A stretch of 57,557 nucleotides of DNA from a bacterium (GTDB lineage: Bacteria > Hydrothermota > Tepidihabitantia > SM23-42 > JAOAFX01). The notes under the pieces were generated by a model, which saw only the letters and a program-made list of their open reading frames with translations, ran no database searches and was not told the DNA's origin. How positions within the stretch are numbered: position 1 is the stretch's first letter; every line of letters starts with the position of its first letter. The position numbers and the translations under genes are program-made. The DNA is taken from assembly GCA_036382775.1 (NCBI GenBank), contig DASVHD010000026.1:1-57557 (forward strand). The letters run 5' to 3'. Shown here piece by piece: positions 1 to 57,557 of the stretch.

Positions 1-2
1 CC

Positions 3-584
3 ATCCCAGCCAGTGCTGAAAGTTTAGAAATAGGTTATAATTACTTTTTCAGCCTATCTTATGGCACTGAATTTTATGACGTAAATATGCGTAAATGTTA
101 TGGGGGTAGTTGGGGCGCTCGGATTAATCTGAGAAATTATATGTCAGATACAAGCGGCCGCGACCTTGTTGATTTAAGTTCATTCTTGCCTGCCGATTCA
201 ATGCAATTCGACTGGACATATAGGAATATTTGGGGATCCTATCAGTCATTATGCATCGTTGATAGCGTTATTGTAGGGTATTTTGACTTAAATAAGTTGA
301 ATGAAGATAATGACAATGATGAGCAGAGTAAACAACAAGCTTTTTTCATAACCCCAAGTTTATTAAAATCCGGTGCAGTGATCACATATACTATTTCACA
401 ACCAATTACCGGATCACTTGATCTATTTGATGCCTTGGGAAGAAAGATCATGAGAATCCATAAAGGTAAATTCAGTGTGGGCAGGCATTTGTGTGAAATC
501 AGAAAAGATCTGAAGCCTGGGGTTTATTTCATGATTTTAGATACGCCTGGAATAAAAATGCATCAGAAACTAGTTCTTGAATAA
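3..584 (+). CDS. C-terminal part of a secreted protein with a FlgD/T9SS-like sorting domain (5' end outside window)
   Basis: The frame is open from base 3, so the gene begins upstream of the window; the ATG at 87 is internal and not a credible start. The last ~80 residues (from about FFITPSLLKSG to the end, HQKLVLE) have the pattern of the C-terminal beta-sandwich of secreted FCB-group proteins: a strand ITYTIS, then LDLFDALGRKI, then LKPGVYFMILD. The body before it is not recognised. The coding sequence is visibly AT-richer than the protease gene that follows, so it may have a different history. The function is unknown; export to the cell surface or medium is inferred from the C-terminal domain. 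Confidence 0.75.
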   Translation: MPASAESLEIGYNYFFSLSYGTEFYDVNMRKCYGGSWGARINLRNYMSDTSGRDLVDLSSFLPADSMQFDWTYRNIWGSYQSLCIVDSVIVGYFDLNKLNEDNDNDEQSKQQAFFITPSLLKSGAVITYTISQPITGSLDLFDALGRKIMRIHKGKFSVGRHLCEIRKDLKPGVYFMILDTPGIKMHQKLVLE

Positions 585-622
585 AGAACGAAAACCGACC
601 CTCATATATTTTAAACATTATC

Positions 623-650
623 TTGACATAAGCGAACGCCTCATTATACT
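623..650 (+). promoter_or_regulatory. Promoter of the M6 protease gene
   Basis: TTGACA (623-628), 16-bp spacer, TATACT (645-650). Transcription would start near 657, giving a leader of about 20 nt that contains the AAAGGAG ribosome binding site at 664-670. Confidence 0.75.
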
Positions 651-676
651 GTCATATATTTAGAAAGGAGTCCATC

Positions 677-2290
677 ATGAAATACCTGTTGATTTTAGTT
701 TTTGGTCTGATATCTATCGCCTTTGCGGTCCCTCCCTCGCCCGAAATGCTGGGCCAGCTCAAGGCAAACGGGAATTACGAAGCCGTGATCAACGCTTTGC
801 GCCAGGCGCGGCTCGCCGGCGTGGACCAGCCGAATCCAATGCCGCTGCGGACCAAACCCGGCGACCGGCTCGAGGTCAAAGCCATCGCCATTCTCGTGGA
901 TTTCAGCGATAACGTCGGTGTTACGCCGGCGGCTCACTTCGATACCATTCTTTCGTCGCAGGCTGCCTACTCGACCGGCTCAATGCGTGACTTTTACCTG
1001 GAGAACAGCTACAGCGCCGTGGATCTGGTCACCACGGTCGTGGGCTGGCTGCGCATGCCCCAGACTTACGCGTACTATGTCGATGGCAATTACGGCTGGA
1101 GCAGTTACCCGCACAACTGCCAGCGACTGACCGAGGACGCGGTATGGGCGGCCGATCCGTCGGTCGATTTTTCCCAGTTCGATAACGACAACGACGGTTA
1201 CATCGACGCCCTGTTCATCATTCACGCGGGTCCGGGCGCCGAAGAGACCGGCGATCCCAATGACATCTGGTCGCATGCCTGGTGCACCGTGAACGTCCCT
1301 TATGTCGACGGGGTATACGCTTACAGTTATTCGACCGAACCCGAGAACGGCAGGATCGGCGTGTTCTGCCACGAAGCCGGTCACGCGGTCTTCGGCCTGC
1401 CCGACCTGTACGATTACGGTTATGACTCGTACGGCGTGGGCTACTGGTCGGTTATGGCATACGGTTCCTGGGGCAATAACGGACGCAGACCGACCCACCT
1501 CGATGCCTGGTCAAAGTGCGACTGCGGTTTTGCCGTACCCCACATCGTGACGGCCAACACGGATAGTGTCATGTTCCCGCGCGTGGAATATACCCCGGTG
1601 ATCGAAAAACTCTGGTCTTACGGCGCCCCGACCAATGAATTCGTCATGGTCGAAAACCGCCAAAAGGTCGGGTTCGATAATTACCTGCCGTCAAGCGGCA
1701 TGCTCGTGTGGCACGTGGACGAAAACCAGAGCGGCAACGATAACCAGTGGTACCCGGGTCATACGGACTACGGCCATTACAAAGTAGCCCTGGAGCAGGC
1801 GGACGGACTATGGCAGATGGAACAGAATATCAACGCCGGTAACACTGGTGATCCGTATCCGGGCAGCACGGGCAGCCGTTTCTATAACGACAGTACGACG
1901 CCGGATTCCAAGGATTACAACTTTAACGTCACCTATGTCGCCGTGGAGAACGTCACGAATTCGGATGACACCATGTGGGCGGACCTCAAGGTTTGGCCGG
2001 TCGGAGTTTCCGAATCCAGACAGTTTGTATCCATACCCCTTGCCCTGGAGTTCTTGCCGGGTAACCCGGTCCGCAACGGTTCAAGCATCGTTTTCAAGCT
2101 CCCCGGACAAGGACCGTCCGTACTCTCCGTTTATGATCGTTCCGGAGCCGTTGTTTACCGGCACGAAAACAATGCCGGCGGTCCGGTAACCTGGGACCTT
2201 AAGGTTCAACGCGTCCGCGCCGGTATCTATTTCGCCCGGCTCGAACAGGTATCCGGTGTGGGTACGGCCAAGATCGTGATCATCCAATAG
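677..2290 (+). CDS. Secreted M6-family (immune inhibitor A-like) zinc metalloprotease
   Basis: This 537-aa protein starts with a signal peptide (MKYLLILVFGLISIAFA) and carries the M6 zinc site HEAGHAVFGLPDLY, with HEAGH at residues 232-236. The family cleaves extracellular proteins, using zinc bound by the HExxH histidines. The final ~85 residues form a FlgD/T9SS-like sorting domain (LSVYDRSGAVVY, then VRAGIYFARL), as in the neighbouring truncated gene. AAAGGAG lies 6 nt before the ATG. Its 3' end overlaps the convergent membrane protein gene by 11 bp, so neither gene has room for its own terminator. A role in feeding on protein fits the amino-acid-degrading genes in this window (gcv, hut, pepA), but that link is inferred. 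Confidence 0.9.
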   Translation: MKYLLILVFGLISIAFAVPPSPEMLGQLKANGNYEAVINALRQARLAGVDQPNPMPLRTKPGDRLEVKAIAILVDFSDNVGVTPAAHFDTILSSQAAYSTGSMRDFYLENSYSAVDLVTTVVGWLRMPQTYAYYVDGNYGWSSYPHNCQRLTEDAVWAADPSVDFSQFDNDNDGYIDALFIIHAGPGAEETGDPNDIWSHAWCTVNVPYVDGVYAYSYSTEPENGRIGVFCHEAGHAVFGLPDLYDYGYDSYGVGYWSVMAYGSWGNNGRRPTHLDAWSKCDCGFAVPHIVTANTDSVMFPRVEYTPVIEKLWSYGAPTNEFVMVENRQKVGFDNYLPSSGMLVWHVDENQSGNDNQWYPGHTDYGHYKVALEQADGLWQMEQNINAGNTGDPYPGSTGSRFYNDSTTPDSKDYNFNVTYVAVENVTNSDDTMWADLKVWPVGVSESRQFVSIPLALEFLPGNPVRNGSSIVFKLPGQGPSVLSVYDRSGAVVYRHENNAGGPVTWDLKVQRVRAGIYFARLEQVSGVGTAKIVIIQ

Positions 2291-4448
2291 GCGATCTTGC
2301 CCGCGACGTCAACAGAACAAGACCGGCAACCGCATTGAGCGCGGTATAAACCGCGAGCGTAAAAAAGATCCCTTGTCCAGGGATCAAGATCACGGTCGTT
2401 ACGATCGCGGCAACGCTTGCGCCAACAAGATCAAAGCCGTAAACGAACCCCGCCCTGCCCTCGCCCGCGATATCGATTGCCAGAGGGAAAAAAATACCTG
2501 CGGCGATCCCGGTCAAAACCAACAACAATGGAAGCATGATCCAGGTTCCATCACTGAATCGAGCCGTCATAAGGATGGCGGTTAAACCAAGGAGTACGAA
2601 TACGGCATGACCGGCGGCCAGACCGCGGGGAATTGCCCTGCCGTGCAAGAACCGCTCACTTACGCGGCACAAGTACGTCCCTGCTCCCAGACCGGCCATG
2701 AAAGCAGCCGTCATCGCGCCGATCCAGCCGTATAGATAACCCTGCATCGACTGGAAGATCATGATCAGTACGATCTCCATGGAGATCGCGGTGGCCCCGG
2801 CGCAGGCAACCGAGCAGTAAACGACGCGGCGGCGCGACCGGATGAAAAAAAGAATCAGCAGCAGGGGCAGCAAAAAGAATCCGCGATGGAGCTTCGCGCT
2901 GGATTCAAGGACATTCCTGAGCAGGGTCGAAGCCCGGCCGCTCCACAGGACCAGCGAATAATAATAGCATGACGGGTTCGAGTCGGTATTGGTGCGGGCG
3001 GTCGCCCGTTCGAGCGTTTGCCGGACACAGCTGATCCGCTCGTCGGTAAGGTTGAATTTTAAAAAATGATCATTGACATACCGTAGATCCAAACCGCGTT
3101 GAATAATGCGTTCGCTGAGCAATCGGCTGATGCTGACCGGAGCTGCTGCCGTTCCATTTTCAGACAGACTGATATGATCGCCCGCGAGAAAAGTCAGTTT
3201 ACCGTCCGGCAATACTGCGATCTCGCCGAACGAACACGCCAGCGCTTTATCGACGGACTTAAGATACTGTGCGTGCAATGGGCTAATGATATCCGGGGCC
3301 GCTGATAGCCGCACCGCGAGCACGCCTTTTTCTTTAAGGATCTTTTTGGCCTCGGCAAAAAATTCTTTAGTATAATAGCGATTGATAAGACCATTTACCG
3401 GGTCGGGAAGGTTGACGATGACCACATCAAATGAATCGACCGCATGTTTCACGTAGTAACGGCCGTCGCCGAGCACGACCCTGATCTTGTTGTTCTTTAT
3501 AACATTACCGTCCGCGAACTGCCCGCCCAGCCGGAAAAGCACCGGGTCGAGCTCGGCATACACTATCTCTCCCACGCCCGGATGCTTCAGGATCTGGTCC
3601 AGGCCACCGCCGGCCCCGCCGCCGATGAGCAATATTTTCTCAGGACGCGGATGGTAAAGCATCGCATATTGCACGGCTTCTTCAGCAGAATAATCGTCCG
3701 GGAAAGAGAAATCGTATACACCGGTCGTGTAGAAATTCACCTGAGTACCGGTCCTGGTCACATTGATGACGCCGTATTTTGACTCGCTAAAAGCGACCAA
3801 CGCCTGACCCGGCATCTGGATCCTGCGCAGCGCTGTATCCGCTTCCCAGGCTTTGAACAGACCGAGCAGGAAAATGAGCGCAATCGGGCTCATTTTGGGT
3901 GACCGGATAAAGAGACCGCATCCGGCCAGTAATGACGAAGCGATGAGCACAGTAACCAAAGCGGGAACAGTTCCAATAAGCACGAACGATATCAAAAGGC
4001 CGCCCAGGCACGCACCCGCCGCTTCGAGAATATAAACCTTTTTAGCGTCGTACACGCGGCACGCGGTCGTGAACAACCCGCCGAAAGACACGCCCATTCC
4101 GCAGAGCAGGATCAGCGATATCAATAAGAAATTGCCGAAACCGATCGTCTCCCCCCAGGGTATGGAAAAAATCCTTGGGACCAGCCGGAACGCGACGACC
4201 GTTGCCGGGCACAAAAGGCTCAGGACGACAAGGATAAATGCAAACTCGAACGCCGGAGTCCGGCTGATCCTCGCTCGCGCGAACAATATGCTGCCCAGAC
4301 CGCTCCAGATCAGCCAGATCGCAAGCATAATACCGGCAGTAAGCTCATTGCCTGCGAACACGACCATGCCCTCACGGATAACAAGGGTTTGGGCAATGAT
4401 GGATACGGCTCCGGAAACAAAAACCGCAAATGCGGTTTTTTTGGTCAT
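2280..4448 (-). CDS. Membrane protein with fused spermidine-synthase-like methyltransferase fold
   Basis: A 722-aa protein with about six N-terminal membrane segments, a central Rossmann domain and about six or seven C-terminal segments. The central domain shows the spermidine-synthase nucleotide-binding pattern: ILLIGGGAGGGLDQIL, then EIVYAELDPVLF, then VLGDGRYYV, then VNLPDPVNGLINRYYT. The usual GGGDGG loop reads GGGAGG here, so aminopropyl transfer should not be assumed. Such fusions (fused MFS/spermidine synthase) are common in poorly studied phyla and their substrate is unknown. The ATG at 4448 lies 6 nt after a -10 box, so the mRNA is probably leaderless. The gene is divergent from the Lon-like protease gene. 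Confidence 0.8.
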   Translation of the reverse strand: MTKKTAFAVFVSGAVSIIAQTLVIREGMVVFAGNELTAGIMLAIWLIWSGLGSILFARARISRTPAFEFAFILVVLSLLCPATVVAFRLVPRIFSIPWGETIGFGNFLLISLILLCGMGVSFGGLFTTACRVYDAKKVYILEAAGACLGGLLISFVLIGTVPALVTVLIASSLLAGCGLFIRSPKMSPIALIFLLGLFKAWEADTALRRIQMPGQALVAFSESKYGVINVTRTGTQVNFYTTGVYDFSFPDDYSAEEAVQYAMLYHPRPEKILLIGGGAGGGLDQILKHPGVGEIVYAELDPVLFRLGGQFADGNVIKNNKIRVVLGDGRYYVKHAVDSFDVVIVNLPDPVNGLINRYYTKEFFAEAKKILKEKGVLAVRLSAAPDIISPLHAQYLKSVDKALACSFGEIAVLPDGKLTFLAGDHISLSENGTAAAPVSISRLLSERIIQRGLDLRYVNDHFLKFNLTDERISCVRQTLERATARTNTDSNPSCYYYSLVLWSGRASTLLRNVLESSAKLHRGFFLLPLLLILFFIRSRRRVVYCSVACAGATAISMEIVLIMIFQSMQGYLYGWIGAMTAAFMAGLGAGTYLCRVSERFLHGRAIPRGLAAGHAVFVLLGLTAILMTARFSDGTWIMLPLLLVLTGIAAGIFFPLAIDIAGEGRAGFVYGFDLVGASVAAIVTTVILIPGQGIFFTLAVYTALNAVAGLVLLTSRARSPIG

Positions 4449-4454
4449 GATTTG

Positions 4455-4482
4455 ATTTTAGATATTCATAAAAGAAAATCAA
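4455..4482 (-). promoter_or_regulatory. Leaderless-type promoter of the spermidine-synthase-like gene
   Basis: Read on the minus strand: TTGATT (4482-4477), 16 bp, TAAAAT (4460-4455), then 6 nt to the ATG at 4448. No Shine-Dalgarno sequence fits between, so transcription should begin at or next to the start codon. Confidence 0.6.
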
Positions 4483-4493
4483 GAGGCAGTTAC

Positions 4494-4521
4494 TTGACTT
4501 AAATGCTTATTTTGCTATAAT
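4494..4521 (+). promoter_or_regulatory. Promoter of the Lon-like protease gene (extended -10)
   Basis: TTGACT (4494-4499), 16 bp, TATAAT (4516-4521), preceded by TGC, which makes an extended -10. The leader to the ATG at 4666 would be about 138 nt, unusually long for this window. Confidence 0.75.
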
Positions 4522-4600
4522 CACCGGAGGCAGCCTAAAAGCAATGATATTGCATTGAAATGTCATCTTTGATCATATGCAAAATATCACTGTCATCATT

Positions 4601-4640
4601 CCGGTCGCGGCCTCAGGGCTGCGGCCGGAGGGGATTTTTT
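4601..4640 (+). promoter_or_regulatory. Strong GC-rich hairpin followed by a T run in the protease leader
   Basis: Arms 4601-4612 (CCGGTCGCGGCC) and 4617-4628 (a near-perfect complement with two G-U type pairs) enclose a loop of about 4 nt. A run of six T lies at 4635-4640. This lies between the promoter and the start codon, so it could act as an attenuator or mRNA-stabilising element. The T run begins 7 nt past the stem, which is loose for a classical terminator. Confidence 0.45.
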
Positions 4641-4665
4641 AAAAACCAGCTAGCGGGAGGAACTG

Positions 4666-7107
4666 ATGAAAAAATTCAAGGAATTAAAGCCGTCAGAATT
4701 AAGATGGCAGTGCGAACCTAAATTACTTAAATTCAAGACGACCAAGGACCTTGCGGTCCGTGAAGGGATCATCGGGCAACCCCGTGCCATACAGGCAATA
4801 AAACTGGGGCTTAACGTCAAGTATCCTGGATATAACATTTTTATCACCGGACCCGTTGGCACTGGTCGTTCGACCGCCGTGACCAAGCTATTGGACGAAC
4901 TCAAAGTAAGGAAGGGTGTTTTAAAAGATATTATTTACGTCAATAATTTCAAAAATCCCGACATGCCCAGGCTGATCGAACTGGCGGCCGGCAATGGCCG
5001 GGAGTTCCGGGATAGCATTGTCAGCCTGGTCGAACAACTGAAGACCAATATCCCCCAGGTTTTCAGCAGCGAGCAGTATCAGAAACAAAGACAGAAGATC
5101 ATCAATAAATACGAGGAAAAACACAAATCCCTACTCGGCGAATTCGAGCGGGTCGTCGAATCGCAGGGGTTCAAGATGGTCCAGGTCCAGATGGGACCGT
5201 TTTTCCGGCCCGCCATCCTGCCCGTGATCAACCAAAAACCAACGAACCTCGAAGATGTAGATGACCTCGTAAAACAGGGCAAGATGAACGCGGATGACTA
5301 CCGGCTGATGAAGGAGAACATCCAAAAACTTGAAGAACAAATGACCGTGCTATACACGAAGGCGCGGGAATACCAGGACGCAGCGAACGAAGAGATCGCG
5401 GAGCTCAACAGCAGCACGGTCAAGCCCATTGTCATCAACATGATCAACGAGATCAGACAAAAATTCAACAACGACAAGGTGAACGAATACCTCGATGAGA
5501 TCATCCACGCGATGCTGGCAGACCTGGAGCGGTTCATTAGAAAAGAAGTGAAAGAAGATCCGTTCCGTGAATTCCAGGTCAATCTGCTCGTTGATAACGC
5601 CGAGACCAAGACCGTCCCCATCATCTTTGAAACAACGCCGTCTTTTAAGAACCTGTTCGGCACAATCGAGCGCTTTTCGCCCGCGCCCGGTGTCATGATC
5701 AGCGATTTTCTCAATATCAAAGCCGGCTCACTGCTGCAGGCTAACGGCGGGTACCTGGTCATCAACGCCTTCGACTCGCTGGTCGAAGCGGGCGTATGGC
5801 AGACGCTGAAACGCGCGCTGCGCAACAACCTGGTCGACATCCAGGTCTTTGATCCCTTTTACATATTCTCGGTGTCGGCGCTCAAACCCGAACCGATATC
5901 CATCGACGTCAAGATCGTGATGATCGGGAACGAAGAACTGTACTACCTGCTGTTCTACCAGGACGAAGATTTCAAGAAGATCTTCAAGGTTAAAGCGGAA
6001 TTCGATACGGTCATGGAAAAGAACGTTTCCAATGTCAATGAGTACGCATCCTTCATCAAGTCTGTCTGTCACATGGAAGGCCTGCTCCCGTTCAGCAAGG
6101 AAGCGGTCGCCGACATCATTGAGTACGGCGTCCGGATCGCCGGCCGGAAAGACAAGATCTCCACGCGCTTCCATATCGTCGCCGACACGATCCGGGAAGC
6201 CGATTACTGGGCAAAACAGGCGCACAAGACCGACGTCGGTGCCGGGGAGGTTGAACAGGCGATCCAGGGCTGGCGCAAACGCGTGAACATGTACGAAGAC
6301 AAGATCCAGGAAATGATCCAGAAAGACATCCTGATGATCGAGACGAAGAAAAAAGCCGTCGGCCAGATCAACGGCCTGTCGGTCTACCAGCTGGGCGACT
6401 ACGCTTTTGGCCGGCCGGCCAAGATCACGGCAAAAACATCGATCGGCAGGACCGGTATCATAAACATCGAGCGCGAGGCGAACCTTGCCGGCCGCACGTT
6501 CAACAAGGGAGTCCTCATTATCACCGGTTTCCTCCGGAGCCGCTACGCGCAGCAGCAGCCGCTTTCGGTCGATGCGACGCTGGGTTTTGAACAATCCTAC
6601 AGCGAGATCGACGGTGACTCGGCTTCATGCGCCGAAATTTACGCCATCCTCTCGGCCCTGTCCGGCGTGCCCCTTGCCCAGGAGATCGCGGTAACCGGTT
6701 CGGTGAACCAGAATGGCATAGTCCAGCCGATCGGCGGCGTCAACGAAAAGATCGAAGGATTCTACGAGGTGTGCAAGGCAAAAGGCTTTACCGGCAAACA
6801 GGGCGTCTGCATACCCCATTCCAATGTCGGCGACCTCATGCTCAAACAGGAGGTCGTGGATGCGGTCAAGTCGCGGAAATTCCACGTTTATGCGGTAAAG
6901 ACCATTGACGAGGGGATCGAATTGCTGACGGGTATGAAAGCCGGTAAAAAAAGAAAGACCAGCTTTGAGAAGAACAGCGTGAACTACCTGGTCGCCAAAC
7001 GGTTGGATGAATACGCTATCCGGCTCAAGGGATTCTCAAAAGAAAAAGATACGGATACAAAAGAAAAAGATAAAAATAAAAAAATAGTAAGTAAACGCCG
7101 GGTTTAA
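4666..7107 (+). CDS. Lon-family ATP-dependent protease (AAA_32/LonB-like type)
   Basis: An 813-aa AAA+ protease. The Walker A loop is at residues ~61-68 (GPVGTGRS), a long charged coiled-coil insert runs from ~130 to ~270, and the C-terminal Lon peptidase domain holds the Ser-Lys dyad: Ser652 in DGDSAS and Lys695 in NEKIEG, 43 residues apart as in Lon. The family degrades damaged or regulatory proteins in the cytosol; this subtype lacks the classical Lon N-terminal substrate domain. GGGAGG 5 nt before the ATG sets the start. The extreme C-terminus is a Lys/Asp/Glu-rich tail. The stop codon interlocks with that of convergent leuS inside the bases TTAA at 7104-7107. The long hairpin-containing leader suggests regulation. 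Confidence 0.9.
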   Translation: MKKFKELKPSELRWQCEPKLLKFKTTKDLAVREGIIGQPRAIQAIKLGLNVKYPGYNIFITGPVGTGRSTAVTKLLDELKVRKGVLKDIIYVNNFKNPDMPRLIELAAGNGREFRDSIVSLVEQLKTNIPQVFSSEQYQKQRQKIINKYEEKHKSLLGEFERVVESQGFKMVQVQMGPFFRPAILPVINQKPTNLEDVDDLVKQGKMNADDYRLMKENIQKLEEQMTVLYTKAREYQDAANEEIAELNSSTVKPIVINMINEIRQKFNNDKVNEYLDEIIHAMLADLERFIRKEVKEDPFREFQVNLLVDNAETKTVPIIFETTPSFKNLFGTIERFSPAPGVMISDFLNIKAGSLLQANGGYLVINAFDSLVEAGVWQTLKRALRNNLVDIQVFDPFYIFSVSALKPEPISIDVKIVMIGNEELYYLLFYQDEDFKKIFKVKAEFDTVMEKNVSNVNEYASFIKSVCHMEGLLPFSKEAVADIIEYGVRIAGRKDKISTRFHIVADTIREADYWAKQAHKTDVGAGEVEQAIQGWRKRVNMYEDKIQEMIQKDILMIETKKKAVGQINGLSVYQLGDYAFGRPAKITAKTSIGRTGIINIEREANLAGRTFNKGVLIITGFLRSRYAQQQPLSVDATLGFEQSYSEIDGDSASCAEIYAILSALSGVPLAQEIAVTGSVNQNGIVQPIGGVNEKIEGFYEVCKAKGFTGKQGVCIPHSNVGDLMLKQEVVDAVKSRKFHVYAVKTIDEGIELLTGMKAGKKRKTSFEKNSVNYLVAKRLDEYAIRLKGFSKEKDTDTKEKDKNKKIVSKRRV

Positions 7108-9557
7108 ACGACGATATTCAGGATCTTCAGCGGCACGTAAATGATCTTTTTCACCGGCTTGTCGCCGATGTGACGCCGTACTTTTTCGTCGGCCAGTACG
7201 CGTTCCTTAATGTCTTCCTCAGACAGACCCGGATCCACTTCCAGGTGACCCCGCACTTTCCCGTTTATCTGGATCACGATCGTAGCCGTGTCCCCCTTGG
7301 TGAACCGCTCATCGAACGAGGGCCAGGGGTCATTCATCAGGCAATCATTGCTGCCGGTAAGAGACCACAACTCCTCGGCCAGGTGCGGCGCGAATGGCGA
7401 CAACAGGCGGATAAACACCTGCAAGCCATAACCGAAAACCGGTCCCCGGTCTTTTTCTGAAACCGTATACAGTTCGTTCAGGAGCTCCCATAAGGCCGCG
7501 ATCGCAGTATTGAACTTGAACTGCTCCACATCGGCCGTGACCTTGGCGACGGTCTGGTTGACCTTGATATACAATTTCTTCCCCGGCGCATCGAGCGCGG
7601 CCGCCTCAGGTTTTAGCGCGGTGATAAACTTCAGGTTCTCGGTGACGATCCGGTAGACGCGGTCCAGGAAACGCTCCGCGCCAACGACGCCCTCATCGCT
7701 CCATTCCACGTCACGCTCGGGTGGTGCCGCGAACAAGATGGTAAGCCGGGCGACATCCGCGCCGTGCTGCTGGACAAAGGGGCCGACCGGAATGGTGTTG
7801 CCTTTGGATTTTGACATGACCTCGCCGTTCCGGAGCACCATGCCCTGGGTAAAGAGGTTCTGGGCAGGTTCATCGACCGCGATATAGCCGGCGTCGAACA
7901 GAATCTTGGTAAACAACCGGAAATAGATCAGATGCCCGGTCGCGTGCTCGATGCCGCCCGTGTACTGGTCGATCGGCAGCCATTGCCGCGCCCGGTCCTG
8001 GCTGCAAAATTCCTGGTCATTATGCGGATCCAGATACCGCAGGAAATACCAGGACGAACAGACAAACGTATCCATGGTGTCGGGATCACGCTGTGCCGGA
8101 CCGCCGCAGGTCGGGCACGAGGTGTTTATAAATTCACTCACGCCGGCCAGGGGCGATTTGCCGCGGGGCACAAAATCCAGGATGATTTCCGGCAAAAGGA
8201 CCGGCAGGTCTTTCTCCGGGACCGGCAAGATACCGCATACAGGACAGTAAATGATCGGGATCGGAGCTCCCCAATAGCGCTGCCGCGAGATCAACCAGTC
8301 CTTGATGTGGTAATTGACCGCAGTCCCGCCACCGCCCTTTTTAGCGATAGCATCGGTCACCGCCTTGATCCCGGCCTCTGATGCCATGCCGTTGTAAGGA
8401 CCGGAATTCACCATCGTGCCGTGATCCACGTAGGCATCCGTCATCTGACCGGCATCAAGCACCTGGCCCGGCGGATTGATAACGATTTTGATGTCCAGAT
8501 CATATTTCTTAGCGAACTGGAAATCCCTCGTGTCATGGGCCGGTACGCCCATGACCACGCCGCTGCCGTACTCGGCAAGCACATAGTCGGCCACGAATAT
8601 CGGGATATTATCGCCGCTCAAAGGGTTGACCGCCATGACACCCGTATTAACGCCGTCCTTCTCGCGCTCCACCCTTTCGATCACGGTCCGCTTGGTGGCG
8701 TCCTTGATGTATTCGCGGACCTGCTTTTCGTTGGGGCATCCTTTGACCACGGACTCGATCAGCGGGCTCTCCGGAGCGATGCTGATGAAGGTCACACCGA
8801 AGATCGTGTCCGGCCTCGTGGTGAATACCTCCAGCTTGACATCCCTGTTCTTCACCCCAAAGACGATATTCGTCCCCTCGCTCCGGCCGATCCAGTTCCG
8901 CTGCATGGCTTTTACTTTTTCGGGCCATCCGGGCAACGTATCGAGACCCTGCAGCAACCGCTCGGCATACTGGGTGATCTTAAAGAACCACTGGTTCAAG
9001 CGGCGTTTTTCGATCGGTGAACGGCAGTTCGATCGATAACAGTATCCGTTATCCACCTGTTCGTTCGCCAGCACGGTCTGGCAGCCGGGGCACCAGTTCA
9101 CAAAGGCCTCTTTTTTATAAGCCAGGCCCCGCCGGTGCAGCAACAGGAACATCCACTGGGTCCAACGGTAGTAATCCGGCATGCAGGTAATCACTTCGCG
9201 CTGCCAGTCAAAACTGATACCCAGCATTTTCAACGATTCGTCCGAAACCTTGATATTATCAAGCGACCATTTTTTCGGCGGTACGCCGATCTCGATGGCG
9301 CGGTTCTCCGCCGGCAGGCCGAACGCGTCCCACCCGAAAGGATGCAAGACATCGAATCCCTGCCGCCGCTTGAACCTGCTGATAACATCGCCGATCACGT
9401 AGTTCTTGCAGTGACCCATATGGATGTCGCCGGATGGATATGCGAACATCACAAGGTCGTAGAATTTTTTACTTGGGATTTCGGCCGTGCGGAAAAACCC
9501 GTTCGCTTCCCAGTACTGCTGCCACTTTTTCTCAATTTCAAAATGATCGTAGACCAT
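7104..9557 (-). CDS. leuS: Leucyl-tRNA synthetase
   Basis: An 817-aa class I aminoacyl-tRNA synthetase that attaches leucine to tRNA-Leu. The HIGH-type motif is HMGH at residues ~46-49 inside YPSGDIHMGHCKNYVIGDV, and the KMSKS loop reads MSKSKGNTI. Cys pairs of a zinc-binding insert (CPGCQ, CPVCG, CPTCG) and the CP1 editing domain are present. I place the start at ATG 9557 (MVYDHFEIEKKWQQYW), which fits the family N-terminus. A longer reading from 9629 would add 24 unrelated residues and overlap the upstream gene. No clear Shine-Dalgarno sequence precedes 9557. It is third in the minus-strand group holA, zinc-ribbon gene, leuS, 28 bp after the zinc-ribbon gene. Confidence 0.95.
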   Translation of the reverse strand: MVYDHFEIEKKWQQYWEANGFFRTAEIPSKKFYDLVMFAYPSGDIHMGHCKNYVIGDVISRFKRRQGFDVLHPFGWDAFGLPAENRAIEIGVPPKKWSLDNIKVSDESLKMLGISFDWQREVITCMPDYYRWTQWMFLLLHRRGLAYKKEAFVNWCPGCQTVLANEQVDNGYCYRSNCRSPIEKRRLNQWFFKITQYAERLLQGLDTLPGWPEKVKAMQRNWIGRSEGTNIVFGVKNRDVKLEVFTTRPDTIFGVTFISIAPESPLIESVVKGCPNEKQVREYIKDATKRTVIERVEREKDGVNTGVMAVNPLSGDNIPIFVADYVLAEYGSGVVMGVPAHDTRDFQFAKKYDLDIKIVINPPGQVLDAGQMTDAYVDHGTMVNSGPYNGMASEAGIKAVTDAIAKKGGGGTAVNYHIKDWLISRQRYWGAPIPIIYCPVCGILPVPEKDLPVLLPEIILDFVPRGKSPLAGVSEFINTSCPTCGGPAQRDPDTMDTFVCSSWYFLRYLDPHNDQEFCSQDRARQWLPIDQYTGGIEHATGHLIYFRLFTKILFDAGYIAVDEPAQNLFTQGMVLRNGEVMSKSKGNTIPVGPFVQQHGADVARLTILFAAPPERDVEWSDEGVVGAERFLDRVYRIVTENLKFITALKPEAAALDAPGKKLYIKVNQTVAKVTADVEQFKFNTAIAALWELLNELYTVSEKDRGPVFGYGLQVFIRLLSPFAPHLAEELWSLTGSNDCLMNDPWPSFDERFTKGDTATIVIQINGKVRGHLEVDPGLSEEDIKERVLADEKVRRHIGDKPVKKIIYVPLKILNIVV

Positions 9558-9585
9558 GGACTGATAATGTTGTTTTACTGTGGTG

Positions 9586-10446
9586 TTACTGCAGCGGTGA
9601 CTCGAGTATCTCTGCCCCGCATTTTTCACAATACCAGGAATCCGGGGTATTCACATACCCGCACTTTGGACAAGGAACGCCCTTCTCGCCCTTTTTCAGC
9701 TTGGCGGATTCATTGGCCTTGGGGGGTTCTGGTTTTGCCGCTTCTTTCACCGGTTCCGGCTCGCCTTCGACCAGCAGTTCATCCAGCTTCTTTACCTGCT
9801 CCGGGATCGCCGTTTCAAGAATATGCTCGTCGATCTCCAGCCCGGAATTATCAACGTTCTTTTTGACGGGCTCTTTATCAACGGCTTTCAGCTCCTCGAT
9901 GATCTCCTTCATTTCAATGATCGGCTCCTCGATCTGCACCTCGGCCGGTTCCTCGGTTTTTACCTCGACCGGCGCTTTTGGCATTTCCAATTCTGGCGGC
10001 TCGGCCGGTTTCACCACCTCTTCCATGGCTGCACCAGTGCCGATACTATCAACCCATTTCAAACGGTCGGCGATCATCGCCAGCTCTTTATCGAGCTCCT
10101 GCAACCGGCTCTTGTTATCGCCGGTAACCTTATTGTAATCACCGTCATTATATTCGCCGATGGAATAACGCAGGTCGGCCTCTTCGATCAGCAATTCAAT
10201 GTCCTTACGCTGCTGCTGCAGATCTCCCTTTTCATTCATCAGCCGGCCTGATTCTGCCTTGACCAGCTCGACATTGGAAGTAAGCTTCTTCTCGATCTCT
10301 TTTAGTTTTCTTTCGTATTCCCGCTTCACCTTCTCGTACACCTCGAAACTGACAGTTGATCTCTTCTCGTCGATCTTTGCCAGTTTGGCAATCAGATCGT
10401 TCCGCTCCGCATCAATCTGTTCTAAAGTCTTCATTTTATCTTCCAT
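9586..10446 (-). CDS. Coiled-coil protein with C-terminal zinc ribbon
   Basis: A 286-aa cytosolic protein of unknown function. Residues ~1-140 form a heptad-rich, highly charged coiled coil. Residues ~150-260 are a Pro/Glu/Lys-rich low-complexity linker with repeated EEP and PAEP motifs. The end is a double-CxxC zinc ribbon (CPKCGYVNTPDSWYCEKCG). Zinc ribbons of this kind often mediate protein or nucleic-acid contact. Its start overlaps the end of holA by 11 bp and is preceded by AAGGGGG, so translation is probably coupled. The position between holA and leuS looks like operon packing rather than a functional clue. Confidence 0.75.
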   Translation of the reverse strand: MEDKMKTLEQIDAERNDLIAKLAKIDEKRSTVSFEVYEKVKREYERKLKEIEKKLTSNVELVKAESGRLMNEKGDLQQQRKDIELLIEEADLRYSIGEYNDGDYNKVTGDNKSRLQELDKELAMIADRLKWVDSIGTGAAMEEVVKPAEPPELEMPKAPVEVKTEEPAEVQIEEPIIEMKEIIEELKAVDKEPVKKNVDNSGLEIDEHILETAIPEQVKKLDELLVEGEPEPVKEAAKPEPPKANESAKLKKGEKGVPCPKCGYVNTPDSWYCEKCGAEILESPLQ

Positions 10447-11380
10447 ATACGCCCCCTTTCCGAGTCAGGGTTATGTTCTGTACAAAAAAAAGCTCCATGT
10501 GCAGGTCCTCGAAGTAGGTATTGGTTTTCATTTTCCGGTCGATGTTCTGGATCTGTCCCAGTATTGTCCGCAGGGTCCCAGGTTCAGTACTCTTTAGATC
10601 TTCGTGGGCATACAGCGTACCACGGACCAGCGCATCCACGATCTCGGCATAATGTTTGACATAAGGTTTCAATTCCTCGAATAAACTCAGGGCCTCGGGC
10701 TTTCCCTGTAAAAACGCTCTAACCAGATGGTATTTGTCATAGTCGCATAACCCGACCGCGAGATCCCTGATCTCGCTGACGCCCAGCTGTTTGGCTTCAC
10801 TAAGATAATTTTTTATCTTTTCGAACTCGTTTTTCAAACCGGTGATGTCATGCTTGAATTCGCTTTCCAGATACTCGATCACGACGGGCGAAATATCCAG
10901 CTTTTCGCGTTTGATCTTGGTCATTATCCAACGCCGGACCTGTCCTTTTTCTTCCTTGTACGTGACCAGCCGCGCTTGTTTAAAATATGCCGATACTTTC
11001 TTGTATAGTGCTTCGTACCTTGACGGTTTGAGATCTTTCCTGATCGTGTAGATCATGACCAGACAGTTCATTGCCCGTGCGCCGTTCACGGCATCGGCGA
11101 ATTCTTTCAGTTCACCGTTTTTTTCTAACTTTTCAATGTCTTTGACGACGATCAACCGCCGTGCCGAGGCGAAAGGCGAAAGACAGAAACGCTCCGTGAT
11201 CGCCTCGATCTCCGTGTCATCGGCATAGAAGCTGTCAAGATCGAACGACGGGTCGACCTTCAGCGCATCCCGGATCGCTGCGATCGAATTCTCGGTCAAG
11301 AGGGGTTCATTGCCCATCAATAGATACTGGTTGTGGATCGTGCCCTTCTTTAGCAGGTCGCGCATTTCCTCGTCGATCAT
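10436..11380 (-). CDS. holA: DNA polymerase III delta subunit
   Basis: A 314-aa protein, slightly shorter than the usual ~340. It matches the clamp-loader delta subunit: LLMGNEPLLTENSI near the N-terminus, RFCLSPFASARRLIVVKDIEKLEKNGEL segments around residues 65-95, and a helical C-terminal domain with YDKYHLVRAFLQGK. Delta opens the beta sliding clamp during loading onto DNA. The ATG at 11380 lies 6 nt after a consensus -10, so the message is probably leaderless; this gene then leads the operon with the zinc-ribbon gene and leuS. Confidence 0.85.
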   Translation of the reverse strand: MIDEEMRDLLKKGTIHNQYLLMGNEPLLTENSIAAIRDALKVDPSFDLDSFYADDTEIEAITERFCLSPFASARRLIVVKDIEKLEKNGELKEFADAVNGARAMNCLVMIYTIRKDLKPSRYEALYKKVSAYFKQARLVTYKEEKGQVRRWIMTKIKREKLDISPVVIEYLESEFKHDITGLKNEFEKIKNYLSEAKQLGVSEIRDLAVGLCDYDKYHLVRAFLQGKPEALSLFEELKPYVKHYAEIVDALVRGTLYAHEDLKSTEPGTLRTILGQIQNIDRKMKTNTYFEDLHMELFFVQNITLTRKGGVYGR

Positions 11381-11386
11381 GGCACT

Positions 11387-11414
11387 ATTGTATATAAATA
11401 TTTTAAACTGTCAA
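11387..11414 (-). promoter_or_regulatory. Leaderless-type promoter of holA
   Basis: Minus strand: TTGACA (11414-11409), 16 bp, TACAAT (11392-11387), 6 nt, then the ATG at 11380. There is no space for a ribosome binding site. Confidence 0.75.
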
Positions 11415-11459
11415 GGCATACAGAAAGACTAAGGAGGGTTAGTAACGGGTCGTCCGGAT

Positions 11460-12608
11460 CTATTGCCAGCGGCCGGCGATGTCATTTTTACAGTATATGC
11501 ACTTTCCCTGCCTGATATGGTCGCTCAGCACCTGATAACCCGCTCTTTCAATGATGAGCTTCCGGCATTTTGGGCAGTATGTATTCACCTCGGGCACACC
11601 CGGAACATTGCCTATGTAAACATAGTGCAGTCCCGCGGCCCGGGCGATGTCACAGGTGTGGCTCATAGTTTCCAGCGGCGTTGGTGAAATATTATCAAGC
11701 TTATACTGGGGATAGAACCGCGAAAAGTGCAGCGGTGTATCGGCCCCGAGTTCGCTGACGACCCATTCGCACAGACCGGTAAGCATCTCGTCTGAGTCGT
11801 TCTTCGCCGGAATGACCAGGTTTGTGATCTCCAACCAGACGCCGTTTTCTTTCAGCTGTTTGAGCGTATCCAGTACGGGCGGCAATGTGCCGCCGGTGAT
11901 ATCGCGATAGAAATCGTCGCTGAAACCCTTCAGGTCGACGTTAGCACCGTCGAGATACTTGCAAAGTTCATCGAGCGGCTCTTTTTTTATGTATCCGTTG
12001 GAGTGGTAGACGTTCAGGATCCCTTGCTCGCGCGCGCTCTTTGCGGTCGCCAGCATGTATTCAAAGAACACCGTGGGTTCGGTATAGGTATAAGCGATGG
12101 CCGGGGTACGGTACTCCAGCGCGAGCTTCACAATATCTTCCGGCGCGAGCTTCAGATTATCGGTGTCATCGGTCCGGGCCTGCGATATGTTCCAGTTCTG
12201 GCAGTTCTTGCAGGTAAAATTGCACCCTGCCGTCGCCAGCGACAGGACCGCCGAACCGGGCAGAAAATGGAACAAAGGTTTTTTCTCCATGGGATCGATA
12301 TGCACGGCGCAGGGATTGGCATAAGCCAGGGTGTAATACGAACCGGACCGGTTTTCCCGCACGCGGCAGAAACCGCGCTTGCCGTCTCCGACGACGCATT
12401 CCCTTGGGCACAGCTGGCACTTGACCTTTCGTTTCCCCAATTTCGCATAATGTTGCGCTTCTTTCAGCTCGTAGTAGCCCCGCTGCACGTCAAGCGCCTG
12501 CGCCTGGCAGACCTTGAGCAGCTCATGACCCAGCGCACCCGTAGCACACGCGGCGATGCATGTTTTCAGAAACCCGCGGCGGCTGACCAGCCGTTCAAAA
12601 AGTAACAT
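11460..12608 (-). CDS. AmmeMemoRadiSam-type radical SAM protein with a twin-arginine-like N-terminus
   Basis: A 382-aa radical SAM enzyme of the pyruvate-formate-lyase-activase-like class. The SAM cluster motif is CxxxCxxC in GCNFTCKNCQNW. It is preceded by a CQLCPRECVVGDGKRGFC cysteine segment and followed by a C-terminal CxxC region (CPKC, CIYC). This architecture is the one called AmmeMemoRadiSam system radical SAM, whose substrate is not established; the AMMECR1 and Memo partners are not in this window. The start is set at ATG 12608 because the -10 box ends 7 nt before it; a longer reading from 12662 would include the promoter. Residues 9-20 (SRRGFLKTCIAA) resemble a Tat signal, odd for an oxygen-sensitive enzyme. 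Confidence 0.85.
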   Translation of the reverse strand: MLLFERLVSRRGFLKTCIAACATGALGHELLKVCQAQALDVQRGYYELKEAQHYAKLGKRKVKCQLCPRECVVGDGKRGFCRVRENRSGSYYTLAYANPCAVHIDPMEKKPLFHFLPGSAVLSLATAGCNFTCKNCQNWNISQARTDDTDNLKLAPEDIVKLALEYRTPAIAYTYTEPTVFFEYMLATAKSAREQGILNVYHSNGYIKKEPLDELCKYLDGANVDLKGFSDDFYRDITGGTLPPVLDTLKQLKENGVWLEITNLVIPAKNDSDEMLTGLCEWVVSELGADTPLHFSRFYPQYKLDNISPTPLETMSHTCDIARAAGLHYVYIGNVPGVPEVNTYCPKCRKLIIERAGYQVLSDHIRQGKCIYCKNDIAGRWQ

Positions 12609-12615
12609 AGGATTT

Positions 12616-12644
12616 AGTATACCGCAGTAGATGCGCGCTGTCAA
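12616..12644 (-). promoter_or_regulatory. Leaderless-type promoter of the radical SAM gene
   Basis: Minus strand: TTGACA (12644-12639), 17 bp, TATACT (12621-12616), then 7 nt to the ATG at 12608. The -35 box is one half of the palindrome GTCAATATTGAC (12640-12651) shared with the divergent promoter. Confidence 0.75.
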
Positions 12645-12646
12645 TA

Positions 12647-12674
12647 TTGACCGGACCGCCACGCTCGCTATAAT
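12647..12674 (+). promoter_or_regulatory. Promoter of the EamA-like transporter gene
   Basis: TTGACC (12647-12652), 16 bp, TATAAT (12669-12674), then 20 nt to the ATG. It stands back to back with the radical SAM promoter; the two -35 boxes are only 2 bp apart. Confidence 0.75.
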
Positions 12675-12694
12675 ATGCTTAGGATATCCAAGAC

Positions 12695-13537
12695 ATGCTG
12701 TTCACAATTCCTTCATCGATCCAGTATGCCCTTCTGGCGTTGATACTTATTGGTATCGGCGATGCCATCAATAAAAAAGCAAGGCTCGATGGCATCCCGA
12801 TCAGCTCTTATCTACTGGTCCAGACGCCCTGTTTCGGCCTGACGATCCTCGTCATCACGCTCGCCCGGGGCGGGATCAGGATCGCTCCATCCGAGATCAT
12901 GCTCGCTATCATCGGCACCGCTTTATCATTTGCCGCTTTCACGCTGATGCTGCACAGCCTGAGCCGGGGCCAGGCCAGTATAAACTACGCCATTTTCAGA
13001 CTGAGTTTCGTTTTCTCGTCCATCGCCGCAATCGTCCTCCTCAACGAAGCATGCCACGCGACCAAGGTGATCGGTGTCGCATGCGCCTTCGCAGCCATCG
13101 TGCTCTTCTCCCTGAAATCCGGCGCGCAGTCACCCGTCATCACTGCGGTCGCCGCGATGTTCCTGAACTCCGGTTATCAGGTCGTTCTCAAGATCGCGAC
13201 CCGGACAATGATACTCCTGCCCGCGTTCCTGCTGGCAATGTCTTTGATGTTCTTCGTGGCGGTCATCGCCTATTACCTGTGGTCAGGGCATCCGCCGGTG
13301 CCAAAAAGAACGTTCCTTTATGCTCCGGCTAATGGCCTGATCATGTCCCTGGGCACCCTGAGCACACTTTTCAGCCTTTCCCGGGGCGACCTGAGCACGG
13401 TCACGCCCCTGACACAGCTCAGTTTTATTGTCACTGCCGCGGTATCGGTCCTGTTCCTGAAAGAACGGCTGACCTTACTGAACTGGATCGGCATCGCCAT
13501 CGCGGTAATCGCCATTGCTATCCTGGGTCTTGCCTGA
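12695..13537 (+). CDS. EamA/DMT-superfamily membrane transporter
   Basis: A 280-aa, very hydrophobic protein with about ten predicted membrane segments in two similar halves, as in drug/metabolite (EamA) transporters. The second half ends with the typical LSFIVTAAVSVLFLKERLTLLNWIGIAIAV layout. These carriers usually export amino acids, nucleotides or drugs; the substrate here cannot be told from the sequence. A weak AGGA at 12681-12684 is the only candidate ribosome binding site. It is divergent from the radical SAM gene and shares a compact bidirectional promoter with it. Confidence 0.8.
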   Translation: MLFTIPSSIQYALLALILIGIGDAINKKARLDGIPISSYLLVQTPCFGLTILVITLARGGIRIAPSEIMLAIIGTALSFAAFTLMLHSLSRGQASINYAIFRLSFVFSSIAAIVLLNEACHATKVIGVACAFAAIVLFSLKSGAQSPVITAVAAMFLNSGYQVVLKIATRTMILLPAFLLAMSLMFFVAVIAYYLWSGHPPVPKRTFLYAPANGLIMSLGTLSTLFSLSRGDLSTVTPLTQLSFIVTAAVSVLFLKERLTLLNWIGIAIAVIAIAILGLA

Positions 13538-13564
13538 AATCCAACGAAGCCGGGCGGGTTATGA

Positions 13565-13592
13565 TTGACTTCGTGGCCGTTTGGGCTATACT
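13565..13592 (+). promoter_or_regulatory. Promoter of the sigma54-activator gene
   Basis: TTGACT (13565-13570), 16 bp, TATACT (13587-13592). The ATG is 13 nt after the -10, so the leader would be only about 6 nt and no Shine-Dalgarno sequence is visible. Confidence 0.65.
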
Positions 13593-13605
13593 TACCTGAC
13601 CAACC

Positions 13606-15105
13606 ATGGACGCCATCATTCACAAGATCGGACGTGAACAGCTGGAAATGCTTTTCCAGATGGTCAGTTCCTTATCGTCAACTCTTGAATTCCCGAGGAT
13701 CATGGAGATCATAATGGACAGCGCGCGCGCGCTGTTGGGTGCCGAAGCGAGCTCGCTGTTACTGCTTGATGAAACGACCAATGAACTCTATTTTGCCAGC
13801 GCCACGGGCGCGGTCTCCGAGCGTTTAAAGAACCTGACCGTGCCATTGGATAAAGGCATCGCCGGCGCCTGCGTCCGAGATGGTCGGCTCAAGGTCGTAA
13901 ACGACACCGCGGCGGCCCCTGAGTTCTACCCGCAGATCGATATGAAAACCGGATTTGTCACGCGCTCGATCATCGCGGCGCCGCTCGTGCTCACGGGCAA
14001 GACCATCGGCGTCATCGAGGTGCTCAACAAGAAGGATGGGACGCCTTGGGCCGATGAAGACAAGGAGCTCTTGATCATCATCGCCTTCCAGGCCGCGCAC
14101 GTGATCCAGAACGCCCAGCTGCACATGGAAGTATCCGAGTATAAGGACCTGCTCCGCAACGAGCTTGACGCCCGCTACGCGATCGTCGCCAACGACGAAC
14201 TGTTCATGGAAGTATTGCAGCTTTCTGAAAAGGTGGCGGCGAGCGCCACAACCGTGCTCCTGCTGGGGGAACACGGCACCGGAAAGGAATTGATCGCCCG
14301 GTACATTCACCGTATAAGCCCGCGCAAGGACCAGCCTTTTATCGCGGTCAGCTGTGCGGCCCTGCCCACGACCCTGCTGGAAAGCGAGCTGTTCGGTTAC
14401 GAAAAAGGGGCATTTACCGGCGCTTCGGCACAGCACCGGGGACGGTTCGAGCTGGCGAACCACGGGACCATTTTCTTAGACGAGATCGGCGACCTGCCGA
14501 TCGAGACCCAGGTCAAATTGCTCAGGGTCCTGCAGGAACGTGAATTCGAACGGCTGGGCGGCGTCAAAACGGTGAAAGTCGACGTCCGCGTGATCGCGGC
14601 GACGAACCAGGACCTTGAAGAAAAAATAAAGCAGAAGCTTTTCCGCGAGGACCTTTTTTACCGGCTCAACGTGTTCCCGGTCCACATCCCGCCCCTGCGC
14701 GATCGCAGGAACGATATCCCGGCGCTGGCCATGCATTTTCTTTCCGTCTTCGCGAAACAGATGAACAAACCGGTCAAAAAACTCAGCGATGACGCCCAGG
14801 CGGCGCTCGTCAATTATCCGTGGCCCGGTAACGTCAGGGAACTTCAGAACGTGATCGAACGGGCGGTCGTGCTGGCCAACTCCGAAATTATCGGCATCGA
14901 TTCCCTCATCCTTCCGCTCAGACCCGTCCTGGCGATACCCCAATCCGGCAATAGCCTGAGGCGCGCCGTCGAAGAATTCAAAATGGATTACATCCTGGCG
15001 GTGCTAAAACAGTGCGGCGGTAACCAGCGTAAAGCCAGCGAGATCCTCAAGATCCAGCCCACTTACCTGTCAAGATTACTGCATAGAAACAAAAAAAATA
15101 CCTGA
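13606..15105 (+). CDS. Sigma54-dependent transcriptional activator with N-terminal GAF domain
   Basis: A 499-aa enhancer-binding protein. A GAF sensor domain spans residues ~20-170. The AAA+ sigma54-interaction domain has Walker A GEHGTGKE near residue 221, the sigma54-contact loop GAFTGA near 268 ([10 protein letters not shown]) and Walker [12 protein letters not shown] Fis-type helix-turn-helix closes the protein ([17 protein letters not shown]). With sigma54 it would remodel RNA polymerase at -24/-12 promoters in response to a small ligand bound by GAF. No target promoter was recognised in the window. The gene is monocistronic by position. Confidence 0.92.
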
Positions 15106-15121
15106 TTTGGATCAGATCCCC

Positions 15122-15149
15122 TTGACATTCCCTTTATAATCAGGATAAT
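15122..15149 (+). promoter_or_regulatory. Promoter of the marR-like gene
   Basis: TTGACA (15122-15127), 16 bp, GATAAT (15144-15149). A better-looking TATAAT at 15135-15140 is only 7 bp from the -35 box and cannot pair with it. The -10 touches the palindromic operator candidate. Confidence 0.6.
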
Positions 15150-15180
15150 AGTTAAGGCTTAATAATTAAGCCATTAACTA
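15149..15180 (+). promoter_or_regulatory. Palindromic operator candidate for the MarR-like regulator
   Basis: Arms TAGTTAA (15149-15155) and TTAACTA (15174-15180) flank an inner palindrome GGCTTAAT-A-ATTAAGCC (15156-15172), with one unpaired A at 15173. It covers the end of the -10 box and the predicted transcription start, the usual place for MarR autorepression. The binding protein is inferred from position. Confidence 0.65.
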
Positions 15181-15194
15181 ATAGGAGAAAGCAA

Positions 15195-15686
15195 CTGAAA
15201 AGACCGCGAAAGGCGAGTCGGTGCCGGGATAACCAAGAAGACTGCAACCGGATCGATTCATTGATTGTCCATCTGAGTCGAATCATCTACTCACAATGGA
15301 CCGCAGTTACTGCTGACTGGGATCTGACCCCGCCACAGAATAAAATCTTAAGAATCCTAGGAGAAAAAAACAGCCAGCCGATCACTGATCTAGGCAATGC
15401 CATGTCCTGCACTAAAAGCAACTTGACCGGCGTGATTGACAGCATGGCTCGTCGGGGATTGGTCCGGAGGGTAAGAAATCCCAAAGACCGGCGAATACTG
15501 CAGATAAACCTTACTGAAAAATCCAAAAGAATATTATCTTCAATCCCCGGGTGGGCAGAAATATATCGTGACTCGTTGACCCATACATTAAAAGAAAAAG
15601 AAGTGAGTGTTTTAAAGGCGATCCTTTCGAAATTATATGCCTTATATTCAAAATCGCAAAAACGAACAAGGAGGAAAAATGTTTAG
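15195..15686 (+). CDS. MarR-family transcriptional regulator, probable CTG start
   Basis: A winged-helix regulator of 163 aa if started at CTG 15195. MarR features include AMSCTKSNLTGVIDSMARRG (recognition helix region) followed by LVRRVRNPKDRRILQINLT, the wing. A TTG at 15261 is the only conventional start, but it has no ribosome binding site and would remove the first helix (NRIDSLIVHLSRIIYSQW). The frame is open back to a perfect AGGAG at 15183-15187, with CTG 7 nt later and no ATG, GTG or TTG before 15261. The stop overlaps the start of the beta-propeller gene by 8 nt, so the two are a coupled pair. The gene is AT-richer than its neighbours. Confidence 0.8.
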   Translation: MKRPRKASRCRDNQEDCNRIDSLIVHLSRIIYSQWTAVTADWDLTPPQNKILRILGEKNSQPITDLGNAMSCTKSNLTGVIDSMARRGLVRRVRNPKDRRILQINLTEKSKRILSSIPGWAEIYRDSLTHTLKEKEVSVLKAILSKLYALYSKSQKRTRRKNV

Positions 15687-17166
15687 GATACCGGTAACAA
15701 TAATTTCATGGGTTTTTTTTATATATGCCAGTGATTGGCCGATGCTATACCATGACCCGGCGCACACATCTTTTACCCAGGACTCGGGGCCATTAACCAA
15801 AACACTTGCCTGGAGCTACCAGACCGGAGGTGCAATCGCCAGCTACTATCTGCATATTTCTTCACCCGCCGTAGTTGGCACGAGGCTTTATGTGGGCTCC
15901 AACAGCCGTTATGTATACTGCTTTGACGCGGTCAACGGGGGCGCGCCGATTTGGTCCAGGCAATTGTCCGACACGGTCTATTCCTCGCCCGCCGTAGTCA
16001 ATGGTCGTGTCTATGTCGGAACCTGGGATGGCTACATGTACTGTCTCAATGCCAATAACGGTGATTCCCTGTGGCGGTATTACAGTGGTGGTTTGATTGA
16101 GATGGGCGCGGTCGTTACTGACGATCGTGTCTTCTTCGGTTCCTGGTATCAGAATTATCTCTGGTGTCTGGATGCAGTGACCGGCAGTCTTATCTGGCGA
16201 GGTCAGCCCGAGACCAATTTCATGTTCAGCCACAGCATGCCGGCCGTTGATGACAGTCTTGTCCTAATGGGGTCATCGCGATTCATGGCTTCACCCACAA
16301 AATTCTACGCCTTCAAGGAATATCCTGCCAGCCCGCCTAACGGTGAAATCGCCTGGCGTTGTTCCTTGGGAACGGGCGTGCAGCACCAACCTCTTTCGGT
16401 GGGTAATGGTCGGGTGTATGGTTCGGTGGATGACGGCTACCTTTACTGCATGAATGAGTATCCGCCAACCAACCAAGGTCAAGTTTTCTGGAGCATCATA
16501 TCTTCGCCGGGCGGCGGCGGCGATCCGTCATGCGTGTCAATAAAAGGCGACACGATATACTATGGGCATGAACGAGGGTTTGTATATGCGCGGAGGGCAA
16601 GCGATGGCGGACTTATCTGGGAGCGGTCTTCGCTGGGCGGCCACAGTGGGGTCGGCGCAGTTACGATTACGCCGTCGCGGCTTTATGTCGGCACGGGCGT
16701 CGAAACCGCGAGCAAAAAAGTCATATGCTATGACCGCGCCTCCGGTGACACCATCTGGACATACCTGACGGGCGGCTATGTCACTTCTACCCCGGCGGTT
16801 GTCAATGGCATGCTATTTATAACTTCACAGGATGGCTACCTCTACGCATTTGGTAACTGGATAGATATCAAAGAGGAATCAAAACAGAACGACCCGGTTT
16901 ATCTCTTAATAAATCCTAATATCTCGCGAACGAGCACTAAAATAAAATATCAAATAGACAATCCAGGGTATGTGTCGGTCAAAATATTCAATACACTCGG
17001 TAATGAGATAAGGACTCTGGTAGATGAATACGTTAATGCTGGAAGGCACATAATTCATTGGGACCTTAAAGATAATCAGAAAAGACGCGTTGGTTCGGGC
17101 ATCTACTTATGCAGATTCCACAATAAAAGCAGGAATATTCAATCGAAAATAGTCGTTTTAGACTAA
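15679..17166 (+). CDS. Secreted PQQ-type beta-propeller repeat protein with C-terminal sorting domain
   Basis: A 495-aa protein starting at ATG 15679 behind AAGGAGG. An N-terminal hydrophobic signal (MFRIPVTIISWVFFIYA) is followed by about seven blades with the PQQ/pyrrolo-quinoline-like pattern: SSPAVVNGRVYVGTWDGYMY, then SLWRYYSGG, then STPAVVNGMLFITSQDGYLYAF. The last ~85 residues form a FlgD/T9SS-like domain (VSVKIFNTLGNEIRTL, then SGIYLCRF). No enzyme function is implied; such propellers usually bind proteins or polymers at the cell surface. It is the likely regulated target of the MarR protein because the two genes overlap by 8 nt. Confidence 0.85.
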   Translation: MFRIPVTIISWVFFIYASDWPMLYHDPAHTSFTQDSGPLTKTLAWSYQTGGAIASYYLHISSPAVVGTRLYVGSNSRYVYCFDAVNGGAPIWSRQLSDTVYSSPAVVNGRVYVGTWDGYMYCLNANNGDSLWRYYSGGLIEMGAVVTDDRVFFGSWYQNYLWCLDAVTGSLIWRGQPETNFMFSHSMPAVDDSLVLMGSSRFMASPTKFYAFKEYPASPPNGEIAWRCSLGTGVQHQPLSVGNGRVYGSVDDGYLYCMNEYPPTNQGQVFWSIISSPGGGGDPSCVSIKGDTIYYGHERGFVYARRASDGGLIWERSSLGGHSGVGAVTITPSRLYVGTGVETASKKVICYDRASGDTIWTYLTGGYVTSTPAVVNGMLFITSQDGYLYAFGNWIDIKEESKQNDPVYLLINPNISRTSTKIKYQIDNPGYVSVKIFNTLGNEIRTLVDEYVNAGRHIIHWDLKDNQKRRVGSGIYLCRFHNKSRNIQSKIVVLD

Positions 17167-17246
17167 GGACGGCTGCGTTTTTTAGTGCCAATGCAAATAA
17201 AAAAAATAACCGACGAGTCGCTGTTCAGTATTATCGATTAGTGATT

Positions 17247-18596
17247 CTACAGGACTTTTGAAAGCGAGTCAACAAACTGGTTTAATTCCTGCTTGCTTCT
17301 TTTTTCGGTGACCGCGATCAGAAGATGGTTCTCGTGATGGCTATCGCCGAATACCGAAAGGGGTACGCCGCCGAAAATTTTATGTTCCAGCAGCCGGTCA
17401 ACGATCGCACGGGCCGGTTTATTGGTTTCCAGCGTGAATTCTTTGAAAAATTCCCGGCCTTCAAAAGCCGGTTTGATACCCTTTAGTTCGCGCAACCGCG
17501 AGAACAAGTAATGGCTCTTGGAAAAACAAAGGTTGCCCACGTCGACGATGCCCTGCCTGCCAAGCGCGCACAGGTAAACCAGTGCGCTCAGCGCGCACAG
17601 CGCTTCGTTGGTGCAAATATTGGAGGTCGCCTTTTCGCGCCGGATATGCTGTTCGCGGGTTTGCAGGGTCAGCACAAAACCCCGCTTGCCGTCCAAGTCC
17701 GTCGTCTGCCCTACGACCCGGCCGGGCATGGTGCGCACATGCTCCATCCTGGTCGCGAAAACGCCGAGCAAAGGACCGCCAAAACCCTGCGCGATCCCCA
17801 TTGCCTGTCCTTCACCGACCGCGATGTCTGCCTGATACTCTGCCGGCGGTGCGACCACCCCGAGAGACAGCGGGTCGATCACCGAAATGAACAATGCTCC
17901 ATGCCGGTGAACGATCTTCTCGATCTCGCGCATGTTCTCAAAATTACCGAAGAAATTGGGATGCTGAACAGCCACGCAGTTCGCTTCATCCTTCAGGAGC
18001 CCTTCCAGCGCCTCAAGATCAAGGGTGCCGTTCTGCGCCGGACACGTGACAGACTCAATACAGCATTCCTTGGTGTACGTGCGTACGGTTCGCCGGTAAA
18101 AGGGATGGATCGAATCAGCCATGACAATACGGCCCTTACCCCGTATCGAATTTGCCATGTGACAGGCTTCGGCCAGCGCTGAACCGCCGTCATACATGGA
18201 AGCATTTGCAGCGTCCATGCCGGTAAGCTCGCAGATCATGCTCTGGTACTCAAATATCGTCTGCAGCGTGCCCTGCGAAACCTCGGCCTGGTACGGCGTA
18301 TACGCCGTATAAAATTCGCTGCGCGACGTAATGGCATTGATGATCGCTGGTATATAATGGTCATAGACACCGGCGCCCAGGAACGAAACGAAATCGTCCG
18401 TGTCGCGGTTTTCCCCGGCCAAATTCTTAAGCACTGAACGGATCTCGATCTCGGACAACGCCGGGGGTAGGCCGACCTTACCTTTGAACTGCATGGGGGC
18501 CGGGATTAGCGAGTCAAGAAGTTCCTGATACGATGATACGCCGATCCTCTTTAGGATCTCCTTCTCGTCCTGAGGTGTCAGGGGTAAATAGTGCAT
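17247..18596 (-). CDS. gcvPA: Glycine dehydrogenase (decarboxylating) subunit 1
   Basis: A 449-aa protein matching the N-terminal half of glycine decarboxylase P-protein in its two-subunit form (family length ~450). Typical segments are FLGAGVYDHYIPAIINAITS, YTPYQAEVSQGTLQTIFEYQ and NASMYDGGSALAEA. It binds glycine and PLP together with subunit 2, which holds the PLP lysine. Subunit 2 (gcvPB) is not found downstream or elsewhere in the window, so it must be encoded elsewhere. The ATG lies 5 nt after the gcvH stop. It is last in gcvT-gcvH-gcvPA and feeds methylene groups into folate. Confidence 0.93.
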   Translation of the reverse strand: MHYLPLTPQDEKEILKRIGVSSYQELLDSLIPAPMQFKGKVGLPPALSEIEIRSVLKNLAGENRDTDDFVSFLGAGVYDHYIPAIINAITSRSEFYTAYTPYQAEVSQGTLQTIFEYQSMICELTGMDAANASMYDGGSALAEACHMANSIRGKGRIVMADSIHPFYRRTVRTYTKECCIESVTCPAQNGTLDLEALEGLLKDEANCVAVQHPNFFGNFENMREIEKIVHRHGALFISVIDPLSLGVVAPPAEYQADIAVGEGQAMGIAQGFGGPLLGVFATRMEHVRTMPGRVVGQTTDLDGKRGFVLTLQTREQHIRREKATSNICTNEALCALSALVYLCALGRQGIVDVGNLCFSKSHYLFSRLRELKGIKPAFEGREFFKEFTLETNKPARAIVDRLLEHKIFGGVPLSVFGDSHHENHLLIAVTEKRSKQELNQFVDSLSKVL

Positions 18597-18601
18597 ACGG
18601 A

Positions 18602-18988
18602 TCAGTGGCTGGCTATCAGCTCCTTATATTCCTTCGCGTCGAGCAACGCCTCGTATTCTTTTTTGTTGTCGATCTTTATCTTTATGATCCAGCCGTCATT
18701 ATATGGATCCTTGTTTATGATCGCCGGGTCCTTTACGACTTTTTCGTTCACCGCGATCACTTCGCCGCTGACGCAGGCATAGAGATCGCTTACCGCTTTC
18801 ACGGCTTCGATCGTACCGATCGAATCGCCGGCTTTCACCTTTGTTCCGACCTTGGGCGGTTCGATCATGACGATGTCGGACAGTTCTGATTGCGCGTAAT
18901 CGGAGATACCCTCAACCGCAATATCACCATCAAGTTTTATCCACTCATGTTCTTTCGAGTATTTAATTCCGTCAATTATGTTCGCCAT
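18602..18988 (-). CDS. gcvH: Glycine cleavage system H protein
   Basis: A 128-aa carrier protein of normal length. The lipoate attachment site is Lys64 in IGTIEAVKAVSDLY. The lipoyl arm shuttles the aminomethyl group from the P-protein to the T-protein and then to the L-protein. The HEWIKLDGDIAVEGISDYAQ segment is characteristic. AAGGAGG sits 4-5 nt before the ATG. It lies between gcvT (107 bp upstream) and gcvPA. Confidence 0.96.
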   Translation of the reverse strand: MANIIDGIKYSKEHEWIKLDGDIAVEGISDYAQSELSDIVMIEPPKVGTKVKAGDSIGTIEAVKAVSDLYACVSGEVIAVNEKVVKDPAIINKDPYNDGWIIKIKIDNKKEYEALLDAKEYKELIASH

Positions 18989-19095
18989 TAAACCTCCTTG
19001 AACAGACGGTCATTGGTCAATGGGTTTAGAAGCCCGATTTTAACAATATTTGTTTTTTCCAGCTTCACAACCTCAACCCAATAACTATTTCATTT

Positions 19096-20199
19096 TCACT
19101 TACGCGTGCCATGTTTGTAAAATGGTCCTTTAATGATCTCGACCTCGATCGGATCCTTTCCGGGGACAATAACCTGCAGTTTCTTTCCAATATCGCCAAA
19201 CCCGATCTCGACATATCCCATACCGATGCCTTTTTTCAACGACGGAGAGAACGTTCCGGACGTGACATGTCCAATGACCTGGCCCTCGGCGGCGATATCA
19301 AGATGGGGACGTGGTATACCCCGGCCCGTCACTTCAAATCCAACGAGTTTGCGCTTGAGGCCGGCTTCCTTGATCTTTAGCAGGGCTTCACGGCCGATAA
19401 ACTCGCCCTTGTCCATTTTCACGATCCAGCCCAAGCCCGCATCCAACGGATTCGTGGTCTTATCGATATCATTGCCATACAGGCAGTAACGCACTTCGAA
19501 ACGAAGCGTATCGCGAGCGCCCAGACCAATGGGTCTGATGTTGAATTCCCGTCCCGCTTCGAATATCAGGTCCCAGACCTTTGAGGCATACTTGTTCTCC
19601 ATATAGACCTCGAACCCATCTTCGCCCGTATATCCGGTGCGTGACAAGAGGACAGGCATGCCGGCCATTTTGGTCTCGATCGCCCAATAGAATTTAATTG
19701 CCGCGAGGTCAAGATCGAACAATTTCTGCGTCACCGGTTCGGATTTCGGTCCCTGGATCGCAAGCTGGGCGATAGAATCGCTGATGTTGGTGATCGACAC
19801 GTCGAATTTTCTGGCGTCAATGATCCACTTGTAATCTTTGTCCGTATTCGCCGCATTGATAACGAGGAACGCCCGGTCGGCCAGATTGTATACCAGCAGG
19901 TCGTCGACAATGCCGGCATCCGGATACAGCATCGCCGAATACTGGACCTGGTTTGGTGCAAGTTTCACGGCATCGTTCGTTGTGATATAATTGACGAACC
20001 GCAGGCGGTCCTTGCCGCGTACCTCCACTTCGCCCATATGGGAAACGTCAAAAACGCCGACGCCGGTCCGCACGGCTTCGTGTTCCGGAATGATCCCTTC
20101 GTACTGGACCGGCATGAGAAATCCGGCGAATTCGACTATCTTCGCCTTGTATTTTAAGTGCATTTCATAAAATGGAGTCTTTTTTACCTCTTTTTGCAT
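19096..20199 (-). CDS. gcvT: Glycine cleavage system T protein (aminomethyltransferase)
   Basis: A 367-aa folate-dependent aminomethyltransferase that transfers the methylene group to tetrahydrofolate and releases ammonia. Family segments: TPFYEMHLKYKAKIVEFAGF, VFDVSHMGEVEVRGKD, LSRTGYTGEDGFEVY, and RDTLRFEVRYCLYGNDID. Start choice: an in-frame TTG exists at 20205, but it overlaps the -10 box, whose end is 5 nt before ATG 20199. I therefore choose ATG 20199 and predict a leaderless message. This leaves no space for a glycine riboswitch. Confidence 0.95.
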   Translation of the reverse strand: MQKEVKKTPFYEMHLKYKAKIVEFAGFLMPVQYEGIIPEHEAVRTGVGVFDVSHMGEVEVRGKDRLRFVNYITTNDAVKLAPNQVQYSAMLYPDAGIVDDLLVYNLADRAFLVINAANTDKDYKWIIDARKFDVSITNISDSIAQLAIQGPKSEPVTQKLFDLDLAAIKFYWAIETKMAGMPVLLSRTGYTGEDGFEVYMENKYASKVWDLIFEAGREFNIRPIGLGARDTLRFEVRYCLYGNDIDKTTNPLDAGLGWIVKMDKGEFIGREALLKIKEAGLKRKLVGFEVTGRGIPRPHLDIAAEGQVIGHVTSGTFSPSLKKGIGMGYVEIGFGDIGKKLQVIVPGKDPIEVEIIKGPFYKHGTRK

Positions 20200-20204
20200 G
20201 CGCA

Positions 20205-20232
20205 ATTATATGCAAAATATAGCGCAAGTCAA
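20205..20232 (-). promoter_or_regulatory. Leaderless-type promoter of the gcvTH-PA operon
   Basis: Minus strand: TTGACT (20232-20227), 16 bp, TATAAT (20210-20205), 5 nt, then the ATG at 20199. Confidence 0.75.
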
Positions 20233-20239
20233 CAAGTCG

Positions 20240-21532
20240 CTATCTCGCCAATACGGTTGTCGTCTTCGCTCGATTGATCTTGTTGTGGCAGACGTACTCA
20301 AGGTACACGACATACATCCCGGTCGGCATGCCGCCGCCGTTCCAGTACAGCGTCCCCCGGGTAGTACTGGCAACCGCCTTGCGGCACAAGTCGCACACCC
20401 GCTTGCCGCGGCTGTCGAAAATGGTCACGGTCAGATCGCCGTACGGCTCGGGCAAACGGTAATCGATCTGCGCGCGGTCGTTGATCCCGTCGTTATTGGG
20501 CGTAAAAACAGCCGGCGTTACGGCCAGCTCGCCGACATCGCCGACAACGATCATGGTCTTGAACACAAGGTTGTTCTCGCACTTTGTATCGCCGACTGCT
20601 TCGAGTTCAAAACCGAGCAGGTGCTCGCCCTGAACCGGCCGTTCATACGTGCAGAACACCGAGACGCTGTCGAAAGCTCCGGCCGGTTCACCAGGAAGGT
20701 TTGCCACGATCTCATTCGACTGCTTTGTGCTATCGCGGTTGATATCATCATAGACTATTAGCGTATAATCGTTAGTGGCGTGCAGGCCGTTGTTGATCAC
20801 TACCACCTCGATCATCGCGTCTTCACCGCTTTTGATCGTCGCAGGCGCGATAAATATGCATGCTTCGTCCAGTGCGAGATCGCAAGCCGTGACCGTGCTG
20901 TTCGCGCGGCCCGGCGTGCAGCCGGCTGCGTCTATGCATGGATACCAGTTGCTTGATGAATCAGGTTTTGCCAAGTCGATCCTCTCCCACGAAATGCCGT
21001 CGCCAGGGTCATAAGGAAAACCGTCGGTGTCGTCCAAAGGCGTACCGAATGTCGTGGTGCACGCCACCGCGTCCGACGTGTAGATAAGCAAAGGATCGGT
21101 CGTGGTCAGACCGTCGCAGATCGAGTGGTCATCGGTCGTGATGATCAGTACCGAATCCGGGAGATCGTAAGGCTGGACATTACCGCCTGATGTGTCAGTG
21201 CCGGAATAGTCCCGGTCGAGGATGAGCGCGTAGGACAGCGGATACAGCAGTGTCGACCTAATCCGGACTTTTGGATATTTGACGAGTATTGTGCTGTCGT
21301 CCCAGCTGAACAGTTCATCGGGGATGGCATCCGGTCCAATACTCTTGTTATCGAAGTCAAAGATCTTGTACGCGGCGAGATCTATTGTATCGCTTGACTG
21401 GTTATATACTTCAACGAATTCATTGCGCTTGCCGCAGGTGCTTTCAGAGCCTTTGACATTGGACATCACTTCGGTGATGACAAGCGCGGAATCGGTCAGG
21501 GTAAAGATCGAACATAAATACAGGGTAAACAT
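20240..21532 (-). CDS. Secreted lamin-tail-domain protein with gliding-motility-type C-terminus
   Basis: A 430-aa exported protein. An N-terminal signal (MFTLYLCSIFTLTDSA) leads into a lamin-tail-like domain at ~18-190 (VITEVMSN, then NEFVEVYNQSSDTIDLAAYKI). A CARDB-like adhesion domain follows (AVV/VVINNGLHATNDYTLIVYDD). A C-terminal FlgD/CHU_C-like sorting domain starts at FTPNNDGINDRAQIDYRLPE and ends GMYVVYLEYVC. LTD proteins are cell-surface or DNA-associated proteins of mixed function. An ATG at 21541 overlaps the -10 box, so the second ATG (21532), 7 nt after it, is the likely leaderless start. Confidence 0.8.
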   Translation of the reverse strand: MFTLYLCSIFTLTDSALVITEVMSNVKGSESTCGKRNEFVEVYNQSSDTIDLAAYKIFDFDNKSIGPDAIPDELFSWDDSTILVKYPKVRIRSTLLYPLSYALILDRDYSGTDTSGGNVQPYDLPDSVLIITTDDHSICDGLTTTDPLLIYTSDAVACTTTFGTPLDDTDGFPYDPGDGISWERIDLAKPDSSSNWYPCIDAAGCTPGRANSTVTACDLALDEACIFIAPATIKSGEDAMIEVVVINNGLHATNDYTLIVYDDINRDSTKQSNEIVANLPGEPAGAFDSVSVFCTYERPVQGEHLLGFELEAVGDTKCENNLVFKTMIVVGDVGELAVTPAVFTPNNDGINDRAQIDYRLPEPYGDLTVTIFDSRGKRVCDLCRKAVASTTRGTLYWNGGGMPTGMYVVYLEYVCHNKINRAKTTTVLAR

Positions 21533-21539
21533 GGTACGC

Positions 21540-21567
21540 ATTATATTGATTTTTCATATCCGGTCAA
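21540..21567 (-). promoter_or_regulatory. Leaderless-type promoter of the lamin-tail protein gene
   Basis: Minus strand: TTGACC (21567-21562), 16 bp, TATAAT (21545-21540). The final AT of the -10 is shared with an upstream ATG; the next in-frame ATG (21532) is 7 nt downstream and is the likely start. Confidence 0.75.
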
Positions 21568-21614
21568 GGGTTATTTCGCACGATTTTTCGATACTTAAGG
21601 CTATATTCTCTCCC

Positions 21615-21659
21615 TGTCATTGCGAGTCCCACGCTGCTTATGCGGGACGAAGCAATCTC
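21615..21659. repeat. Dispersed CATTGCGAG/AAGCAATCTC hairpin repeat
   Basis: TGTCATTGCGAG at 21615-21626 and GACGAAGCAATCTC at 21646-21659 frame a hairpin (TTGC/GCAA and GTCCC/GGGAC arms). I recognise this wording as a small palindromic repeat dispersed in many unrelated bacterial genomes; only one copy is seen in this window. Confidence 0.6.
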
Positions 21660-21708
21660 AGACGTACCTTCTCGTTTTCTCGAGAAATAGAAAAAAATTT
21701 AATACCTA

Positions 21709-21972
21709 TTAACTTTTTGTAATCAGCTGCGCTTTCTTTGACCGCGGCAGGCATTTGATCTGGATCTCCCGTTTCATCGCGGATTTGATATTTTTTGCCG
21801 GTTCATAATAAACCAGTTTTACCGGCAGGCGGCCTTTCAGATATTTCGCGCCGCGGCCCGAGTTATGCAGTTCCAGGCGTTTCTTTAGATCTTTTGTGAG
21901 ACCGGTGTAATATGTATGGTCAGCAGCTTCAAGGATGTAGACCGAGTACGTTTGATTTTTCTTTTTTGGCAT
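21709..21972 (-). CDS. GIY-YIG domain nuclease-like small protein (YhbQ/UPF0213 type)
   Basis: An 87-aa stand-alone GIY-YIG domain, the usual size of the YhbQ/UPF0213 group. The first motif reads YSVYILEAADHTYYTGLT (YVY...YTG in place of GIY...YIG), followed by KRLELHNSGRGAKYLKGRLP and the catalytic-region Glu in MKREIQIK. The fold cuts DNA in homing and repair nucleases; the role of the short stand-alone forms is unknown. The start is taken at ATG 21972, because the 38 codons upstream run through a low-complexity repeat. The gene sits inside an island of dispersed repeats beside the tmRNA gene. Confidence 0.85.
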   Translation of the reverse strand: MPKKKNQTYSVYILEAADHTYYTGLTKDLKKRLELHNSGRGAKYLKGRLPVKLVYYEPAKNIKSAMKREIQIKCLPRSKKAQLITKS

Positions 21973-21998
21973 TTGATTAACTACCCCCTCACCTTTTT

Positions 21999-22023
21999 CC
22001 TCTCCCCCAGGTTGGGGGCGAGG
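21999..22023. repeat. CCTCTCCCCC-type hairpin repeat
   Basis: CCTC-T-CCCCC (21999-22008), loop AGGTT, GGGGG-C-GAGG (22014-22023). It lies in a longer CCCCCTCACC...CGAGGG stretch resembling a REP-like sequence common in bacterial intergenic DNA. Just upstream of the GIY-YIG start codon. Confidence 0.55.
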
Positions 22024-22036
22024 GATAGAAGATAAA

Positions 22037-22116
22037 GGGACTCTCAATTTTGCTGCGACCATAAATGATATTTTGGAGCCCCGCAACTATATTGCGGGAC
22101 TCTCAATTTTGCTGCG
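22037..22116. repeat. Pair of 21-bp direct repeats around a hairpin
   Basis: The 21-bp sequence starting GGGACTCTCAATTTTG occurs at 22037-22057 and again, identically, at 22096-22116. Between them CCCGCAA (22080-22086), CTATA, TTGCGGG (22092-22098) forms a perfect 7-bp hairpin that overlaps the second copy. Confidence 0.7.
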
Positions 22117-22140
22117 CATCACATAAGATGCACGCAAAAT
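22106..22140 (-). terminator. Hairpin immediately downstream of the tmRNA
   Basis: On the minus strand ATTTTGC...GCATC (from 22140) pairs with GATGC...GCAAAAT (to 22106), with a small internal loop. It begins at the base after the tmRNA 3' end. There is no T run, so it may be a processing or stability signal rather than an intrinsic terminator. Confidence 0.4.
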
Positions 22141-22489
22141 TGGAGGCGGCGGGAATCGAACCCGCGTCCGAAATGTTTCGATGGTGAGGACTACATACTT
22201 ATTCCCTTTTTGGTTCTCCTCAATTGGTAACCAAGGGACAGGTCCAAAAGAGCGAGCCTGTTAGGATCAAATGCCGGCCCTGCAGGCACAAGCCGGCAAG
22301 TTCCAGCCCTTATTACGCCTGACCCCAGGCCGGGCTGAGCTTCCCGGGCAGACGTAGCTGCTCAATTAGGCAGCTAGAGCGTATCCGTTTTCAGGATGTT
22401 TTTTTAATTCCAGTCGGATTTACGAGGTGGCTAGAACCCTCGGCATGCCCTCAGTCATGTCATCCACTCCGTCAAGACCGATCGCCCCC
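22141..22489 (-). ncRNA. ssrA: Transfer-messenger RNA
   Basis: A one-piece tmRNA of ~349 nt that rescues stalled ribosomes. Its ends form a 7-bp acceptor stem, GGGGGCG (22489-22483) with CGCCTCC (22148-22142), including the G3-U70 pair read by alanyl-tRNA synthetase. The T arm is GCGGG-TTCGATT-CCCGC. The tag frame ends in YALAA before TAA (22368-22366); read upstream it gives KKHPENGYALAA (22404-22369), where the first residue is uncertain. A TAGCTGC/GCAGCTA helix follows the stop. The 3' CCA is not encoded. The 5' segment reads GGTCTTGACGG where most tmRNAs have GGTTTCGACGG. Confidence 0.93.
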
Positions 22490-22584
22490 GTTTTAAGAAT
22501 TTGGAAATGGTAATTGGAAATTGGTTAAATAGAAAGAATAATCTCTTTATACCATCTCCGAATTCCAGTAGCAATTACTGCTAT

Positions 22585-22612
22585 ATTATAGGAAATAAAA
22601 ATGGATTGTCAA
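22585..22612 (-). promoter_or_regulatory. Promoter of the tmRNA gene
   Basis: Minus strand: TTGACA (22612-22607), 16 bp, TATAAT (22590-22585), a full consensus. Transcription would begin ~90 nt before the mature 5' end, so the precursor needs 5' processing. The promoter lies just beyond the stop codon of thiL. Confidence 0.8.
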
Positions 22613-22626
22613 GGGATGGGTAAAGA

Positions 22627-23577
22627 TCAACCCTGTTTCAAATGCTCAAAGCCGCTGGGTCTGATAGGCCGGAGACCGCGGTTGGTCTGGATAAAAAGCC
22701 CTCTTCCCTTTTCGATCCTGCCGACCCGGTTAACGGAGAAACCGATATTCACCGGTACTTTATCCGCTGTGAATAGCAGTTCAAAATCTTCGCCCGCGGA
22801 TAAAATGAACTTCACCGGGTCGATCTTTCTCCATCGGCAGTATAGCGCGACTTCCGGATGTACCGGCAACATGCAAGGTTCGATCACGACCTTAACCTTA
22901 CTTTCTTCGCTGATGTGAAAGGCGTCGGTCGATAGCCCGTCGGATGTGTCGATGCAGGCGGTCGCGAATCTTTTTAATTTGAGGCTTTCACTGATCCTGG
23001 GCCGCGGATACAGATGTTTTTCAACGGCTTTTGGGAATTCCCTTTTGTTCAAGTGGTTTAACAACGCGAGGCGTCCAACCTCTGCCAGTCCCAGAAAGTT
23101 TGTGGCAGACAGCACCTGTCCCGGTTTTGCCCCGCTGCGGAGCAAAGGCTTTTTTGTTATTCCAATGACCGTGATCGTCACGCCCCAGAAAGGGCTTTCG
23201 ATAATATCACCGCCTGAGATCTCAAGCCGGAAATTTCTTCCTGCTGCGTAAAAACCTTTATACAATTCTGCGATCTCGCCCCGCGTAGTATTTTTGGGAA
23301 GATAAAGCGACACCAGGGCGCACACCGGTTTAGCTGCCATGGCCGCGAGATCAGACAGGCTCCCGGCCATTGTTCTGTACCCCAGGTCATATTTTGTGAA
23401 GTACCGAAGATCGAAGTGCACGCCCTCGGCAAACGAATCGGTCGACACGACCGTGCCGTTTTTCATCACCATCGCGTCATCACCGATACTGATCCTGACT
23501 TCGTGCCTTTTATGAGGAAATCTTTTTCTGATATAATCGATCAGCTGCAGTTCGCTGGCGCGTTGCTTAGGAATCAT
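22627..23577 (-). CDS. thiL: Thiamine-monophosphate kinase
   Basis: A 316-aa ATP-dependent kinase that phosphorylates thiamine monophosphate to thiamine pyrophosphate, the active cofactor. PurM/AIR-synthase-like fold with the expected segments: IRISIGDDAMVMKNG, VVSTDSFAEGVHFDL, RTMAGSLSDLAAMAAKP, and TACIDTSDGLSTDAFHISEES. No other thiamine gene and no TPP riboswitch is visible nearby. No Shine-Dalgarno sequence or convincing promoter precedes the ATG; the upstream region is the AT-rich dispersed repeat. Confidence 0.93.
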   Translation of the reverse strand: MIPKQRASELQLIDYIRKRFPHKRHEVRISIGDDAMVMKNGTVVSTDSFAEGVHFDLRYFTKYDLGYRTMAGSLSDLAAMAAKPVCALVSLYLPKNTTRGEIAELYKGFYAAGRNFRLEISGGDIIESPFWGVTITVIGITKKPLLRSGAKPGQVLSATNFLGLAEVGRLALLNHLNKREFPKAVEKHLYPRPRISESLKLKRFATACIDTSDGLSTDAFHISEESKVKVVIEPCMLPVHPEVALYCRWRKIDPVKFILSAGEDFELLFTADKVPVNIGFSVNRVGRIEKGRGLFIQTNRGLRPIRPSGFEHLKQG

Positions 23578-23609
23578 AAGTAACTAGTAATTGGTTGTTA
23601 GCTATTTGG

Positions 23610-23678
23610 GATTTTGGATTTCGAATTTGTTTATGTCTCATGCTGAGTATTCGACACGAAGCGGGATTTAGATATTCG
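23610..23678. repeat. Dispersed AT-rich intergenic repeat, copy A
   Basis: Bases 23610-23664 match the reverse complement of 31925-31979 at 53 of 55 positions. Bases 23664-23678 (GGATTTAGATATTCG) recur in the same orientation at 32026-32040. It fills the gap between the TGS GTPase and thiL genes. Confidence 0.85.
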
Positions 23679-23696
23679 GATTTAGGATTTGATGAA

Positions 23697-24680
23697 TTAG
23701 ACATGAAATTCTATTATGTCTCCATCATGCAGAATATAGTTCTTCTCGACCCGCTGCCCCGTGTATCCCGCATCGTTCCACAGCCGCGTGTACTGAAGGT
23801 TCTGCTTGAAGTCCTTGTGGATATACTCCGCGGCATCGATTACTGTTGTCCCGGACCTTAGCACGACCGGATCTTTCCGGGCCGGTGCCTGGCCTGCTTT
23901 CTTCGTGTATACACGGATGATCCCCAGTCTTTTGAAAATCTCATGTTTCAACACCGCAAGGCTGTCATGGTTCACAGCTGAAACAGGGATGAACGGTACC
24001 GCGTATTTTTTGCTCTGGCTAAAAGCTTTTAAGTTCTCTTCAACCGCTTTCGCGTCGGTCTTGTTGACGCAGAGTACTGCTTTGATCACGTTCCCTCCTG
24101 CTGCCGCAGCATCGCTGCCAAGATCACACGCGATGTTATGACCGGCAAGCATCTCCTGGATCAATTCGTACTGGGTCTCGAGGTCTTCGGTAGCGTCGAG
24201 CACGATCAGCACAAAAGCTGCCGAGCGGTATATCGAATACATCCACGGCTGCGTATCATCGGACAGCGGCGGCGTGTCAATGATCTGAATGAGGACGTCC
24301 TCGTAGGGCATCATGCCGACCTGCGGCGAGGTCGTCGTGTAGGGGTATTCGGCGACCGGCACGTTCGCATTGGTCAGGGCGTTCAAAAGCGCCGATTTCC
24401 CGGCGTTCGGAAGACCCAGCATCGCGACCTGACCCGCACCCTGCTTGTCGACCTGATACCACGCGGTAGACGGTCCGCCGCCGCTCTTGCGGCCGTGTTC
24501 CAACGCCTCCTTGATCTTGCTGATCTTGCTCTTCAGGTCACCCTGGATCTTCTCGGTCCCCTTGTGTTTCGGCATGATCGCCAGCATTTCCTGCAAATAC
24601 GCGAGTTTTTCCTGAGGCGTTTTTGCCTCCCGGTATTTTTTCTCCGCTTCGTAATATTGGGGTGTCAGGTTAGCCGGCAT
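23697..24680 (-). CDS. DRG/Obg-related GTPase with C-terminal TGS domain
   Basis: A 327-aa GTPase. The helical N-terminus (~1-70) precedes the G domain with G1 GLPNAGKS (89-96), switch YPYTTTSPQVGMM, a G3 reading DTPPL rather than DxPG, and G4 NKTD. A TGS domain ends the protein (VIDAAEYIHKDF, then YILHDGDIIEFHV). This is the layout of the DRG-like family of ribosome-associated GTPases. The target is unknown. It is preceded by its own promoter with a 24-nt leader lacking a Shine-Dalgarno sequence; a three-codon mini-ORF (ATG GAT CGA TAG) ends 2 nt before the start. Confidence 0.85.
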   Translation of the reverse strand: MPANLTPQYYEAEKKYREAKTPQEKLAYLQEMLAIMPKHKGTEKIQGDLKSKISKIKEALEHGRKSGGGPSTAWYQVDKQGAGQVAMLGLPNAGKSALLNALTNANVPVAEYPYTTTSPQVGMMPYEDVLIQIIDTPPLSDDTQPWMYSIYRSAAFVLIVLDATEDLETQYELIQEMLAGHNIACDLGSDAAAAGGNVIKAVLCVNKTDAKAVEENLKAFSQSKKYAVPFIPVSAVNHDSLAVLKHEIFKRLGIIRVYTKKAGQAPARKDPVVLRSGTTVIDAAEYIHKDFKQNLQYTRLWNDAGYTGQRVEKNYILHDGDIIEFHV

Positions 24681-24704
24681 CGCTATCGATCCATCGCTGT
24701 CTTC

Positions 24705-24732
24705 ATTTTAATGAAATTATCATGTAAGTCAA
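24705..24732 (-). promoter_or_regulatory. Promoter of the TGS GTPase gene
   Basis: Minus strand: TTGACT (24732-24727), 16 bp, TAAAAT (24710-24705), 24 nt to the ATG at 24680. Confidence 0.6.
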
Positions 24733-24744
24733 TATTTATCCTGC

Positions 24745-26217
24745 TCATTGACCGGTTTGAAAGCGCTGCAGCAGGCTGGTCACGCGAATCACCCATCCTG
24801 CCGCTTCGATCCGTTTGAATATGGCAAGAGCTTCCAGCAAATCGCCCTGAGCTTTTTCACTTTTACCTTCATCGGCCTCGACCCGCCCCAGGTAATAAAG
24901 AACGCGGCCCTGGTTATATACGTCCTTCAGTTTTTTGAATAATTCCAGCGCGCTTACCAGCACTTCACTGGCCTCAGCATATCTTTTTTTCTGTAAATAG
25001 GATCTTCCCAGGATCACCTTGAGCGATCCGACACGAACCTGAAGATTGTTTTTCTCAGCCAGCGAGATCTCACAGGAAATGCACCGCTGAAAATCAGCGT
25101 CAACCGGCAACCCCTGCTCCAGTCGAAACATCATTTTTGTTTCGTTGACCCGCGCAGTGATCTCGGGATTTTGAAGTTTTTCATTGATCCGTTCCACCTC
25201 AGCCAATACCTGCTCGCCTTCCTCGAATTTACCAGCTTCAATTGCGGCAAGCACAAAATGGGCATCGGTGATCGCCAGCGAATAATCATCACCCATTCGT
25301 TTTTTAAGGATCCGGGCCTCGTTGTACAACTGGCTGGCTTTCGAGTTGTTACCGAGCTTTGAATGCGCGTTCGCCAGATTACTGGTGATAATGCCGATCT
25401 CCATTATTTCACCGGTTGCTTCGCGGATGCGCAATGCTTCCGCAAACCGTGCAAGCGCCTGCCGGAAATTACCCAGCAGCATATCGTTCATCCCGAGATT
25501 GTTCATGCAGGTCGCAATACCCCGCTTATCACCCGCGGCGCGCCTGATGTGCAGAGCTTTATTGAGATACCGGGCGGCTTGCTCGTACTCACCGGTCCTC
25601 TGGAATACGGTGCCGATGTTGTTCAGTGCCAGCGCCATCTGAAGCTTCATACCCAGTTTTTCAAAAATCTCAAGGGCTTTTTCATAGTGTTCTTGTGCGC
25701 TGACAACATCCCCGCCACGCCAGTATTTGATCGCCAGATTATTGTAGGTATAGGCAAGACCCTCCAGGTTATTGCTCTTTTCAAATAATTTCCCTGCTTG
25801 CTTGTGCTTTTCACCGGCGAGCCCGAGATCACCCAGATAGCCGTACGCCCGGGCTAGTTGGTTCAGGGACCATGCCTGTCCATTGACATCACCGATGTTC
25901 TGGAACAAGCCAAGCGCTTGCATCGAAGCCCGCTTTACCGCATCGAAATCGCCGACATCGGAATTTATCTCGGCTACCGAAAGAAAGGAATCGGCCATCA
26001 ACTTCTTTATGCCCGATCGTTCAGCCATGCGCAGACATTGGTTAGCAATGGTCGTGGCGATGTCAAAATTGCCGATCATGCCGAGTATGCCTGTCTTTCG
26101 TAACAGAATGCTCCATCTGACCGCGGTCGCGAACTGACCGGCAGAATCGAATACCGCCGGATCATCGATCTTATCAAAATTGCCTTGCAGGATATCGGTC
26201 AGGTGTTTGCGCTTCAT
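24745..26217 (-). CDS. Tetratricopeptide-repeat protein
   Basis: A 490-aa protein made almost wholly of TPR units, roughly ten, clearest at residues ~90-290: GQAWSLNQLARAYGYLGDLG, LAYTYNNLAIKYWRGGDVVS, ALALNNIGTVFQRTGEYEQA, GIATCMNNLGMNDMLLGNFR. No signal peptide, membrane segment or catalytic domain is seen, so it is a cytosolic scaffold of unknown partners. It resembles the TPR arrays of Rap/LGN-like or adenylate-cyclase-linked regulators, but no effector domain is attached. The gene before it in transcription is ribBA on the opposite strand, so it is not in an obvious operon. Confidence 0.8.
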   Translation of the reverse strand: MKRKHLTDILQGNFDKIDDPAVFDSAGQFATAVRWSILLRKTGILGMIGNFDIATTIANQCLRMAERSGIKKLMADSFLSVAEINSDVGDFDAVKRASMQALGLFQNIGDVNGQAWSLNQLARAYGYLGDLGLAGEKHKQAGKLFEKSNNLEGLAYTYNNLAIKYWRGGDVVSAQEHYEKALEIFEKLGMKLQMALALNNIGTVFQRTGEYEQAARYLNKALHIRRAAGDKRGIATCMNNLGMNDMLLGNFRQALARFAEALRIREATGEIMEIGIITSNLANAHSKLGNNSKASQLYNEARILKKRMGDDYSLAITDAHFVLAAIEAGKFEEGEQVLAEVERINEKLQNPEITARVNETKMMFRLEQGLPVDADFQRCISCEISLAEKNNLQVRVGSLKVILGRSYLQKKRYAEASEVLVSALELFKKLKDVYNQGRVLYYLGRVEADEGKSEKAQGDLLEALAIFKRIEAAGWVIRVTSLLQRFQTGQ

Positions 26218-26236
26218 AAGCTTTGCCGCCGTAACC

Positions 26237-26264
26237 AGTATATATGAAAGGGCTACAATAGCAA
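26237..26264 (-). promoter_or_regulatory. Possible promoter of the TPR gene
   Basis: Minus strand: TTGCTA (26264-26259), 16 bp, TATACT (26242-26237), 19 nt to the ATG. The -35 is weak. Confidence 0.45.
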
Positions 26265-26362
26265 GCTGAAAGTGATGAAAAACTAACGAAATATCAATGT
26301 CATCTATCTGTTGTCGCGGTAATCATCGCAGCGACGGGTTTTTCTGTCGCTCGCTAAAAATC

Positions 26363-26390
26363 TTGACTTTCTTACGAATATCGATACAAT
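26363..26390 (+). promoter_or_regulatory. Leaderless-type promoter of ribBA
   Basis: TTGACT (26363-26368), 16 bp, TACAAT (26385-26390), 6 nt, then the GTG start at 26397. No FMN riboswitch can lie between. Confidence 0.7.
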
Positions 26391-26396
26391 ATTGGA

Positions 26397-27614
26397 GTGA
26401 TCGCTAAAATTGAAGAAGGGATCCGCGAGATCAGAAAAGGGAAGCCTGTGATCGTGGTCGACGATGAAGCCCGCGAGAATGAAGGTGACTTTATTGCGGC
26501 CGCCGAAAAAGTTAGCCCGCGTCTAATCAACTTCATGGCCGAGCACGGCCGGGGATTGATCTGCGTTCCGCTTACCCAGGACCGGCTGGAACAGCTTGAC
26601 ATACCGGTCATGGTCCAGGATAACACGGCGCTCCACGGAACGACCTTTACGGTCAGCGTGGACGCCATCAAGGGAACCACGACCGGGATCTCTGCATATG
26701 ACCGCGCGAAAACGGTCAAGGCGCTGATCGACAAAAAAACAAAACCGTCAGACCTGGCCCGGCCCGGGCATATCTTCCCTCTGCGCGCAGCCCAGGGTGG
26801 TGTCCTGCGCAGGGCGGGTCATACCGAGGCCAGTATCGACCTTGCAAGGCTTGCCGGTTTTTACCCGGCGGGCGTGCTCTGTGAAATAATGGATGCCAGC
26901 GGCCACATGGCGCGGCTGCCACAGCTGGCACGGATCGCAAAGAAGCTGCGCCTGAAGATCATTACCGTGAAAAATCTCATTGAATACCGCCGCCGGAATG
27001 AAAAACTCGTCACGCGCGTACTTGCGACGCGTTTGCCAACAAAGTACGGCGATTTCTCCCTGATCCTTTATGAGGATACCCTGAACCACGACCACCATGT
27101 CGCCCTGGTATGCGGCGAGGTCGCGGGCAAGAAAGACGTGCTCGTACGCGTGCATTCCCAATGTCTGACCGGTGATGTCTTCCATTCGCTGAGGTGCGAC
27201 TGCGGAGACCAGCTGGATATGGCGCTGAAGCTCATAGCAAAGAACAAAAACGGCGTTTTCTTGTATATGAGGCAGGAAGGACGGGGCATCGGTCTGGCCA
27301 ATAAGCTTAAAGCATACCAGCTGCAGGACCAGGGAATGGACACGGTCGAGGCGAATATCGCATTGGGCTTTGCGCCGGACCTGCGCGACTACGGGATCGG
27401 CGCCCAGATCCTGGCCGATCTGGGTCTTTCGACCGTACGATTGTTGACGAATAACCCCAAAAAGATCATCGGTCTCGAGGGTTACGGGCTGAAAGTGACG
27501 GAACAGGTCCTGATCTTTGCTCCTCATAAGCAAAATCTGAGATACCTGAGAACTAAAAAGGAAAAACTGGGTCATCTCATACCGGAGGCCGTTTTCGACA
27601 ATAAGGATTATTAG
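26397..27614 (+). CDS. ribBA: Bifunctional 3,4-dihydroxy-2-butanone 4-phosphate synthase / GTP cyclohydrolase II
   Basis: A 405-aa fusion that supplies both starting branches of riboflavin synthesis. Residues ~1-205 are RibB, with [11 protein letters not shown] and [12 protein letters not shown]. Residues ~206-400 are RibA, with zinc cysteines in [17 protein letters not shown] and the RQEGRGIGL and [14 protein letters not shown] motifs. The start is GTG at 26397, placed 6 nt after a -10 box. It is followed by ribH, so the two form a riboflavin operon that runs on to nusB and a phosphoesterase. Confidence 0.95.
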
Positions 27615-27660
27615 GAAACAGTTAGTAGCGAACTTTGTGCATAAACACGGGAGGCAACGA

Positions 27661-28143
27661 ATGAAGGAAATTAAAGGAAGTCTGATCGGCAAAGGCAAAC
27701 ATTTCGCGGTCATCGTCTCCAGGTTCAACGAATTCATATCCAGGAAGCTGCTGGAAGGCGCCATTGATTGCCTGTTGCGGCACGGTGTCAAGGACAGCGA
27801 AATCGAGGTGTTCTGGACGCCGGGCGGATTTGAAATACCCGGACTCGCTAAAAGGCTCAAGAGTACGAAATTCGATGGCCTTATATGCCTGGGAGCGGTT
27901 GTCCGGGGCGATACGCCCCATTTTGACTACATCGCCAACGAGGTCACCAAGGGCATCGCCACACTGAACCTGGAACCCGGGCCTCCGGTCATATACGGCA
28001 TAATAACGGCAGACACGACTGAACAGGCCATCGAGCGGGCCGGCACCAAGAAAGGCAACAAGGGATGGGACGCGGCAATGACCGCACTGGAAATGGCCGA
28101 CCTCTATACCAAGATAAACGTAAAACCAAAAACCAAACGATGA
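27661..28143 (+). CDS. ribH: 6,7-dimethyl-8-ribityllumazine synthase
   Basis: A 160-aa enzyme that condenses the products of the RibA and RibB branches to the lumazine precursor of riboflavin. Family segments: [57 protein letters not shown] and [20 protein letters not shown] 6 nt before ATG 27661 defines the start; an ATG at 27637 lacks one. It lies 46 bp after ribBA. The final enzyme, RibE, and the deaminase/reductase RibD are not in the window. Confidence 0.95.
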
Positions 28144-28195
28144 ACGCGGTCACGACAGGGGATCATCAGCAGCGTGATCTGGCGGACATGGCGCA

Positions 28196-28621
28196 ATGAG
28201 CAGGCGGCGGGCGAGGGAACTGGCGCTCAGGATCCTGTACTGGCATGAACAGGGAAACGGGAAAATCGAGGACATCATGGAGCAGGTGCTGAGCAGCCGG
28301 AAATATTCGGCGGATAATAAAATCTTCACCACCACCCTGGTCAAGACGACCATTGATAACCTGGCCAGCATTGACCTTGCGATCGTCAAGGTATTAAAGA
28401 ACTGGCAGCTTGACCGGGTATCGCTTATTGACAAGCTGATCCTCCGTATCGGCGTATGCGAGATCCAATACATTCCCGAAATCCCGTACGAGGTCGCGAT
28501 CAATGAAGCCATCGAGATCAGCAAAAAATACGGTGACGAGGATTCGCCGAAGTTCGTGAACGGCATCCTGGACGCGATCGCCAGCGCAGCAAAGGGTGAC
28601 CGCAAGGCAAAGGACCATTGA
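28196..28621 (+). CDS. nusB: Transcription antitermination protein NusB
   Basis: A 141-aa all-helical RNA-binding protein of normal length. It binds boxA RNA with S10 (NusE) and promotes antitermination in rRNA operons. Diagnostic ends: MSRRRARELALRILYWHEQG and IPYEVAINEAIEISKKYG then KFVNGILDAIA. The ribH-nusB order is widely conserved in bacteria and supports the call. Its TGA overlaps the TTG start of the next gene (TTGA). Confidence 0.95.
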   Translation: MSRRRARELALRILYWHEQGNGKIEDIMEQVLSSRKYSADNKIFTTTLVKTTIDNLASIDLAIVKVLKNWQLDRVSLIDKLILRIGVCEIQYIPEIPYEVAINEAIEISKKYGDEDSPKFVNGILDAIASAAKGDRKAKDH

Positions 28622-29346
28622 AAGCAGCGATCATAAGCGATATCCACTCCAATCTGGAAGCCCTGCAGGCAGTGTTGAAGGACATCAAGAAAAGGCGCAT
28701 AAAGAGCATTTATTGCCTGGGTGATCTCGTCGGTTACGGCGCGAATCCCAACGAATGCATCGCGATCGTCAGTCAGGAATCCGACGCCACGATCGCGGGC
28801 AACCACGACTACGCGGCAGTCAATAAAACCGATATTTCCACCTTCAACCCGGTGGCGGCTGAGGCTATCAGATGGACGCAAAAAAAACTGACCGAAGATT
28901 CAAAAAAGATATTAAGCAAATTGCCACTCACTCACTCCACCGGCGATCTGCTGCTGGTGCATGGTTCACCCAACAAACCGGAGCAGTGGCACTACCTTTT
29001 TGCCCTGGATGATTTCCATCATCAGTTCAGTGCGTTTATGGAACAACTCTGCTTTGTCGGTCATTCTCACATCCCGAGCGCGGTTTTTCAGGATACGAAC
29101 AGTTACACGGATTTCCTGAGGGAAAATCCTTTCCCGCTCCTGAAAAAAAGACGATATATCATCAATGTCGGGAGCGTTGGGCAACCCAGGGACCTTGATC
29201 CAAGAGCCTCCTACGCGATCTATGATGGCAATAATGATTCACTTGAGATCATCAGGGTGGAATATAACATTCCCCTGGCCGAGCAGAAGATCGTCAAGGC
29301 CGGCCTGCCCGAAGTGCTGGCTGAAAGGCTATCGGCCGGGAAATGA
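28618..29346 (+). CDS. Metallophosphoesterase (calcineurin-like, YfcE/MJ0936-related)
   Basis: A 242-aa two-metal phosphoesterase of the calcineurin-like family. Motifs in order: DIHSN (metal site 1), GDLVGYGANP, GNHDYAA, LVHGSP and GHSHIP. Family members cleave phosphodiesters or phosphomonoesters; the substrate is unknown. Start TTG 28618 is part of the bases TTGA that also hold the nusB stop, with AAAGGA upstream, so it is translated by coupling. It is the last gene before the heat-shock cluster, separated by a tandem-repeat tract. Confidence 0.88.
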   Translation: MKAAIISDIHSNLEALQAVLKDIKKRRIKSIYCLGDLVGYGANPNECIAIVSQESDATIAGNHDYAAVNKTDISTFNPVAAEAIRWTQKKLTEDSKKILSKLPLTHSTGDLLLVHGSPNKPEQWHYLFALDDFHHQFSAFMEQLCFVGHSHIPSAVFQDTNSYTDFLRENPFPLLKKRRYIINVGSVGQPRDLDPRASYAIYDGNNDSLEIIRVEYNIPLAEQKIVKAGLPEVLAERLSAGK

Positions 29347-29411
29347 AAAGCTATCGGGTAAACCTTATTCTTCAGAAGTTGTCTAAAGTAATGGAAAATA
29401 ATGTGTTTTTG

Positions 29412-29465
29412 CTGTTTTTACTGTTTTTACCATTTTTACCATTTTTACCATTTTTGCCATTTTTG
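29412..29465. repeat. Six tandem 9-bp pyrimidine-rich repeats upstream of grpE
   Basis: Six units of the form C(C/T)(A/G)TTTTT(A/G): two CTGTTTTTA, two CCATTTTTA, two CCATTTTTG. A degenerate seventh unit precedes them at 29403-29411. The tract ends one base before the AGGAG ribosome binding site of grpE. Confidence 0.95.
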
Positions 29466-29476
29466 CAGGAGTGGGC

Positions 29477-29998
29477 ATGAAACATAAGGGTCCAGTATCA
29501 AAAATGAAAGAGGATCTATTGGAAAAAACAACGGAACTCAAGCAGACAAAGGATAAATACCTGCGGTCGGTCGCGGACATGGACAACTACCGCAAGCGCA
29601 TGGACAAGGAAATGGATGAACATAAAAAATATTCGAAGGTCGATTTTTTTCTGAAAATCATTCCCGTGCTCGAGAATTTCGACCGGGCGCTCTGCGGTGC
29701 GGAGATGAACGAGGATTTCGAAAGTTTCCGAAAGGGTTTGGAGATCATAGATCGACAATTCAAGGAAACACTTAAAAGTCTGGGCTTGAAAGAATTCTCC
29801 GGCCTCGGTGAGACCTTTGATCCGGCAAAACATGAGGCAATCGCGGTCGTTACCGTAAACGACAAACCGGAAAATACCATCGTTGAGGAAATCAGCAAGG
29901 GGTATGTAGTCGGCGACCGCGTGATCAAACCTGCAAAAGTAATGGTTTCCAAACAAGTTGAAGGAGGACAAGAAAATGCCGAAAATAATAGGGATTGA
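29477..29998 (+). CDS. grpE: Nucleotide exchange factor GrpE
   Basis: A 173-aa DnaK co-chaperone that releases ADP. A long N-terminal coiled coil (to ~60) is followed by the family core [14 protein letters not shown] and beta domain [14 protein letters not shown], then [18 protein letters not shown]. The start is ATG 29477, 5 nt after AGGAG; a GTG at 29471 overlaps that site. Its 3' end overlaps dnaK by 23 nt. No CIRCE element was found upstream. Confidence 0.94.
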
Positions 29999-31907
29999 TT
30001 TAGGAACAACAAATTCGTGCGTTGCGGTCATGGAAGGCGGGCAGCCGGTCGTTATACCGAACCCCGAAGGAGGAAGAACCACGCCATCGGTCGTCGGTTT
30101 TACAAAATCGGGTGAACGCCTGGTCGGTCCGCTCGCGAAAAGGCAAGCGATCACCAACCCGACCAACACGGTGTACTCGATCAAACGGTTCATGGGCCGG
30201 AAGTTCAATGAAGTGCCGAAGGAAGCGAACCGCGTGCCTTTCAAGGTCGTCGAGCATCAAAACGGCGACGCCTGGGTCGAGGTCATGGACAAGAGCTATT
30301 CACCGCCCGAAGTTTCGGCCATGATACTTCAGTATCTTAAACAATCGGCCGAATCCTACCTGGGTGAGAAAATAACAAAGGCCGTCATCACAGTGCCGGC
30401 TTATTTCAACGACTCGCAGCGGCAGGCGACCAAGGACGCGGGTAAAATCGCCGGGCTTGAAGTTTTGAGGATCATAAACGAACCGACGGCTTCATCCCTG
30501 GCCTACGGGCTGGACAAGAAAAAAGCCCAGAAGATAGCGGTCTACGATTTCGGCGGCGGGACCTTTGATATATCCATCCTGGAAATCGGAGAAGGGGTTT
30601 TCGAGGTCAAGTCGACGAACGGAGACACACATCTCGGCGGTGACGACCTTGATGAACGCATCATGAACATCCTGGCCGATGAATTCATGAAAGAGCACAA
30701 TAATATTGATCTGCGCAAGGATCTGACCGCTCTGCAGCGGTTAAAAGAAGCCTCGGAAAAAGCCAAATGCGAGCTTTCGACCGTCATGGAAACCACGATC
30801 AGCTTGCCGTTCATCGGTTCGGACGTCGACCGCACGCCCCTGCACCTTGAGATGAAAATAACCAGGGCCAAGCTCGAAGCGATCGTCGATGACCTGGTCC
30901 AGCGGTCCCTGCCGCCGTGCAAACAGGCGCTTCTGGACGCTAAGCTGACGCCGCAGGAGATCGATGAGGTCATCATGGTGGGCGGGCAAACGCGCATGCC
31001 CAAGATCCAGTCAATAGTCCGCGAGTACTTCGGCCGCGAACCTCACAAGGGCATCAACCCTGATGAGGTCGTTGCCGTCGGCGCCGCGATCCAGGCGGCA
31101 GTGCTGGGCGGCGATGTGAAAGATATTCTCCTGCTCGACGTCACGCCGCTAACGCTGGGCATTGAGACCCTTGGTGGGGTAATGACATCGATCATCCCGC
31201 GTAACACCACGATCCCGACAAAGAAATCGCAGATCTTCACGACCGCCGACGACAATCAGACCGCGGTCACGGTCACCGTACTTCAGGGCGAACGCACCCT
31301 GTCGCATCAGAACCGGGTATTGGGGCGGTTCGACCTGTACGGGATCCCGCCGGCGCCCCGTGGCATCCCCCAGATCGAGGTCTCTTTCGACATCGACGCG
31401 GACGGCATCTTGCATGTCTCGGCGAAAGACCTCGGTACCGGGAAAGAGCAGAAGATCCGGATCACGGCTTCGAGTGGCCTGTCCAAAGACGAAGTGGATA
31501 ATATGGTCCATGAAGCCGAGGAGCATGCCTCCGAAGACCGCAAGCAAAAAGAACTGATCGATGCGAGGAACCAGGCGGATAGCATCATCTATTCCGTGGA
31601 AAAAACCCTGCGTGAGTACGGCGAAAAGATCTCGGTCGACGAACGCGGTGAGATCAGTAAAAAACTGGAGGTCCTGAAGAATAAGAAGGATTCGGCGGAT
31701 ATCAACGGCATCAAGCAGGCGATGGACGACCTCCAGCAGTCAGTGTACAAACTTTCGGAAGCCGTCTACAAAGGCTCAGCACAGGCCACGCCGGAGGCAC
31801 CTACGGAACCTCCAAAAACCGAACCCAAACCGGAACCGCCGGGAGCGGGTGCGGACGGAGCAGATTATCGCATCGTCGACGAAGAGGGCAAAAATGATAA
31901 ATCCTAA
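29976..31907 (+). CDS. dnaK: Chaperone DnaK (Hsp70)
   Basis: A 643-aa Hsp70 of standard length. N-terminal ATPase: [37 protein letters not shown], and [13 protein letters not shown]. Substrate-binding domain: [18 protein letters not shown], and a helical lid ending in the acidic tail with [13 protein letters not shown]. It folds proteins with GrpE and DnaJ in the cytosol. The start is ATG 29976 behind AAGGAGG; this is inside the end of grpE, so translation is coupled. Confidence 0.98.
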
Positions 31908-31924
31908 GCACAAAATGCTAATCT

Positions 31925-32050
31925 CCGCTTCGTGTCGAATACTCAGCATGAGACATAAACAAATTCAAAATACAAAATCATGCCGTTGTTTTGGATTTGG
32001 GTGATTGGGGTTTCGGTATTGTTTAGGATTTAGATATTCGAGTTTAGAAT
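31925..32050. repeat. Dispersed AT-rich intergenic repeat, copy B
   Basis: Bases 31925-31979 are the inverted copy of 23610-23664 (53 of 55 identical). Bases 32026-32040 repeat 23664-23678 in direct orientation. The element fills most of the dnaK-dnaJ gap. Confidence 0.85.
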
Positions 32051-32053
32051 TTC

Positions 32054-32072
32054 ATCTTCGCATAACGAAGAT
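32054..32072 (+). promoter_or_regulatory. Hairpin abutting the dnaJ start codon
   Basis: ATCTTCG (32054-32060), loop CATAA, CGAAGAT (32066-32072): a perfect 7-bp stem whose last base is next to the A of ATG 32073. It covers the place of a ribosome binding site, and no AGGAGG is visible. An RNA thermometer role is an inference. Confidence 0.45.
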
Positions 32073-33194
32073 ATGAAGAAGGATTATTACCAGACCCTGG
32101 GCATCAGCCGTAGCGCCTCGCCTGAGGAGATCAAGAAATCATACCGGGATCTGGCAAAAAAATGGCATCCCGATATGAACCCCGACAATAAAAAAGAGTC
32201 GGAAGAAAGATTCAAGGAAATATCCGAAGCCTACGAAGTGCTTATGGACTCCAAGAAAAAGGAACTATATGACCAGTACGGGCATGAAGGCGTCTCTCAA
32301 ACGTTCGGTGGCGGCGGGTTCAAATGGGAAGACTTCACGCACTTCGATGACCTGCAAGGTATTTTCGGCAACTTGGGCGATATCCTCGGCGGATCGATGT
32401 TCGAAGATCTTCTTAGCGGCGGCTCACGGGCCTCTCAAACCCGCAGGAAACGGGGCGGCGACCTCCACGTGATACTGAGCGTCACGCTGGAAGAGATCTT
32501 TGCCTCCGCGCACAAGGAATTCAAATTCAACCGGTTTGAAGCCTGTCAGCCGTGCCATGGCAAAGGCGGGTTCGATTTTATGACTTGTCCCCGGTGCAAG
32601 GGAACGGGGCAGGTAAAGACCCAGGGCCGCAGCGTCTTCGGCATGATTTCCATGATGGTCTCGACCTGCCCACAGTGCCAGGGTAAAGGTGAGACTATCA
32701 AGAACCCATGCGTCAAATGCGGCGGGCAGGGCCGCATCCGGGCGTCCCGCACCATCGAGATCAAGGTACCGCTGGGTATCGCCACCGGTCAATACATCGT
32801 TCTGAAAGGTGAAGGTCATTATGCAACCGGCGGCAAAGGCGACATCATCGTCGAGTTTGAGGAAAAACCGCATGATTATTTTGAACGGCGCGGCGATCAC
32901 CTTTATATCAGGATTCTGACGCCGTATTCGAAACTCATCGCGGGCGGCACCATCGATGTCCCCGGGCTCAACGGCGGCAAGGACACGATCAAGATCCCCA
33001 AAGGCACGAGCGCACCCGAGATCATCAGGGTCCGGGGCAAGGGCATGCCGCGCATACGCGGAGGTTTTGGCGACCTGTACGTGGAAATCGACCTGAAACC
33101 GCTGGAAACCACCGACAAAAACTTGAACAGCGTAATTGAGCAGTTAAAAAAATACGAAGGAGAACCAGCACCCAAAAGAAGGGCGTCGGAATAG
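32073..33194 (+). CDS. dnaJ: Chaperone DnaJ (Hsp40)
   Basis: A 373-aa type I DnaJ. The J domain has the HPD triad ([11 protein letters not shown]), then a Gly/Phe-rich linker (~75-125). The zinc domain has four CxxCxGxG units ([32 protein letters not shown]), and two C-terminal beta domains end the protein. It delivers unfolded clients to DnaK and stimulates its ATPase. The usual grpE-dnaK-dnaJ order is kept but a repeat element has entered the dnaK-dnaJ gap. Translation may depend on the hairpin at the start codon. Confidence 0.97.
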
Positions 33195-33209
33195 ACGATC
33201 CGATCGTTC

Positions 33210-33929
33210 ATGATCCACCCCCACAATCTTCTTTACGCTCCGCCATCATGCATCACCAGCACTTCGATACTTTTCAGCGGCACGTACTGCCACTACATCA
33301 CCGATGTGCTGCGGCTGCAGCCCGGCGACAGCATCCAGGTCACCGACGGCCGCGGTAAAGTCTTTGCCGCGTGCATTTCCTCAACGACGAGATCAAAGGT
33401 CCTGGCGAGCATAACCGCGCAGTCGGTCATTGGACCACCAGCATCGGTCCGCGTCGACATTGCCTTCGCGCCGATCAAAGGCAGCCGCAACGACCTTATC
33501 ATCGAAAAAGGCACCGAGCTTGGGGTACGGAGATTTATGCTTTTCCCCACCCGGTTCTCCGTCGTTAAAAACCCGGGGGCTGCAAAAGTCAAACATCTGG
33601 AGCGGATCGCGGTCTCGGCCATGATCCAATCCCAACGGTTTTACCTGCCATCCGTGGAATTAATAAAAAAAACAAAATCCCTGGTACAGGAATTTTCGCA
33701 GTATGACCTCGCGCTCCTCGGCGACCCCTCCGGATCCCGGGAGATCCCCGGCGGCAAAAGGTCGCTTTTATGGATCGTCGGGCCCGAAGGCGGGCTGGCG
33801 CCTGAGGAAATAAACCTGTTCCAGGATCACGGCGCCGTACCTGTTTCCCTGGGGTCTGCCCGATTGCGCAGCGAGACCGCGGCACTGAGCGGCCTGGTTA
33901 AGATCCTGGTCGCATACCAGAGCCTATAA
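33210..33929 (+). CDS. rsmE: 16S rRNA (uracil1498-N3)-methyltransferase
   Basis: A 239-aa SPOUT methyltransferase that methylates N3 of U1498 in 16S rRNA. An N-terminal PUA-like domain is followed by the knotted SAM-binding domain: DIAFAPIKGSRNDLIIEKGT, LWIVGPEGGLAPEEI and VSLGSARLRSETAALSGL. The rsmE gene directly after dnaJ is a common bacterial arrangement. The gap to dnaJ is 15 bp and no separate promoter is seen. Confidence 0.93.
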   Translation: MIHPHNLLYAPPSCITSTSILFSGTYCHYITDVLRLQPGDSIQVTDGRGKVFAACISSTTRSKVLASITAQSVIGPPASVRVDIAFAPIKGSRNDLIIEKGTELGVRRFMLFPTRFSVVKNPGAAKVKHLERIAVSAMIQSQRFYLPSVELIKKTKSLVQEFSQYDLALLGDPSGSREIPGGKRSLLWIVGPEGGLAPEEINLFQDHGAVPVSLGSARLRSETAALSGLVKILVAYQSL

Positions 33930-33989
33930 CTATATCGGGTGAGGGACCGGCACGCTCCCGGAGTTATGCTACCCGGGCACAACACATTA

Positions 33990-34017
33990 TTGACTTTTCA
34001 CCGAATATCAATATCAT
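33990..34017 (+). promoter_or_regulatory. Promoter of the mreBCD-mrdA-rodA operon
   Basis: TTGACT (33990-33995), 16 bp, TATCAT (34012-34017). The leader is short but long enough for AGGAGG at 34028-34033. Confidence 0.65.
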
Positions 34018-34040
34018 ATATTTAAACAGGAGGACGTTCA

Positions 34041-35096
34041 GTGGCATTTACAATTGGATCATTTTTTCGATCGATAAAGGGTTATTTTATGAGTGATATC
34101 GCCATCGATCTGGGTACCTGCACGACTTTGATCTATATCAACGACCGCGGCATCGTGCTCAATGAACCGACCGTGGTCGCGATCGACACACGGAGCAAAA
34201 AGTATCTAGCCGTCGGCGATGAAGCAAAAAAGATGCTGGGCAAAACGCCCGAGAACATCAAGGCGATCAGGCCCATGAAGGACGGGGTAATCGCCGATTT
34301 CGAAATGGTGGAACTGCTCTTGCGCGTATTCATAGAGAAGGTCCAGAAAAAAAGACTGCTCACGAGGCCACGGATCATCATCTGCGTTCCCTCAGGCATT
34401 ACCGAAGTGGAAAAACGCGCTGTTCGCGATTCTGCCGAAGCCGCCGGCGCCCGGGAAGTATACCTGGTCTCGGAACCAATTGCTGCGGCCATCGGCATTA
34501 ACCTGCCGGTCCACCTCCCCACCGGCAACATGGTAATCGACATCGGCGGCGGAACCACGGAGATCGCTGTTATAGCGCTCTCCGGCATCGTCACCAACAA
34601 CTCGATCCGGGTGGCCGGCGATGAAATGGACGATGCCATCGTTCAATTCATAAAAAAGAATTATAACCTCATCATCGGCGAACAAACCGCGGAAGAGATC
34701 AAGATCGCGATCGGCAACGCGTTCCCGACCGAGGAAGATAAGACCATCGAGGTCCGGGGCCGCGATCTCGTAGTGGGGATCCCCAAGACCATAAAATTCA
34801 CCAGCCATGAAGTCCGGGAAGCCATCCAGGAACCGCTTTCCATGATCATTGAAGCGATCCGCTTGACCCTGGAACGGACCCCGCCGGAACTGGCGGCCGA
34901 TATCGTGAACGCGGGCATTTATATGACCGGCGGCAGTTCCATGCTCCGCGGGTTTGACGCGCTGATCAGAGAAGAAACCAACCTGCCGGTCACCGTGGCG
35001 GAAGAACCGAACAAGGCGGTCGTGCTGGGCGCGGGCCGGATTCTGGAGGACATGCCTAAATTTGAAAAGGTGATCCTGAGTTTGAAACGAGAGTAG
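34041..35096 (+). CDS. mreB: Rod shape-determining protein MreB
   Basis: A 351-aa bacterial actin. Nucleotide-binding motifs: IAIDLGTCTTLIY, VIDIGGGTTEIAVI and YMTGGSSMLRGF. Residues 1-16 (FTIGSFFRSIKGYF) look like the amphipathic membrane-anchoring helix of E. coli-type MreB. Start GTG 34041, 7 nt after AGGAGG, keeps this helix; a later ATG at 34089 would remove it. MreB filaments guide the elongasome. It is first in an operon with mreC, mreD, mrdA and rodA, so the cell is presumably a rod. Confidence 0.97.
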   Translation: MAFTIGSFFRSIKGYFMSDIAIDLGTCTTLIYINDRGIVLNEPTVVAIDTRSKKYLAVGDEAKKMLGKTPENIKAIRPMKDGVIADFEMVELLLRVFIEKVQKKRLLTRPRIIICVPSGITEVEKRAVRDSAEAAGAREVYLVSEPIAAAIGINLPVHLPTGNMVIDIGGGTTEIAVIALSGIVTNNSIRVAGDEMDDAIVQFIKKNYNLIIGEQTAEEIKIAIGNAFPTEEDKTIEVRGRDLVVGIPKTIKFTSHEVREAIQEPLSMIIEAIRLTLERTPPELAADIVNAGIYMTGGSSMLRGFDALIREETNLPVTVAEEPNKAVVLGAGRILEDMPKFEKVILSLKRE

Positions 35097-35100
35097 TTAT

Positions 35101-35913
35101 TTGTTACGCAATCAACTCGTACTTTCCATCTGCCTTGCCTTCATAGCGATCATTCTCATGCTGGTCAATGATCAGGCGAGCCTGAATATCTCGGCCGAGC
35201 TGTCGCCGTTCCTGCTTTTTCCGCTAAGAACTGCGGGCAGCTATATCCAATTCCTGTCCGTATCCCGCAGTCGCATCAATGACCTCGAGATCCAGATCAG
35301 CGAACTGGGCCTGGAAAACACCCGGCTTAGGAAAAAGCTGCAGACCGACAGCGTTGAGCTGGTCCCATCGGCGTACCGTTTCATTACGGCGCACATCATA
35401 GGTCGGGATCCGTCGGATTTCAACGGTTTTTTGTATATCGACAAAGGCAAAAAAGACAGCCTTTACGCCAATCAACCGGTGGTCATCGCGGGCCGGCTGG
35501 TCGGCAAGATCAAACAAGTCGGCGGCAACTACAGCATCATCGAGACGATCGAAAATAGGAATATTGCGATCAGCGCATTTGACGGACGGTCCGGTATCAA
35601 CGGCATCGTCAGATACCACGACGGGCTGAGCCTTGATTACGTGAAGATCAGCGATGACATAACTGCGGGAGACTCGATATACACGTCGGGGATGAGCGAG
35701 ACCTTTCCCCCCGGGATACTGATTGGGAGCGTGGCGAGCACATATGAAACCGGCAACCTTCTTTTCAAAAGTGTGGAATTGACGCCCGGCATCCAGATCA
35801 ACCGGCTATACTACGTCCACATCCTGGTCCAGTCAGAAAGTACAAGCATGCCGGATCAGGTCATCATTGATATCAGACCAACCAGAGCTCCCGAGCCGAA
35901 CTCGAACCCATGA
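35101..35913 (+). CDS. mreC: Rod shape-determining protein MreC
   Basis: A 270-aa protein with one N-terminal membrane segment (LVLSICLAFIAIILMLV), a coiled coil at ~55-85 and the periplasmic beta-barrel domain (IIGRDPSDFNGFLYIDKGKK, then VIAGRLVGKIKQVGGNYSII). MreC activates PBP2 in the elongasome. The start is TTG 35101, 4 nt after mreB, without a clear ribosome binding site. Its stop overlaps the mreD start in ATGA. Confidence 0.9.
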   Translation: MLRNQLVLSICLAFIAIILMLVNDQASLNISAELSPFLLFPLRTAGSYIQFLSVSRSRINDLEIQISELGLENTRLRKKLQTDSVELVPSAYRFITAHIIGRDPSDFNGFLYIDKGKKDSLYANQPVVIAGRLVGKIKQVGGNYSIIETIENRNIAISAFDGRSGINGIVRYHDGLSLDYVKISDDITAGDSIYTSGMSETFPPGILIGSVASTYETGNLLFKSVELTPGIQINRLYYVHILVQSESTSMPDQVIIDIRPTRAPEPNSNP

Positions 35914-36329
35914 GATATATCGCTTATATCGCGCTACTGTACCTGTTCTTGCCGTTAAACCACCTGCTTGACCTGGTAACGGTCATGCTTTTTTTCATCA
36001 TCTTCAACGAAAATGATTGGTTCGCCATTCTATTTTCATTCTTTGCCGGCCTGCTCATCGACCTTTACAATCCGACATTCCTCGGTCTCAATGCGCTCAC
36101 CTATACCATTCTGGCGCAGGTCCTCCTGTATGTCAAACGATTCGTGGCCCGGGATCTGATCACGGTCCTCCTTGCTTTTGCCGTATTTTTCCTGCTGAAG
36201 GTGATCCTGGTCACGGTCGTTACCGGAAGTAAGATCACGCCGGCTCCGCTGATCCTCACGGTTGCAGCCTGCGTGCCTTTGTATCTTACGGCGAATAAAC
36301 TCGTGTTTCGCACATGGCTGAGGCACTGA
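35910..36329 (+). CDS. mreD: Rod shape-determining protein MreD
   Basis: A 139-aa, strongly hydrophobic protein with about five membrane segments, including ILFSFFAGLLIDLYNPTFLG, the most conserved MreD stretch. It belongs to the elongasome membrane core with MreC and RodA. Start ATG shares ATGA with the end of mreC, and its end overlaps the next gene by 16 nt. The small size is normal. Confidence 0.88.
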   Translation: MRYIAYIALLYLFLPLNHLLDLVTVMLFFIIFNENDWFAILFSFFAGLLIDLYNPTFLGLNALTYTILAQVLLYVKRFVARDLITVLLAFAVFFLLKVILVTVVTGSKITPAPLILTVAACVPLYLTANKLVFRTWLRH

Positions 36330-38032
36330 AAAGGTTCCGGCTGGTCAGATTTGCGCTTTTCTTTTTTTTTGGACTGATCCTCGTTTTCAGCATCCGCCTT
36401 CAGGTCATCGATGGTAGAAAATATTACCGGCTGTCAGAAGAAAACCGCATAAAGAAAAAGTTCGTGCCGGCGCCGCGCGGTATTATCTATGACCGCGAGG
36501 GCCGCGTGATCGCCAATTCACGACCGGGTTTTTATGTATCGGTCATACCGGCGCTGGTGGATGACCAATCGCTGAGCGCACTCGCTCGGATCCTGAAAAT
36601 CGAGCTGACGGCGATTAAGGACAAGATGGCAATGGAAAAAAATCCCTATATTTCGGTCAAGATCGCACATGACATCGAGTTTGGACAGCTTTCGATCATT
36701 GAAGAGTTACACGAAAACCTGACTGGCGTAGAGGTCGGGGTTGAACCAGTGCGCAACTACCCGTATAAGGCCGCGCTCGCGCATCTGATCGGGTATGTCG
36801 GCGAAGCCACTTCAAAAGAATTGAGATCGACGGACGATTACATCATCGGTGATTACATCGGCCGCATGGGCATTGAAGCGCAGTATGAAAGTAAACTTAA
36901 AGGCACCAATGGCATTGAATATATTGAGGTCGACGCCCGAGGCCGGGAGGTCGGCGATGTGCTTGACAAACGGCCAGTCCCGGTCATTCCCGGGAACGAT
37001 CTTTATACCACGATCGACCTGGCGCTTACCGAGTCCACCGCCACTTACCTGAGCGATTATGAGCGCGCGGCCGCAGTAGTCATCGTCCCATCGACGGGCG
37101 AAGTGCTGGTATTGTATTCCAAACCGGGATTCGATCCAAACGGCTTCATCCATGGCTTGCGATACGATGAATGGCAGTTGTTGTATAACTCCCCGGACGC
37201 GTGCATGTACAACCGCGCGATCATGAGCTGCTACCCGCCCGGTTCCACGTTCAAGCCTTTTGTCGCCCTGTCGGCGCTCGATGCCGGCATGGTGACAGAA
37301 AACCGGTACTTCGAATCTTGTGCCGGTTCATACCGGCTGGGGAACCGAAGGTTCGGCTGCTGGAAAAAACATGGCCGCCTGCCCCTGGTAGACGCCATCA
37401 TCCAGTCGTGCGATGTTTATTTTTACCAGCTGGGCAGGTTCACGGGCGTGGACACGATCGCTTCCCGGTCGGCAGCCGCCGGTTTCGGAAAAAAGACCGG
37501 CATCGATCTGCCCCAGGAGAAAGCCGGGATCATGCCGGACCGCGCGTGGTTTGTTTCGCGCTATACGAAATACTGGACCGAAGGTCACGTGCTGAATCTG
37601 AGTATCGGGCAGGGTGACCTCCTTGTCACACCCTTACAATTGGCCTGTTCTTATCTGGTCTTTGCCAATGACGGCACGATACCGATACCGCATCTTGTTC
37701 TGGGGGCAAAATCGATGTTTCGCAAGACCGGTTTATCCCGCGAGGCCATAGAGGTGGTGAAAAAAGGATTGTTCGGCGTCGTAGCCGCAGGCACCGGTGT
37801 CCTGGCCCGCGTCGAAAATATCGAGGTGGGAGGGAAAACCGGAACCGCCGAGAATCCACACGGGGACGACCATTCACTGTTTGTCGGTTATGCTCCGGTC
37901 GAGCATCCCGATATTCTGGTCTGCATAGTCGTCGAGAATGCCGGACACGGCGGCAGCGTCGCAGCGCCGATCGCCGGACGGATCATGAAAGTATATTTCG
38001 CTAACAAGGACAGCGTTCATGGGTCGAACTGA
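36314..38032 (+). CDS. mrdA: Penicillin-binding protein 2 (elongasome transpeptidase)
   Basis: A 572-aa class B PBP. One membrane anchor (FALFFFFGLILVFSI) is followed by the pedestal with APRGIIYDREGRVIANSRPG and the transpeptidase domain. Active-site motifs: PGSTFK with Ser311 and Lys314, SCD (IIQSCDVYFYQLG) as the SxN/D motif, and KTG from Lys508. It cross-links new peptidoglycan during elongation and pairs with the RodA polymerase encoded next. It overlaps mreD by 16 nt and rodA by 14 nt. Confidence 0.95.
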   Translation: MAEALKRFRLVRFALFFFFGLILVFSIRLQVIDGRKYYRLSEENRIKKKFVPAPRGIIYDREGRVIANSRPGFYVSVIPALVDDQSLSALARILKIELTAIKDKMAMEKNPYISVKIAHDIEFGQLSIIEELHENLTGVEVGVEPVRNYPYKAALAHLIGYVGEATSKELRSTDDYIIGDYIGRMGIEAQYESKLKGTNGIEYIEVDARGREVGDVLDKRPVPVIPGNDLYTTIDLALTESTATYLSDYERAAAVVIVPSTGEVLVLYSKPGFDPNGFIHGLRYDEWQLLYNSPDACMYNRAIMSCYPPGSTFKPFVALSALDAGMVTENRYFESCAGSYRLGNRRFGCWKKHGRLPLVDAIIQSCDVYFYQLGRFTGVDTIASRSAAAGFGKKTGIDLPQEKAGIMPDRAWFVSRYTKYWTEGHVLNLSIGQGDLLVTPLQLACSYLVFANDGTIPIPHLVLGAKSMFRKTGLSREAIEVVKKGLFGVVAAGTGVLARVENIEVGGKTGTAENPHGDDHSLFVGYAPVEHPDILVCIVVENAGHGGSVAAPIAGRIMKVYFANKDSVHGSN

Positions 38033-39194
38033 CACGCGGATCATATTCGCCGCCGTCATCCTGTCGATCATTGGACTGGTCATGATCTTCTCGACCGGCG
38101 GTCTCAACGCGCTGCTCAAGCAGAGTATCTGGCTGGGCATATCGCTGGCAGTCTGCATTGCCTTCGCGCGGATCTCGCCCCGCTTCTGGATCGCCCTGTC
38201 ACCGTACGTCTATTTCGTGGTTGTGGTTCTGCTGCTGCTAATATTCTTTGCTTCCAGTGGTTATCCCCGGCGCTGGTTCCATTTGGGAGAAATATCGATA
38301 CAGCCGTCGGAGTTCGCGAAGCTGGGCACTATTATCTTCCTCGCGGCATATCTGGCAAGGCAGAAAAAATTCGAAAAGTTCACTCATATGCTCATACCAC
38401 TGGTCATCATCAGCCTGCCGGCGGCACTGGTTTTCGTCGAACCGGATCTGGGCGCAGCCCAGATATTCTTCCCCATTTTAGTGGTCATGTTTTTCTGGGC
38501 GGGGATGCCTGGCGCCAAGATCTTCATTTTCTTCTCGCCCTTGCTGTCGGCCATCGCCAGCTTTTCCATCTACCTATGGGTCGTCTACATCGCCGGCTTC
38601 GTAGTGTTTTTAGCGCTGAGGAAAAAACTGAGTGACCTGGTGTACGGCCTGATCACCAATCCTCTTGCCGGCCTCATGATGCCCGTCATATGGAACTCTC
38701 TGAAGGTATACCAGCAGAAAAGGATCATCTCTTTTCTCGCGCCCTGGCTCGATCCGCGCGGCATGTCATGGCAGGTGATCCAGTCCAAGATCGCGATCGG
38801 TTCAGGACGCATCCTGGGCAAAGGATTCCTGGCGGGCACGCAGAAAAAATTCGAATTCCTGCCGGAACGGCACACGGATTTCATATTCAGCTGCATCGGC
38901 GAGGAATTCGGCCTGATCGGCATCATCGTGGTACTCGCGCTATACACTTTCATGCTGTACCGGATCCTGGATCTCGCCCAGGAGGCGAGAAACAGATTCG
39001 CGAGCATATTCACCATCGGCGTTTTCACGTGGTTCGCTTACCAGACCGTCATCAATACCGGCATGACCATGGGGCTCCTGCCCATCACCGGCGTACCCCT
39101 GCCGTTCATCAGTTACGGAGGGTCCTCGCTCCTGGCGTGTTTCCTGGCGGTCGGCATGCTGCTCTCCATATCTCGCACCAGACTGGAGTATTAG
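38019..39194 (+). CDS. rodA: Peptidoglycan glycosyltransferase RodA
   Basis: A 391-aa SEDS-family membrane protein with about ten membrane segments. Family signatures: PRRWFHLGEISIQPSEFAKL, VFVEPDLGAAQIFFPI, FLPERHTDFIFSCIGEEFGL and GVPLPFISYGGSSLLACF. It polymerises lipid II into glycan strands, with PBP2 as partner. Last gene of the shape operon. Confidence 0.95.
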   Translation: MGRTDTRIIFAAVILSIIGLVMIFSTGGLNALLKQSIWLGISLAVCIAFARISPRFWIALSPYVYFVVVVLLLLIFFASSGYPRRWFHLGEISIQPSEFAKLGTIIFLAAYLARQKKFEKFTHMLIPLVIISLPAALVFVEPDLGAAQIFFPILVVMFFWAGMPGAKIFIFFSPLLSAIASFSIYLWVVYIAGFVVFLALRKKLSDLVYGLITNPLAGLMMPVIWNSLKVYQQKRIISFLAPWLDPRGMSWQVIQSKIAIGSGRILGKGFLAGTQKKFEFLPERHTDFIFSCIGEEFGLIGIIVVLALYTFMLYRILDLAQEARNRFASIFTIGVFTWFAYQTVINTGMTMGLLPITGVPLPFISYGGSSLLACFLAVGMLLSISRTRLEY

Positions 39195-39217
39195 GATTCG
39201 GTTCCGCTGCCCACCCA

Positions 39218-39245
39218 TTGACGAACCACCATTTACGGATATAAT
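39218..39245 (+). promoter_or_regulatory. Promoter of pepA
   Basis: TTGACG (39218-39223), 16 bp, TATAAT (39240-39245). The ~65-nt leader ends in AAAAGGAG before the ATG at 39318 and contains several irregular ATTCG words. Confidence 0.7.
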
Positions 39246-39317
39246 GCTTCCACGTCTATACCATTCGTTTTATTCGTATTCTTTCATTCGGTTAATTCGT
39301 AATGAAAAGGAGTTTAA

Positions 39318-40811
39318 ATGAAAATTAAGGTCGTCAATAAATCCATTCTTGATTTTGACGGGGATCTAGTGATCGTGAATCTTTTTGAAGGCGTGAAAAA
39401 ACCGGGCGGTGCCACCGGCGCCGTCGACCGGGCAATGGGCGGTGCCATTTCCAGGGCAATAAACAATGGCGAGATCACCGGGAAACGGGGCGAAACGCTC
39501 ATCATCCACACGCTGGACAAGATCAAGGCGCGACGGGTCATGGTCGTCGGTCTGGGTAAACCGAACGCCTTTGGGCTCGAAAGCATCAGGAAAGCGGCCG
39601 GCGCTGCTGCGCTTGCGGCGAAAAAGGCACACCTGAAAACGATCGCCATGATCGTTCACGGTGCCGGCATCGGCGGTATCGATCCGGAGCAAGGCGCACG
39701 CGCCGCGGTCGAAGGCACGATCCTTGCTCTGTATGAATTCACCGAATACAAAAAACCGGAAATGACCGGTATCGGATCGATATCCATCTTCGAAAGCGAC
39801 CGGGGAAAGTATCCAGCGATAAAGCACGGCGTCGAGACCGGCCGGATCATCGCGGAAGCTCAGAACACAAGCCGTGACCTGAGCAACGAACCGGCGAATA
39901 ACCTGACGCCCGTCCTCCTGGGGCGACGGATCAAAGCCTTTTTAAAAGAGCAGCGCCTGGATAAAAAGATCGCCTGCACGATCCTCGGACCCAGGGAACT
40001 GGCGCTCAAACGTTTGGGCGCGCTGCTTTCGGTCAGCCAGGGCAGCGATCATGAACCCCAATTCATCACTCTGCGATACAAAAAATCCGACCGCCCCTTG
40101 ATCTGCCTGATCGGTAAGACCGTAACGTTCGATTCCGGCGGGATCTCGCTTAAGGATCCGGAAGGCATGCAGCGCATGAAGGGCGACATGTCAGGCGGTG
40201 GCGTGGTCTTCGCGGTCATGGCGGCACTGGCCAGGACCGGTTCAAAGGTCAATGTTATGGCGTTGATCCCGGCGGTCGAGAATATGCCTTCCGGAAGCGC
40301 GTCGCGGCCCGGTGACGTGGTGCGGGCGATGAACGGCAAGACCATCGAGATCATCTCGACCGACGCCGAAGGCAGGATGACGCTGGCCGACGCGATCTGC
40401 TATGCAGAATCCCGGGGGGCAAAGGTCATCGTTGATATCGCCACCCTGACCGGCGGTTCAATGATCGCTTTTGGCGATATCACCGCTGCGGTCATGGGCA
40501 ATGACGCGCGGCTAATTGAGAAACTGCTTACGATCACCCATGAGACCGGCGAAAGGATGTGGGAACTGCCGCTCTTCGAGGAATACGAAGAAAAAATAAA
40601 AAGCGACGTCGCCGACCTGAAGAACTCAGGCGGTCGTGGCGGAGCGCCGATCACCGCTGGCATCTTTCTCAAGGCATTTGTCAAGGACGCACGCTGGGTG
40701 CACATCGATATCGCCGGCAAGGAATTCGCCGATTCCGAAAGATTTTATCAGCCAAAGACCGCGACCGGCTTTGGTGTCAGGACCCTCTTCGAGTTCTGCC
40801 GCCAGATTTAA
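39318..40811 (+). CDS. pepA: Leucyl aminopeptidase (M17)
   Basis: A 497-aa cytosolic aminopeptidase. The N-terminal macro-like domain (~1-160) is followed by the di-metal catalytic domain: GKTVTFDSGGISLKDPEGM with a metal-binding Lys and Asp, MKGDMSGGGVVFAVM, and STDAEGRMTLADAI, which replaces the usual NTDAEGRL. It removes N-terminal residues, preferably Leu, from peptides. With the secreted M6 protease it suggests growth on protein. AAAAGGAG precedes the ATG. It converges with the DUF1028 gene, leaving only 7 bp. Confidence 0.95.
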   Translation: MKIKVVNKSILDFDGDLVIVNLFEGVKKPGGATGAVDRAMGGAISRAINNGEITGKRGETLIIHTLDKIKARRVMVVGLGKPNAFGLESIRKAAGAAALAAKKAHLKTIAMIVHGAGIGGIDPEQGARAAVEGTILALYEFTEYKKPEMTGIGSISIFESDRGKYPAIKHGVETGRIIAEAQNTSRDLSNEPANNLTPVLLGRRIKAFLKEQRLDKKIACTILGPRELALKRLGALLSVSQGSDHEPQFITLRYKKSDRPLICLIGKTVTFDSGGISLKDPEGMQRMKGDMSGGGVVFAVMAALARTGSKVNVMALIPAVENMPSGSASRPGDVVRAMNGKTIEIISTDAEGRMTLADAICYAESRGAKVIVDIATLTGGSMIAFGDITAAVMGNDARLIEKLLTITHETGERMWELPLFEEYEEKIKSDVADLKNSGGRGGAPITAGIFLKAFVKDARWVHIDIAGKEFADSERFYQPKTATGFGVRTLFEFCRQI

Positions 40812-40818
40812 CGAACGG

Positions 40819-41862
40819 TTATTTGGTCTTTTCCCCGCTTTTTGCCTGTTTGTATTTCTGCAGCTGTTTCTTCAAATACTCGCTCGTTGGTTCAAGCTTA
40901 AGCGCCTGCTGTTCCCATTTTACAGCGTTCGAATAATCACCGGCTGAGTAGTACGCTTCAGCGACCGTGTCCATGATGTTCGTGTCTTCGGGTGCCAGCG
41001 CGTTGGCATCAAGCGCCAGACTGATGGCCTTCTCGGGCATGACCTTGCGAGTGGCCAGTGCCCAGGCCAGCGAATTATAGACTTCCGCGTTGTCGACTTT
41101 TTCCTGCGTCATGCGGTCGATGATCATAAGCGCGTATTCGGTCTCCGCGGCACCGCCGTTGTCGAGGTAACTTTCAACCACGAAATTACTTTCCCACAGG
41201 TTATACAGCCGGTCCAGTTCACTGACCGCGGCGGTATCGTCGTCCACGTGAAGATCGACCAGCCGGTCGTATTTTCCTTGATACCCGCCTTTTTCCTTGA
41301 CCACCAGGATCGCGGCCGACTGCCGGCCCCGCTTATCCCCGCCGGCATTATCGCCCGCTTTCAAAGCGCTCATTATCCGGCGCGCCAGCGGACCCGGCGT
41401 TTCCAGGAAAGCTTTTTCCATGGACAAAACCACATCCTCGGAAACAAGGATATTTCCCTGGACCGAATAGTACTCGCCGGTCCGGTGACCGGCCCAGGCA
41501 TTGGCGCCCTTTCCTGTATAAGCCGCGACCTGACCGTCTTTATCGATGATCGCCACCTGCCGGTCATCCCTGCCCGAATCTGCTTTTAACAGCGAATCAA
41601 GAGCGGCCTGCGCCGTAAAACCACTGGCCAGCAATTCTAAGCCATTAACTCCGTAATCGATATTCGCCAGCGCCTGGGTGGCGATCGCGCCGACGTTGAT
41701 TTTTGCCCACGGCACGATGTACCCGACCGCGAAAACCCGGGAAGCGACACCCACCCCCGATTCCTTCGTATCCGGGTCATACGCGACTATCGAGAATGTG
41801 GCAAAAGCGAAATTTGCAACGAACAAAACAGCCGTCAGTGCTGCTGTCGTCCTGCGATCCAT
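40819..41862 (-). CDS. Exported DUF1028 protein with C-terminal TPR
   Basis: A 347-aa protein. A signal peptide (AALTAVLFVANFAFA) precedes a DUF1028 domain (~22-225), recognisable from FSIVAYDPDTKESGVGVASR, VPWAKINVGAIATQA and VQGNILVSEDVV. The Ntn-hydrolase-like fold of this family suggests a hydrolase, but no substrate is known. Two TPR units close it (EVYNSLAWALATRK, then AEAYYSAGDYSNAVKWEQQAL). AAGGAGG lies before the ATG. It is the last gene of the hydrogenase transcription unit, 13 bp after the truncated nth gene. Confidence 0.85.
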   Translation of the reverse strand: MDRRTTAALTAVLFVANFAFATFSIVAYDPDTKESGVGVASRVFAVGYIVPWAKINVGAIATQALANIDYGVNGLELLASGFTAQAALDSLLKADSGRDDRQVAIIDKDGQVAAYTGKGANAWAGHRTGEYYSVQGNILVSEDVVLSMEKAFLETPGPLARRIMSALKAGDNAGGDKRGRQSAAILVVKEKGGYQGKYDRLVDLHVDDDTAAVSELDRLYNLWESNFVVESYLDNGGAAETEYALMIIDRMTQEKVDNAEVYNSLAWALATRKVMPEKAISLALDANALAPEDTNIMDTVAEAYYSAGDYSNAVKWEQQALKLEPTSEYLKKQLQKYKQAKSGEKTK

Positions 41863-41875
41863 GGATCCTCCTTTG

Positions 41876-42130
41876 CTATGTTTTTAGCGGTTTCAATATT
41901 TTTTCAAGTTCATCCACGTCTGCGCATGCCAGCTTTTGGGCATCAGGATATTTCGCGAAAAGCACTGGCGTCACAGAATTGACCTTCTTGTCCGTGGTCT
42001 GTGCCGAGAGGATTACGGCGATCAAGAGTTCGAAATTGCTTGTATGGTCAAGTTCGATCTTCGGTTGGGGAAAATGTTTTACCAAACCGGAAAGCATGAA
42101 AGTGGCAGTCAAGTTTATTTTTTTGATCAT
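41876..42130 (-). pseudogene. nth: Truncated endonuclease III (N-terminal part only)
   Basis: Only 84 residues, matching the N-terminal helices of endonuclease III: FPQPKIELDHTSNFELLIAVILSAQTTDKKVN and VTPVLFAKYPDAQKLACADVDELEKILKPLKT. The full enzyme has ~210 residues. The helix-hairpin-helix, the catalytic Lys/Asp and the four Cys of the [4Fe-4S] cluster are all missing: the frame stops where the family continues with a GFYRNKAKNI-like segment. The next gene follows at once, so no downstream remainder is present. Excision or base-repair activity is not expected. Confidence 0.8.
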
Positions 42131-42153
42131 ACCCTGTGGAGCGTAATAGAAGG

Positions 42154-43563
42154 TTATCTTAGAATCTGCTGGGTTATGTTAGCGATCATGTCGACCGGGT
42201 AGCGGAGCAATCCGACGGTCAAAAGCGAGAGGATTCCGAGGATGACCACCACCAGCGACATCAGGTCAAATTTTCTGCCTGCCTTAAGATCAATGGGCAC
42301 CCCCATAAAAACGATTGTCCAGAGACGCATCATGTACAAAATACTTAAGACAGCGGCAAGCCCAATGCCCAGCGCGACAAAAAGATTATGCTGCTGGAGG
42401 GCGCCAAGGATGATCAATACTTTGGCAAAAAATCCGCCAAAGGGCGGAATGCCCATTATGGATAGCGCACAAAGCAGAAAACCAAAACCATCAGCGGGGA
42501 AGAGTCTTGCCATTCCGCGTAATTTCCTGATATCGCGTTCCTTCGCATAATGATCAATAACGCCGACGCCAAGGAACAATCCTGCCTTGGCGATACCATG
42601 TGCTAAAATGTAAAAAAGAGCGCCCGCGACCGCGGCCGGATTGCCTAATGTAAAACCGATCAGGATCAATCCGATCTGGCTGATGGTGGAATAAGCGAGG
42701 ATGCGCTTCATATCGTTTTCCACGAGCGCAGCGCAGGCCGTCACTATCACGCCGATCAGAAGCAGCACCAGGAAAAACCCGTTGAACCCTGGCGGCAAGA
42801 CCAGGGCGGTGAGAAAGATCCGGGCGAACGCGAACGCCCCGATCTTGACAAGGACTGCGGCATGCAGCAGGGCGGTGACCGGTGTCGGTGCGACGCCGGC
42901 GTCCGGCAGCCAGGTTTGTAAAGGCACCTGAGCGGATTTAGCGATTATGCCGATGACTATCAGTAAAGCCACGCCGAATGTCGGGACCACGCCCTGCAAT
43001 TGGGTAAGGTTTAAAGTATGTGTCTTTTGAAAGAGAAGTTCGAAACCGATGAGCATGCATGCGGAACCAGCGATCGTGATGATAAAAGCCTTATCAGCGT
43101 TCACTAAATGCTGCGGTTCGTTGCGATGATGCCCGATCAAACGCCAGGAGCAGATGGCGGTCATTTCCCAGAATATGTACATGAGTATCAGGTTGCATGA
43201 GTAGACCAGCCCCATCATGGAACCGATAAAGAGCAAAACAAAGTAGTAGTACTCGCTTTGATGCTCATCGTCCCTCATATACCCGATCGAATAGATCACG
43301 ATCAGCGCTCCGACCAAAGAAGAAACAAAAGCCATGAAAGACGACAGCGCGTCGGCCCTGAGGAAGAGGTCGAATCCGGGGATAAAAGGCACATGCCATG
43401 TATAGACATTGCCAAGCAGGTTTTGGGCAAGACGCAAAACCGAAAGAAGACACGTAAAGGCAGTGATCGCCACCGCCAGCGCCCTTTGGACACTACGCCA
43501 GCGGCCGAAGCAAAGGACAATGAAAGCGCCCAGGATCGGAATAAGTATCGTCGCGATCATCAA
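42154..43563 (-). CDS. Antiporter-like membrane subunit of the group 4 hydrogenase (NuoL/M/N family), canonical copy
   Basis: A 469-aa membrane protein with about 14 helices. It keeps the charged residues known to drive proton transfer in this family: Glu133 in the TM5 segment IFWEMTAICSW, Lys209 in IIAKSAQVPLQTWLPDA, and Lys240 in HAAVLVKIGAFAF. These match NuoM Glu144, Lys234 and Lys265 by motif. It is the last hydrogenase gene; its start overlaps the stop of the 830-aa subunit in ATGA. It is likely the one fully competent ion pump of the three. Confidence 0.9.
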   Translation of the reverse strand: MMIATILIPILGAFIVLCFGRWRSVQRALAVAITAFTCLLSVLRLAQNLLGNVYTWHVPFIPGFDLFLRADALSSFMAFVSSLVGALIVIYSIGYMRDDEHQSEYYYFVLLFIGSMMGLVYSCNLILMYIFWEMTAICSWRLIGHHRNEPQHLVNADKAFIITIAGSACMLIGFELLFQKTHTLNLTQLQGVVPTFGVALLIVIGIIAKSAQVPLQTWLPDAGVAPTPVTALLHAAVLVKIGAFAFARIFLTALVLPPGFNGFFLVLLLIGVIVTACAALVENDMKRILAYSTISQIGLILIGFTLGNPAAVAGALFYILAHGIAKAGLFLGVGVIDHYAKERDIRKLRGMARLFPADGFGFLLCALSIMGIPPFGGFFAKVLIILGALQQHNLFVALGIGLAAVLSILYMMRLWTIVFMGVPIDLKAGRKFDLMSLVVVILGILSLLTVGLLRYPVDMIANITQQILR

Positions 43564-46052
43564 CCCGGACCTCCGATCGATCCGAAATACCCGATCACAT
43601 TACCGGCCTGAAAAGCCAGCAGCACGCTGACGATGATAAGGACAACGACCAAGAACTCTTCTATACCATACCGTTTCCGCGACTGGAGCACCGCGGGGCC
43701 CAAGAAGACCTTCCGGATCACGCGCAAGAACGCGACAAGGTTCAATAGGCTGCTTAAACCGATCATGCAGACAATGGACCCGTTGCCTTCGAAGAGCGAC
43801 GTGGTCATATATTTGCCGAGGAAATTGGAACTGGGAGGAAGCGACGATAACATCAAACCACCGACAATGAACCCAACCGACATCACACCCGCGTTGTTAA
43901 CCAGTCCGGTTATCTCCTGGACCTTGCTTTTGCCTGTCAATCTGAACGCCGTCTTGATGCCCATGGCGACCAGTAAAATCGCGACGACTGAATTGCACGT
44001 TTGCAGAAGACCGACCGCCAGGCTATGGCTGTAACCCAGCATGACAAAGCCGCATTGTCCGGCCGCGATCGCGAACAGGAACTTGTTAAGATTGTTTTCA
44101 GTGACCGCGATAAGCGGCCCGCCGACCAGAAGCAGCAGGGCGAAGACCTGCAGATCGAATATAGAACCCGTGGTTATGTAACCCAGCAAGGGCACAACCA
44201 AAACGATCAAACCCCATAAGACCAGCGACTTCAAAGTCGAGCTCAGGAGCCTGACCGTTTCCGCGATAACATAATTGAGCTGGTCGACAACGCGGTCGAC
44301 GTACTTGAATACTATCGCCGCGGTTCCTTCGGCAAATTTCAAGAGCAAATTAAAGAGATCGTATACGCCGGCGGCGCCCTTTTCGTAAAGCATAGGCAGG
44401 TACTTTATATGCTTTATCGAAGAATAAAATTCGGTACCCGGAATCCGGGCTTCTTCACCTTCCATGATCTCGCCGCCGACAAAGATCCGGCTTTGCCTTG
44501 GTTTCAGGGCAGTGCCGGACAGGAAGATGATAAAACCGATAACGAGGGCTATAATTATGAGCATAACGGCGATCACCGGCGACCAATACCCGGAGCTCTG
44601 TATCGCGAAGGGCAGTGACGGCGCGATCAGGAACTTCATGGGGATCTGTGCCGCGAATATGCCAAAGACGATGCAGAAAAAAGCCAGAATCAGAGATGGT
44701 GCGACCAATTCGAAGCGGTTTTCTTTCACGCCATCGAATTCCTTGGGACGGCTACCCAGGAAAACCGAATGGATCATCTTCAGAAAAGAAGCGAGGGTCA
44801 AGACGCTGCCGAACATCGCGGCGATCAAGAATATCGGCCAGATAACAGTTTCCCGCGATAACTGGACTACGCCCTGATAAACCATCCATTTTGAATAGAA
44901 ACCATTCAAGGGCGGGACACCGGAAATAGCCAGCGCGGCCACTATGAACGACAAAAAAGTCAGCGGCATTTTATTTCCCAGTCCGCCAAGTCGCTCCAGA
45001 TCCGTGGTCTTTGTTCGATATTCAACACTCCCAGTTGATAGAAACAAGCAGGCTTTGTAAATCGTGTGATTGATCATATGGAATAATCCGCCGGCGATCC
45101 CGATGGGGATGCCCGTGCCGATCCCCAGGACCATATAACCAACCTGGGAAACCGCGTGGAACGACAATAATCGTATTGCTTCCTTCTGGATCATCGCCAT
45201 CATCACGGCGGCGACGATCGTCACCGAACCGATGATCATCAATAGCAGCCTTAAAGGCATTGAACCGTGCAGGTCAAAAACAAAATAGGAAACCCTGATC
45301 AACATGTAGATGCCGAGCAGTTTATCAAGGCTCGCGGGGATGAAAGCCATCGTTGGCGCAGGGGCGACCTTGGCAGCTTCAGGAATCCAGCTGTGCAAAG
45401 GCATAGCGCCCGCCTTAGCAAGGATGCCGATAAGTATCAGGATATAGGCAAAGACCGCGAGGGGCTGATCAAGGCGCAAGGGATGATTTAAGGTCATCGT
45501 GGCAACGCCAAATTTTACGAATATCAAAATAAACCCAAGGATCAAGAAAACATCAGAGATGCCGATGATAAGAAACGCCTTTTGAGCGGCTCCTGAAGGG
45601 TCCTTGCGGGCAACCATCATCATCGCATAAAGCACCACTACCAGGAAACCCCAGAAAAAAACCAGCATGAATGGACTGTGGGAAAGCGCCGCGCCGTTGG
45701 CCGCCGCCAGCGTCAAAAGAATGTAAAAAACGTAGAAACGGCTCCCCGGATATCCGTGAAGGAATGATGGCGAATAAAGCGCCAGCAAGGCGGCAAAGGC
45801 TGAACAGCCCATGATGATGAAACTGCTCAAGGCATCCGCGTAGAGAGCCAGCGATAAACCGTAGAGGTTCATGATTTCGAACGAGAAGGGCGCCAGCCGA
45901 GCGGCGAGAAAGATCCTTATGGTCAGATAAAATACAAAAAGCGCAGCGCCAAGTCCCACCGCTCTCCTGATCGGCTTGATCAGAGCGAAGAAAGAGCATA
46001 TTGCCGGAACGAGGATGGTCAGGATAAGGAGGGAACCGTTCGGGTCATTCAT
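43560..46052 (-). CDS. Long antiporter-like subunit with an extra half-antiporter module
   Basis: An 830-aa membrane protein. Residues ~1-500 form a NuoL/M/N-type unit that keeps the TM7 and TM8 lysines (Lys213 in LAKAGAMPLHSW, Lys244 in SLDKLLG) but has FFWGF at 132-136 where TM5 normally has Glu. An amphipathic segment (~545-610, KYLPMLYEKGAAG and on) resembles the lateral-helix region. Residues ~615-830 look like a second, degenerate C-terminal half of the same fold (ENNLNKFLFAIAAGQCGFVM, LSSLPPSSNFLGKYM). GAGGTGG lies upstream of the ATG, and a separate promoter precedes it. Confidence 0.85.
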   Translation of the reverse strand: MNDPNGSLLILTILVPAICSFFALIKPIRRAVGLGAALFVFYLTIRIFLAARLAPFSFEIMNLYGLSLALYADALSSFIIMGCSAFAALLALYSPSFLHGYPGSRFYVFYILLTLAAANGAALSHSPFMLVFFWGFLVVVLYAMMMVARKDPSGAAQKAFLIIGISDVFLILGFILIFVKFGVATMTLNHPLRLDQPLAVFAYILILIGILAKAGAMPLHSWIPEAAKVAPAPTMAFIPASLDKLLGIYMLIRVSYFVFDLHGSMPLRLLLMIIGSVTIVAAVMMAMIQKEAIRLLSFHAVSQVGYMVLGIGTGIPIGIAGGLFHMINHTIYKACLFLSTGSVEYRTKTTDLERLGGLGNKMPLTFLSFIVAALAISGVPPLNGFYSKWMVYQGVVQLSRETVIWPIFLIAAMFGSVLTLASFLKMIHSVFLGSRPKEFDGVKENRFELVAPSLILAFFCIVFGIFAAQIPMKFLIAPSLPFAIQSSGYWSPVIAVMLIIIALVIGFIIFLSGTALKPRQSRIFVGGEIMEGEEARIPGTEFYSSIKHIKYLPMLYEKGAAGVYDLFNLLLKFAEGTAAIVFKYVDRVVDQLNYVIAETVRLLSSTLKSLVLWGLIVLVVPLLGYITTGSIFDLQVFALLLLVGGPLIAVTENNLNKFLFAIAAGQCGFVMLGYSHSLAVGLLQTCNSVVAILLVAMGIKTAFRLTGKSKVQEITGLVNNAGVMSVGFIVGGLMLSSLPPSSNFLGKYMTTSLFEGNGSIVCMIGLSSLLNLVAFLRVIRKVFLGPAVLQSRKRYGIEEFLVVVLIIVSVLLAFQAGNVIGYFGSIGGPG

Positions 46053-46105
46053 GCATCCACCTCGATCTTTGGAAACAGAGGCGTTCAGTCTTCATGAACG
46101 AATCG

Positions 46106-46133
46106 ATTATATTCATATGCCGTGAGCTGTCAA
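46106..46133 (-). promoter_or_regulatory. Internal consensus promoter within the hydrogenase operon
   Basis: Minus strand: TTGACA (46133-46128), 16 bp, TATAAT (46111-46106). It lies just after the ferredoxin gene stop at 46140 and gives a ~46-nt leader to the 830-aa antiporter gene. Confidence 0.75.
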
Positions 46134-46139
46134 ACATAT

Positions 46140-46745
46140 TCAGTATCCCCAGATCTCGTGAAGGTAGACGCTGCGCCGGCATGCCGGGCAAAGGAATCTG
46201 AGATGCTCGCTTCGGTACGGCGCAGCATCCTTGTTTCTGGGCAGATTCTCCTCGCCGTATTCCTGCGATAAAACCAGGAACAAGGTCGGGTTCGCGTAAG
46301 CAAGCTCGCCAACCCGGTGCGCGATCCACAGCAACTGCGCGCGCGTTGTGATCACGGTCCCGCAGCGCTCGCAGAGGATCAGCTCTTTCTCGATCGAGTT
46401 GGTGTAGCCATCCTTTGTTATCTGTACCAGGTCATATTCCTGGGTGTGCCGTATCCCATCTTTGGTCGTGCAGTACGCGACGCACTGGCCGCAGTACACG
46501 CACCGCTCCTGGTAATGGATCTCGCGTCTTATTTTTTTCGTTCTATTGTCTTCCTGAGCCCGGGCATTGGCCGGGCAAACTTCAACGCAGGCACCGCAGA
46601 GAATGCATTTATCAAGATCGAATTCTATCTTTCCCCTGAACCTTTTCTGCGCGGGCGATGGCTTTCCGGGGAATTGGCTCGTATAAGGTCCTTTGAATAT
46701 CGCTTTGATCGCCTCGATCAGTTCTCTTATCTTAGGCTTGCGCAT
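46140..46745 (-). CDS. Ferredoxin-type subunit (NuoI/HycF-like) of the hydrogenase
   Basis: A 201-aa protein. Two [4Fe-4S] sites, CILCGACVEVCP and CVYCGQCVAYC, follow an N-terminal segment with KGPYTSQFP. The C-terminal half adds two more CxxC pairs (CERCGTVI, CPACRRS), probably a zinc site as in HycF/HyfH-like proteins. It would conduct electrons between the peripheral Fe-S subunits and the small subunit. GGGGGA precedes the ATG; 51 bp separate it from the 520-aa antiporter gene. Confidence 0.88.
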   Translation of the reverse strand: MRKPKIRELIEAIKAIFKGPYTSQFPGKPSPAQKRFRGKIEFDLDKCILCGACVEVCPANARAQEDNRTKKIRREIHYQERCVYCGQCVAYCTTKDGIRHTQEYDLVQITKDGYTNSIEKELILCERCGTVITTRAQLLWIAHRVGELAYANPTLFLVLSQEYGEENLPRNKDAAPYRSEHLRFLCPACRRSVYLHEIWGY

Positions 46746-46796
46746 TTTTCCCCCAGATCATTTCTCTTGTTTTTTTCATAAGATATCCGTGTTCAT

Positions 46797-48359
46797 CTAA
46801 GCCAATCCGGACTGTCGTTTGATCGTTTTGCCGAAAATCAGAATGACCAGGCCAACGATAAAACCGGCCATGACCAGTACCGTCGCCAGGACCGATGACC
46901 CGAAGCTAAATGCCGGGATCTTGAACGGCAGAGATGGATATACCAGTTTGCTGAGCGGGATCTGATGCACCAAAACGCCGAACACGATGCATGCAAGCGC
47001 AAAAACAAGGGTCGTCGCCATCATTTCGAACCGGATCTCGCACACTCTGTCCGATCCCTCCGGTCTCTTGCTTAGAAAAAATATGTAGACCATCTTCATC
47101 AGGGACATTACCGCCAGAACACTGCCCGATATCATTACCAGCAGGAATACCGGCCACAGGATCGTCTGCCCTGACAATTCCATTATGCCCTGATAGAGCA
47201 TCCACTTCGAATAAAACCCGTTCAAAGGCGGCACGTCCGAAATCGCCAATGCCGTGATAATAAAAGCGATCGCTGTGAAAGGCATCCTTGGGATTATTCC
47301 GCGAAAATCGCTTAGCCGCGTTGTTTTTGTTCGGAATTCCACCGAGCCCGCCGACAGGATCAAACCGGCTTTAGAGATCACGCTGTTTATCATATGGAAC
47401 AACCCGCCCGCAACGCCGACCGGACTGCCCGTCCCTATCCCCAGCACCACGAAGCCGACCTGGGCGACAGTGTGAAACGAAAGTATCCTCATGGCGTCAT
47501 CCTGCGCGATCGTTTTTATCAAAGCTACCAATACGGTCATTGAGCCGATCGCCATAATGACCAGCCTGAGCAACAGTGAATTTGAAAGGTTAAAAATGTA
47601 ATAGCATGACCTGATGAGCAAATATATCCCCAACAGATTGTTCAGACTCGCGGGTATGAATGCCATCGTGGACGCGGGTACAACCGTTGCGGCTTCTGCG
47701 GACCAGATCTCCGAAGGGATCGCCCCAGCCAGAACAAGCGCGCCGATCGACATCAGAATAAATGAGATTACCGGAAGGGGGCCGTCAAATCCTATCCTGG
47801 GTTCAACTGGAAAGCTCAGCCCATCGCTGTGTTTCATTAACAACATACCAATACCCACGATGATCAAGAAAACCGCGAGGCCATTTATCACTGCCGCCCT
47901 TCGGGCGGCAAGCGTACTGTCTTTTTTACCGATAAGCAGGAATTTGTAGATCAAAAACACCATGACTGCCAACGCCAGGCTCAGCATGAACGGACTGCCG
48001 CTGACAACAATGATATTTGCCACTGACAGAGCAACGGCAACGTACAGGTAGTAAATTCGCTCCCTGGGTGTTTTCAGCATCGCTCTCAGCGCATAAAACC
48101 AGATCAGAAATGCGATCGCTGAGATGAAGAGAAGTACCAGTCCCGAGAGGCTGTCAAGATAAAACCGGAAACCGACACCGGGGATCACGCTTATGGTATA
48201 GGCTATCGTGCTGGTCCTGGTGATGATGAACAATTGTATCGAGAAGAACAAGGTGAGAAAAAACCCCATAAAATTGAGTTCGTTCCTCAATAATTTGACA
48301 AAATACGCAAGGAGACCGGCCAGCACGGGAAAGAAAATGATATATAATATCTGGTTCAT
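46797..48359 (-). CDS. Antiporter-like membrane subunit lacking pump residues
   Basis: A 520-aa, ~14-helix relative of NuoL/M/N, closest in wording to the 830-aa subunit (shared TMAFIPASL, LLGIYLLIR, VPPLNGFYSKWMLYQG). Unlike it, the TM7 Lys is Leu210 (LVLAGAIPSEIW), the TM8 Lys is Asn241 (SLNNLLG), and TM5 has no Glu (LSLALAVMVFLIYKF). The TM12 Lys in FYSKW remains. It is therefore unlikely to pump protons by the known mechanism. Its start overlaps the large-subunit stop (ATGA). Alternative view: it could carry another ion or be structural. Confidence 0.85.
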   Translation of the reverse strand: MNQILYIIFFPVLAGLLAYFVKLLRNELNFMGFFLTLFFSIQLFIITRTSTIAYTISVIPGVGFRFYLDSLSGLVLLFISAIAFLIWFYALRAMLKTPRERIYYLYVAVALSVANIIVVSGSPFMLSLALAVMVFLIYKFLLIGKKDSTLAARRAAVINGLAVFLIIVGIGMLLMKHSDGLSFPVEPRIGFDGPLPVISFILMSIGALVLAGAIPSEIWSAEAATVVPASTMAFIPASLNNLLGIYLLIRSCYYIFNLSNSLLLRLVIMAIGSMTVLVALIKTIAQDDAMRILSFHTVAQVGFVVLGIGTGSPVGVAGGLFHMINSVISKAGLILSAGSVEFRTKTTRLSDFRGIIPRMPFTAIAFIITALAISDVPPLNGFYSKWMLYQGIMELSGQTILWPVFLLVMISGSVLAVMSLMKMVYIFFLSKRPEGSDRVCEIRFEMMATTLVFALACIVFGVLVHQIPLSKLVYPSLPFKIPAFSFGSSVLATVLVMAGFIVGLVILIFGKTIKRQSGLA

Positions 48360-49558
48360 GTTCCCGACAAAGTCCTGTACAGCTGGTTTCCGTATCGCTT
48401 TTTGATCTTCTCGGTTTTCTGCCAGGAAAGTTTCAGCAGGTCAAGGCCGGAAAATTTCTTTTTGCCATCCACATATACCGCAGTTCTTTCAGTACAGCAG
48501 TAGCAGGGATCGACCGCCGCCAGGACCAACGCTGCGTCAGCGATGGAATAACCTTTGACCGCCACGACATTGGAGGGAATATTCATATAGCTGGGCGCGC
48601 GTATCTTATGCCGGACCGGCATATTAGAACCATCGCTACGGACATAGTGGAATACTTCGCCCCTCGGCGCTTCGTGCCGGCCGATCCCTTCGCCGACCGG
48701 TATTTCCGCTATTCTTTCCTCGATCGGGCCATCCGGCATCTGCTTGAGACACTGACGGATGATCTTGATGGATTCGAAGCATTCCAGCAGCCTTACTTTG
48801 GCCTTGGCCAGCACGTCACCCTCGTTGAAAACGATCGTGTTCCAGTCGATCTTGTCATAAGCGTCATAGGGATCGTCTTTACGCACGTCGATCGCACAAC
48901 CGGACGCCCGGGCCGTGGGACCGAGCACGCCGTAAGCGATGGCATCGGCCTTCGGCAGAATACCAACCCCCTCTAACCGCGCCCTGATCACCGGGTCGTC
49001 GAGCACGGCTTTAGTGAACAGTTCTGCTTTCTTTTCCACTTCGTTCAGTACTTTTTCGATCCGGGGAAAATCTTCGGGCAGGATATCACGCCGTGCGCCT
49101 GCCACCTTGTTCACTGCGTAGTGGTTGCGGTTGCCCATGATCAGCTCGAAGAGATCAAGGATCGGTTCCCGGTACCGCCACACCCACATCCAGACCGTAT
49201 TGTAACCGATAAAATGCCCGGCAAGACCGACCCAGAGAAAATGCGAGTGGAGCCGCTCCAGCTCGGCGACGATGGTCCGGATGTATTGCGCTCGAGGAGG
49301 CGCTTTGATCTTCCAGGCATCTTCCACGGCCATGACATAAGCGTATGGATGAGAATCCGAGCATATGCCGCATATCCTTTCAACGAGAAAAGGAACCTGG
49401 TCATAGGTCATCGTGGTTGCCAGGTATTCATGACCGCGGTGATTGTAGCCGAGATTGATCTCCATATCGATGACTTTTTCGCCCTCGACAATCAGCTTGA
49501 AGAACTCCGGCTCCTCCTGTAACGGGTGATAGGGCCCGATCGGTATGATCCGCTTCAT
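48356..49558 (-). CDS. Group 4 [NiFe]-hydrogenase large subunit
   Basis: A 400-aa protein of the NuoD/HycE/EchE family. Both NiFe ligand motifs are intact: RICGIC at 61-66 (ERICGICSDSH) and DPCYCC at 350-355, so it should bind the NiFe centre, unlike NuoD of complex I. About 45 residues follow the second motif; in processed hydrogenases such a tail is removed by a protease, but group 4 members differ on this point and no maturation protease gene is in the window. It produces or consumes H2. Context: small subunit, NuoC-like and NuoH-like subunits lie directly upstream. Confidence 0.94.
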   Translation of the reverse strand: MKRIIPIGPYHPLQEEPEFFKLIVEGEKVIDMEINLGYNHRGHEYLATTMTYDQVPFLVERICGICSDSHPYAYVMAVEDAWKIKAPPRAQYIRTIVAELERLHSHFLWVGLAGHFIGYNTVWMWVWRYREPILDLFELIMGNRNHYAVNKVAGARRDILPEDFPRIEKVLNEVEKKAELFTKAVLDDPVIRARLEGVGILPKADAIAYGVLGPTARASGCAIDVRKDDPYDAYDKIDWNTIVFNEGDVLAKAKVRLLECFESIKIIRQCLKQMPDGPIEERIAEIPVGEGIGRHEAPRGEVFHYVRSDGSNMPVRHKIRAPSYMNIPSNVVAVKGYSIADAALVLAAVDPCYCCTERTAVYVDGKKKFSGLDLLKLSWQKTEKIKKRYGNQLYRTLSGT

Positions 49559-49561
49559 GAT

Positions 49562-50041
49562 CTACCTTTGCTTATCCTCGTAATCCCGGCGCAGTGGATA
49601 CGCTGTATCAGGCCAATCATCAGGCGTCAGCAGGGGTGCCAGATTCGGATGCCCGATAAAATCCACGCCCAGAAGCTCATGGATCTCCCGCTCGATCCAG
49701 TTCGCCGCGGGCAGGAAATCAGTCAGGCTTTTGATGCTCAGATCATCCTTGGGCGCGACGGTCTTCACGTTATAATACGTGCCTGACGCGTCATGCGAGA
49801 AATTGTATATGATCTCGATACCGCGTCTTGTATCGATACCGGTAGCGATCGAAAAACGGCATTTTTTTATTTCGAAAAGGTACTGCGCCAGGTCATGGGC
49901 TAAAGCTCGGTCGATCGTGAGGTAGACCCGGCGGGGTGCGTGGACCTTGACCTCCAGACCCGGGTATTTCTTTTCCAGATCAGCGATCAGATCCGGTGAA
50001 TACTCTTTGCGCATACCGCCGTCCTTTTTTGCTGCGGTCAT
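49562..50041 (-). CDS. NuoC-like subunit of the hydrogenase
   Basis: A 159-aa protein of the 30-kDa/NuoC family. Diagnostic parts are IEIIYNFSHDASGTYYNVKTV, IKSLTDFLPAANWIEREIHELLGVDF and the C-terminal YPLRRDYEDK. It joins the large and small subunits in the hydrogenase module. It ends 3 bp before the large-subunit gene. An alternative start at ATG 50014 (MRKEYSPDLI) is possible. Confidence 0.9.
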   Translation of the reverse strand: MTAAKKDGGMRKEYSPDLIADLEKKYPGLEVKVHAPRRVYLTIDRALAHDLAQYLFEIKKCRFSIATGIDTRRGIEIIYNFSHDASGTYYNVKTVAPKDDLSIKSLTDFLPAANWIEREIHELLGVDFIGHPNLAPLLTPDDWPDTAYPLRRDYEDKQR

Positions 50042-50045
50042 TGTC

Positions 50046-50462
50046 TCATAACCTCTTAAGAGCCTTGACCACGCCCATAATTATCGCTTCGGGTTTGGGC
50101 GGGCAGCCCGGGATGTACACGTCGACCGGGATATGCTTGTCATAAGTTCCGACCGCAGTGTAAGAGTGTTCGAACATATGGCAATTGCAGGCGCACGTGC
50201 CCACGCCGATGACCAGACAGGGTTTGGGCGTCTGCTCGTACACCCGGAGCACCCGGGGCAGGCTCTTTTTGTTCAGAACCCCGGTAACCAGCAACGCATC
50301 CGCGTGGCGCGGCGAACCCACCAGAACGATCCCAAACCGCTCAACATCCCAGCGCGGCGTCAGCACGTCGAGTATCTCAATATCACAGTTGTTGCATGAT
50401 GCCGCCGCTACATGGAACACCCACGGCGATTTTTTCAAACCCCACAACTTGACGTTACCCAC
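50046..50462 (-). CDS. Hydrogenase small subunit (NuoB-like)
   Basis: A 138-aa protein that carries the proximal [4Fe-4S] cluster next to the NiFe site. Cysteine motifs: SCNNCDIEIL, GTCACN and GCPPKPEAI. The start is GTG 50462, with GGGAG 6-7 nt upstream. It lies between the NuoH-like and NuoC-like genes, the order found in many energy-converting hydrogenases. Confidence 0.92.
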   Translation of the reverse strand: MGNVKLWGLKKSPWVFHVAAASCNNCDIEILDVLTPRWDVERFGIVLVGSPRHADALLVTGVLNKKSLPRVLRVYEQTPKPCLVIGVGTCACNCHMFEHSYTAVGTYDKHIPVDVYIPGCPPKPEAIIMGVVKALKRL

Positions 50463-50473
50463 CTTTGACTCCC

Positions 50474-51391
50474 TTAAAAGCCCAAAAAAGCCAGTATCAA
50501 ACCAATGACCGCTACCGGCCCAAGGACGAACCAGAAAAATTTAAGCGCCTGGTCTATCCTCAAACGCGGGTTCGTGTTTTTGATCAGGACCATAAGAACG
50601 ATGATCAACAGGAATTTCAGCAGCGCAGTCCAGCTGGTGAGCCCGCCCCAGAGCATAGTGATAATGTACACCGGCAGAACGACCAGCATCATCGCGCGCG
50701 TGAGCCGGTACACAGCCAGCGCGACACCCGAATATTCGATATACGGACCGCTCATGATCTCCTGCTCCGCCTCTGGCGTATCGAAAGGAACATAACCAAC
50801 CTTTGCCTGAGCCGAAAGCAGCATGACGACACATGCGATCACGCCTGAAACCGAATAAAGATGGGGGTGCGCGGCTTGAGACGCCAAGATCTTCGAGACA
50901 TAGATACTGCCGCCTGATTTAAGGATGACCGTGGCCGTGGCGAGCAGGAACGGCAGTTCATAGGCAAAGTACAGCGTCATCTCCCTCGAAGCGCCGATGC
51001 TGGCAAGGGGGTTTTTCGACGCCGAGCCACCGATGATTATCGACAGCGGCAGCAGCGCAAAAAGATATATTATCACAATAAGATCGCCAATAAAAGATGA
51101 CCCGGGCCGAAAATTCATGATGAAGAGCATCACCGACAGCGTGGTGACCGCTATCAGACCGATCAGCGGCGCGAGGAAGAAAAGAAATTTTGAGGCTCCC
51201 TCGGGAACCATCGTTTCTTTCAACAACAGTTTAAGAAAATCAGCGTATGGCTGGTACCATGGCGGGCCTACTCTCCACTGAACGCGCGCGGTCACCTTGC
51301 GTTCAACCCACGTGAGAAATAACCCGGCGAACGCGGTGAAGATAAAACCCGGAAAGACCACGTACGCGAAGATGGTCGTCAACACGTTCAT
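50474..51391 (-). CDS. NuoH/HyfC-like membrane anchor subunit
   Basis: A 305-aa protein with about eight membrane segments. NuoH family wording: FLTWVERKVTARVQWRVGPPW, GASREMTLYFAYELPF, VGYVPFDTPEAEQEIMSGPYIEYSG. It anchors the hydrogenase module in the membrane and forms the first part of the ion path. Its ATG shares one base with the ferredoxin stop (TAATG). Confidence 0.93.
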   Translation of the reverse strand: MNVLTTIFAYVVFPGFIFTAFAGLFLTWVERKVTARVQWRVGPPWYQPYADFLKLLLKETMVPEGASKFLFFLAPLIGLIAVTTLSVMLFIMNFRPGSSFIGDLIVIIYLFALLPLSIIIGGSASKNPLASIGASREMTLYFAYELPFLLATATVILKSGGSIYVSKILASQAAHPHLYSVSGVIACVVMLLSAQAKVGYVPFDTPEAEQEIMSGPYIEYSGVALAVYRLTRAMMLVVLPVYIITMLWGGLTSWTALLKFLLIIVLMVLIKNTNPRLRIDQALKFFWFVLGPVAVIGLILAFLGF

Positions 51392-51858
51392 TATTTTCTC
51401 CTCACGAACGCGTCCTTTGAAACAAAGCGCACGCCGAGCTCCAGTTTGTCGATCTCCTCATCGCTCAGATACTTCAACGCGCCCGATGAACAAGCGGCCA
51501 CGCAGCGCGGACCCGCTTCGCGGTCGCGGCAGAGGTTGCATTTCTGCGATATGCGGCGCACCAGCGGCATGTCGATGACCCCGAAAGGACAGGCCAGCGC
51601 GCAACTGTGGCAGCCCGTGCATATGTAAGCGGACCGCTGCACGATGCCGGTCGCCTCATCGCGGGTAATGGCTGACACGGGGCAGGCTGCGGCGCAGAGA
51701 GGCTCGGTGCAGTGCTTGCAGGCCAGAGGCAGATAGGCAGTTACCTCAAGATCGGCATGGCGGATGCGTGCCTCGCCTTTAAAGGCAGCGCGGCAGGCAG
51801 CCTCGCAGGACCGGCACCCGCAGCATACGTCAAGATCGAGCACTATTCTTTGCGCCAT
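51391..51858 (-). CDS. Polyferredoxin (HycB/CooF-like), four [4Fe-4S] sites
   Basis: A 155-aa Fe-S protein with four cysteine groups in the DMSO-reductase beta-subunit pattern: CCGCRSCEAAC, CKHCTEPLCAAACP, CTGCHSCALACP and CNLCRDREAGPRCVAAC. It would pass electrons from the flavin and molybdopterin-like subunits to the hydrogenase. It overlaps the previous gene by 16 bp. In formate hydrogenlyase the equivalent HycB partners FdhF; here the partner lacks a Mo ligand. Confidence 0.9.
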   Translation of the reverse strand: MAQRIVLDLDVCCGCRSCEAACRAAFKGEARIRHADLEVTAYLPLACKHCTEPLCAAACPVSAITRDEATGIVQRSAYICTGCHSCALACPFGVIDMPLVRRISQKCNLCRDREAGPRCVAACSSGALKYLSDEEIDKLELGVRFVSKDAFVRRK

Positions 51859-53411
51859 ATCTTAACTGCGGTCGGCATGAAGCGGACCGTTTGTTCATCG
51901 ATCCAGTAATCAAAAAGACCCCTGGTCAGGCTGGTCTCGGCCGGCACCGCGATCACGCCCGGGTCTGTATCATGAGAGATCTTTGCCGGCAGGCTCTGCC
52001 GGGATTGCGCCGATTCGACAACGACCGTTTCGCCATCCTTGACGCGCAGAGCCGCGGCATCCTCGGGATTGATCTTGAGCATCTCCGGTTCGAAAAACGC
52101 GCCAAAACAAAAAGCTAGTTTTTCGCCTACCAGCCGGTAACTCTTTTTCTTCCGCTGCCGGGACCGCTCTACGGCCTGTCCGACCCGGGCTTTAAGGTTT
52201 GCGGCAAGCCTTGGCGCTGCCGCTGATTTTTTTTCAGCCGGACTGGTATTTCCAGGCAGCGGCAGCAGTTCTAAGATCGTCCGCACACCGCTGGGCGCCA
52301 GGACCGCCCCGCTGATCGTCTTTTCACCAAAGATTGTCGTCACGGTCCCCGCCTTTTCGATGTTCAAAGCCAAAGGCATGGCCGTGCAAGATCCCACCCG
52401 CCATGGCGTGGCAGCGACCAGGTGGACGCCTTTCAACTCCTTTGCCAGTTGAGGATAATGGTGCGGAAAGAGCTCGCCCAGGCATAACAGGTTCTTTATC
52501 CGCTTTTCCCTGATGCGGTCCATGATCATGGCAAAATCAACGCCGCCGGGATAACCGGCAAACTCGTAAAGCGGTACCAATTTCATGCCCGAGTGATCAC
52601 GCAAAAGCCTGAGTCCTTCGGTCCAGAGCGAGTCATCATACGAGCGTCCAAAAGGCACGGAAGCGAACATGAGCCCGCCCGAGCCCGCGTTCTTAATAAG
52701 CTGCGATATGCCGTTGATGGTTGCGGCCGCCACGCCAGTTGTCTCCTCGATCCCCTGGTCCTCGAGATCGACCAAGGCCAGTAATAGCAAGACCAGCGGT
52801 TCGGTGCCGGCCTTTGCTTTAAGAAAATCCGTGGCAAAAGCGGCGGTGTGCGTTTTCATCGAATCGATAACGACCAGACGGTTCTTCCGGTCGCGCAAAC
52901 GCCAGGCGATGATTTCTTTTGAGATCATCGGACTTTGATTGAATACATCCCCTACAAGGCAGATGACCTGCGCTTTATCGATCTGCTCCGGTGAAAAGGA
53001 TGCCTGCTCATGGATCAAAGACGACAGCGCCGACTCTGATTCCAGGTATGCCGAGGCGTACTGATCAATAGAATTAGCGTGGCAGAACGCAACCAGCCGG
53101 CTGTATTCCTCATGCGTGATGTTCCGGTCGAATACAACCGCCAGTTTCTCCGGCTCAGCGACCATCTTCTGCAGATCCTTGCTGATCCTGTCCCAGGTAA
53201 CGGGACGGTCGTTCTTGAGGGGCTGTGTCAGCCGGCGCGGATGGTCCAGGTAAATGGCCGACGCGCTGCCGCGCGGGCACAGGCGTCCGCTATTCGGCGA
53301 GCCTTTTGGGTATTCGACACCCCTGACTCCAAGATCGTCAAAGACAACCTCCAGTTCGCAACCATATCCGCAGAGCGGACACAGCGTTCGTTTGTTTGCT
53401 GCCATGGTCAT
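51843..53411 (-). CDS. Molybdopterin-oxidoreductase-family Fe-S protein, no Mo ligand visible
   Basis: A 522-aa protein, shorter than catalytic formate dehydrogenases (~700 or more). The N-terminal [4Fe-4S] site is intact: Cys11, 14, 18 and 45 (CPLCGYGC, then LCPRG). The middle has the Rossmann-type halves of the family, and the C-terminus has a dinucleotide-binding-like domain (LRVKDGETVVVESAQS). Around YASAYLESESALSSL, where formate dehydrogenases carry the Sec or Cys that binds Mo, no Cys is present and no in-frame TGA occurs. It is therefore closer to a NuoG-like electron conduit. Its start overlaps the flavoprotein stop by 4 nt. Confidence 0.8.
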   Translation of the reverse strand: MTMAANKRTLCPLCGYGCELEVVFDDLGVRGVEYPKGSPNSGRLCPRGSASAIYLDHPRRLTQPLKNDRPVTWDRISKDLQKMVAEPEKLAVVFDRNITHEEYSRLVAFCHANSIDQYASAYLESESALSSLIHEQASFSPEQIDKAQVICLVGDVFNQSPMISKEIIAWRLRDRKNRLVVIDSMKTHTAAFATDFLKAKAGTEPLVLLLLALVDLEDQGIEETTGVAAATINGISQLIKNAGSGGLMFASVPFGRSYDDSLWTEGLRLLRDHSGMKLVPLYEFAGYPGGVDFAMIMDRIREKRIKNLLCLGELFPHHYPQLAKELKGVHLVAATPWRVGSCTAMPLALNIEKAGTVTTIFGEKTISGAVLAPSGVRTILELLPLPGNTSPAEKKSAAAPRLAANLKARVGQAVERSRQRKKKSYRLVGEKLAFCFGAFFEPEMLKINPEDAAALRVKDGETVVVESAQSRQSLPAKISHDTDPGVIAVPAETSLTRGLFDYWIDEQTVRFMPTAVKIWRKE

Positions 53412-54214
53412 AGGAACGGCTCCCGGATGTCCTTGACATCACGCCAGGTCAGAACCGGACCGTCCTTGCACACGTAGAAATGACCCAGGCGGCAGTGGTT
53501 GCATTTGCCAATACCGCAGGACATGTTCTTTTCCATCGACAGGAAGATATTTTCATCCTTAAAGCCGGCCTCAAGTAAACGCTGGGTCGAGAACTTCATC
53601 ATGAGTGGCGGGCCGCAGACGATCGTCGGGGCGGCTTTTACGTCCACGGGGATCTTGTCCAGGATGGTTGTCACAACACCGACGCGACCGGTCCAGGTCT
53701 GATCGCCAACATCGACCGTGGTCAGGAGATCGACGTTCTTCAATTCCTGCCATTGAGGGATCAAATATTTATAGACAATATCCGCCGGCGTGCGGGCACC
53801 ATACCGGATGTATATCTTTTTGAAATCGCGAGCCTGGCTGAGCAATGCCAGAAACAGGGCGCGCAATGGGGCAAAACCGACCCCGCCGCCGACGATGAAT
53901 ATGTCCTTGCCCTTGAACGCGTCCAGGGGGTAAGGCTTGCCGAAAGGCCCGCGCACGCCGACCGTATCGCCCTCGCTCAGTTTAAAAAGCTCGCGCGTCA
54001 CCTTACCGACCCGCATTATGGTAAACTCCATGTCATCGGCATGCGGTGATGAAGAAGGTGTGAACGGCGCTTCGCCGACGCCCGGTATAGTCAGCTCGGC
54101 AAACTGACCGGCGAGGAAATCGATCGGCCGCTGGTCAAGGATAAAGGTCGTGATCGCGGGGGTTTCCGATATGATCTTCTTGATCTTGACCGCGATCGGA
54201 TAATATGGGTTCAT
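53408..54214 (-). CDS. FAD/NAD(P)-binding subunit (sulfhydrogenase gamma-like)
   Basis: A 268-aa flavoprotein of the ferredoxin-NADP reductase fold, PyrK/NfnA/HydG type. FAD motif region: FLAGQFAELTIPGVGEAPFT. NAD(P) loop: FIVGGGVGFAPLRALFLAL. C-terminal [2Fe-2S] motif: SCGIGKCNHCRLGHFYVC. It would exchange electrons between NAD(P)H and the Fe-S chain. Start ATG 54214 overlaps the previous stop in ATGA; a longer reading to 54328 would put 38 codons over that gene. Confidence 0.9.
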   Translation of the reverse strand: MNPYYPIAVKIKKIISETPAITTFILDQRPIDFLAGQFAELTIPGVGEAPFTPSSSPHADDMEFTIMRVGKVTRELFKLSEGDTVGVRGPFGKPYPLDAFKGKDIFIVGGGVGFAPLRALFLALLSQARDFKKIYIRYGARTPADIVYKYLIPQWQELKNVDLLTTVDVGDQTWTGRVGVVTTILDKIPVDVKAAPTIVCGPPLMMKFSTQRLLEAGFKDENIFLSMEKNMSCGIGKCNHCRLGHFYVCKDGPVLTWRDVKDIREPFL

Positions 54215-55218
54215 AGCGATTGCATGACCTCCCTGATGTCGATCTTTGCTGAACAGCCGCTGAAACAACGGCCGCATCCGGAGCAGGCCCGTTTCTTTTC
54301 GTATTGCGGGAAGTAATTGAACTTGCACTGGAAGCGGTTCCAGAACCGCTCATCGATCGCGCTTCGCGGGTTGGCGCCGCCGCCTACCCGCGCGTATGCC
54401 GCATAGTAACACGCATCCCAGCTCCGCACGCGCTCCATGTCCGTCCCTTTCTGATAATCGCTGAGGAGGAAACAATAACAGGTCGGACATGCATGCAGGC
54501 AGGCAAAGCACTCCACACACGCGTCACGGGCCTTGCGGATCGCCGCTTTAGGCGCCTTTTCGATCAGCCAAGCCAGGTTCTCTTTCAAACCCTTGGGATT
54601 GATCTCCTCCAGCCGCTGCATAGCATGGCGCCGCACCGCGTCGCGCTCTTCCTCATGCTCGCGCTGTGCATCACTGAACAATCTTTGATTGTCGCTGACG
54701 ATAGCCTCGCCTCGGTCGGTCCTGGCATCAAAAAACAATCCGTTCTTTAATCGGGTGACGTTTATATCGCACATTTCTTCGCCATAGGGTTTCCCGCCGA
54801 CGAGGTTGCAGAAACAGGTCGGTTCGGGTTCGGGGCAGTCCGCCGAGATAATCACGGTGTTGGACCGCTTGTCCTTGTAAAAGGGATCTGCTGGTTCCCA
54901 TTTCTCGAATACCCGGTCATGCACATCAAGACCGTGGAGGTCGCAGCCCTTCAGACCGATAAGGTATAAGGTCTCACGCTTGCGTCGATCGATATCGACC
55001 GGGAACCGCGCGACCGTATCGCGCGACGGCAAAAAGAAATGCTTCATGTTCTCAGCCGTCCGGATCCCCGAGAAATCAGGTACGAGCAGCGGTTCCTGAC
55101 CATAACGTACAAAATGTCTTTTTTTGTCTATTACCGCCGAATAGTAAACGGTCCCTTGGTGTGAAAGGGCTTCGATGAACTCTAAAATATTTTTTTCCGG
55201 GAGTAAGCGATGGCTCAT
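54211..55218 (-). CDS. Fe-S subunit (sulfhydrogenase beta-like)
   Basis: A 335-aa protein of the HydB/anaerobic sulfite reductase A type. It carries two [4Fe-4S] motifs, CVECFACLHACP and CSGCGRCFSGC, in the C-terminal half, and further conserved Cys in ADCPEPEPTCFCN. In archaeal sulfhydrogenases this subunit pairs with the FAD gamma subunit, as here. It is first in the operon, with a ~55-nt leader that contains a palindrome but no Shine-Dalgarno sequence. Confidence 0.9.
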   Translation of the reverse strand: MSHRLLPEKNILEFIEALSHQGTVYYSAVIDKKRHFVRYGQEPLLVPDFSGIRTAENMKHFFLPSRDTVARFPVDIDRRKRETLYLIGLKGCDLHGLDVHDRVFEKWEPADPFYKDKRSNTVIISADCPEPEPTCFCNLVGGKPYGEEMCDINVTRLKNGLFFDARTDRGEAIVSDNQRLFSDAQREHEEERDAVRRHAMQRLEEINPKGLKENLAWLIEKAPKAAIRKARDACVECFACLHACPTCYCFLLSDYQKGTDMERVRSWDACYYAAYARVGGGANPRSAIDERFWNRFQCKFNYFPQYEKKRACSGCGRCFSGCSAKIDIREVMQSL

Positions 55219-55233
55219 GTTAATAGATAAAAA

Positions 55234-55250
55234 TATGATAATTCATCATA
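55234..55250. promoter_or_regulatory. Palindrome in the hydrogenase-operon leader
   Basis: TATGAT-AATTC-ATCATA, perfect 6-bp arms, between the predicted transcription start (~55274) and the start codon of the first gene. Candidate operator or mRNA hairpin. Confidence 0.4.
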
Positions 55251-55280
55251 AAATCGGAATAATTCAATATCATGAACCGT

Positions 55281-55308
55281 ATTATAATAAAAAAAAGGGC
55301 GTTGTCAA
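55281..55308 (-). promoter_or_regulatory. Promoter of the hydrogenase operon
   Basis: Minus strand: TTGACA (55308-55303), 16 bp, TATAAT (55286-55281), a full consensus. It is divergent from the hutI promoter. Confidence 0.8.
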
Positions 55309-55340
55309 GAATGCACAAGTGCGGATGAACCGGTCTGTCC

Positions 55341-55368
55341 TTGACTTGTCTATTTTTTGGTGTAGAAT
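55341..55368 (+). promoter_or_regulatory. Leaderless-type promoter of hutI
   Basis: TTGACT (55341-55346), 16 bp, TAGAAT (55363-55368), 6 nt, then the ATG at 55375. Confidence 0.7.
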
Positions 55369-55374
55369 TGACCA

Positions 55375-56574
55375 ATGACGTCACTTTTGATCAAAAAAGC
55401 CTCCGAGATCCTCACCATGACCGACGGCATCGGACTGATCAAGGACAGCTCGATCATGATCGATGACGGGGTCGTCAAACATGTCGGGAAGATCGACGGG
55501 CACGTCAAAGGAGAAACGATCGATGCCCGGGGATGCCTTGTCATACCCGGTTTTGTCGACGCGCATACCCATCTTGTCTTTGCCGGATCGCGCGAGCACG
55601 AGTTCGAGCTGAGGAATTCAGGCATTAAATACGAAAAGATCGCGAAACAGGGCGGCGGTATTTTCAGCACGGTTCTGGAAACCCGCAAGGCCAGCGAAGA
55701 CGACCTGTTCAGTCTGGGGATGAAAAGGATCGAAAAGATCATGCAAAGCGGGACCACGACCGTGGAAATAAAGAGCGGTTACGGGCTTTCAAAAAGCGAA
55801 GAGATCAAGATGCTACGGGTGATAAAGCGCCTTAAGGAGCACGCGCCGATCGATGTTGTACCAACTTACCTGGTTCATGCGATACCGCCGCAGATGAAGG
55901 CGCGCGATTACATCGACATGGTCAACGAAGAGATCATCCCCGAGGTGGCAAGGGATAAGCTCGCTGCGTTCTGCGATATTTTCTGCGACAAGACCGCCTT
56001 TACCCGGAAGCAAAGCGAACTGGTGCTCATCCGCGCCCGGGAATTCAACTTGAAATTGAAGATCCATGCCGACGAACTAACCAATTCAGGGGGCGCCACT
56101 CTCGCCGCCAAACTGGGTTGCACGTCGGCCGATCATCTGATTTTTACGACCAGGTCCGGTATCAAGGACATGAAGAAATCGGGCGTGATACCCGTCCTCC
56201 TGCCGGGGACATCCCTGTTCCTGAAATCAAAGGTAAAACCCAAAATCCATCTGTTCATGAAGTACCGAACACCGGTAGCGATCAGTTCGGATTACAACCC
56301 CGGCACCTGTATGATCTACTCGATGCCGGTGATCATGTCGCTGGCCTGCATGCTTTACGGATTGACCGCAGAAAAGGCGTTCGAGGCAGCGACCATAAAC
56401 AGCGCCCGCGCCCTGGACATTGCGGACCGGGTTGGATCGCTGAGGCCGGGCGGACAGGCCGATGTGGTGATCCTCAACACCGATCATTTCGGCAAAGTTC
56501 CGTACCAATGCGCAGAACCGATGGTAAGAATGGTCATAAAAAAGGGGAAGATAGTCTATGGAAAGAATAGTTGA
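55375..56574 (+). CDS. hutI: Imidazolonepropionase
   Basis: A 399-aa amidohydrolase of normal length that opens imidazolone propionate to formimino-glutamate, the third step of histidine breakdown. Metal site GFVDAHTHLVFAGSREHEF, substrate region TVEIKSGYGLSKSEEIKM, and KLKIHADELTNSGGA. The ATG follows a -10 box by 6 nt, so the message is probably leaderless. The next gene, ftcD, starts inside its last 17 nt, so the two steps are coupled. hutH and hutU are not in the window. Confidence 0.96.
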   Translation: MTSLLIKKASEILTMTDGIGLIKDSSIMIDDGVVKHVGKIDGHVKGETIDARGCLVIPGFVDAHTHLVFAGSREHEFELRNSGIKYEKIAKQGGGIFSTVLETRKASEDDLFSLGMKRIEKIMQSGTTTVEIKSGYGLSKSEEIKMLRVIKRLKEHAPIDVVPTYLVHAIPPQMKARDYIDMVNEEIIPEVARDKLAAFCDIFCDKTAFTRKQSELVLIRAREFNLKLKIHADELTNSGGATLAAKLGCTSADHLIFTTRSGIKDMKKSGVIPVLLPGTSLFLKSKVKPKIHLFMKYRTPVAISSDYNPGTCMIYSMPVIMSLACMLYGLTAEKAFEAATINSARALDIADRVGSLRPGGQADVVILNTDHFGKVPYQCAEPMVRMVIKKGKIVYGKNS

Positions 56575-57557
56575 GTGCGTTCCGAATTTTAGCGAAGGCC
56601 GTAACAAAGAGACGATCGACGCCATCGTGCAGGAGATCAAATCCGCCGGGGTCCAGCTCCTGGACGTTCAGATGAACGCGGACCATAACCGGGCGGTCAT
56701 CAGTTTCATCGGCGGTCCGGAGCAAGCGTTGGAAGCGGCGTTTAACGCCACAAAAAAGGCGGCGCAACTTATCGATCTGACTAAACACCAGGGTGAACAT
56801 CCCCGCGTCGGCGCGACCGATGTCATACCGTTCGTACCCATCACCAATATTTCAGTGGAGGAATGCGTTGAACTCGCGCGCCGCCTGGGCAAACGGATCG
56901 CTACGGAGTTAAGCATCCCGGTTTACCTCTACGAAGCGGCCGCTACCAAGCCGGACCGCGAGAACCTGGCGAACATCCGGAAGGGTGAATTCGAAGGATT
57001 AAGCAAGGATATTGAGACCGATCCTGACCGCGCGCCGGATTTTGGCCCGGCCAAGGTTCATCCGACCGCCGGGGCCACGGTCGTGGGAGCGCGGTTCCCG
57101 CTGATTGCCTATAACATTAACCTTAACACCGCCGACGTTTCGGTCGCCAAGAACATTGCCAAGGCGATCCGTTTTCGCGACGGCGGGTTCCGGCACGCCA
57201 AAGCCCTGGGTTTTGAACTGAAGGAAGAGAACCTGGCCCAGGTCTCGATCAATATGACCAATTATCTCCAGACCTCCCTTTTCCACGTATTTGAAGCGGT
57301 GCGACGCGAAGCCCAGCGCTACGGCGTAACGGTCAAGGAATCCGAGATCGTCGGTTTGGTCCCGGAAAAGGCCCTGATCGAGACCGCGATCTATTATCTC
57401 CAGCTTAACCGGTTCAATGAGAACCAGATCATGGAGTATCATCTCAGCGGTAAAGCCCATGAAGGGTCATTATTCGATTTTCTCACCGCCTTGTCCGATG
57501 CCACACCGACGCCGGGCGGCGGCAGCGTGGCGGCGCTGCAGGGAGCGCTGGGGACCG
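56558..57557 (+). CDS. ftcD: Glutamate formimidoyltransferase / formimidoyl-THF cyclodeaminase (3' end outside window)
   Basis: 333 complete codons are visible. Residues ~1-300 are the formimidoyltransferase: IVECVPNFSEGRNKETIDAI, RAVISFIGGPEQAL, GEHPRVGATDVIPFVPI. A cyclodeaminase domain begins at the window edge (FLTALSDATPTPGGGSVAAL), so it is the bifunctional form. It moves the formimino group from formimino-glutamate to tetrahydrofolate and releases ammonia, linking histidine breakdown to the one-carbon pool also fed by the glycine cleavage system. The start ATG 56558 lies within the end of hutI. Confidence 0.94.
   Translation, partial: MERIVECVPNFSEGRNKETIDAIVQEIKSAGVQLLDVQMNADHNRAVISFIGGPEQALEAAFNATKKAAQLIDLTKHQGEHPRVGATDVIPFVPITNISVEECVELARRLGKRIATELSIPVYLYEAAATKPDRENLANIRKGEFEGLSKDIETDPDRAPDFGPAKVHPTAGATVVGARFPLIAYNINLNTADVSVAKNIAKAIRFRDGGFRHAKALGFELKEENLAQVSINMTNYLQTSLFHVFEAVRREAQRYGVTVKESEIVGLVPEKALIETAIYYLQLNRFNENQIMEYHLSGKAHEGSLFDFLTALSDATPTPGGGSVAALQGALGT

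Follow-up and report, generated by a model that had tools for sequence, protein, structure and literature searches.

The window analysed here is a stretch of 57,557 nucleotides from an uncultured WOR-3 bacterium, whose closest named relatives are WOR-3/Stahlbacteria MAGs (about 79-84% identity in protein H, described below). Twelve adjacent genes, A to L, lie on the minus strand of this window, running in that order from position 55218 down to 42154 (Table 1). Together they most likely build a membrane machine that exchanges electrons between the NAD(P)H pool and H2 and moves ions. An earlier note on this DNA had named and located these genes; each was found where it had been placed, on the minus strand, and the family profiles agree with the names. 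These family matches, combined with about 80 related loci in which the gene order recurs, are far beyond chance. The related loci were retrieved with the window's own H as the seed and thus represent its closest relatives; they do not sample the group 4 enzymes at large. The gene junctions mostly overlap or abut, the widest gaps being those between I and J (51 bp) and between J and K (87 bp). For B, the ATG at 54214 is a likelier start than the GTG at 54328, and gives a 4-bp overlap with A.

Table 1. Genes of the hydrogenase cluster and promoters associated with it (positions in the window)
Feature	Position	Strand	Description	Supporting match or motif
Promoter upstream of A	55281..55308	-	perfect sigma-70-type promoter	TTGACA-N16-TATAAT
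A	54211..55218	-	AsrA / sulfhydrogenase beta-like multi-[4Fe-4S] protein, 335 aa	NF040829 ShyB 1.3e-43
B	53408..54214	-	AsrB / sulfhydrogenase gamma-like FAD, NAD(P)H, [2Fe-2S] protein	AsrB TIGR02911 9.7e-65
C	51843..53411	-	molybdopterin-oxidoreductase fold, 522 aa, one [4Fe-4S]	Pfam Molybdop_Fe4S4 and Molydop_binding
D	51391..51858	-	HycB/CooF-like, Cys for four [4Fe-4S]	Fer4_11 1.6e-17; conserved Cys
E	50474..51391	-	NuoH/MbhM-like membrane subunit	NADHdh 6e-66
F	50046..50462	-	NuoB-like hydrogenase small subunit, proximal [4Fe-4S]	Oxidored_q6 4.2e-28
G	49562..50041	-	NuoC-like subunit	Complex1_30kDa 2e-25
H	48356..49558	-	[NiFe] catalytic large subunit, NuoD family, C-terminal extension	RICGIC (L1), DPCYCC (L2)
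I	46797..48359	-	antiporter-like subunit, 520 aa	Proton_antipo_M 3.1e-30
J	46140..46745	-	HycF/NuoI-like two-[4Fe-4S] subunit	PRK12387 8e-25
Promoter before K	46106..46133	-	perfect sigma-70-type promoter inside the J-K gap	TTGACA-N16-TATAAT
K	43560..46052	-	antiporter-like subunit, 830 aa	Proton_antipo_M 5.7e-49
L	42154..43563	-	antiporter-like subunit, 469 aa	Proton_antipo_M 5.1e-67

The genes had been described as a single operon. The perfect promoter in the J-K gap suggests that K and L may form a separate transcription unit, so that one operon of all twelve genes is likely but not certain. Perfect sites of this kind occur three times in the whole window against 0.02 expected, and the same element is found just 5' of A in the relatives L037, L045, L046 and L048. 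The third site (22585-22612) lies upstream of a tmRNA gene (22138-22489, minus strand), which is recognized by Rfam (153 bits) and was missed by ARAGORN.

The four cysteines expected to bind the Ni-Fe site of H (C63 and C66 in the first motif, C352 and C355 in the second) are kept in 80 of 80 aligned sequences, and the cluster cysteines of F (C23, C26, C90 and C120) are 100% conserved in the alignment. The best PDB matches of H are MbhL (6cfw) and HycE (7z0s), and the membrane and small subunits expected of a group 4 enzyme (NuoB-like, NuoH-like and antiporter-like) are all present. The genome contains genes for Ni-Fe maturation, namely, HypD and two HycI-type proteases, and HycI genes flank related clusters in other genomes. 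The intact ligands and the maturation genes argue for a functional Ni-Fe site in H. The proposal that the cluster encodes a group 4 [NiFe]-hydrogenase and not complex I is thus upheld by the presence of all four cysteines; complex I itself is ruled out, as the Ni-Fe ligands are kept and the cluster contains no NuoEF. In a tree of H, one clade (SH-aLRT 99) holds all 80 sequences and leaves outside HycE/HyfG, MbhL and the second group 4 enzyme of the genome, a paralogue at C29; the deep branching order is unsure due to the long branches leading to Mbh, Hyc and this paralogue. The clade includes L071 from Saelkia tenebricola, an enzyme that has been labelled group 4g and Mrp-linked (PMC8542988). 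The cluster of the second group 4 hydrogenase (L005, 8319-17722; genome C29) does not harbor the A-D module, and carries its own antiporters, a gene for a HycI protease and, immediately 5' of the cluster, a perfect promoter. A distant large-subunit match at about 23181-25166 of genome C31, with a HycI-type protease nearby, is probably a soluble group 3 hydrogenase.

The best matches of A and B are the beta and gamma subunits of Pyrococcus furiosus sulfhydrogenase 1 (9nez_B, 6.6e-33, and 9nez_C, 3.7e-49, respectively). Both proteins are homologous to the group 3b beta and gamma subunits, yet they score below the NCBIfam equivalog cutoffs. The cysteines of A are 100% conserved in 59 sequences, with the exception of C150 and C298, and in B, Cys 271, 276, 279 and 287 and the GGGxG and CGPP motifs are 97-100% conserved in 67 sequences.

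We examined the gene order at the 61 loci whose sequence reaches at least 4.6 kb beyond the hydrogenase core on its upstream side. A, B and D were found there, in the same order, at 58, 59 and 61 of these loci, respectively. In the two loci in which B was not called, L042 and L065, the sequence stops within D or B, so that a contig junction is a likelier cause than a true absence of the gene. A, B and D to G precede H in identical order in 16 phyla (as labelled by the submitters; some of the genomes may be misbinned). In a survey of 130 genomes from the phylum, 52 of the 63 H homologues with at least 57% identity have A upstream on the same strand, as against 0 of the 25 below this value. Several of the remaining 11 sit near contig starts. 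G052 and G063, which belong to one genus, carry A without linkage to H, and G058 has it on the downstream side of H; these three may represent rearranged clusters. The B proteins of H-linked loci form a clade of their own (SH-aLRT 99), apart from the gamma subunits of soluble hydrogenases of the same organisms. Distances in A and B correlate with those in H (Mantel r of 0.84 and 0.86, respectively; 0 of 500 permutations as high), values that stand alongside those of the core subunits (0.83-0.88); part of this correlation stems from the common descent of entire clusters. Based on the synteny, the separate clade of B and the correlated divergence, A and B appear to be a dedicated part of the hydrogenase complex and not an accidental neighbor, in agreement with the dedicated NAD(P)H-type module on a group 4 hydrogenase that had been proposed. 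The same three lines of evidence rule out chance neighborhood, with G052, G058 and G063 left unexplained. The possibility that the two genes belong with another operon and are only adjacent here did not hold either, as A is the sole AsrA-family gene of the genome.

The ion-moving arm has a composition of its own. I is 43% identical to K and 46-52% identical to the K proteins of WOR-3 relatives, and both I and K are nearest to the single K of these relatives (46-57%), indicating that I is a duplicate of K. With respect to the Glu in TM5 and the Lys in TM7, I has neither, K has only the Lys, and L has both. Appended to K is a half antiporter (about residues 636-815), so divergent that its identity to any relative reaches only about 20-25%. 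No small Mrp genes (MrpB, MrpC, MrpE, MrpF, MrpG or MbhD/E-like) lie between H and L, and MrpE was not found in the genome of the window, while a search of 41 genomes detected it in 36. The relative L040 harbors MbhD/E-, MrpB-, MrpC-, MrpD-, MrpE-, MrpF- and MrpG-like genes. In the lineage of the window, the pump arm has thus been remodelled, with loss of the small Mrp subunits and duplication of one antiporter. A switch of coupling ion tied to this loss was considered and rejected; judged by eye, the ATP synthase c subunit is without the Na+-binding residues of Na+-type enzymes, and the same is the case in sister genomes that keep Mrp.

In J, an additional quartet with the pattern CxxC...CPxC (C125, C128, C186 and C189) is 97-100% conserved in 49 sequences and corresponds to a metal site described in HycF (PMC9474812). 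J together with D points to a soluble arm resembling that of formate hydrogenlyase.

We consider it probable that the cluster encodes an NAD(P)H:H+ oxidoreductase, that is, a group 4 hydrogenase fed by a nicotinamide module and coupled to ion movement. Electrons would pass from NAD(P)H to the FAD and [2Fe-2S] cluster of B, from B to the [4Fe-4S] clusters of A, and from A to the four-cluster, HycB-like D, with C standing beside D as an inactive FdhF/NuoG-like scaffold. From D they would proceed through the HycF-like J and the NuoB-like F to the Ni-Fe site in H, and the redox step would power ion movement via E and the antiporter-like I, K and L. The conservation of ligands, the gene order across phyla, the codivergence of A and B with H, and the matches to P. 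furiosus sulfhydrogenase 1 all speak for this model, and make it the likely one. Points against it are the unlinked A in G052 and G063 and its downstream position in G058, the absence from I of the usual ion-channel Glu and Lys, and the promoter before K, by which K and L may lie outside the same unit. The gene content, the conserved ligands and a dedicated flavin module that codiverges with H are established here; the physical assembly, the electron path, its direction, the cofactor (NADH or NADPH) and the coupling ion are inferred.

Energetics are a further point against the model, as the midpoint potential of NAD(P)H is insufficiently below that of H+/H2 to allow pumping unless H2 is low. 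If NADPH stands near -370 mV and the H+/H2 couple, at about 10 Pa of H2, near -296 mV, forming H2 from NADPH would provide about 14 kJ/mol, corresponding to roughly one ion. Higher H2 favors the reverse direction, and NADH is a weaker donor than NADPH. When partner organisms hold H2 low, the enzyme would thus oxidize NAD(P)H to H2 and export ions; when H2 is high, it would run in reverse, making NAD(P)H at the cost of the ion gradient.

The earlier note had counted ferredoxin as an additional electron donor. Of the two inputs, only the NAD(P)H-type module is supported. A related explanation is that the enzyme is a ferredoxin-coupled hydrogenase of the Mbh type, in which A and B serve as a lateral branch of the complex where ferredoxin and NAD(P)H trade electrons, possibly as a three-way or confurcating junction. 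The core does resemble Mbh, J and D are possible docking sites for ferredoxin, HydDB lists the role of group 4g as undetermined and putatively ferredoxin-coupled (PMC5037454), and an Mbh-like function has been suggested for a similar cluster in Saganbacteria (PMC6349859). Nevertheless, we regard this explanation as unlikely, as the genome offers other candidate routes for ferredoxin (the C29 hydrogenase without the A-D module, and an RnfC gene) and the only flavin domain is that in B, with no second flavin protein in the operon.

A second alternative would make C a subunit that still binds a pterin cofactor and oxidizes some substrate, formate or another, with A and B as an outlet to NAD(P)+. 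C has the fold of molybdopterin oxidoreductases; its AF2 model (pLDDT 90) is closest to nitrate reductase, formate dehydrogenase (FdhH) and NuoG, and it scores with the formate dehydrogenase model TIGR01591, as does the Saganbacteria gene (PMC6349859). Against this, the WOR-3 homologues examined have without exception YxEP or HIEP in place of Sec/Cys-His at the ligand position, in line with the earlier note, which had described the protein as lacking a Mo ligand; Cys-His is retained in the FdhA-like protein of L067. The chain is also about 200 residues shorter than FdhH. The four [4Fe-4S] cysteines of C are kept in 27 of 27 aligned sequences. C is found in WOR-3 loci and is lacking from most loci of other phyla, which shows that the clade can do without it; Fermentibacteria L114 has at the same position an unclassified protein whose cysteines are similarly arranged and which has no Pfam match. 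An active formate dehydrogenase is ruled out by the loss of the Mo/W ligand, and a pterin-dependent C of any kind seems highly improbable to us. The missing ligand and the patchy distribution fit an inactive scaffold carrying one [4Fe-4S] cluster. Equally improbable is the idea that A and B act as AsrAB in the reduction of sulfite or sulfur and have only the operon in common with the hydrogenase. The AsrA and AsrB profiles do match them, but the siroheme subunit AsrC was absent in a profile search of the cluster genes, and both proteins track the hydrogenase clade across phyla and codiverge with H.

The NAD(P)H:H+ oxidoreductase that we favor can be compared with several known systems. It shares a NuoBCDHI-like core and antiporters with the group 4g enzymes of HydDB and with Mbh-type enzymes (group 4d; P. 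furiosus Mbh, 6cfw), but Mbh is without an NAD(P)H module, and the cluster of the window is without a full Mrp module, its genome lacking MrpE. Escherichia coli formate hydrogenlyase (FdhF-HycBCDEFG, 7z0s/7z0t; PMC9474812) likewise displays an FdhF-like, HycB-like and HycF-like arm, the cysteine quartet of HycF and a HycE-like large subunit; there, however, FdhF is active and feeds electrons from formate, whereas in the window the Mo ligand is missing from C, and the cluster includes a flavin module. P. furiosus sulfhydrogenase 1 (group 3b, 9nez), whose beta and gamma subunits are homologous to A and B, is a soluble enzyme with a group 3 large subunit and no membrane arm, in contrast to H of the window, which belongs to group 4/NuoD. 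Complex I resembles the cluster in its membrane arm, its NuoBCDHI-like core, its Mo-less NuoG-like scaffold and its NAD(P)H input, but the window cluster keeps the Ni-Fe site and has a flavin module of the AsrAB type rather than NuoEF.

The claim that this was a new gene set was overstated. In 2019, the same set was reported in Saganbacteria RX5A by Matheus Carnevali et al. (PMC6349859), who called it enigmatic; it comprises asrA, asrB, cooF, an unclassified molybdopterin oxidoreductase, a group 4 hydrogenase and Mrp-like antiporters, and the closest relatives of that hydrogenase are in Omnitrophica and Zixibacteria. Compared by reported gene content alone, the window differs in being without the small Mrp subunits and in having one antiporter duplicated. 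As to whether the gene order had already been described as a characterized complex, no characterized complex with this gene set was found in the open-access literature, subscription papers lying outside the search. What is new here is the breadth across phyla, the dedicated and codiverging flavin module, the probable Mo-family scaffold that consistently lacks its ligand, and a form without small Mrp subunits and with a duplicated antiporter.

These features raise the possibility, which we put forward tentatively and with somewhat less than even confidence, that the clade is a class of its own, made up of energy-converting NAD(P)H:H+ hydrogenases and present in many uncultured phyla. An enzyme of the formate hydrogenlyase type would have gained an AsrAB arm, the FdhF-like protein would have decayed to a scaffold in WOR-3, and the architecture of complex I, with its NAD(P)H arm, ligand-less Mo-fold scaffold and ion-pumping arm, would have been reached separately by an enzyme that still makes H2. 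If so, this would be a living parallel to complex I, in which a ligand-less Mo-fold subunit stands beside a nicotinamide module and the Ni-Fe site is kept. If members of the clade take NAD(P)H directly, the inferences on redox balance and syntrophic H2 production drawn for WOR-3, Omnitrophota, Elusimicrobiota and others would need to be redrawn.

Adjoining the end of the gene block, a truncated fragment of endonuclease III was found at 41876-42130 (minus strand), and a longer HhH-GPD protein is located at C12.
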